A stretch of 32,561 nt of DNA from positions 1 to 32,561 of the forward strand of contig JAIQFX010000061.1 of NCBI GenBank assembly GCA_020073005.1, read 5' to 3'. Source of the DNA: Terriglobia bacterium (GTDB taxonomy: Bacteria > Acidobacteriota > Vicinamibacteria > Vicinamibacterales > CAVVIG01). Position numbers and translations under genes: made by a program. The notes below the pieces were generated by a model. The model did no database searches. It was not told the DNA's origin and saw only the letters and a list, made by a program, of their open reading frames with translations. Positions within the stretch are counted from its first letter, which is position 1. The number at the start of each line of letters is the position of its first letter. This document shows positions 1 to 32,561 of this stretch, piece by piece.

Positions 1-1
1 C

Positions 2-295
2 GCCGATCGCAAGGCCTGGGCGACGATCTATCAGAAGGCCGTGCGGCTGGCCGAAATGGAGAACCTGCTCTTCTTCCGCACGCGGAACGAAGACACTACG
101 AAGCCGGAATGGGCCGCGACCGCCGCGCGGGCGCGCGAAGCGGCAGCCGACCTCGCCGCGGCGGCGCTGCTCGGCCTGCGCAACGTCCGCCCGGAAGACT
201 ACGACGCGGTGCGCGCGAAATATCCGACGGTCGCCGAGACGTGCAACGGATGCCATCGCACGTTCGCGCGCGAAGCGCCGACGGTCAAGCCGTGA
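2..295 (+). CDS. c-type cytochrome, C-terminal part (5' cut by window edge)
   Basis: The reading frame is open from base 2, so the gene begins outside the window and about 97 C-terminal residues are seen. A single haem-attachment motif CNGCH sits near the C-terminus (bases 241-255), preceded by an Ala/Arg-rich helical stretch. A C-terminal CXXCH after helices resembles cytochrome c' or c-556-like four-helix proteins, which are periplasmic electron carriers. The signal peptide and axial ligand region are not visible, so the subfamily is not certain. The tail ends VKP and stop 11 bases before the stop of the convergent DinB-like gene. Confidence 0.7.
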   Translation, partial: ADRKAWATIYQKAVRLAEMENLLFFRTRNEDTTKPEWAATAARAREAAADLAAAALLGLRNVRPEDYDAVRAKYPTVAETCNGCHRTFAREAPTVKP

Positions 296-306
296 GCGGG
301 AGGGCG

Positions 307-822
307 TCAGCCGCCGTGAATCAGCTTCGTCAGCGCCGGAACACGGCCGACCAGCCGTGCGTACAGCGCAAGCTGGCCGCGGTGGTATTCCTCGTGCGCG
401 ATCGCGTGATGCATCCACGAAAAGCGCGTGGCGGGCTCACCGTTGAACTGGCGAATCGCCTGGAGCATTCCGACTTCACCGGCCGAGCGGAGGCGCGTCG
501 CGCCGTCGGCGTGCGTGCGCTTCAGCGCCGACAGGAGCGCGGCCTTCGTCCGATGACGCAGAACACCGCTCGCGTGCTCGGCGAGAAGTTCCGGGTACGG
601 CTTGCGTTGAAAATCGCCGTCGGGCCGCGGCAGTTCGCCCGACATCAGAAGGCCGGACTCGATGATGTGCTGCACGAGTTCCCGAGCCGTCCGGCTCGCG
701 CCTGTGGGTTTGAAGTCGAGCGCGGGCTCCGGCAGGTTCTTCACTTCGGCCACGACGCCGTCGCGCGTGTACGCCCACGCGCCGAGCGCTTCTTCGAGTA
801 GGGACAGCGATCTCGCCTTCAT
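307..822 (-). CDS. DinB-like / DUF664-type four-helix metal-binding protein
   Basis: A 171-residue protein starting at the ATG at 822, chosen because GAGG lies just upstream and the residues before it (MRRSKPAREVT) look like leader. The DinB/YfiT-like metal triad is visible: His52 in LVQHIIES, then His143 and His147 in HHAIAHEEYHRGQL. Members of this superfamily are small cytoplasmic helical bundles that bind divalent metal; many are thiol or mycothiol/bacillithiol-dependent enzymes, others have no known role. The substrate cannot be inferred. The gene is convergent with the cytochrome and divergent from the MFS transporter at 883. Confidence 0.8.
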   Translation of the reverse strand: MKARSLSLLEEALGAWAYTRDGVVAEVKNLPEPALDFKPTGASRTARELVQHIIESGLLMSGELPRPDGDFQRKPYPELLAEHASGVLRHRTKAALLSALKRTHADGATRLRSAGEVGMLQAIRQFNGEPATRFSWMHHAIAHEEYHRGQLALYARLVGRVPALTKLIHGG

Positions 823-882
823 GGTGACCTCACGCGCTGGCTTGCTCCGCCGCACCCGCGCGCGGGATTATAGCCGGACTCC

Positions 883-2103
883 ATGAGGCCGCCTTCGATC
901 GTTGCCGCGGACTCCGCGGTGCGCGGCGCGACGCCGGCGCTGCAGCTCGCGTGGCTCTCGCTCGCGATGTTCCTCGGCATGACGCTGTGGTTCTCGGCCA
1001 CCGCCGCCAACGCGCCCATCGTCGCCGAGTTTCATCTCACGCCAGCCGAGACGGCGTGGCTGACGATGGCCGTGCAGGGCGGCTTCGTCCTCGGCACGTT
1101 GATCTCGGCGATCCTCAACCTGCCCGACATCATCAATCCCCGGCGGCTGTTCGCCATTGGCTGCGTGCTCGGCGCGCTGGCGAACGCCGCGCTCGTCGCC
1201 GCCGACGGCGCCGTCGCGCTGATCGCGTGGCGCGTGGCCACGGGAGCGGCGCTCGCCTGGGTCTATCCGCCCGGCATGAAGGTCGCGGCCGGCTGGTTCG
1301 AGCAGCGGCGGGGCACGGCGCTCGGCATCCTGATCGGCGCCCTGACGATCGGATCGGCGTTTCCCCACCTGCTCGCATCGGCCTCGGCGACGATTCCGTG
1401 GCGGACCTTGATGGAATCCGCGTCCGCCCTCGCGGTCGCCGGCGGACTCATCGTCGTCCTGGCGGTCGGCGACGGTCCGTACGTCGCGAGCAGCGCGCGT
1501 TTCGATCCGGCGGCCGTCCTGCGCGTGTTCGCGGATCGCGGCACGCGGCTGGCCACGCTCGGATATCTCGGACACATGTGGGAGCTGTACGCGGTGTGGA
1601 CCTGGATTGCGGCGTTCGCGTCGGCCAGCTTCGGCGTCATCGCCGCGACGCCGAGTTCGCCGGCGGGATCGGCCGTCGCGTTCGTGACGATCGGCAGCGG
1701 CGCGATCGGATCCGCCGCGGCGGGTCTCTTCGCCGATCGGATCGGCAAAGCGCGCGTGGCCACATGGGCGATGCTGGTGAGCGGCGTGTGTTCCGCGGTC
1801 GCCGGCGTCGCGTTCCGCGCGCCCACGTCGCTGCTCTTCGTGTTCGCGGCAATCTGGGGCGTGGCGGTCGTCGCCGACTCGGCGCAGCTGTCCGCGCTCG
1901 TCGCGCAGTACAGCCCGCGCGATCACGTCGGCACGGCGCTCACGGTGCAGACGTGCGCGGGGTTTCTGCTGACGATGGCGTCGATTCGACTGCTGCCGCT
2001 GGCGGCGCAGACGATGGGATGGCAGTGGGTCTTCGCGTGTCTCGCGCCGGGTCCCTTCATCGGCGCGTACGCGCTCCGCGGCTTGACCGACTCGACCACA
2101 TGA
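883..2103 (+). CDS. MFS transporter (12 TM-type)
   Basis: A 406-residue, very hydrophobic protein with alternating membrane segments typical of the major facilitator superfamily. The N-terminus contains MFLGMTLWFSATAANAPIV, found in MFS carriers of the nitrate/cyanate-transporter-like group. The loop after TM2 carries INPRRLFAIG in place of a classical GxLaDrxGrr motif, while the second half has GLFADRIGKARVA. Substrate unknown. The ATG at 883 is the only convincing start; no Shine-Dalgarno is seen, but TTATAG lies about 10 bases upstream, which would suit a leaderless transcript. The gene ends at a strong hairpin shared with the convergent TonB receptor gene. Confidence 0.85.
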   Translation: MRPPSIVAADSAVRGATPALQLAWLSLAMFLGMTLWFSATAANAPIVAEFHLTPAETAWLTMAVQGGFVLGTLISAILNLPDIINPRRLFAIGCVLGALANAALVAADGAVALIAWRVATGAALAWVYPPGMKVAAGWFEQRRGTALGILIGALTIGSAFPHLLASASATIPWRTLMESASALAVAGGLIVVLAVGDGPYVASSARFDPAAVLRVFADRGTRLATLGYLGHMWELYAVWTWIAAFASASFGVIAATPSSPAGSAVAFVTIGSGAIGSAAAGLFADRIGKARVATWAMLVSGVCSAVAGVAFRAPTSLLFVFAAIWGVAVVADSAQLSALVAQYSPRDHVGTALTVQTCAGFLLTMASIRLLPLAAQTMGWQWVFACLAPGPFIGAYALRGLTDSTT

Positions 2104-2104
2104 A

Positions 2105-2134
2105 CGAAGGGCGGGTCCACGGACCCGCCCTTCG
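2105..2134. terminator. Bidirectional terminator hairpin
   Basis: A near-perfect inverted repeat with 14-base arms (GAAGGGCGGGTCC and its complement) separated by two bases, so about 12 pairs and a small loop would form. It sits directly after the MFS stop codon and 27 bases before the stop of the convergent TonB receptor. There is no T-run, so intrinsic termination is likely but not assured. Confidence 0.65.
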
Positions 2135-2160
2135 TCTCCGCCGCAGGAACGCGGCTGCGC

Positions 2161-5136
2161 CTAGAACACGAACCTGAAGCCCATCGACGCTTGGCGCGGG
2201 AACCCGCCGCCGCCGCGCAGGTTCGTCAGCACGAGGAAGTTGGCCGGGGTCCGCCGGTCCGAATTCGCGGCCGTCGGGTTATCGAAGTTCGCGCGGTCGG
2301 TGATGTTGTAGATGTCCAGGAACAGCTCGATCACTTTCTGCCCCTGTACCTTGTGTCTCCAGCCGGCTCGCATATCGAGCTGGAAATAGTCGGGACCAAT
2401 CGCACCGTTGCGCCCGCCGTCGTTCTTGACGTTCTGCATCGCGTCCGTGGCCGTGCCGCTATACGTGCCGGCGGGCACTGGATCGACGAGCTCGCCGTTA
2501 CGATCGGCGTCGATGCTGCTGTCGATGATCGTGAAGGGCGCGCCGCTCATGTAGCGCGCGGTGGCCGACACGGTCACGCCTCCAGTCTTCGGAATCTCCG
2601 TCTGGGCGCCCAACGACAGGATGTGCCTGCGATCCACGTTGCTCGGGCCGCGCCACGCGTCGAGTCGCAGATCGGTCCCTGTCTGGTACAGGTTCTTGTC
2701 GGCCTGGTCGTTGCCGGTGCCGGTCGATTTCGACAGCGAGTACGAGATCCGGCCCGACCAGTTGTGCGAGTAGCGCTTTTCGAGCGAAAAGTTCAACGCG
2801 TTGTAGTCCGCGTCGCCCGTGTTCTCCATCACCCAGACCTGCTGCGTGTAGGCCTGTCCCAGCACGCCGAACGCATCCGACCGGGTCACCGCGCCCGTGC
2901 GGCTCGTGTCGACACGCAGCCCCGGGTTCAGGTTGCGCGCGAGGAACATGTCCTTGTTGATCGCCCGGATGTAATCGACGTTGACGGCGAGGGAATCCGC
3001 GAGCTCGTGCACGTAGCCGATCGTGAACTGATGCGCGTAGGGCAGCGTCCGGTTCGGCGAGTCGAAGATCACGACACCGTCGTTCCTGACCGGCACACCC
3101 GGCGGGTAGGCCGCGTTGAGCAGCGCGCGGTTGACGAACGGACCGTTCACCAGATACGGATTGGTCGGGAACCGGCCCGAGCTCGGGCCTGGATCCGGGG
3201 CGTTCGCGGGGAACGTGACGACGTTCGACGTCGTGAACTTGCCGAATTCGAGCGCGTCGTCGACCGCGCCCAGAATCGTTCTGTTGTAGAAGATTCCATA
3301 GCCCCCGCGGAGCACGGATTTGCCGGAATCGCCCAGCGAGTGCGTGAACGACAGTCGCGGCGCGATGTTGTTCTTGTCGGTGGGCGACGACTGCCCGGCC
3401 GAGAACAGCGGATTGCCGGTTTCGTCGAGCGGGATGAGTTCAAGATCGTAGCGGACGCCGACATTGACGGTCGTCCGCGGCGTCAGCCGCCATTTGTCCT
3501 GCGCGAACAGTTCGTACGTGTAGTTCTTGACGTTCTCCTCGAACGGGCCCGTCCGGATCGAAAACCGCTCGGGGTAAGTCCTCGGGTTCGCCGGGTCGAA
3601 CGGCAGATCGGTGTTGAACGAGAACGTGCCGTTCTCGTTGACCTGAGAGACGCGTCGAAGCTTCGTGTAGTTGAACCGGACTCCGAACTTCATGTCGTGG
3701 TCGCCGTGCTTGCCGGGAAGGAACCACGAGTAGTCGTCCTCGAGCTGGTAGTTGTCATCCCACGGGCCCTGCGCTTCCGTGCTGGCCTGCGCGAGGAAAC
3801 TCAGGTTGTTCAGCTGCGGCGGACACAACGCCTGATTGCCGATGGTCTCGTTGCCGAAATCGAAGCCCGCCTGTCCGCCGTTGGGACCCTGGGCGCGGAA
3901 GCATTCGTTCCCGTGCCACCAGTGTTCCCACGTCCGCGCCAGTCTCACCGTGTTGACGCGCGAGTTGCCGAGCACGCTCGTCAAGGTCGCCACTGCCGTC
4001 TGGTCCAGGTCGGTCTCGTCCTGCGTGGACTGATCGGTCTGCTTGGTCCCGAGCGTCTTCCACTGCGGGGCCCACTCGCGGAGCCACCGGATCGCCCACG
4101 TATTGTTCTGGTTGATCTGGTGATCGAAGCGGATGAGCGTGTTCCAGTCGGTGCGGTCCTCGGCGAACGACAAGTTCAGCGCGGGCCGCGTCGGAAACAC
4201 GCGGCTCCGGTTCGGGTTGTCCACCTGCCGCTCGAGACTGAAGAAGAAGTGCGCCTTGTTCTTGACGATCGGGCCGCCGATCACGCCGCCCCAATCGCGT
4301 CGGACCGACGTCGGCTTTTCGAGATTCTGCGTGCGGACGAAATAATCCGCGGCGGTCAGGGTGTTGCTGGCCGCCTCTCCGAAGATCACGCCTTTGAACT
4401 GATTCGTTCCCGCCTTCGTGACGGCGTTGACGATGGCGCCGCTCGCGCGGCCCCATTCCGCGTCATACATGCTCGTGATGACCTGGAACTCCTGGATCGC
4501 TTCGAGCGGCGTCCGCACCTGCGCCCCAGAACTGGTCCCGAGCGCATCGTCGGAGTTGTAGCCGCCGTCGACCGCGACGTTGTTGCCCTGCGTGGACTGG
4601 CCCGCGGCGACGATCGTGTCGTTGCCCATCTGGTTGGACGGCGAGAACTGGACGCCGGGCAGCAGCGCGACCGTCGAGAAGAAGTTGCGGTTCATCGCGG
4701 GCAGCTCGCTGAGCTCCTGCGTCCCGATGTTGCCGCCCACCTTCGCGCTGGTCGTGTCCACGAGAGGCGACTCGGCGGTGACGTGAACCGTTTCTTCGAC
4801 TCCCCCGATCCCGAGCGTCAAGTTGATGGTCAGTGCCTTGCCAACCTGCAGGATGAGGCCGCCGCGCTCCATCGACCGGAAACCCGCCAGCTTCGCGGAG
4901 AGCCGGTAGCGCCCCGGCACGAGCTGCGACGCGAAGTAACTGCCGTCGGCGCCGCTCACGACCTCGCGGAACACGCCGGTCTCCTCGTTGGTCACCAGAA
5001 TCGAGACGCCCGGCAGGACGGCGCCCTGCTCATCCGCCACTTTCCCGCCGATTTCTGCGGTCCCCTGTTGCGCGAGCGCTGGTGCCACAAGCAGGCACAC
5101 CATCACCGTCACCAGAAACATCGAGAATCTACGCAT
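2161..5136 (-). CDS. TonB-dependent outer-membrane receptor with carboxypeptidase-regulatory-like domain (Oar-like)
   Basis: A 991-residue protein. Residues 1-23 are a signal peptide ending ALAQ. Residues about 25-110 form a CarboxypepD_reg-type beta-sandwich (GTAEIGGKVADEQGAVLPGV start), followed by a plug region (GVEETVHVTAESPLVDT) and a long beta-barrel ending in the aromatic terminus GFRFVF expected of outer-membrane proteins. This architecture is very common in Acidobacteriota, usually in many paralogs, and is thought to take up large ligands such as glycans or peptides with TonB energy. The start at 5136 is well supported: GAGGGAGG lies five bases upstream. A MarR-type gene lies upstream on the same strand, and the 157-base gap holds two palindromes. 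Confidence 0.92.
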   Translation of the reverse strand: MRRFSMFLVTVMVCLLVAPALAQQGTAEIGGKVADEQGAVLPGVSILVTNEETGVFREVVSGADGSYFASQLVPGRYRLSAKLAGFRSMERGGLILQVGKALTINLTLGIGGVEETVHVTAESPLVDTTSAKVGGNIGTQELSELPAMNRNFFSTVALLPGVQFSPSNQMGNDTIVAAGQSTQGNNVAVDGGYNSDDALGTSSGAQVRTPLEAIQEFQVITSMYDAEWGRASGAIVNAVTKAGTNQFKGVIFGEAASNTLTAADYFVRTQNLEKPTSVRRDWGGVIGGPIVKNKAHFFFSLERQVDNPNRSRVFPTRPALNLSFAEDRTDWNTLIRFDHQINQNNTWAIRWLREWAPQWKTLGTKQTDQSTQDETDLDQTAVATLTSVLGNSRVNTVRLARTWEHWWHGNECFRAQGPNGGQAGFDFGNETIGNQALCPPQLNNLSFLAQASTEAQGPWDDNYQLEDDYSWFLPGKHGDHDMKFGVRFNYTKLRRVSQVNENGTFSFNTDLPFDPANPRTYPERFSIRTGPFEENVKNYTYELFAQDKWRLTPRTTVNVGVRYDLELIPLDETGNPLFSAGQSSPTDKNNIAPRLSFTHSLGDSGKSVLRGGYGIFYNRTILGAVDDALEFGKFTTSNVVTFPANAPDPGPSSGRFPTNPYLVNGPFVNRALLNAAYPPGVPVRNDGVVIFDSPNRTLPYAHQFTIGYVHELADSLAVNVDYIRAINKDMFLARNLNPGLRVDTSRTGAVTRSDAFGVLGQAYTQQVWVMENTGDADYNALNFSLEKRYSHNWSGRISYSLSKSTGTGNDQADKNLYQTGTDLRLDAWRGPSNVDRRHILSLGAQTEIPKTGGVTVSATARYMSGAPFTIIDSSIDADRNGELVDPVPAGTYSGTATDAMQNVKNDGGRNGAIGPDYFQLDMRAGWRHKVQGQKVIELFLDIYNITDRANFDNPTAANSDRRTPANFLVLTNLRGGGGFPRQASMGFRFVF

Positions 5137-5196
5137 TTGGCCTCCCTCGAACGTTTAACGGGTTGCCGCGGTCTCGTGGCCCGGCGGGTCGCGATA

Positions 5197-5230
5197 CTGA
5201 TAAATCAGCTGCGATTGGTTTGCGCCAATC
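5197..5230. promoter_or_regulatory. Two adjacent palindromes upstream of the TonB receptor; possible operator
   Basis: The AT-richer gap between the MarR-type gene and the receptor carries CTGATAAATCAG (5197-5208, perfect five-base arms) and GATTGG-TTTGCG-CCAATC (5213-5230, perfect six-base arms). They sit about 60-95 bases upstream of the receptor ATG. MarR proteins bind short palindromes, so this is a reasonable operator candidate; that link is inference. Confidence 0.4.
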
Positions 5231-5293
5231 CTACAGCTTTCTAACGCTTCTCTGACCAAAATCAAACAACATTGTTACGAAACTGTGAACCGG

Positions 5294-5695
5294 TCAGCGG
5301 CGGGTGTGTTGGCGGGCTTCCTCTTCGACGGCGGCGATGACTCTCAAAAAGGCCATGGCCTCCGCCGGAGTGACCCGACGGGCGACGGCCTGCTCGAGGG
5401 CGGTCAGATGACGATGGACGCGGCGGGCGACGTCGCGTCCTTTCTTTATCGGCCGGACGATGAACGTACGTCGATCCGTGGCGCCGACCTCGCGGGTGAC
5501 GAGTTTTCGCTCGACGAGCCGGTCGAGAATGCTGGTCAGCGTGGATCGCTTGTGCGCCAGTCCGCGGTGGAGCTGCGAGATGCTGGCCGGCGAGGATTTC
5601 GCGAGGTGCGCCAGGATGTGCGCCTCGCCCTGCGACAGGCCGAGCGCGCGCAGATCGGCGAAGTAGAGGCCGATCCGGTGCGTCGCCCTTGAAAT
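5294..5695 (-). CDS. MarR-family transcriptional regulator, start codon unclear
   Basis: Reading the minus strand from about 5695 to the TGA at 5294-5296 gives a 133-residue protein with a clear MarR winged helix: LGLSQGEAHILAHLA, then SISQLHRGLAHKRSTLTSIL (recognition helix) and LVERKLVTREVGATDRR (wing with the classic D-x-R signature). The frame has a TGA at about 5717 and between it and the conserved region there is no ATG, GTG or TTG. An ATT at 5693-5695 is the best-placed candidate; otherwise a frameshift joins it to the ATG of the overlapping frame at 5721. It lies upstream of, and on the same strand as, the TonB receptor and may control it. Confidence 0.75.
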   Translation of the reverse strand: MSRATHRIGLYFADLRALGLSQGEAHILAHLAKSSPASISQLHRGLAHKRSTLTSILDRLVERKLVTREVGATDRRTFIVRPIKKGRDVARRVHRHLTALEQAVARRVTPAEAMAFLRVIAAVEEEARQHTRR

Positions 5696-5735
5696 CGTAC
5701 TATCCGGTATCGGTCAATCACCTGAAGCGGCCGGG

Positions 5736-5791
5736 CTGTCAGCTGTCGGCTCTCAGTTTTCCCCTTTCAGTTTTCAGTTCCAAGTTTTCAA
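5736..5791. repeat. 7-bp-period intergenic repeat
   Basis: Eight consecutive degenerate heptads can be read: CTGTCAG, CTGTCGG, CTCTCAG, TTTTCCC, CTTTCAG, TTTTCAG, TTCCAAG, TTTTCAA. The tract fills the space between the start of the MarR-type gene and the stop codon of the M28 peptidase, ending two bases short of that stop. Similar tracts recur at 8290, 17706 and 18860. Confidence 0.8.
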
Positions 5792-5793
5792 GT

Positions 5794-7518
5794 CTACTGC
5801 GTCAACCGCCCCGCTCTCGGCCCCAGGTTGTCGCGGACCGGAGCGTGGTCAAGGTTGGCGACGCGGAGTCCGGTCTCGTAGACGAGCTGCACGATCCGCG
5901 TCATCTTGTCGAACTCGATCTTCGACACCTCGTCCGTGTTCGCGTGGTAGTCGGGATGGAGCCCGGTCGTGAAGAAGATGATCGGGATGCCTTTCGCCGC
6001 GTAGCTGTAGTGATCGCTGCGCGTGTACAGGCTCTCGAGATCGGCGGGATCGTTGAACTCGTAGTTCAAGGTCAGCGGCTTCGGCAGCGCGCCGTTGGCC
6101 GACCGGTTCAGATTGTGCAGCTCGGTGCTGATGCGATCGGAGCCGACAAGGTACACGGTGTTCGCTTCGCTCGTCTTGTTGTCGCGGTTGCGGCCGATCA
6201 TGTCGATGTTGAGCTGCGCGACAATCTGATCGATCGGCACCGTGGGATAGTCGGCGAAGTAGCGCGACCCGAGCAGCCCGCGCTCCTCGCCCGCGTGCCA
6301 GACGAACAGCAGCGACCGCTTTGGATGCGGCCCGTCGGCGAAGGCTTTCATCAGGGCCATCAACGCGACCGTCCCCGATCCGTCATCGTCCGCGCCGTTC
6401 CAGATGCGATCGTCTTCCGCGCCGGGCGTCACGCGCCCCTTCGCGCCGAGACGCCGTGCGCCGTTGTCCGTACGGTCGACTTCGCCCTCGGCGTAGCCGA
6501 CGTGATCGTAGTGGGCGCCGAACGCGATGTACGTGTTCTTCAGCTGCGCATCCGAGCCTTCGACCAGTGCAACGACGTTCTGCGTGAGCTGCGTCCGCAC
6601 GACCTGGTATTCGGCGTCCACGTTGAACGTGAGACGTACGCCGTCGAGACGGAATGACGGCAGTGGTTCCTGCGCCGCCGCCTTTTGTTTCAGCTCGTCG
6701 TACTTCACCGGCGCGTGACTGAACAGGAACGTGAAGAACGCATCGTCTGCCGTGACGTTGGGCGGCTCCAGCGCATCCAGTCGCTGCACGGTCGTGAAAT
6801 CTGCCGCGGGCAACGCGCCTCGTCCGCCGCCCCCAGCTGCCCCACCCGCCGCACCCGCCGCACCTGCCGCCGCCGCCCCGCGTCCGCCCCGGCCCGATCC
6901 CGGAGGCGCCGCGGCGCCGATGGCCGCCGCCGCGCCAAGTTGCTCGGTCGCGTAGCGATTGCGGCCAGTCAGGAGCCGTCGATAGACGGCTTGATCGATG
7001 GTCTTCGGCCCGCTCGGTCCCAGCCACACGACCGCGGCCTTCGTGACGTCCTTGCCTCTGTAATCCGTGTGGCCGGCGGCCGGCGCATCGAGACCGTATC
7101 CGGCAAACTCGACGCGATCGACGGTGAAGTGCTGTTTGCCCCCCATGTTCTTCGGGAACGAGACGCCCTGGCCGTCGGCGAACGTCCGCGTCTCGCCGTT
7201 CACGTCCACGGTGACGCTCGCGTGGCTCGTGGCTTTCACGCCCAGCACGCGCACGGTCTGCAGGTAGCGCCCTGTGTCACCGGCGGGGCGCGCGCCCCAG
7301 GCGCGCGCATGATCCTCTATATATGCGGCCGCAAGGCCGATGCCCGACGTGTAGATCTCGCGGCCTTCGAGCTCATCTGAGGCGATGTACGACAACCACT
7401 CCTTCAGATCCTGGCTCTTGATGGACCCCAGTCCCCCGCCCGCGGCGGAAATCCCGGAGACCACGGCGACACTCAGGACGACGGCGCATCCCAACCCGGT
7501 CAGACGGCGACGGCTCAT
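5794..7518 (-). CDS. Secreted M28-family zinc aminopeptidase
   Basis: A 574-residue protein from the ATG at 7518, which has AGGGGG upstream and opens a good signal peptide (MSRRRLTGLGCAVVLSVAVV). The M28 metal site is complete: FGAHYDHVGY (His about 336, Asp 338), NGADDDGSGT (Asp about 378), WHAGEERGLLGS (Glu-Glu about 411), NIDMIGRN (Asp about 439) and HPDYHANTDE (His about 523). It should act in the periplasm or outside the cell, removing N-terminal residues from peptides. An odd insert of about 30 Gly/Ala/Arg residues lies before residue 245, probably a flexible linker between a PA-like insert and the catalytic core. Confidence 0.92.
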   Translation of the reverse strand: MSRRRLTGLGCAVVLSVAVVSGISAAGGGLGSIKSQDLKEWLSYIASDELEGREIYTSGIGLAAAYIEDHARAWGARPAGDTGRYLQTVRVLGVKATSHASVTVDVNGETRTFADGQGVSFPKNMGGKQHFTVDRVEFAGYGLDAPAAGHTDYRGKDVTKAAVVWLGPSGPKTIDQAVYRRLLTGRNRYATEQLGAAAAIGAAAPPGSGRGGRGAAAAGAAGAAGGAAGGGGRGALPAADFTTVQRLDALEPPNVTADDAFFTFLFSHAPVKYDELKQKAAAQEPLPSFRLDGVRLTFNVDAEYQVVRTQLTQNVVALVEGSDAQLKNTYIAFGAHYDHVGYAEGEVDRTDNGARRLGAKGRVTPGAEDDRIWNGADDDGSGTVALMALMKAFADGPHPKRSLLFVWHAGEERGLLGSRYFADYPTVPIDQIVAQLNIDMIGRNRDNKTSEANTVYLVGSDRISTELHNLNRSANGALPKPLTLNYEFNDPADLESLYTRSDHYSYAAKGIPIIFFTTGLHPDYHANTDEVSKIEFDKMTRIVQLVYETGLRVANLDHAPVRDNLGPRAGRLTQ

Positions 7519-7684
7519 GTATCCCCCTAGCGACGGAACGGCGTTCAAGGGGCTATGATAGCCCCCGCTTGCAGGATGGCGGGACTTCAGGTAAGGTTTT
7601 TCCACTGAAACCGGCTGCCAGCGTGTGTGTGCCACCTCGCGCGTCCCTGCCCGACTTCTTCATCACATTCGAGGAGTGAGTTGA

Positions 7685-8290
7685 TTGGCCGTCCGACTGT
7701 TCGTTGGTAATCTTGCGTACAGCACTACCGAAGCCGACCTTCGGACCTACTTCGGCACGGTAGCGCCGCCCTCTCAGGTCGTGCTGCCCGTCGATCGGGA
7801 AACCGGCCGGCCGAGAGGCTTCGCGTTCGTCGAGTACCTCGACCGCGCGCACGCCGAACAAGCCATCCAGAAATTCAACGGGCAGCCGTTCAACGGCCGC
7901 CCGCTGGCCGTCAGCGAAGCGCGGGCCCGCGAAGACCGGGGTCCGGGCGGCCCGCCGCGACCCGGCGGATTCTCCGGTCCGCGGCCCGGCGGCTTCTCGC
8001 CGCGTCCGCCGGGTTCGTTCGGCGGCCCGCGCTCGTTCGACTCCGGCAGTTCCGCGCCGGGCGGCGCGCCCGGACGCGTCCGGAACTTCGGGCCCGACGC
8101 CAAGCCTCAGCGAGGCGGCAGCGCGAAAGGCAAGAAGAAGGGTGAGGACAAGCCGCGCGGTCCGATCCCGATGAAGCAAACAGGACGTTCCTTCAGCCTC
8201 GACGATGTCGACGCGCCGGATGAAGCGCTGCCGGACATGGACGACTTCGCGACCAGCAAACCGAAGGACGAGACGGAAGAAGAAAGTTAG
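7685..8290 (+). CDS. RRM-type RNA-binding protein with Gly/Pro/Phe-rich tail
   Basis: A 201-residue protein. An RNA recognition motif fills residues about 1-78 with RNP2 LFVGNL and RNP1 RGFAFVEY. A low-complexity tail follows with RPGGF, GPRPGGF and RPPGSFGG repeats, then a basic stretch (KGKKKGEDK) and an acidic end. Single-RRM proteins of this type in bacteria bind single-stranded RNA and are often cold-inducible. The start is a TTG preceded by GAGGAG. The tail resembles phase-separating RGG/GF domains, an inference from composition only. It is convergent with a secreted Gly/Arg-rich protein, with a heptad repeat filling the gap. Confidence 0.88.
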   Translation: MAVRLFVGNLAYSTTEADLRTYFGTVAPPSQVVLPVDRETGRPRGFAFVEYLDRAHAEQAIQKFNGQPFNGRPLAVSEARAREDRGPGGPPRPGGFSGPRPGGFSPRPPGSFGGPRSFDSGSSAPGGAPGRVRNFGPDAKPQRGGSAKGKKKGEDKPRGPIPMKQTGRSFSLDDVDAPDEALPDMDDFATSKPKDETEEES

Positions 8291-8317
8291 AACTGAGAAG
8301 TCAGAAGTAAGAAGTTC
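8290..8317. repeat. 7-bp-period intergenic repeat
   Basis: Four heptads, GAACTGA, GAAGTCA, GAAGTAA, GAAGTTC, fill almost the entire gap between the stop codons of two convergent genes (8290 and 8320). The base G of the TAG stop of the RRM gene is the first base of the tract. Confidence 0.7.
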
Positions 8318-8319
8318 AC

Positions 8320-8982
8320 TTACTTCGCATCCGCGTCGTACACGTGCGTGAAGGAGCGCGCCTGCGCGCGGCCGTTCCCTTCCACCTGCACCGTGATCCG
8401 GAGTTGATGGCTCTCGGGATCGACCGCGAAGGTCTGCGTCATCTTGCTCGGACCCAGACCCGCGATCTCGCTGACCAGCTTGCCCGCCTCCCACTTCGTT
8501 TTCCGCTCGACCTTCGTGTTCTCGTCCTTGATCTTCTTGCCGTCCGGCGACAGCCGCGTCGTGCGGCCGTCCGGTCCCGTGAGCACGATCATCGACTCGG
8601 TCTGCGTGATCACGAGGTGATCGGGCGGATTCATGACGTCGCGCATCGCGTCGCGCTGGCGGGCGGTGTCGTCGGGATTCATCGCGGGCGCGTTTCCGCC
8701 GCCCCGTCCCATGCCGCCGCGGCCGCCGAATCCGCCGCGACCGCCGAAACCGCCGCCGCGCCCGGAGCGGCCGCCGCCGCGGGTCCGATCGCCGCGACCG
8801 CCCTGATCATCGCGGCCGGTCGACTGCTGGTCGCTCTGATTCTTGTTCAGCGTCCATCCACCCTCGATCGACGGCGTGCTCGCGGCCGGCGCCTGCGCGG
8901 CGGCCACTCGCCCTCCAGCGCCCAGCGCCGCGGTGATGACCGCTACGCCGAGGGCGGACAGGATTGTTCGCAGATTATTCAC
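8320..8982 (-). CDS. Secreted protein of unknown function with Gly/Arg-rich segment
   Basis: A 220-residue protein starting at a GTG (8982) with AGGGAG seven bases upstream. Residues 1-30 are a signal peptide ending VAAAQA. A short N-terminal motif SIEGGWTLNKNQSDQ is followed by a GGRGG/RGGGFGGRGG low-complexity stretch (about residues 60-95) and a C-terminal beta-rich part with repeated polar strands (HLVITQTESMIVLTGPDG; LRITVQVEGNG). Proteins of this shape are common and uncharacterised in Acidobacteriota. No catalytic motif is visible. It is divergent from the histidine kinase at 9077, so the two could share a 94-base promoter region. Confidence 0.75.
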   Translation of the reverse strand: MNNLRTILSALGVAVITAALGAGGRVAAAQAPAASTPSIEGGWTLNKNQSDQQSTGRDDQGGRGDRTRGGGRSGRGGGFGGRGGFGGRGGMGRGGGNAPAMNPDDTARQRDAMRDVMNPPDHLVITQTESMIVLTGPDGRTTRLSPDGKKIKDENTKVERKTKWEAGKLVSEIAGLGPSKMTQTFAVDPESHQLRITVQVEGNGRAQARSFTHVYDADAK

Positions 8983-9076
8983 GGCTGACTCCCTGAGGAC
9001 AGATCCAGAATGTTCTCGATCGATTATCAGGAGGCGCGCCAGCGCGTCCCCATGAAAAGACTATGACAGAGTCCGC

Positions 9077-10690
9077 ATGACCTGGTACCGCAGTCTCTAC
9101 TGGCGGATCGCCTTCGGCGTCGTCGGGCTCATCGCCGCGACGCTCATCGTGCAGGCCATGCTGTTTGTCTGGGCCGTGTCGCAGACGGGCCGCACGCTGC
9201 CCGGCCAGTCGCCCGGGCGACTCGGTCTGACCGTGGCGCTCGACCTGGCCAACGAACTGAGCCGCGACCCGAAGGTCGATCTCGCGCGATACGTCCACGA
9301 TCAGTACGCGCCGTACACGCATCCCTTCTTCGTGATGATGGCCGACGGCACGCTGATCACCAGCGGAAGCCAGTCGTTTCCGGAGCCGCTGCTGCGCATG
9401 GCGCGGGCGCGGCTTCAGGGGCCGCCGCGCTTCGGACGATTCGAAGGCCCGCGGCCGGAAGGAGCGCGGCCGGACGGCGAGAGACCGGAGGGCGCCCGCA
9501 CCGACGGACCGAGGCTCGATCGTCCGCGCGGACCGCGCCCCGATCGGCCCGAGTGGTGGCAGCAGCCCGATCGGTTCGTCGAGCGCCTCGAGCGCGACAC
9601 GACCGGCCGGCCGTTCGTACGGCCGTCGCCGATCGTCGTCGACGGCAAGCTCGCGGGCGTCGTCGTCGTGCCGCCGCAGGCGCCGTTTGGATTCCTGCTC
9701 GGACGCTTCGCCCCGATGCTCGGGCTCGTCGCGACGGCCGTGTTGATCGTCGGAGCCGTCGTCACCTCCGCGCTGATCTTCGGTCCGCCGCGCCGGCGCT
9801 TGCGCGAGCTCGAGTCGGCCGCGCGGCGGCTGGGCGCCGGCGATCTCTCGGCACGCGCGCCGGCCCGCGGCGGAGACGAGATCTCGGCCGTCGCCAGCGC
9901 CTTCAACACGATGGCCGATGATCTCAGCGCGCGCGCGGCGGCCCTCACGGAATCGGACCGCGTGCGCCGGCAGCTGCTCGCTGACGTCTCGCACGAATTG
10001 ACCACGCCCATCACGGCGATGCGCGGCTACCTCGAAACGCTGTCGATGCCGGAGGTCACGCTCGACGAAGCGACGCGGTCGAGGTACCTCGGGATCATCG
10101 GCGACGAAGCCGGACGCCTGGAGCGGCTGGTCGGGGATCTGCTCGATCTGGCGCGGCTCGAAGACGGCGGCGGGACGCTGAAGATCGAGGACGTGCCGGT
10201 CGCGCAGCTGTTCGACCGCGTGACGGCGCGGCACGAACGCGCGTGCGGCGACGCCGGCGTGCGGATGCAGGTGACGATCGGCGCGGGCGGCGAAATCGTG
10301 ACGGGCGACCGCGGCCGGCTGGAGCAGGCGCTCCAGAATCTCGCCGCCAACGCGATCCGCTACGCGCCGTCCGGCAGCGCCATCCGCCTCGCGTCACGAG
10401 GCGACGCGGGCGGCGGCGTGCTGCTGACGGTCGAGGACGAGGGCGCCGCCGGGATCGCGCCCGAGCACGTGCCGCACATTTTCGACCGGTTCTACAAAGC
10501 CGACCCGTCGCGCGCCGGACGCGCCGATGGACGCGGCCTGGACGAGCGCGAGCGGCGGCCGGACGGGAGCGGGCTGGGCCTGTCGATCGTGAAGGCGATC
10601 ATCGAACGGCACGGCGGGCGGATTGCGGTCACGAGCCGCCCGGGCCGTACAGTCTTCGAGATGGTGTTGCCGGGGAAAGGCGCGCGCTGA
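9077..10690 (+). CDS. Sensor histidine kinase (HAMP-HisKA-HATPase_c), orphan
   Basis: A 537-residue membrane sensor kinase. TM1 is at about residues 8-34, then a periplasmic domain, TM2 at about 212-238, a HAMP linker, HisKA with phospho-acceptor His306 in ADVSHELTTPITAMRGY, N-box at about Asn425 (NLAANAIRY), a G1-like DEGAAGI and G2 GSGLGLSIVKAIIERHGG near 497. The periplasmic region contains a Pro/Arg/Gly repeat stretch (PEGARPDGERPEGARTDG) of about 50 residues. The ATP lid also carries a charged insert (RADGRGLDERERRPDG). No response regulator gene is adjacent, so its partner is elsewhere. The ATG at 9077 has only a weak ribosome site. Confidence 0.92.
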   Translation: MTWYRSLYWRIAFGVVGLIAATLIVQAMLFVWAVSQTGRTLPGQSPGRLGLTVALDLANELSRDPKVDLARYVHDQYAPYTHPFFVMMADGTLITSGSQSFPEPLLRMARARLQGPPRFGRFEGPRPEGARPDGERPEGARTDGPRLDRPRGPRPDRPEWWQQPDRFVERLERDTTGRPFVRPSPIVVDGKLAGVVVVPPQAPFGFLLGRFAPMLGLVATAVLIVGAVVTSALIFGPPRRRLRELESAARRLGAGDLSARAPARGGDEISAVASAFNTMADDLSARAAALTESDRVRRQLLADVSHELTTPITAMRGYLETLSMPEVTLDEATRSRYLGIIGDEAGRLERLVGDLLDLARLEDGGGTLKIEDVPVAQLFDRVTARHERACGDAGVRMQVTIGAGGEIVTGDRGRLEQALQNLAANAIRYAPSGSAIRLASRGDAGGGVLLTVEDEGAAGIAPEHVPHIFDRFYKADPSRAGRADGRGLDERERRPDGSGLGLSIVKAIIERHGGRIAVTSRPGRTVFEMVLPGKGAR

Positions 10691-10701
10691 AGCCGGCGCG
10701 G

Positions 10702-10890
10702 TTAGGACGCGCGCACGGAGGCGGACGAGTCGCGCCAGGCGGCGGACGTGGCGTCCTGCACCGGGGTCCGCACGTCCTCGCGAATCTGCTCTCGCAGCCA
10801 GTGCACCGGCTGCGGGTGGCGCGCGACGAGCGCCTGCCACTCGGCCTCCGACAGACTGATCGAGATGACGCGGTCGCGTTCGTTACCCAT
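10702..10890 (-). CDS. Small protein of unknown function, 62 residues
   Basis: The ATG at 10890 is preceded by GGAGGATC, a strong ribosome site, so this small gene is likely real. The protein begins MGNERDRVISISLSEAEW and is charged, with a helix LSEAEWQALVARHP and an Arg/Glu-rich helix LREQIREDVRTP; it has no membrane segment or Cys. The N-terminus (a strand followed by SxxEW helix) could be a ribbon-helix-helix-like or small regulatory protein, but no family was recognised. It lies tail to tail with the histidine kinase, 11 bases apart. Confidence 0.6.
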   Translation of the reverse strand: MGNERDRVISISLSEAEWQALVARHPQPVHWLREQIREDVRTPVQDATSAAWRDSSASVRAS

Positions 10891-10962
10891 GTGATCCTCC
10901 GAAAACAGGAGTCTAGGGTACACGCCGGTCAGGGACGCAAAAAATAGAATGATCTGATAGAA

Positions 10963-10983
10963 CCCATCTGATTTCGTGATGGG
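10963..10983 (-). terminator. Possible terminator downstream of the LysR gene
   Basis: CCCATC and GATGGG form a six-base stem around a nine-base loop, 27 bases past the LysR stop. On the minus strand it is followed by a T-rich stretch ending in TTTTTT about 25 bases further on. The stem is short, so support is weak. Confidence 0.35.
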
Positions 10984-11009
10984 ACCCGTTTTGCGCTCAG
11001 CCGAAGCTC

Positions 11010-11939
11010 TCAGCCCTTGACTCCGTCCCCGCGCCGCCTGGGCGCGAGCCGCAGCCGGCCGCGGATCGACTCGAACGCCGCCAGCAGCTCGTGGATCATC
11101 CGCGGCACGCGATTCGCCCGGGCGTAGACCCAGCCGGTCTCCCGCACCAGCTCATGTCCCTCGATGCGGGCGCAGAACAGCTGGCCGGCGCGGACCTCGC
11201 GCGCCACGGCCTGATACGGCACGATGGCGATGCCCATGCCTGTCTTGACGATCGCCTTGATGATTTCCACGTTTTCCGTGTCCATGACGATTGTCGGCTC
11301 GATCTGCTCGGAGACGAAGAACCGGTCGATGACCTTCCGCGTGGCGGAGCCCATTTCGAACAGCACGAACGGCTGTCCCGCCAGGTCGCGCGGCAGCACC
11401 TTGCGCCGCCGCGCCAGCGGATGCGTCGGGGTCGTCACCAGCAGCAGCTCTTCGCGCAGGACCGGCACCGTCACCAGATCTGATTCTTCGACTGGAAGCG
11501 TCAGCAGCCCCGCGTCCACGCGTCCGGCGCGGATCTCCTTCACGGAGTGGGCCGCGGTCGCGACCAGCAGACGCACGTCGAGGTGCGGGTGCACCCGCCG
11601 GAGATGCTTCAGCAGCGGCGGAAACACGTAGAGGCAGACCGTCATGCCGCCCGACAGCCGGAGCGTCCCGCGCAGCTCGCGGGTGCGATCGGTGATGGCG
11701 CCGACGGTATCCTTCAGGTCGACGAAGACGCGCTGGCCGAGTTGCACGAGGCTCTCCGCGGCGGGCGTCATCTTCACCTGCCGTCCAACGCGGAGAAACA
11801 GCGGCTCGCCGAGCTCTTCTTCGAGCAGCAGAATCTGCCGGCTGATCGCGGACTGCGACACGTGGAGCTTGCGGCCGCAGGCCGTGAACGACCCGGTTTC
11901 CGCGATGGCTTGAAGAATCTCGAGCTGACGGAGATCCAC
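11010..11939 (-). CDS. LysR-family transcriptional regulator
   Basis: A 309-residue LysR regulator from the GTG at 11939. The N-terminal winged helix (residues 1-60) has the family pattern LEILQAIAETGSFTACG then LHVSQSAISRQILLLEEELG. The effector-binding domain (about 90-295) contains LRLSGGMTVCLYVFPPLL. A C-terminal Arg-rich tail (RGRLRLAPRRRGDG) follows. The start overlaps the stop of the upstream transporter gene by one base (TAGTG), a sign of translational coupling, so the regulator is probably co-transcribed with the transporter. The inducer is unknown; because the transporter could carry a carboxylate or sialate-like acid, an organic acid effector is plausible. Confidence 0.92.
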   Translation of the reverse strand: MDLRQLEILQAIAETGSFTACGRKLHVSQSAISRQILLLEEELGEPLFLRVGRQVKMTPAAESLVQLGQRVFVDLKDTVGAITDRTRELRGTLRLSGGMTVCLYVFPPLLKHLRRVHPHLDVRLLVATAAHSVKEIRAGRVDAGLLTLPVEESDLVTVPVLREELLLVTTPTHPLARRRKVLPRDLAGQPFVLFEMGSATRKVIDRFFVSEQIEPTIVMDTENVEIIKAIVKTGMGIAIVPYQAVAREVRAGQLFCARIEGHELVRETGWVYARANRVPRMIHELLAAFESIRGRLRLAPRRRGDGVKG

Positions 11940-13165
11940 TACCCCGTCGCCTTCCTGAACGACACGCCTTTGGCTTCCGGCCCCGCGATCGTCACGATGA
12001 ACGCGACGATGAAGACCAGCGTCACGAGTCCGCCCATCGCCTGCGCGTACGTGAAGCGCTCGCCGAGGGCGGACTCGACGTACGGGATGCTCGCCGCGAA
12101 CATCACGCCCAGCTGGTACGCGAAGCCCGGGAAGAAGCCGCGGAGATGATTCGGCGAGAGTTCGTTGATGTGCGCCGGAATGACGCCCCACGCGCCCTGC
12201 ACGAAGAACTGCATCAGGAACACGCCGATCAGAATGCGCCAGGGACTGTGGCCCGCAATCCAGAACGGGACGACGATCAATCCGCAGACCATCGCGATGA
12301 GCATGGCGCGGCGCCGCCCGGCGCGATCGGAGTAGAACCCGAACACGAGGCCGCCGAGGATCGCGCCGATGCCGGACAGCATCGTGACGTCGGCGATGCG
12401 CGCCTTGCTGTAGTTCAGCGTTCCGAGGAGCGTCGGGTACATGTCCTGCGTCCCGTGCGACATGAAATTCATCATCGTCATCAGGATGACGAGGTAGGCG
12501 AACCGCCGCCAGTACTGCGGGAGCGATCGCCGGTACGTCGCCCAATCCGTCTTGTTCTCGTGCCACGCTTCGGGTTCCTTGACCCTGGCGCGAATGAAGA
12601 GCGACAGCAGCGCCGGAAGGCCGCCGAGGAAGAACATCAGGCGCCAGCCGTTGCCGGGGTACAGCGAGTTGAAGTACGGATACACGAGGCGGAAGGCGAC
12701 CGCGGACAGAAGATTGCCGAGCGCGTAGCCTTCCTGGAGCAGACCCGACAGCAGCCCGCGCAGCCGCGGCGACGCCGACTCGAGCGCCAGCGACGCGCCC
12801 ACACCCCACTCGCCGCCCATCCCGACGCCGAACAGCATGCGGAGGGCGAGGAACACCGTGTAGCTCGGCGCGAGGCCGGACAACACGGAGATCACCGCGT
12901 AGAAGATCACGTTGATCATCAGCGGCAGACGTCGCCCCAGCCGGTCGGCCATGATGCCGAAGATGATGGCGCCGAGCGGCCGCATCGCGAGCGCCACGGT
13001 CAGCGAGAACGCGATGTCGGGCCGCGTCCGGCCGAACGACTTCGCGATGTCGTCGATCACGAGCGTCAGGATGAAGAAGTCGAACGCATCGAGCGTCCAG
13101 CCCAGAAAGCCGGCCAGTACGGCGTTGCGCTGGTTGGTGCGCTCCTCGCGGGACATGGTCGCCAT
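11939..13165 (-). CDS. MFS transporter, SHS (sialate/lactate:H+ symporter)-like
   Basis: A 408-residue, 12-TM carrier. The N-terminus has GFLGWTLDAFDFFILTLV, the TM1 Asp/aromatic pattern of the sialate:H+ symporter and metabolite:H+ symporter families, then GIMADRLGRRLPL (motif A) between TM2 and TM3 and FGVGMGGEWGVGASLALE in TM4. The second half repeats the motif as GFYSDRAGRRRAM. This group takes up monocarboxylates or acidic sugars with protons across the inner membrane; the substrate is not deducible. Two ATGs (13165 and 13156) are possible and neither has a ribosome site, because an inverted repeat ends only five bases upstream. Confidence 0.88.
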   Translation of the reverse strand: MATMSREERTNQRNAVLAGFLGWTLDAFDFFILTLVIDDIAKSFGRTRPDIAFSLTVALAMRPLGAIIFGIMADRLGRRLPLMINVIFYAVISVLSGLAPSYTVFLALRMLFGVGMGGEWGVGASLALESASPRLRGLLSGLLQEGYALGNLLSAVAFRLVYPYFNSLYPGNGWRLMFFLGGLPALLSLFIRARVKEPEAWHENKTDWATYRRSLPQYWRRFAYLVILMTMMNFMSHGTQDMYPTLLGTLNYSKARIADVTMLSGIGAILGGLVFGFYSDRAGRRRAMLIAMVCGLIVVPFWIAGHSPWRILIGVFLMQFFVQGAWGVIPAHINELSPNHLRGFFPGFAYQLGVMFAASIPYVESALGERFTYAQAMGGLVTLVFIVAFIVTIAGPEAKGVSFRKATG

Positions 13166-13170
13166 AGTCA

Positions 13171-13253
13171 GATGTGAGGATGTGAGGAAGTGAGGATTTG
13201 AGGAAGTGAGTATCCCACATCCTCAAATCCCCACGTCCTCAAATCCTCACATC
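13171..13253. repeat. 8-bp-period inverted repeat filling an intergenic gap
   Basis: The left arm (13171-13210) is five octamers: GATGTGAG, GATGTGAG, GAAGTGAG, GATTTGAG, GAAGTGAG. The right arm (13216-13253) read on the opposite strand is GATGTGAG, GATTTGAG, GACGTGGG, GATTTGAG, GATGTG. The arms match at about 34 of 38 positions and would form a long hairpin with a seven-base loop. The element occupies the gap between the stop of the secreted protein gene and the start of the MFS gene. Confidence 0.85.
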
Positions 13254-13847
13254 TCAGCGGAGCGTCTTCAGGACGGCTTGATCCACGCTGCAGGTGATCG
13301 TGCGGGCGCCTCCGATCAGCTCGATCGTGAGGTCCTCGGTCGCCGCGAAGGCGGACGGATCGAAGATGAAGCGTCCGCCTGCGGCGTCGACCGACTGCGT
13401 CGCCGGCTTCAGCGTCCGGTCGCCGCGCTTGATGACGACGCCGGTGATCGGGTTCTTCGCGCCCTTCGCCGGCGTGACGCCGACAGTGACCCGCGTCCGC
13501 TGCGCATCGGCGTAGGACGGCGTCGGCGCCTCCTGATGCTTTCGCACCGCCTGCCACACCTCGTACGCCACCTGCGTGTACGGCGTGAAGAGCGCCAGCA
13601 CGAAGTCGTCGTTCTTGCAGAAGTCGGCGTCCGAGAACACGCACAGCGGACGCTCGCCCCCCTGCTTGCCGCACGCGACCGCGTTCCAGTAGCTGTCGCG
13701 GCTGATCGGCTGGATGCCTTTGTCCCACGCCGGCGTCATCGACCCGGACGGAACCTGCGCTTTGACCTGCGCGTGTGCGGCCGCGGCGCTCAGGAGAACG
13801 AGTGAGGCCACTCCGACGACTGGCAATACGTCCTTCAACGTCATCAT
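13254..13847 (-). CDS. Secreted protein of unknown function
   Basis: About 197 residues, starting at one of two adjacent ATGs (13847 or 13844). GAGGA lies directly in front, favouring the second. The start overlaps the permease stop as ATGATGA, so the two are translationally coupled. A signal peptide (VVGVASLVLLSAAAAHAQ) is followed by a mature protein with Cys residues in a cluster (VACGKQGGERPLC, DADFCKND) and one near the C-terminus (TITCSVDQ). The central part reads as beta-strands (ITGVVIKRGDRTLKP). No family recognised. Coupling to an NCS1 permease suggests a periplasmic role alongside that uptake system, as inference. Confidence 0.65.
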   Translation of the reverse strand: MMTLKDVLPVVGVASLVLLSAAAAHAQVKAQVPSGSMTPAWDKGIQPISRDSYWNAVACGKQGGERPLCVFSDADFCKNDDFVLALFTPYTQVAYEVWQAVRKHQEAPTPSYADAQRTRVTVGVTPAKGAKNPITGVVIKRGDRTLKPATQSVDAAGGRFIFDPSAFAATEDLTIELIGGARTITCSVDQAVLKTLR

Positions 13848-15322
13848 TCCTCTGCGAGTTCTGCGGGTTCTGCGTCGATCGTCGTCAGCGGCGTCGCGAG
13901 CGCACAATGCGCCGCGCCCGCCGCGAAGAAGCCGACGAACCACGCGTAGTCGTACAGCGGCTTCAGCACCGGAATCACGACACCGCCCCACGCGAGTCCG
14001 CAGCCGATCGCCGTCGCGCCGATGGCGCGAACGTTCCAGCCGCTGTACGCCCCGTCGGCGAGGTACAGATCCTCGAGGCGCAACTCGCGCCGCCGCACGA
14101 GCCAGTAATCGGCGACGAGCACGCCGGCGATCGATCCGAGCCCGCCCGAGTAGCCGAGCAGCCACGTGTAGATGTAGCCCGACGGATCGGCGAGCAGCTT
14201 CCACGGCTGAATCGCGATGCCCAGCAGCCCGGTGATCAATCCGCCGGTCTTGAAGCTGATGAACCGCGGAAACGCGTTCGCGAAATCATTCGCCGGCGAC
14301 ACGACGTTGGCCGCGATGTTGACCGCGATCGTCGCGACCACCACCGTGAACATCGAGACGGCGACGACGACCGGCGACGTGAACTTGCCGACGAGCACGA
14401 CTGGATCCCAGATCGCCTGGCCGTAGATGATCGCGGTCGCGCTGGTGATCAGCACGCCCATCGCCGCGAACACGGACATCGTCGTCGGCAGCGCGACGAT
14501 CTGGCCGACGATCTGCTCGCGCTGGCTGCGGCCGAAGCGCGTGAAGTCCGGCATGTTGAGCGACAGCGTCGCCCAGAATCCGATCATCGCGGTGAGCGAC
14601 GGCACGAACACGGGCCAGAACTCGCCGAGCGTGTGGAACTGTCCCGGCTGTGAAAGCAGCGGCCCCAGGCCGTGGGCGCGCGACACGGCCCACCAGACCA
14701 GAACACCGGTCATGACCAGCACGAACGGCGCGGCCCAGTTCTCCACCTCGCGCACGAGATTCATGCCGTGATAAATGATGTAGATGTTGAAGCCCCAGAA
14801 CAGCAGGAAGGACACCCATTCCGTCGTGCTGTGCCCGCCGAAGCCGGCGCCGAGCAGCGTCGGCCATCCCGGAATGACCGTGCGAAAAAACGTGTTCAGC
14901 GCTTCCCCACCGATCCAGGCCTGGATCCCGAACCAGCCGCACGCGACGAGCGCGCGCATCAACGCGGGCACGTTCGACCCGAGCGTGCCGTACGCCGCGC
15001 GGGCGAAGACCGGAAACGGGATGCCGTACTTCGTTCCGGGATGCGAGTTGAGCAGGATTGGAATCAGGACGATCGTGTTGCCGAGCAGAATCGTCACGAG
15101 CGCCTGCGACCAGTTCATCCCGGACGCCATCAGGCCCGACGCGAGCATGTAGGTCGGGATGCAGTGCGCCATGCTGATCCACAGCGCCGCGTAGTTGTAC
15201 GTGGACCAGTCGCGGCGCGCCAGCGGCACGGGCGCCAGGTCGTTGTTGTACAGCGGGCTGGCTTCGACCCGTCGCGTGTCGATCAGCTCGACCCGTCCGT
15301 CCTTCAACCGTCGCTCGTTCAT
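13844..15322 (-). CDS. NCS1-family permease, allantoin/purine-type (PucI-like)
   Basis: A 492-residue, 12-TM secondary transporter of the nucleobase:cation symporter-1 family. The N-terminus LYNNDLAPVPLARRDWSTYN followed by MASGLMASGMNWSQAL, HPGTKYGIPFPVFARAAYG and ACGWFGIQAWIGGEAL closely resembles B. subtilis PucI and hydantoin permease Mhp1. It should import allantoin or a related ureide or purine with Na+ or H+, feeding the cluster at 16.4-22.7 kb. The ATG at 15322 was chosen because AGGACG precedes it and longer versions run into non-conserved sequence. Its last codons come from a 9-bp-period repeat, giving the tail AEPAELAEE. Confidence 0.88.
   Translation of the reverse strand: MNERRLKDGRVELIDTRRVEASPLYNNDLAPVPLARRDWSTYNYAALWISMAHCIPTYMLASGLMASGMNWSQALVTILLGNTIVLIPILLNSHPGTKYGIPFPVFARAAYGTLGSNVPALMRALVACGWFGIQAWIGGEALNTFFRTVIPGWPTLLGAGFGGHSTTEWVSFLLFWGFNIYIIYHGMNLVREVENWAAPFVLVMTGVLVWWAVSRAHGLGPLLSQPGQFHTLGEFWPVFVPSLTAMIGFWATLSLNMPDFTRFGRSQREQIVGQIVALPTTMSVFAAMGVLITSATAIIYGQAIWDPVVLVGKFTSPVVVAVSMFTVVVATIAVNIAANVVSPANDFANAFPRFISFKTGGLITGLLGIAIQPWKLLADPSGYIYTWLLGYSGGLGSIAGVLVADYWLVRRRELRLEDLYLADGAYSGWNVRAIGATAIGCGLAWGGVVIPVLKPLYDYAWFVGFFAAGAAHCALATPLTTIDAEPAELAEE
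13852..13878. repeat. 9-bp-period repeat inside the permease 3' end
   Basis: Three nonamers, CTGCGAGTT, CTGCGGGTT and CTGCGTCGA, lie in the last codons of the permease. In frame on the minus strand they encode the tail DAEPAELAEE. A related nonamer tract lies at 20666. Confidence 0.5.
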
Positions 15323-15389
15323 CGTCGTCCTATAATTGGCCGGCGTCCGGGTCATTCTGCCACTGAACCGGCAGGGGAGGGACAATTCC

Positions 15390-16289
15390 ATGAAGCGTTT
15401 CCTTTCCGCGTGTGCTGCAGCCGCGGCGCTCGTGCTCGCGACGGCGGGCGCCGCGTCACCCCAGCCGAAGAACGCTGCCGGGAAAGCGACCCGCGAGGTG
15501 TTCGTCAGCGTCCTCGACCGTCAGGGCGCGCCGATGCTCGACCTGCTGCCGAACGAGTTCAAGGTGACGGAGACCGGCGTGCCGCGCGACGTGGTCCAGG
15601 CGAGTCTGGCCAGGAGCCCGATGCGCGTCGTCCTGCTCGTCGACACGAGCGACGCGGCCGGACCCGGGCTGACCTTCATGCGCGGCGGCCTGATCGCGTT
15701 CCTCGACACGCTGCCGCCGGAGCACGAAGCCATGATCGTCTCCACGGGACGCCAGATGCGCGTGCGTGTCCCGCCGACGATGGACCGGAAGAAGCTGAAG
15801 GACGCGGCGAACAGCCTGTTCTCCGACGGCGCGGGCACGACGCTGATCGACTCGCTGCTCGAGGTCGACGATCGGTTCATCAAGAAGACCGCAGACCGAT
15901 GGCCGGTGTTCGTCATCATCACGAGCGACGGGACCGAGAGCAGCGCCGGCGCGCACGAGAAAGCATTCAACCAGTGGACGCTCGCGCAGGCGGGCCGGAG
16001 CATCGTTTCGCACGCCATCGTGATGAAGTTCAAGGGCAGCGGCGTGCCCGAGATGGTCGCGATGAACGTCACGCAGAATTCCGGAGGCCGGTACGACTTC
16101 ATCAACACCGGCAACTCGCTGCCCGAGAAGATGAAGACGCTGGCGGCCCAGCTCGGTGACGACTACAAGCAGGCGAGCGTGAAGTATCAGGTCGAGTACG
16201 CGACCGATTCGAAGGAATGGAAACCCGTCGAGGTCACGGTCGCCCGCGACGGCGTGCGGCTGCAGATCACGCAGGGGCGCCTGCGCTAG
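15390..16289 (+). CDS. Secreted VWFA-related protein (Acidobacteria type)
   Basis: A 299-residue protein from the ATG at 15390, with GGGGAGG nine bases upstream. Residues 1-24 are a signal peptide ending ASPQP. It carries VSVLDRQGAPMLDLLPNEF, the short beta domain that precedes the A-domain in the Acidobacteria-type VWFA-related family, then a von Willebrand A fold beginning MRVVLLVDTSDAAGP (the metal site DxS is present; the second Ser of DxSxS is replaced by Ala) and FVIITSDGTESS. Such proteins are abundant in Acidobacteriota with unknown partners. It is divergent from the NCS1 permease, with TATAAT at 15331 on the plus strand. Confidence 0.85.
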   Translation: MKRFLSACAAAAALVLATAGAASPQPKNAAGKATREVFVSVLDRQGAPMLDLLPNEFKVTETGVPRDVVQASLARSPMRVVLLVDTSDAAGPGLTFMRGGLIAFLDTLPPEHEAMIVSTGRQMRVRVPPTMDRKKLKDAANSLFSDGAGTTLIDSLLEVDDRFIKKTADRWPVFVIITSDGTESSAGAHEKAFNQWTLAQAGRSIVSHAIVMKFKGSGVPEMVAMNVTQNSGGRYDFINTGNSLPEKMKTLAAQLGDDYKQASVKYQVEYATDSKEWKPVEVTVARDGVRLQITQGRLR

Positions 16290-16396
16290 CGCCCGGCCCC
16301 TCCCTTGTCGCGCCTGCAGCCGTCGCTGAACGGCGTTGACGCCGCCGTCCTCGTCGTGGCGTTCTCGGTCGCCACGTTCGCGCACAGGCGGCGGAC

Positions 16397-16412
16397 TATA
16401 CTTGCCGCGCCA
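16397..16412 (+). promoter_or_regulatory. Candidate -10 element for a leaderless aldolase transcript
   Basis: TATACT at 16397-16402 lies nine bases before the ATG of the aldolase-like gene. Transcription starting about seven bases after a -10 element would put the message 5' end at or next to the start codon, and no Shine-Dalgarno is present. No convincing -35 is seen. Confidence 0.4.
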
Positions 16413-17707
16413 TGGCCGACACCTCGATTCCAGACCTCGCGCTGACGACGATTCTCGACGCGCTGCACGGCGTGAACGTGCACGTCGCCCGGCAGTATCC
16501 GGGCGACACGGCTGCGCGCCAGCCCGTGCATACCGTGTACGGCGGCGCCCACCTCTTCAAGGCCGACGTCGCGAGAAAACTCGGTGCGGCGGCGCTGAAG
16601 TCGCTGCGCGATCATGCGCCGGACGCGGCGACGCTCGCGGCCGCCCTGAACTTCGACCGCGCGCTCGCCGAGCGCCTCTATCCGCGTGTGGTGGACAAGC
16701 TCACGCGCGAGCCGGTCGAGGATTTCCGGATCGATTTCGAGGACGGCTTCGGCAGCCGGCCGGATCTCGAGGAAGACGGCCACGCGCAGCTCGCCGCCAC
16801 CGAAGTGGCGAACGGCCTCTCGGACGGCACGCTGCCCCCGTCGATCGGCATTCGCATCAAGCCGTTCAACGAAGAGCTGAAGCGCCGCAGCCTGCGGACC
16901 TTCGATCTGTTCCTGACGCGGCTGCTCGATCGCGCTGCCGGAAAGCTGCCGCCGCAGTTCGTGATCACGCTGCCGAAGATCACGTCGGTCGAGCAGGTGA
17001 CGGCGCTCACGTCGGCATGCGAGGCCTTCGAGTACTGGCGGCAGCTGCCGGCCGGCACGCTGAAGTTCGAGCTGATGGTCGAGACGACGCAGTCGATCGT
17101 CGCGCCGGACGGCAGCGTCGCGCTGCCCCGCCTGATCGCCGCGGGCCGCGGACGCATCGTCGCCGCGCACTTCGGCACGTACGACTACACGGCGTCGTGC
17201 GGCATCACGGCCGCGCACCAGCACATGCGGCACCCCGCGTGCGACTTCGCGAAGGACGTGATGCAGGTAACGCTCGCCGGCACGGGCCTCTGGCTGTCGG
17301 ACGGCGCGACCAACGTCATGCCGGTCGGATCGCGCGAGACCGTCCACGCCGCGTGGCGCCTGCACGCCGAGCACATCCGGCATTCGCTCGTCACCGGCTT
17401 CTATCAAGGATGGGATCTGCATCCCGCACAGCTGCCGTCGCGGTACGCGGCCGTCTACGCGTTCTTCCTGGAAGGCCTCGACGCGGCGTCCGAGCGATTG
17501 AAGAACTTCGTGCAGAAAGCGGCGCAGGCGACGCTGGTCGGCGACGTCTTCGACGATGCCGCGACGGGACAGGGATTGCTGAATTACTTCCTGCGCGCGA
17601 TGAACTGCGGCGCGATTACTGAAGAGGAAGCCGTCTCGATGAGCGGCCTGAGCCTCGAAGAACTGCGCGGCCGATCATTTGTGAAGATTCTCCAGGGACG
17701 TTCTTAG
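16412..17707 (+). CDS. DUF6986-type aldolase / citrate-lyase / malate-synthase-like protein
   Basis: A 431-residue protein of the phosphoenolpyruvate-binding TIM-barrel superfamily. Motifs seen are IDFEDGFGSRPD and FVITLPKI (metal-binding acidic loop and barrel strand), FELMVETTQSIV (the Glu of the HpcH/HpaI site) and AAHFGTYDYTASCGITAAHQ (active-site loop). It best fits the DUF6986 family, which I recall from ureide-degradation gene clusters. Here it is convergent with the PreA-like gene and next to uricase, uraH, uraD, allantoicase and allantoinase. A role in using glyoxylate, for example by a malate-synthase- or aldolase-type reaction, is an inference from context. Confidence 0.75.
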   Translation: MADTSIPDLALTTILDALHGVNVHVARQYPGDTAARQPVHTVYGGAHLFKADVARKLGAAALKSLRDHAPDAATLAAALNFDRALAERLYPRVVDKLTREPVEDFRIDFEDGFGSRPDLEEDGHAQLAATEVANGLSDGTLPPSIGIRIKPFNEELKRRSLRTFDLFLTRLLDRAAGKLPPQFVITLPKITSVEQVTALTSACEAFEYWRQLPAGTLKFELMVETTQSIVAPDGSVALPRLIAAGRGRIVAAHFGTYDYTASCGITAAHQHMRHPACDFAKDVMQVTLAGTGLWLSDGATNVMPVGSRETVHAAWRLHAEHIRHSLVTGFYQGWDLHPAQLPSRYAAVYAFFLEGLDAASERLKNFVQKAAQATLVGDVFDDAATGQGLLNYFLRAMNCGAITEEEAVSMSGLSLEELRGRSFVKILQGRS

Positions 17708-17740
17708 TTTTCAGTTTTCACTTTTCAGTTTTTGGTTTCT
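17706..17740. repeat. 7-bp-period repeat between convergent genes
   Basis: Five heptads, AGTTTTC, AGTTTTC, ACTTTTC, AGTTTTT, GGTTTCT. The tract contains the last two bases of the aldolase stop codon and the stop codon of the PreA-like gene (17725), so both genes terminate in repeat DNA. Confidence 0.75.
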
Positions 17741-18846
17741 TCCACCGCGTACCCCTCCGCCTCGTACCCGCCGCGATAGTCCTTTTCGGTCGGCCGACGA
17801 ATCTTCGATTGCGCGACGACGCGATCGCGCCTGAGGCCGACGAAATCGCCGACGTGCTTCCAGCCCTTGGCCGCGTTCCTGTCGAGAAACCGCGCGAGCC
17901 CGTCGTTCAGCTCGCGAATGACGTTCGGCCCGACCGCGTGATCGAGCATTGCGGCCGTGCACACCTGCACCGTGCCGCAGCCGAGCAGGAAATAACTCAG
18001 CGCGTGCTCGAAGTTCGAGATGCCGCCGATGCCGGAGAACGCCTTGTAGGGAAACGCCTGCGTGAGCTGCGACATCTTGGCGAGCGACAACGGCAGGATC
18101 GCGGGGCCGCCCAGACCGCCGGTCGAGACCAGACCGTCCACGTTCACTTCGAAGTCCAGCGTCTCCGCGTCGATGAGCGGCAGCGACGTGAACGTGTTCG
18201 ACGACGAGATCGCGTCGGCGCCGCCGAGAAACGCGCCGCGCGCCTCGACGACGATGTCCGTCGTGGACGGCGTGAGCTTGGCCCACACCGGAATCGTCGC
18301 TATCTCCTTGACGACTTTCGTCACGATGGACACGAGCTCTTTGTCCTTCCCGACGTTCGATCCCATGTCGGGCCGGTCCATGTGCGGGCACGACAGGTTC
18401 AGCTCCAGCGCGTCGCAGCCCTGGCCCTGACACGCGATCGCGAGCTCCTGCCAGTGCCGCAGCTCGGTGTCGTTGCCCGAGCCGGCCATGATCGACGCGA
18501 CGAGCGCGTGCTCGGGAAACCGCTTCTTGATGCGGCCCAGGCGCGGCACCCACCAGTCGAGCGTCTTGTCGGAGATGAGCTCCCAGTTCCACGACGAGTG
18601 CAGCGCGGCGTTCGGCCGCTTTTTCATCGAGAGGTGCGCCGAGTCCGCGTCGGCGCGCAGAAACTTCGTCTTGGGCCCGACGACGTTCACCACGGGGTGC
18701 AGGCCGATCGTTTTCGTCACGACGCCGCCCCATCCGGCCTCGAACGCGCGCAGGATGTTCGACTCCGACTCGGTCGGCGGCGCCGACGAGAGCAGGAACG
18801 GATTGCGGAAGCGAATGCCGGTGAACGTGGTCGATAAGTCAGCCAT
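17725..18846 (-). CDS. preA: PreA-like dihydropyrimidine dehydrogenase (dihydroorotate-dehydrogenase fold), no ferredoxin domain
   Basis: A 373-residue FMN-dependent TIM barrel like PreA, the pyrimidine-reducing subunit of bacterial NAD-dependent dihydropyrimidine dehydrogenase. Visible motifs are NPFLLSSAPPTESESN at the N-terminus, ELNLSCPHMDRPDMGSNVG with the catalytic Cys, VWAKLTPSTTDI, SSSNTF and KAFSGIGGISN (phosphate site of FMN). E. coli PreA ends with two 4Fe-4S clusters; here the protein stops after GYEAEGYAVEETKN with no CxxCxxC motif, and no preT partner is adjacent. The last codons lie in a heptad repeat. The substrate may be a pyrimidine or a ureide relative, given the cluster. 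Confidence 0.8.
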   Translation of the reverse strand: MADLSTTFTGIRFRNPFLLSSAPPTESESNILRAFEAGWGGVVTKTIGLHPVVNVVGPKTKFLRADADSAHLSMKKRPNAALHSSWNWELISDKTLDWWVPRLGRIKKRFPEHALVASIMAGSGNDTELRHWQELAIACQGQGCDALELNLSCPHMDRPDMGSNVGKDKELVSIVTKVVKEIATIPVWAKLTPSTTDIVVEARGAFLGGADAISSSNTFTSLPLIDAETLDFEVNVDGLVSTGGLGGPAILPLSLAKMSQLTQAFPYKAFSGIGGISNFEHALSYFLLGCGTVQVCTAAMLDHAVGPNVIRELNDGLARFLDRNAAKGWKHVGDFVGLRRDRVVAQSKIRRPTEKDYRGGYEAEGYAVEETKN

Positions 18847-18859
18847 AAAGATTCTTGTC

Positions 18860-18901
18860 CAGCTCTCAGCTGTCAGCTGTCAGTCTTCAGTTCTCACTTC
18901 T
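18860..18901. repeat. 7-bp-period repeat overlapping the urate oxidase stop
   Basis: Six heptads, CAGCTCT, CAGCTGT, CAGCTGT, CAGTCTT, CAGTTCT, CACTTCT. The tract supplies the last residues (SEN) and stop codon of urate oxidase and runs toward the start of the PreA-like gene. Confidence 0.75.
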
Positions 18902-19726
18902 TCTCACTGTCGCCTCGATCAGACCGAACGGCTGATCCGTCGCGACGAAGATCTCGTTCGGGTTGTCGAGGCCGAATGGTGTCAAATCCACCAGGAGATG
19001 ATGCCGGTTCGGCAGCGTCAGCGTGATGTCCATCAGATCGGCGCACGCGGCGAGGGCGGCCTCGCCCATCGCGTACAGCGTCTGCTGCACCGATCGGCTC
19101 ATGTGCGCGGCGAAGGTTTCGACGAGCGCGCGGCGGATCCGATCGCGCGCCGCGAAGCCGGCCGTGCCCGGCCGATACGTCCACGCCGCGGTCATGGAGG
19201 TCGCCAGAATGCGATCCTCGGTCTCCGCGAGCGTCGTGTATCGATCGCGCGGAAATCCGGAGAACGCCGAGTCGGTCGTCTTCAGCACGACGAGGTTCGT
19301 CAGGCCGGACACGATCGTCTCGCCCTGCGCGTCGCGCGTGACGACGGCTGTCCACTGTTCGCCGCCAGGCTGCGCGAACGCGTGCGGATGCGGACGGCCG
19401 TCGACGTCCACGCGATCCCAGCGATGCTCGACCGCGCTGATGCGCGCGCGCGTCACGGCCGGCTTGCCCAGAAAGTGGATCGCGAGGCGGCTGGCGAACG
19501 CCTCGACATGATCGATCGGATCCTGCCGCGCGAGCGCGTAGACGGTGTTCTTCATCGTGTCGGTCGCCACGCACGGACTGTTGTCGCCGTCGACGTAGAC
19601 GCGATCGAAGGCGCCCTCGAGTTGAACGTCGATGGTGAGATCGACGATCTCGTGAGGGTCAAGCGCCCGTCGGACTTTCACCAGACGCACGCGAGATTTG
19701 CCGTAACGATTCCAAGCGAGTGTCAT
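18887..19726 (-). CDS. Urate oxidase (uricase)
   Basis: A 279-residue cofactor-free uricase, converting urate and O2 to 5-hydroxyisourate and H2O2. The tunnelling fold signature is clear: NRYGKSRVRLVKV with Lys10, VATDTMKNTVYALA with Thr55-Asp56 (the Thr of the catalytic dyad), LVVLKTTDSAFSGFPRDRYT and SVQQTLYAMGEAAL with the Gln that binds urate. The start at 19726 was chosen over upstream in-frame ATGs because the residues before it are encoded by an intergenic repeat. The message is followed by uraH-uraD order upstream, making one minus-strand pathway unit. The tail lacks the usual C-terminal Leu because it ends in repeat DNA. Confidence 0.92.
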   Translation of the reverse strand: MTLAWNRYGKSRVRLVKVRRALDPHEIVDLTIDVQLEGAFDRVYVDGDNSPCVATDTMKNTVYALARQDPIDHVEAFASRLAIHFLGKPAVTRARISAVEHRWDRVDVDGRPHPHAFAQPGGEQWTAVVTRDAQGETIVSGLTNLVVLKTTDSAFSGFPRDRYTTLAETEDRILATSMTAAWTYRPGTAGFAARDRIRRALVETFAAHMSRSVQQTLYAMGEAALAACADLMDITLTLPNRHHLLVDLTPFGLDNPNEIFVATDQPFGLIEATVRRSEN

Positions 19727-19738
19727 CTGGAAACACAT

Positions 19739-19822
19739 GTCACCACAGAGGACACGGAGGATACAGAGGAATGCAACGTGCACATTCTCACCTCCGTGTC
19801 CCGCGTGTCCTCCGTGGTTGAC
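19739..19822. repeat. 9-bp-period inverted repeat between uraH and urate oxidase
   Basis: The left side contains GAGGACACG, GAGGATACA, GAGGAATGC; the right side CCTCCGTGT, CCCGCGTGT, CCTCCGTGG. Arms of about 31 bases pair with few mismatches. The element fills the gap between the uraH stop (19824) and the urate oxidase start (19726). Confidence 0.75.
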
Positions 19823-19823
19823 A

Positions 19824-20156
19824 TCACGCTCCTCGGTACGTCGAGTATCCAAACGGGCTCAACAGCAGCGGCAGATGATAGTGCTCGTCGATGTCGCGCA
19901 CGTTGAAGGTGATCTTCACTTCCGGAAAAAACGGCACCGAGAGCCCGAGGTTGCGATGGTACGAGCCGACGTCGAACGTGAGGCGATACGTACCGGGCGA
20001 GATGGGGCCGTCGGTGAACGAATCGACGCGTCCCTTCCCGTCGGTCGACCCGCGGCCGACGGGCGTCCACTCGCTCGCGTGACGAATCTCGAGAATGACC
20101 GTCAGCCCCTCGGCCGGTTCGCCACGCGCGATGTCGAGCACATGCGTCGTGATCAT
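19824..20156 (-). CDS. uraH: 5-hydroxyisourate hydrolase (transthyretin-like)
   Basis: A 110-residue transthyretin-related protein that hydrolyses 5-hydroxyisourate to OHCU, the second step of urate breakdown. The family signatures are present: ITTHVLDIARGEPA with the catalytic His5 at the N-terminus, SFTDGPISPGTYRLTF, FFPEVKITFNV and HYHLPLLLSPFGYSTYRGA at the C-terminus. The usual last four residues are YRGS; here they are YRGA, so the Ser of the active-site tetrapeptide is Ala. The ATG at 20156 has AGGTG upstream. It starts seven bases after the uraD stop and is part of the same operon. Confidence 0.92.
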   Translation of the reverse strand: MITTHVLDIARGEPAEGLTVILEIRHASEWTPVGRGSTDGKGRVDSFTDGPISPGTYRLTFDVGSYHRNLGLSVPFFPEVKITFNVRDIDEHYHLPLLLSPFGYSTYRGA

Positions 20157-20163
20157 CGATCGG

Positions 20164-20652
20164 TCACCTGTTCTCCTCGAGCAGTCTGGCCAGCCGCAAT
20201 CGCGTGATCTTCCGCTGCTCGTCCGCGGCGACGGTCAGTTCGGCCGCGGGTTCGTTCGTCAGCCGGCGCTCGAGCAGGCCGAGGATCTCGGCCGCGCCCT
20301 TCCCGGTCGCGCAGACGATGAAAATGTATCCGAAACGGGCCTCGTACTCACGATTCGCGTGAGCCAGTCGCGCTCTGGCGGCCTCGGGCGCCGTCAGCGC
20401 CTGAGTCTGCTCTTCCGAGGCCCAGGCGGACGGCGATCGCTCGCCGATCCGCGGATGAGACGCGAACGCCTCGAGCCAGTCGGCAGGATCGAGCGACGCC
20501 CAGATCGCATCGGCCTTCGCCGTCATCGCCTCGGCGCTCGCGAACGGCCGCGCGGCGGTCATCTCGCGCGCCCAGCGCGTCGAGCCGCAACAGCGCTGCA
20601 GCGCGCGGGCGGCGGCGTCCGCATCGAGCGCGTTCAGGTCCTCGAGCTGCAC
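20164..20652 (-). CDS. uraD: OHCU decarboxylase
   Basis: A 162-residue helical protein that decarboxylates 2-oxo-4-hydroxy-4-carboxy-5-ureidoimidazoline to S-allantoin. The catalytic His66 lies in EAFASHPRIGE, the core signature of the family, and FGYIFIVCATGKGA forms the substrate pocket further on. The start is a GTG at 20652 with a weak AGAAG site. It sits between allantoicase and uraH on the same strand, so the three cofactor-free steps from urate to S-allantoin are complete in this window. Confidence 0.92.
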   Translation of the reverse strand: MQLEDLNALDADAAARALQRCCGSTRWAREMTAARPFASAEAMTAKADAIWASLDPADWLEAFASHPRIGERSPSAWASEEQTQALTAPEAARARLAHANREYEARFGYIFIVCATGKGAAEILGLLERRLTNEPAAELTVAADEQRKITRLRLARLLEENR

Positions 20653-20665
20653 GCCAGCTTCTCTT

Positions 20666-20692
20666 CTCTGCGAGCTCAGCGGGTTCTGCGAT
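20666..20692. repeat. 9-bp-period repeat between allantoicase and uraD
   Basis: Three nonamers, CTCTGCGAG, CTCAGCGGG, TTCTGCGAT, lie in the 51-base gap between the allantoicase stop (20704) and the uraD start (20652). They resemble the tract at 13852. Confidence 0.5.
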
Positions 20693-20703
20693 GATCGTCG
20701 TGC

Positions 20704-21708
20704 TTATGTCGGTCTTCCGTACACGCGAAGACGGCCGACGCCGCCGTCAGGAAAAATGTTGAACCGCACGTGCGTCACGTCGCCGATCGCGCGCAGCTCC
20801 TCCTCGAACGCGTGCCGCGCGTGCGGCTGGAGCGGCGTGCGCGGCAACAACTCGCGCCACGCCTGATCGAAGAGCGCCTGGCCCTGCGCGAGCGCGCCAT
20901 CCGCGAGTCGAAGGGCCTCGAGGCTGCACGCGCCGGGCGCGTTGCCCTTGAAATGGCGCGTGTCGACGCTCACACGGCGGACGGTCCCTTCCGCGCCCAG
21001 GCGGATGATCGTCCAGTCGTGCCCCGGACCGCGGCGCCGTTGTGTTTCCCACCCGTCGCCCATGTGCGTCGCGTCGCCCGGCATGATCAAGTTGTGACGC
21101 GATCCGAAGAACATGTCGCTGCACGCGACGACGATGCCGCCGTGCTCGACCGCCGCGAGATCGACGTCGCCCTGCCGGCGCAGTCCCGCCCAGTCGGCAA
21201 CGACGTCGCCGTGCACGCGAAGACGGGCGACGCCGCCGTCGGGAAAGATGCGCAGCCGGAGATGCGTGGCCGCCGTCCCGCCGTCCACGGCGATCAGATT
21301 GTGCGTATCGCCGGCAAGCGCGGTCCGCGGCAGAATCTCGCGCCACGCCGCGCGCGTGAGATCGTCGAGCGCCGGCAGACCGGAGAGATCGCACGCGTCG
21401 ATCGCGCACGATTCCGGATAGTTGCCCGTGAAAGTGGCGGTGTCGACGTCGACGCCGCGGACGACGCCCCGCGCGCCGAGGCGAATGAGACACCAGTCGT
21501 GCGCGTCCGGCCCGAGATCGCGGCGACGGCGCGTCTCCCAGCCGTCCATCCATTTCCCGCGATCGGTGTACTCGCCGTCGCGCCAGACCGGCGCCGCGGC
21601 TTTGATCAGATTCTCTTTCGCCGCGAAGAACTCGTCGTTGGCCGCGACGGCCGCGCCGCCGAGACGCTCGGATGCGAGATCCACGAGGTCGACGAACGAC
21701 GCCGTCAT
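20704..21708 (-). CDS. alc: Allantoicase
   Basis: A 334-residue enzyme hydrolysing allantoate to ureidoglycolate and urea. It has the two repeated jelly-roll allantoicase domains, marked by KWMDGWETRRRR with HDWCLIRLG in the first and MGDGWETQRRRG with HDWTIIRLG in the second; each half also contains HLRLRIFPDGGVARLRVHG or VRFNIFPDGGVGRLRVYG. The first ATG at 21708 overlaps the allantoinase stop as ATGA, so the two are translationally coupled. The protein starts [19 protein letters not shown], typical of this family. A following ureidoglycolate lyase is not seen. Confidence 0.93.
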   Translation of the reverse strand: MTASFVDLVDLASERLGGAAVAANDEFFAAKENLIKAAAPVWRDGEYTDRGKWMDGWETRRRRDLGPDAHDWCLIRLGARGVVRGVDVDTATFTGNYPESCAIDACDLSGLPALDDLTRAAWREILPRTALAGDTHNLIAVDGGTAATHLRLRIFPDGGVARLRVHGDVVADWAGLRRQGDVDLAAVEHGGIVVACSDMFFGSRHNLIMPGDATHMGDGWETQRRRGPGHDWTIIRLGAEGTVRRVSVDTRHFKGNAPGACSLEALRLADGALAQGQALFDQAWRELLPRTPLQPHARHAFEEELRAIGDVTHVRFNIFPDGGVGRLRVYGRPT

Positions 21709-22740
21709 AGGAGGCTGCCGCCGTAGGCGCGCACGAGACGCCTCTTGTCCCACACGCGCTCGCCGCGCACGAACGTCGTGATGACCCGGCCGAACAGCGT
21801 GCGGCCGGCGTAGGGCGTCAGCTTGTGGCGCTGCTTGAGCCGAGACGGATCGACCGTGGTCGCGATGTCCGGATCCCAGACGACGAGATCCGCGTCGAGG
21901 CCCGGCGCGATGCGGCCCTTCTTCTCGGTCAGTCCCGCGAGCGCCGCGGGCCGCTCGCTCATCCAGCGCGCGAGATCGGCGATCCGCGGGCGCGAGACGC
22001 CCTCGAGCTCGAGATCGGTTTCGCCGGGCTGCGAGCTCTGCACGAGAAACCGCGCGCGCGCGGCCGTCCACACCGCGGGCAGCGTCAGCTCGAGCGACGC
22101 AACTCCGCCCCACGCCGTCATGAAGTTGCCGGGCGTTTTGAGCGACGGCGGCGCGGGCGAATGATCGGTCGCGATCATGTCGATCGTGCCATCGTCGAGA
22201 CCCTCCCAGAGCGCCTCGCGGTGCGATGCTTCCCGGATGGGCGGCGCGCACTTGAACTCGGTCGCGCCATCCGGAATTTTTTCCGCGCTGAAGCTCAAGT
22301 AGTGCGGACACGTCTCCGCCGTGATCGGGACCCACGCCGTCTTCGCCCGCGCGATCGCGTCGACGCCTTCCGCCGACGACACGTGCACGATGTGCGTCGA
22401 GACGCGGAATTCTCCGGCGAGACGAATCATGAGTCGAATGGCCTCCACCTCCGCCTCCGGCGGATGGGAGGCGAGATAGGTCGCGTACGATTGCGGATTG
22501 AGGATTGCGGAGTGCGGATCGGGAGAAGATCCGGATTCCGCATTCCGCAATCCGCGATCCGCAATGCCGAGTTCCGCGTGGACCAACAGCGGCACCTTGC
22601 GCCTCGCCAGAATCGGGAGCGCGCGGCGCAGCTCGGCTTCGTCGACCGCGGGGAACTCGTCGACGCCCGACGGCACCAGAAAGCACTTGAAGCCGCGCAC
22701 GCCGGCGTCGACGAGGCCGTCATAGGCCAGCCGGATGTGG
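21705..22740 (-). CDS. Allantoinase, 5'-truncated at a sequence junction
   Basis: The 3' part of a cyclic amidohydrolase that opens allantoin to allantoate. It matches the family from [20 protein letters not shown] onward (about 22,700) and includes [38 protein letters not shown] (metal-binding Asp) and [18 protein letters not shown] near the end. The N-terminal third with the HxH metal site is absent: the frame stays open to about 22,760 but loses family resemblance near 22,715-22,740 and there is no valid start. A 27-codon in-frame insert encoded by heptad repeats (22,488-22,568) lies after LVHAE. It overlaps allantoicase at ATGA. Confidence 0.88.
22490..22565. repeat. 7-bp-period inverted repeat inserted in the allantoinase gene
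   Basis: On the minus strand the tract reads ATTGCGG, ATCGCGG, ATTGCGG, AATGCGG, AATCCGG, a short turn, then ATCCGCA, CTCCGCA, ATCCTCA, ATCCGCA. The two halves are mutual complements and would form a hairpin. It is translated in frame as 27 residues within allantoinase. Confidence 0.85.
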
Positions 22741-22765
22741 GGCGGCAGGAGACTGTTGGTGCGCC
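22715..22765. other. Junction 1: allantoinase (minus) to carB (plus)
   Basis: To the left the minus strand encodes allantoinase without its first third; to the right the plus strand encodes carB without its first two thirds, beginning at RAMEIVYD where a full CarB would read [13 protein letters not shown]. Both genes are cut at the same place and the codon style changes. This is either a rearrangement point or an assembly join. Confidence 0.85.
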
Positions 22766-23826
22766 GCGCGATGGAAATCGTTTATGACCGTGCCGGATTG
22801 CATCGCTATATGCGCGAGGCGGTGCGGGTTTCCGGCGACAATCCGGTGCTGATCGATCGTTATCTGAACGACGCGATCGAGGTGGACGTCGACTGCATCG
22901 CCGATGCCGAATCCGTCTATGTCGCCGGCGTGATGGAGCACATCGAGGAAGCCGGCATCCACTCCGGCGACAGCGCCTGTTCGCTGCCGCCCTACACGCT
23001 GGCACCCGCCACGGTCACCGAACTGAAGGCGGAGACCGAGGCAATGGCCAAGGCGCTCGGCGTCGTCGGCCTGATGAACGTGCAATACGCGATCAAGGAC
23101 GATGTCATATACGTGCTGGAGGTGAACCCGCGCGCCTCCCGCACCGTGCCGTTCGTCGCCAAGGCGACCGGCGTCGCGGTTGCCAAGATCGGTGCGCGCG
23201 TGATGGCCGGCGCGCGGCTCAGCGACTTCCATCTGGACGATCAGGCGATTGCGCCGCATGTCGCGGTGAAGGAGGCGGTGTTTCCGTTCGCGCGCTTTCC
23301 CGATGTCGATACGATCCTGGGCCCCGAGATGAAGTCGACCGGCGAGGTGATGGGGCTGGATTCCAGCTGCGAGCGCGCCTTCGCGAAATCCCAGCTCGGC
23401 GCAGGGGTGATCCTGCCGGAGGCGGGCAGCGTGTTCCTGTCGGTCAAGGATGCCGACAAGAAAGGCCTCCCGGCGCTGGCTCGCCGGCTCACCGAGATGG
23501 GCTTCACCATCATGGCGACCCGCGGCACCGCCGCGCGCATCCGCGATGCCGGCCTGCCGGTTTCAATTGTCAACAAGGTGCTGGAAGGCCGACCACACTG
23601 CGTGGACGCAATCCGGTCGGGCGAAGTTCAGTTGGTGATCAATACCGCGTCCACGCCGCAGTCGGTCGCCGATAGCTTCGCCATCCGCCGCAGCGCCCTG
23701 ACCCATGGCGTGCCGCACTACACGACGATGGCCGGCGCCCGGGCGGCGGTCCACGCCATCGCGGCCCTGAAGTCGGGGATGCTTGAAGTCGCGCCGCTCC
23801 AGTCCTACTTTCGCGGATCGTACTGA
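22765..23826 (+). pseudogene. carB: carB 3' fragment: carbamoyl-phosphate synthase large subunit, C-terminal third
   Basis: 353 residues matching CarB from about residue 720 of the usual 1,070-1,100. The second ATP-grasp domain is present from RAMEIVYD, with [34 protein letters not shown] and [20 protein letters not shown]; the allosteric MGS-like domain follows ([43 protein letters not shown]). The stop is natural. Sequence style ([20 protein letters not shown]) resembles Sphingomonadales. In-frame codons upstream of 22765 come from allantoinase antisense DNA. As placed here it cannot make active enzyme. No carA or pyrimidine gene is near. Confidence 0.9.
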
Positions 23827-23905
23827 ATCGTCCGTCGCGGCCAGGCGCCGGCCTGCCGCGGCGCTTGCGTTTGGCCGGAAGCCCCGCGTCTCATTGCATA
23901 CGACG
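23827..23905. other. Junction 2: carB to the DUF3455 region
   Basis: Right after the carB stop the sequence enters the C-terminal part of a DUF3455-type protein whose beginning is missing. The change lies between 23,827 and about 23,905. Together with junction 1 it brackets the 1.06-kb carB fragment with two truncated neighbours. Confidence 0.7.
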
Positions 23906-23986
23906 GGATGCGCCCAGTCAGCCGACGTCGGCAGCAAGGCGTTGGTGCCCTACACCGCCGACTACTTCTTCTACAAAGCCGAGTAG
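23905..23986 (+). pseudogene. C-terminal remnant of a DUF3455 protein
   Basis: The last about 25 codons of a DUF3455 protein, [20 protein letters not shown] then FFYKAE and stop. The complete gene downstream carries the near-identical stretch [20 protein letters not shown] at 24,829-24,890, and the DNA is also very similar. The remnant stops where the DUF3455 domain normally ends, whereas the intact neighbour continues into a propeller. It has no start or ribosome site and was probably cut at junction 2. Confidence 0.75.
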
Positions 23987-24032
23987 GAGGCCGACCATGA
24001 CGACCAGGTTCACTGTAAAGGAGACCCTGACA

Positions 24033-25931
24033 ATGAAGCCCCAACGTTTGTTCGCAGCCTTCGTAGTGAGTGGCGGCCTGCTCGTGTTGTCCGCCTGCGG
24101 GAGCAGCAACGAAGGCGCTCTCCCTCCCACGGCCACGAGCACACCGACAGCAACACTCACGCGGACACAGACGAGCACGTCGACAGCCACCGCGACCACA
24201 ACCCGTACGAACACGCCAACGCCAACGGCGAGCGCAACGCGCACGAACACACCAACCGCAACGGCCACGCAGACACAGACACCCACTCCGACGCTGACGG
24301 CAACTGCAACCTCGACGGCGTCTCCGACCTTCACGCCCACCGCGACGCCAATCGCCGTGCCCGACAATCTGCAGGTACCAGCGGGGAACAGCAAGTTCCT
24401 CGTGGGGCACGCCACGGGCACTCAGGACTACATTTGCCTGCCATGCCCGAACGCAATTACGCCTGCGGCGATGTGCCCCGCCTCCGGCTTCGCCTGGGCA
24501 TTCTTCGGGCCGCAGGCCACGTTGTTCGACGACAATAGCGAGCAAATCATCACCCACTTCCTCAGCCCCAACTTCAGCCCGCTCTCGCCTGAGACTAGTG
24601 GCACACTGCGCGCTACCTGGCAGGACTCCAACGACACCAGCAGCGTCTGGGCCAAGGCGATGGCCACGTCCACCGATCCTGCCTTCGTCGCGCCGGATGC
24701 GATTCCGTGGCTCCTGCTGCAGGTGGTCGGAGCCCAGTGCGGGCCGACCGGCGGCAACACGCTAACGGAGACCACCTTCATCCAGCGGCTAGCCACCTCA
24801 GGCGGCATCGCCCCCTCGACCGACAAATGCGCCCAAGCAGCCGACGTCGGCAACAAAGCGCTGGTGCCCTACACTGCCACCTACGTCTTCTACCAGGCCG
24901 ACACACCTTCCACGGCGGACTCGCTTTATATCGGCGATCAAACAGATCTGCCAACTGCCAGCGCCAGTACGGTGAAGCGTTTCGACGCCCAGACCGGACG
25001 GTGTCAGGGCGCCTTCGTCACCGCCGATAGCGGCGGTCTACACGGACCCCGGGGCCTCGTGTTCGACAACGCCGGCCCGCTTCTGGTCGCCAACCAGAAT
25101 CAGGATCTTCCTCTCAACGGTACGGTCCTGCGCTACGACGGCACCACCGGAGCGTTCTCGAAGGCGATCGTCCCTGACAGCGATCCGCACGCACCGTTTG
25201 GTCCCCGCGGTATGATCCTGTGGAACCACACCACCCTGTACGTGGCCGATATCGGCGCAGGGCCCGGAGCACCGGGAAAACTACTGGCGTTTACCAAGGA
25301 CGGGGAGTTTGTTGCCGATCGCACGCCTGATCCCGTGACCGAGTTTCCGGGCATGTTGGCAGCGGAGTTCCATCCGCGTGGTGTGGTGATCGGGCCGGAT
25401 CACCTCCTCTATGTGTCGAACGAGCCCGACCTCAACAGCGGGCTCGGAGGGCAAATCCTTCGTTTCGACCCCGAGACGGGGGCTTTCAAAGACGTCTTCA
25501 TCGCCAGTACGGGTGGCGTCAGCTGCGATTGCGTCAATGAGCTCAACCGGCCCGAGGGTGTCGTCTTCGGCCCCGACGGCAACCTGTACACCGCCGCCTT
25601 CCGAGCGGACCTGACCGACAGCGACAAGATCCTGATCTTCGCAGGCCCCGATGGCGCAAGCCCTGGCGCCTACGTCGGCAGGATCGACCTCGATGTTGCC
25701 GGTCAGGACCGTGAGTTCGCACAAGCCCTGCTCTTCGGCCCTGGTGGACGTCTTTTCGTCCCGATCAGCGGCATTTTCGGACCCGATGCGGGAGCCGTGC
25801 GCCGCTACGACGTGACCACCAAGGAGTTCGACGTCTTCGTGCCGCCGCGTCCGCAAGGCGGTCCTCTGGGAGCCCCGTGGTATCTGACTTTTGGAAAGAC
25901 GGATCCCGCAACGCTCGCCTACGGCGAATGA
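24033..25931 (+). CDS. Lipoprotein with Thr/Pro repeat linker, DUF3455 domain and NHL/SMP-30-type beta-propeller
   Basis: A 632-residue lipoprotein. The ATG at 24033 (AAGGAG nine bases upstream) opens a signal peptide ending in the lipobox LVLSAC with Cys22; an in-frame ATG at 23997 also has AGGAGG. Residues about 31-110 are a TPTAT/TNTPTAT low-complexity linker. A DUF3455 domain follows ([62 protein letters not shown]). From about residue 290 there are propeller blades with [51 protein letters not shown] and [17 protein letters not shown]. Fusion of the two domains is unusual. Probably exposed on the outer membrane; ligand unknown. Confidence 0.85.
24123..24357 (+). repeat. Coding Thr/Pro-rich repeat
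   Basis: Degenerate ACG/CCA/ACC-type codons encode repeated TPT, TAT and TNTPT units in the lipoprotein linker. Such linkers place an outer-membrane lipoprotein domain away from the surface and are often O-glycosylated. Confidence 0.8.
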
Positions 25932-25972
25932 GAAGAACGAAACCGATGAAGCAGCGGTAAGGAGCAGCGCAG

Positions 25973-26008
25973 AGCGCGGAGATGTGGAGAGGTTCACATC
26001 TCCGCGCT
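25973..26008 (+). terminator. Hairpin terminator after the DUF3455 lipoprotein gene
   Basis: A perfect 14-base stem (AGCGCGGAGATGTG and complement) with an eight-base loop GAGAGGTT lies 42 bases past the stop. It is followed by CTTACC rather than a T-run, so termination is likely but not certain. Confidence 0.6.
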
Positions 26009-26086
26009 TACCACTTCGGTGGAAGGAGACGAGACATGACCGCGAAGCGCCAAGCCACCACCTGCTTGCATCCCATTGACACTGCG

Positions 26087-26336
26087 CCTTTCACATTGAC
26101 AATGACGTCCACGGCCGTTAGGACTGCTGCCCGACTCGCCTACGTCCTGACCCAGTGCTGCGACGGGCCGAAGGCCTTGTTTTCCGAGCGCCAGGCACTG
26201 CACATCCTGCACGGTGATCGCGACGTCACGGTGATGGAGACGCCGGGCGTGGTTCATTTCTTCAGCGGGGTGGCGGCAGGGCTGTGCAGGCAAGAGAACC
26301 TTTGTCGCTTCGGCGACCTCTCAGAGCGCAGAGAGG
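26087..26336 (+). pseudogene. Decayed copy of the TolB-like lipoprotein family
   Basis: A fragment reading ARLAYVLTQCCDGPKALFSE then RQALHILHGDRDVTVMETPG, closely matching residues 47-85 of the gene at 28328. The DNA is also similar. A promoter-like segment (26087-26124) is shared with the gene at 28328, but the distance to LAYV is 39 bases here against 344 there, so about 305 bases carrying the leader, signal peptide and lipobox are deleted. Similarity ends near 26,336. Without a signal peptide and propeller it cannot work. Confidence 0.75.
26096..26124 (+). promoter_or_regulatory. Copy A of a shared promoter-like element
   Basis: TTGACA (26096-26101), 17 bases, TAGGAC (26119-26124), inside a segment shared with 28,103-28,149 (TGACACTGCGCCTTTCA followed by TTGACAATGACGTCC). 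It lies ahead of the decayed copy. Confidence 0.5.
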
Positions 26337-26393
26337 TTAACCCTGTCGCACTAGGGGTGGAAAGTACCACGGCATGCCCCACACGTCACCGCT

Positions 26394-27860
26394 TCACCGG
26401 CGCACGGTACTCGCCCAGGGGCCGGCAAGCTCTACGGTTCGCGTGCCGTCGGCTTCGGTCACGAAGCCGCGCGTGTCGGTGAGCGCGCGGAGCCCGGTCC
26501 CATCCGGTCGCATCGCAAAGATCTGCCCGCCGTTGGATTGCGTCCCGGAGAGATTACAGCTGGTGTAGAACAGAACTGTCGCGGTGACCGAATCCACTCC
26601 CAAACCATACATACGGCACCCAGGTGGCAGGACAGCGGAGCATCCGTCGCGGCTGTGTTCTCCCTCACCAAAGTGCGTGAGCTGGCGCAAGTCGGTAGCC
26701 AGCCTGTCGATGGAGAAGATCTGACAGTTCTCGAACGGGTTCTCACGAAACGGATCGGCAGATGCGACGAAGAACACCCGTTGCTTATCCGCACTCAGAC
26801 GTGCATTGGCAGTATCTACGCGCCGAAAGTTCGTCAGCTGAAGCGCCTGATCGCGATCGAAGACAAAGGCTTCAAAAATTGCACCAGGACCGTTTACCGG
26901 CACGCCCGGCACCTGTACCCCTGCGGCGGCCGGCTCCTCGCCGGTAATTTCGGGAATCTCCACGATGTGGCCGCCGGGGGGCGCGATGACTTTGAGTTCC
27001 TGGGGTAGATCGCTGCCGTCAGCCTTGACGAGGAAGTAGGTGAAGCTGCCGTCCGGGTTGTTGGTGGCGAACACAATCGTCTCGTCATCCAGGAAGAACA
27101 GCGGTCCGATCGGGATCGCAGCGGGGTCAAGTCCGGGTGCGGGCGGGAGGTGGGTGACCTGGGTGCGCTTGCCGGTGACCACATCCACTGTCACGACCTG
27201 GACAGCGTCTTCGCCTTCGGGGTCAGGCCCCCGATCGCTAAAGACGATGGCCCGGCCGTTCGGGCTGAAATTTATTTGGGTGTTAAAGCTGGCTCGGAAA
27301 CCGACTGGACTGGTGAAATCCGCAACGACCCTGAAGCAAGCATCCTGACTGGCGTCGCCGAGCCGCTGTAAGCCGCTGCCGTCGGCATGCACCAAGAACA
27401 TCCCCTTCTGATCCTCTGACACCAAGCTGCCGGCGCCAAATCGGCGAAAGAGCGAGAAGTCATCCGCAACCTCGAACACGACGGTGGACCCGTCCCGGCT
27501 CACTCCCAGCCTCTGAAAGACACCGGCCGCCACTCCGACCTCGCCGATGCGCAGTCGGCCCAATAAGGAGCACAGCCCGAGCGCATCCGGCAGCGGCCCG
27601 ATCGGTGGGAATTGCAGCGCGGTCACCGGCTGACGGTCTGCCTGCCGTATGCGCAGCTCTTGCCGGAGCACGGCTTCCGCACGATCCACAATGCACGTAT
27701 CGTTGGTCACGACGTAGGCCAGCGTGCGAATGGCGGCCTCGGACGGTGCCGGGCTGCCACCGCCACCGCCGCCGCATGCAGCGAGCGCGAACGGTAGGGC
27801 TAACAGGCCCAGCGCCAGCGTAAACGGCCACACCGTAGATCGGTTCATGTGTTGCCGCAT
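26394..27860 (-). CDS. TolB-like beta-propeller lipoprotein, paralog 1
   Basis: A 488-residue lipoprotein; ATG at 27860 (or 27848, giving MNRSTVWPF). Lipobox LPFALAAC is followed by six Gly residues, then IRTLAYVVTNDTC. Propeller motifs are [72 protein letters not shown] and GGQIFAMRPDGTGLRALTDT, the last block with the WD40/PD40-like PDG turn. TolB-like propellers bind peptides or other ligands; this family is not assigned. It is transcribed opposite to the other paralogs and is tail to tail with the decayed copy. Confidence 0.82.
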   Translation of the reverse strand: MRQHMNRSTVWPFTLALGLLALPFALAACGGGGGGSPAPSEAAIRTLAYVVTNDTCIVDRAEAVLRQELRIRQADRQPVTALQFPPIGPLPDALGLCSLLGRLRIGEVGVAAGVFQRLGVSRDGSTVVFEVADDFSLFRRFGAGSLVSEDQKGMFLVHADGSGLQRLGDASQDACFRVVADFTSPVGFRASFNTQINFSPNGRAIVFSDRGPDPEGEDAVQVVTVDVVTGKRTQVTHLPPAPGLDPAAIPIGPLFFLDDETIVFATNNPDGSFTYFLVKADGSDLPQELKVIAPPGGHIVEIPEITGEEPAAAGVQVPGVPVNGPGAIFEAFVFDRDQALQLTNFRRVDTANARLSADKQRVFFVASADPFRENPFENCQIFSIDRLATDLRQLTHFGEGEHSRDGCSAVLPPGCRMYGLGVDSVTATVLFYTSCNLSGTQSNGGQIFAMRPDGTGLRALTDTRGFVTEADGTRTVELAGPWASTVRR

Positions 27861-27888
27861 TTAGGGGTCACTCACCTGTTTACCCGAT

Positions 27889-27917
27889 ATTGTACGGCTG
27901 TCATTGGGACACCCCAA
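27889..27917 (-). promoter_or_regulatory. Candidate promoter of paralog 1
   Basis: On the minus strand TTGGGG (27912-27917), 17 bases, TACAAT (27889-27894), which would give a leader of about 22 bases before the ATG at 27860. The -35 is weak. Confidence 0.4.
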
Positions 27918-28120
27918 CATTGGAACGAACCGAACCGCTGCAGAACGCTGCTTCATGCTACCTCTCTTGGTCAAGGTGAAGGCGCGTGCGTTTGGGAGGG
28001 CGAAGCCGTCGTGCTTCCCGTGCGAGCCGCAAACGTGACCGATGCCGAGGATGGTACGGAGAAGAGTACCGCTTTTACGTGCGGCGGGTCAACCTCTCTC
28101 CCTGACACTGCGCCTTTCAT

Positions 28121-28149
28121 TTGACAATGACGTCCGCGGCCGTTAAGGT
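28121..28149 (+). promoter_or_regulatory. Copy B of the shared promoter-like element, upstream of paralog 2
   Basis: TTGACA (28121-28126), 17 bases, TAAGGT (28144-28149), within the segment shared with 26087-26124. Because the segment precedes both an intact and a decayed copy and the -35 is perfect, it is likely the promoter, about 180 bases upstream of the start codon. Confidence 0.55.
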
Positions 28150-28327
28150 CGATCCCTCGACACGTACCCGGCCCGCACGCGGGCCACTCCGGCCCCCATT
28201 GCAAAGCGCACAAGTCCTCACACGGACTCCAAACGTCCCGGCAACTCGCGCGCCCGTGTGACAGGGGTTCTACAGTAAGAAAAGGGGGGCCCCTGCCGAT
28301 GAGAGAATCGAACACGGAAATCCGCCC

Positions 28328-29809
28328 GTGAATGGGCGCCCTCACATTCCCAGGACGTCGGTCGCTCACGGTATCGCCGTCATGTGTGCCGCTGTTCTGC
28401 TCGCCCTCAGCGCGTGCGGCGGCGGAGGGGACAGTAACGGCACTCCGCCCAGCGAGATCGGCACGCTGGCCTACGTGGTGACCGAGTGCCACGACGAGCC
28501 GAGGGGCGTCTTTTTCGAGCGCCAGGCGCTGCACGTCCTGCACGGTGATCAGGACGTCACGGTGATGAAGACCCCGGAATTGGGTCCGGTCTTCACCGGG
28601 GTGGTGGGACTGTGCAGGGCCTCCACCCTTTCCCGCGATGGCAGCCTCTCAATTGAGCGAGAGGCATTTCAAGGACTCGCGGTGAGCCCTGACGGAGCCG
28701 CGGTGGTGTTCGAAGTCTCAGATGACTTCTCCGTCAATCCTCCGTTGCCACTCCATCTGCCGCCGGAACAGAAGGGCATCTTCTTCGTGGGCGCCGATGG
28801 CAGCGACTTGCGCCCGCTGGGCCCACCCAGCCGACTGCCTTTCTTCGTCATCTCAAGTAGTGGAGCCAACTTCATAGGGCCAGGCTTCGCGTTCAGCCCG
28901 GACGGCCGGCTGGTCACCTTCGCCGACACGGGACCAGACGCGGCAGGCAACGAGGCCGGCCAGGTGGTCACGCTCGACGTATACAGCCGCCAGCGGCGGC
29001 AGGTGACGCATCTGCCGCCGGGAGTCCCACCTGCGGATTTTGCGCATATTCCAGGCGTCATATTGCCTGCCTTCATCGATAACCAGACCATCGGTTTCTT
29101 TACCGACGCATATGGCTTGACCCCCACCGGTAATCTCGCTCCGTTCACGGTGAGTTTGAGTGATGGAACCGTCAAAGCAGCCCCGCTTCCGGTGACTTTG
29201 CCGGACAGCCAGATCATTCCGACCTTCTTCATTACCGGCGACAAGCCGACCGCTATCGTTCTGGGTGTGCCCGGTAAACCGCAGAACGAGTTTCCGGGGG
29301 TGGCAAACCTTATCACGGAGGTTTTTGCCGTCGATGGCCCGAACCTGCTTCAACTCACCAACTTTCGGCGCGTGGATACCGGCGGCTCGATTTTTGACGT
29401 CGATCGGCAGACCGTGTACTTCAGTGCTTCCGCCAATCCCTTCCGGTCCAATCCGTCGGAGAACTGTCAGATCTTCTCGATCGACCGGCTCGGTGGCGAC
29501 TTGCGTCAGCTCACCCAGTTCAGCGAAGCGCCGCACGCAACGAGCGGATGCTTCCATTCCAATCCGCCCATCGTCGGATGTGCAGAAGCCATTCTCAAGC
29601 AAGATCCCAGAACGCGGATGCTGGTCTTCGACTCAACCTGCGATCCGCTCGGCACCAATAATCATTTTGGCGCTCAGATCTTCGCCATGCATCCGGACGG
29701 CAGCGGCTTGCGTCAGCTGACCCAGACGCAGGGCGTGGTGACCCAACCGGACGGCACGGTGACTCGCGAGTTGCCCGGCCCCAGCGCCTACGGGCCGTAT
29801 CTACCCTGA
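28328..29809 (+). CDS. TolB-like beta-propeller lipoprotein, paralog 2
   Basis: A 493-residue lipoprotein from a GTG at 28328; an ATG at 28382 would leave too short a signal peptide. Lipobox LALSAC is followed by Gly-rich GGGGD, then GTLAYVVTECHDEPRG. It shares with the other copies VSPDGAAVVFEVSDDFSV, PPEQKGIFFVGADGSDLR, FSPDGRLVTFADTGPD, QVTHLPP, LQLTNFRRVDT, NPSENCQIFSIDR and IFAMHPDGSGLRQLTQTQG. Cys residues in ENCQIF, SGC, GCAE and DSTCDP are kept in similar places, suggesting disulfides. It heads a probable operon with the barrel gene (58 bases) and paralog 3. Confidence 0.85.
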   Translation: MNGRPHIPRTSVAHGIAVMCAAVLLALSACGGGGDSNGTPPSEIGTLAYVVTECHDEPRGVFFERQALHVLHGDQDVTVMKTPELGPVFTGVVGLCRASTLSRDGSLSIEREAFQGLAVSPDGAAVVFEVSDDFSVNPPLPLHLPPEQKGIFFVGADGSDLRPLGPPSRLPFFVISSSGANFIGPGFAFSPDGRLVTFADTGPDAAGNEAGQVVTLDVYSRQRRQVTHLPPGVPPADFAHIPGVILPAFIDNQTIGFFTDAYGLTPTGNLAPFTVSLSDGTVKAAPLPVTLPDSQIIPTFFITGDKPTAIVLGVPGKPQNEFPGVANLITEVFAVDGPNLLQLTNFRRVDTGGSIFDVDRQTVYFSASANPFRSNPSENCQIFSIDRLGGDLRQLTQFSEAPHATSGCFHSNPPIVGCAEAILKQDPRTRMLVFDSTCDPLGTNNHFGAQIFAMHPDGSGLRQLTQTQGVVTQPDGTVTRELPGPSAYGPYLP

Positions 29810-29867
29810 CCCGCGAAACTGCATGGGTGCACCGCGGGGCCATTTCAAGGGCAAAAGAGGGAGCATA

Positions 29868-31151
29868 ATGTTGATGAGCGTCTTCACTCAAAGGGTGCGA
29901 GCACGGCTCGCTGCAGTAGCGGCGGGTGTGGCTGCCGTGGCATTGACAGCGTCGGTCGCCAGCGCCGGGAAGCTGGCCGACGTCTTCACCAGCGGCGAAC
30001 TGGCGGGGCTGAAGATGGGGCCCATCGGGCCGGCGCTTGCGAACACGGTGGCATCGACGTACCCGGTCGCGTCCGCCAGCTCCGGCGTGACCTACGTCTA
30101 CAATCCCAAGCTCGAAGCCTTCGAACGACAGGCGGGAGTCCTCGGCCCGATCATCGGCGAGCGCGCCGAGACCATCGGTCAGGGGCAGATCAACATCGGC
30201 GTGAGCTATTCCGCCGTGGACTTCTCGACGATCAATGGCGATAGCTTGGGCAACCTGGTCAACCAGCCGAGCGTCGGCGGCCGCGTCGTATCGTTCCCAG
30301 TGCCCGGCGGTGTGACGCTCAAGGACGGCCGGTTCACCACCTTCCTACCGGTCGAAGTCCAGGCCAACATCGACGTGCAGGCCGACATCGGCACACCGTC
30401 GATCACCTACGGCATCACCCCGGATCTGGATGTCAACCTGAGCCTGCCGCTCATCCAGACGTACCTCAATGTGAAAGTGAACGAGACGGTTCCCGACCCG
30501 CGGCTGCCGCAGTTCATGCTGCGCGACTGCAACCCCAACGGCCCCGCCGATGATCCGAACACGTGCAAGCCCAACGAGATCCGCCCAACCATGATCAACC
30601 ATCAGGCCGCGGACCGCGCCACGGGCTTCGGCGACCTTTTGCTGCGCCTGAAGTACACTATCCTGCGAGACAAGCCGCTCGATCTGGCCGCCGGGCTCGG
30701 CGTCAGCTTCCCGAGCGGCGACCCCGACAATTTCCAGGGCACCGGCAACTACCAAGTGCAACCGGCGCTGGTAGTGTCGAAGATCATCGCCGAGCGTTTC
30801 GAGCCGTTGCTCAACTTGGGCGTCAATATCAACGCCGACAACGTCGACCGGAGCAGCTTCCACTGGGCGGTCGGTGGCACGGCGGCGGTCTACGGTCCGC
30901 TGACCGCCGCGGCGGTGTTCCTCGGCCGCAATGAGTTCAATGCGCAAACCGATTCGGTCAGCGAGCCGTTCTTCTTCCAGATCAACCGCAACGACTACTA
31001 CGACTTCTCCTTCGGCATGCGCTGTCTGTTCGCGGAGACCGGCGTCATCTCGGCCAATGTCATCGTGCCGCTCAACCGTGACGGCTTGCGGGCCGATTAC
31101 ATCCCGACGCTCGAGGCGGAATACGCCTTCACCGGGCCGTGGAACAGGTAG
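29868..31151 (+). CDS. Outer-membrane beta-barrel protein, transporter-like (MetA-pathway-of-phenol-degradation type)
   Basis: A 427-residue protein from the ATG at 29868 with GAGGGAG five bases upstream; MLMSVFTQRVRARLAAVAAG leads a cleaved signal peptide ending ASVASAG. The mature part has alternating amphipathic strands (INIGVSYSAVDFSTI, ITPDLDVNLSLPLIQTYLNV, GFGDLLLRLKYTILR, LDLAAGLGVSFPSGDPDN) with an aromatic C-terminal part EYAFTGPWNR. These match outer-membrane barrels annotated as transporters or phenol-degradation MetA-like proteins, often used as a channel for hydrophobic molecules. It lies between two paralogous lipoprotein genes. Confidence 0.8.
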   Translation: MLMSVFTQRVRARLAAVAAGVAAVALTASVASAGKLADVFTSGELAGLKMGPIGPALANTVASTYPVASASSGVTYVYNPKLEAFERQAGVLGPIIGERAETIGQGQINIGVSYSAVDFSTINGDSLGNLVNQPSVGGRVVSFPVPGGVTLKDGRFTTFLPVEVQANIDVQADIGTPSITYGITPDLDVNLSLPLIQTYLNVKVNETVPDPRLPQFMLRDCNPNGPADDPNTCKPNEIRPTMINHQAADRATGFGDLLLRLKYTILRDKPLDLAAGLGVSFPSGDPDNFQGTGNYQVQPALVVSKIIAERFEPLLNLGVNINADNVDRSSFHWAVGGTAAVYGPLTAAAVFLGRNEFNAQTDSVSEPFFFQINRNDYYDFSFGMRCLFAETGVISANVIVPLNRDGLRADYIPTLEAEYAFTGPWNR

Positions 31152-31157
31152 GAGTCA

Positions 31158-32561
31158 ATGACCGGTTTCCAGTTTTCCATTTCCTGTTGCCGGTTTCCCA
31201 TTCTCTTTCTGACCGCGCTGCTTGGCCTCACCGCCTGCGGTGGCGGCGGCGGCGGAGAGGGCACGCCGCTCACCGGGCCGGCGCAGATCAGCGGTACGCT
31301 GGCTTACGTGGAGACCGAATGCCGCGGAACCGCCGAGGGTTTGTTCGAGCACCAGAGCCTGCGCATCCGCCAGGGGGATCGTGAGCCGGTGACGGTCTTC
31401 GAGACGCCGGAGGTGTCGGTGCCCGGGGAGGGTTTCTGGTGCGCCGTTTGGGTGGGCGGGCACTTCGGCGACGGCTCGGTCGCGCGCGAGGCGTTTCAGC
31501 AGGTCACCGTCAGTCCCGACGGTGCCAGCGTGGCCTTCGAGGTGACCGACGAGTTTTCCGTCGATCCGCACCTGCCGCTCAATCTGCCGCCCGAGAAAAA
31601 GGGCATCTTCTGGGTGCGCGCCGATGGGACGGGCGTGCCTCGCAAGCTGGGACCGCCGAGTCGGGAGCGTAGCTTCTATATCACCGGAGGAAACTTCATC
31701 AATGGCCCTACTTTTGACCTGGGGTTCAGTCCGGATGGCGGGACGCTGGCGTTCGTCGACAAAGGCCCCGACGCGGACGGTCACGAGGCCGATCAGGTCT
31801 TCACGATTGATGTCGCGACCGGCACGCGCACGCAGGTGACCCACCTGCCATCGTCGGTTCCGGCCGCAGGCTATCCACCTGACGCTCCGACCATGCGCGG
31901 TACTGTTTTCGTCGACGACCAAAGGATCAAGTTCAAAAGCACCGCCAATCCGAACGACGTGAATCCAAAGGGCGAGTACCTGATTATGACGATCAAGACG
32001 GACGGGTCCGATCTCCAAGTGCCCCTCCCGATTACCGTTCCGTTGGCAGGGAGCCAGGTCGACCTGCAGTTCGTCATCACCGGGGGCAGGCCCCTGGCCA
32101 TCAATGTCGAATACGCGGGCCACCCGATCAACGACCCTCCGCTCGGGGGCGTGCAGGAAATCTGGGAGGTCTTCGTGGTCGACGAGGAAAAGAAAGCGCT
32201 CCAGTTGACCAACTTTCGCCGCATTGACACCTCAGCCGGGGCCGTCGATCCGGACGGGGAACATGTGTATTTCTACGCCTCCGCCGACCCGTTGGGCACC
32301 AATCCGTCTGAGAACTGCCAGATCTTCTCGATCGACCGAACGGGGGCCGATCTGCGCCAGCTCACCAACTTCCGCGAGGTCGACCATTCCCTCACGGGCT
32401 GCGATTTCGAGACGAACGGGCTCACTGGTTCCAGGCCGATCGGTTGTGCCTTGTACTTCACCTATCAAGATCCGCGGAGTCGGACCCTGCTCTTCTATTC
32501 CGAGTGCAACCCCCTCAACAACATGAACCCCAACGGATCACAGATCTTTGCCATGCGGCCG
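31158..32561 (+). CDS. TolB-like beta-propeller lipoprotein, paralog 3 (3' end off window)
   Basis: Reading from the ATG at 31158 (GTAGGAG seven bases upstream, six bases after the barrel stop) gives 468 in-frame codons to the last base, with no stop. The lipobox LLGLTAC is followed by GGGGGG. Shared motifs are GTLAYVETEC, VSPDGASVAFEVTDEFSV, FSPDGGTLAFVDKGPD, QVTHLP, LQLTNFRRIDT, NPSENCQIFSIDR, LRQLTNFREVDHS and SQIFAMRP at the edge, where paralog 2 has about 35 more residues. The signal peptide is encoded by a heptad repeat, unlike in the other copies. Confidence 0.85.
   Translation, partial: MTGFQFSISCCRFPILFLTALLGLTACGGGGGGEGTPLTGPAQISGTLAYVETECRGTAEGLFEHQSLRIRQGDREPVTVFETPEVSVPGEGFWCAVWVGGHFGDGSVAREAFQQVTVSPDGASVAFEVTDEFSVDPHLPLNLPPEKKGIFWVRADGTGVPRKLGPPSRERSFYITGGNFINGPTFDLGFSPDGGTLAFVDKGPDADGHEADQVFTIDVATGTRTQVTHLPSSVPAAGYPPDAPTMRGTVFVDDQRIKFKSTANPNDVNPKGEYLIMTIKTDGSDLQVPLPITVPLAGSQVDLQFVITGGRPLAINVEYAGHPINDPPLGGVQEIWEVFVVDEEKKALQLTNFRRIDTSAGAVDPDGEHVYFYASADPLGTNPSENCQIFSIDRTGADLRQLTNFREVDHSLTGCDFETNGLTGSRPIGCALYFTYQDPRSRTLLFYSECNPLNNMNPNGSQIFAMRP
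31162..31210 (+). repeat. 7-bp-period repeat coding for a lipoprotein signal peptide
   Basis: Seven heptads, CCGGTTT, CCAGTTT, TCCATTT, CCTGTTG, CCGGTTT, CCCATTC, TCTTTCT, are translated as the hydrophobic part of the signal peptide (GFQFSISCCRFPILFL). Confidence 0.65.

Follow-up and report, generated by a model that had tools for sequence, protein, structure and literature searches.

Among outer-membrane systems, the SusCD-type importers are lipoprotein-barrel pairs. TolB, in turn, has an N-terminal Rossmann-like domain that precedes its propeller, as described in an excerpt of PMC12204202. The PF13557 family is placed by OMPdb under COG4313, the specific diffusion channels (excerpt of PMC9581022), and the COG4313 structure paper, in which the word "lipoprotein" does not occur, presents 12-stranded channels implicated in the uptake of hydrophobic molecules, with a mature length of 270-320 amino acids (PMC4493636).

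In the current study, we analysed a window of 32,561 nucleotides (positions 1 to 32,561 of contig JAIQFX010000061.1, assembly GCA_020073005.1, Terriglobia bacterium), in which an earlier note had seen, at 26394-32561, a candidate undescribed system, in which TolB-like lipoproteins diversified by duplication surround an outer-membrane barrel. The local duplication around a barrel is supported by our results. The reading as an undescribed system is not, since the shared sequence blocks align to PD40-type blade repeats and PF13557 is matched by the barrel. The lipoproteins and the barrel are real genes of known protein kinds on a misassembled contig (Table 1), and as a whole we favour, as a fairly probable explanation, a misjoined foreign stretch that carries duplicated propeller lipoproteins with an operon-like barrel partner.

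The paralog profile aligns repeatedly along PD40 proteins (PF07676), but the paralogs carry in addition a lipid anchor with a Gly run after it, and six further Cys that are invariant. Their likeness to TolB of the Tol-Pal system (TIGR02800) is one of fold, seen on a poor model, and of a weak profile match (24.3 bits, paralog 3), whereas they possess a lipobox and score far under 343 bits. As for the COG4313 channels (PF13557; e.g., Pput2725, SphA and TcpY), the barrel passes the PF13557 gathering score, but its frame is longer and is flanked by propeller lipoproteins.

Table 1. Features of the right part of the window and of its junctions (aa, amino acids).
Feature	Position	Strand	Evidence or remark
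Allantoinase, native, 5' end cut by contig join	21705..22721	-	TIGR03178 profile positions 142-439 of 441 only
Chimeric junction 1	22721..22722		G001:C70 tracks window up to 22721, C50 beyond
carB 3' piece, foreign (Alphaproteobacteria, probably Acetobacterales)	22757..23826	+	PRK05294 positions 714-1056 of 1058
Probable junction 2	23826..23907		carB DNA similarity to L036 stops at 23824
Second DUF3455 gene, 3' end remnant	23908..23982	+	85% identity over 75 bases to 24827-24901
DUF3455 + NHL-repeat lipoprotein, Thr/Pro-rich linker	24036..25931 (region from 23865)	+	PF11937 2e-16, PF01436 1.7e-4
Decayed fourth copy	26077..26290	+	57% aa identity, E 4.2e-18
Paralog 1, predicted PD40/TolB-like propeller lipoprotein, 488 aa	26394..27860	-	
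Paralog 2, predicted PD40/TolB-like propeller lipoprotein, 493 aa	28328..29809	+	
Outer-membrane beta-barrel, PF13557 / COG4313 channel kind	29823..31151	+	Alternative start 29868
Paralog 3, at least 468 aa, runs off contig end	31158..32561	+	PD40 20.8 bits, TIGR02800 24.3 bits

Lipoprotein paralogs and their blade repeats

The three paralogs announced in the earlier note are borne out by the open frames and by an alignment of the paralogs (A1), which gives paralog 3 an identity of 51% and paralog 1 an identity of 46% to paralog 2; the decayed fourth copy is borne out by its sequence similarity to paralog 2. Their similarity to paralog 2 (E 7.1e-109 and 5.3e-94) is far beyond chance. ENCQIFSIDR and LQLTNFRR.DT are invariant in all three paralogs, and the other motifs that had been listed as shared vary in part: LAYV.T occurs in 3/3 paralogs, but paralog 1 lacks the TEC ending; paralog 3 has QVTHLPS for QVTHLPP; and in place of FEV.DDFSV, paralog 1 shows FEVADDFSL and paralog 3 FEVTDEFSV. 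The last PDG block of paralog 3 would fall beyond the contig end, outside the visible sequence. The lipobox plus Gly tract was read correctly (LSAC, LTAC and LAAC, each followed by a Gly run), with the lipobox Cys, identified by motif only, within the first 30 residues of all three paralogs. The conserved Cys were also found as claimed, comprising the lipid Cys and six more that are invariant across the three paralogs and that may possibly staple the propellers through up to three disulfides.

In pairwise comparisons of the paralogs, the fraction of aligned codons that differ at positions 1/2/3 is 0.34/0.30/0.55, 0.40/0.35/0.57 or 0.40/0.34/0.61; third positions thus differ most, so that the paralogs look like coding genes under protein-level constraint. 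The decayed copy, which lies to the left of 26394, combines a piece of an upstream region (93% over 44 bases to 28103-28145) with an N-terminal coding part (80% over 156 bases to 28466-28618), its start and signal peptide being missing.

Searches against Pfam and NCBIfam returned no model above cut-off for the lipoproteins. The nearest was PD40 for paralog 3, with the three paralogs scoring 13.9, 14.2 and 20.8 bits, all under the gathering score of 20.9. TolB (TIGR02800) was far off, at 10.2, 12.3 and 24.3 bits against an NCBIfam cut-off of 343.15, and no Tol-Pal gene occurred among the 14 window frames put to NCBIfam. The A1 profile matches longer proteins in a sample of the phylum and in a second class. 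In a local hmmsearch with this profile, covering 16 loci and leaving out L026 (same contig as L016), open frames from 16/16 loci were matched, with 6-8 matched stretches in each of the ten strongest (L016-L025), 5 each in L148 and L149, and 2-5 in the four weakest (L009-L012). The LTNF..VD and ENCQIFSIDR blocks map to successive blades in alignments of L023, L016 and part of L021, and all three of the 16 loci that were put to Pfam (L023, L016 and L148) were PD40 proteins at 48.5-88.4 bits. The repeated blades are thus homologous to known PD40 proteins. One blade motif also repeats inside paralog 2, with 77% DNA identity over 52 bases (29467-29518 vs 29674-29725). L016-L025 stem from ten phylum-sample genomes, of which eight belong to a single family (f20); their PD40-type proteins, encoded by open frames of 819-1026 residues, contain many ADPLG.NP....IF.I..DG..L.QLT blades.

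The shared blocks were also considered as a new domain, which was rejected, as they align to propeller-blade repeats of the PD40 kind. An AlphaFold model built from the three-row alignment is strand-rich and poor (mean pLDDT 53, pTM 0.59), and with this low-confidence model as query Foldseek placed TolB at ranks 1-3 against the PDB (E 3.1e-11 to 2.9e-10), with TM-scores by query length of 0.32-0.34; propellers of S9 peptidases came next, one with a TM-score of 0.42. The N-terminal part of the model consists, at low confidence, of strands and one short helix. Sequence searches of the PDB gave nothing useful (best E 0.13). Based on the blade homology, the paralogs are very probably PD40/TolB-like beta-propellers, without formal Pfam membership.

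The barrel, its neighbours and a possible function

The barrel matches PF13557 with 45.3 bits (E 1.5e-11; gathering score 22) over profile positions 14-221 of 242. Its frame spans 442 amino acids including the signal, against the 270-320 amino acids of mature COG4313 channels. It had no match in the PDB by sequence, and its structure model was unusable (pLDDT 32) and too poor for a structure search. The spacing of paralog 2, barrel and paralog 3 given in the earlier note, 58 and 6 bases, is exact when the first gap is counted to the ATG at 29868; counted to the ATG at 29823, the gap is 13 bases. This spacing is consistent with an operon-like unit of paralog 2, paralog 3 and the barrel, which would be transcribed together.

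We propose, as the most likely mechanism and a tentative one about which we are somewhat doubtful, that a hydrophobic or aromatic compound would cross the outer membrane by way of the barrel, while the propellers, tethered to this membrane, would act as accessory subunits that bind either the substrate or the mouth of the channel; the paralogs may have diverged for different ligands or partners. A further elaboration, which we consider unlikely, is a two-component outer-membrane uptake or receptor complex of disulfide-stapled propeller lipoproteins and a COG4313-type barrel, from a lineage outside the searched collections and with its lipoproteins diversified by local duplication. Such a complex would be somewhat alike to the SusCD-type importers, but with propellers as the lipoprotein part.

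On the other hand, the lipoproteins may neighbour a PF13557 channel gene by chance and serve some other purpose in the envelope or outside the cell (as binding protein, enzyme or decoration), a serious contender to which we give a little short of an even chance. PD40-type propellers and PF13557 channels are both common in databases, which counts for this possibility, as does the position of paralog 1 on the other strand, with no barrel frame recognised beside it or beside the decayed copy. Distant relatives of the barrel (at most 37% identity) occur in 27/390 other genomes of the phylum. In a test weaker than one of co-occurrence in the true host, we inspected 29 loci from the 37 listed barrel matches, with all 27 genomes represented. 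None of the 29 had a propeller lipoprotein as neighbour: flanks of about 1.5 kb around the barrel match, shorter at contig ends, contained no A1 match with an E of at most 10, and the window's own locus showed both paralogs beside the barrel in the same test. Against a chance neighbourhood stand the gaps of 58 and 6 bases, which set the barrel between two same-strand paralogs.

Relatives in genome samples

With the A1 profile, none of the searched samples yielded a full-length relative of the lipoproteins beyond this contig; all searches except that of the family covered samples, and in those of the phylum and of the G447, G430 and G445 groups the best 3-4 candidates per genome were scored. 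Five of 60 relatives matched, including G000, the other four at 21.8-27.6 bits. Within the family, G000 was the only one of 27 genomes with a match at E 1e-8; two same-genus and 24 other family genomes had none at this threshold, two of them giving weak scores of 27.6 and 22.7 bits. In the phylum sample 11/396 genomes matched at E 1e-8, again including G000, and the other ten reached at most 53.8 bits. At E 1e-6, there were 2/331 matches in the class of G445 (33.6 and 32.3 bits), and 0/395 in the phylum of G447 and 0/337 in the class of G430, both searched without a positive control, so that these two empty results are no evidence of absence. Among 23 genomes behind loci chosen from the 80 carB loci discussed below, one matched (21.4 bits).

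A pattern scan of species genomes with A1, in which either of two short peptides has to be matched exactly, returned 137 pattern matches, none of them a relative. The corresponding scan of viral contigs gave 0/27 relatives for A1, 0/5 for the barrel and 0/13 for the DUF3455 protein, and tblastn of paralog 2 and the barrel against plasmids gave no match. A phage origin was rejected, as paralogs 2 and 3, the pair submitted, had no match in PHROGs.

A chimeric contig and the source of its right part

Around position 22,700 the cut ends of two genes face each other, those of an allantoinase gene (reverse strand) and of carB (forward strand). The allantoinase piece is 89% identical to the allantoinase in a 528-residue open frame of the same-genus genome G001, and contig C50 of the own genome begins inside allantoinase at the cut (97% over 32 residues, 333-residue open frame). 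Window positions 22603-22721 equal C50:1-119 in 119/119 bases, and G001:C70 tracks the window to 22721 (83%) and then C50 (87-91%). The missing allantoinase part therefore lies on C50, in the gene order of the same-genus genome. The native part at 13844-22721 also holds an NCS1 allantoin-type permease and a PreA-like dihydropyrimidine dehydrogenase, apparently forming with allantoinase a cluster for purine/pyrimidine catabolism. About 35 bases of unassigned sequence separate the join from the carB piece.

The own genome has a nearly complete second carB match on contig C89, in a 1461-residue open frame to which the window piece is only 54% identical, and nearly complete matches in 9/12 relatives are 53-56% identical; among the remaining three, the carB match of one is split in two pieces (53 and 62%) and the other two show weak matches only. 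By contrast, among the best 80 of at least 592 matches, the window piece shares 82-85% identity with L035-L037, records that bear the titles Rhodospirillales bacterium, Acidobacteria bacterium and Proteobacteria bacterium, followed by Belnapia at 78% and Asaia at 74%. We take Belnapia and Asaia to belong to the Acetobacterales, and read the carB piece accordingly. In L036 (CAJCIS010000146.1), which bears the title Acidobacteria bacterium, carB is of the alphaproteobacterial type and precedes greA-like and ilvA-like frames; this record is mislabelled, contaminated, or a second case of the same mixing.

Downstream of carB, L036 and L037 have frames for greA and threonine ammonia-lyase (ilvA-like), recognised by eye, and the window has the DUF3455 remnant. 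Because different genes follow carB and the similarity ends at 23824, a second join at 23,826-23,907 is probable. In the DUF3455 and NHL-repeat lipoprotein that follows, the lipobox LSAC and the start at 24036 were both picked by eye.

The tetranucleotide correlation of the right part to the genome is 0.825, the lowest of all chunks compared; three left-part chunks reach 0.943-0.958, and 19 own chunks, of 8,661 bases each except for five shorter ones, reach 0.866-0.967. In composition the right part resembles the left part (0.81-0.83) more than it does L036 (0.69) or L037 (0.76), and its best matches among the fetched loci come from mixed groups and do not exceed 0.839. Composition by itself does not tell the source of the right part. 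From the Thr/Pro-rich linker we suspect a Binatota-like phylum as one candidate for the true host. For the assembled genome, one basis for regarding it as acidobacterial is a sub-threshold acidobact_VWFA match in the window (65.2 bits vs 81.25).

Taken as a whole, this evidence makes it almost certain that the lipoprotein/barrel stretch is foreign and was misjoined at base 22,721 to an assembly that we infer to be acidobacterial. That the lipoproteins instead belong to this genome, as a lineage-specific gain from elsewhere on the chromosome that was misplaced on the contig, would fit the moderate distance of the right part (0.825), which resembles the left part more than it resembles L036 and L037, but is very improbable given its composition under all 19 own chunks, a join that passes through a foreign carB piece, and the lack of any match at E 1e-8 in the 26 other family genomes, two of which are of the same genus. 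Least probable of all, to the point that we give it hardly any weight, is a real join at 22,721, with a foreign segment recombined in part of the population and both paths natural: the 119 identical bases common to both paths are as in a mixed-population branch, but the segment opens with a headless carB piece of another group, the junction genes allantoinase and carB are not mobile genes, and the sequence probably switches origin once more over the next 1.2 kb or so.

With the stretch read as foreign and misjoined, claims on gene order across 22,721, or on the presence of these genes in the assembled genome, would be wrong. If the association of lipoproteins and barrel is true in the real host, the pairing would give COG4313 channels a propeller partner.
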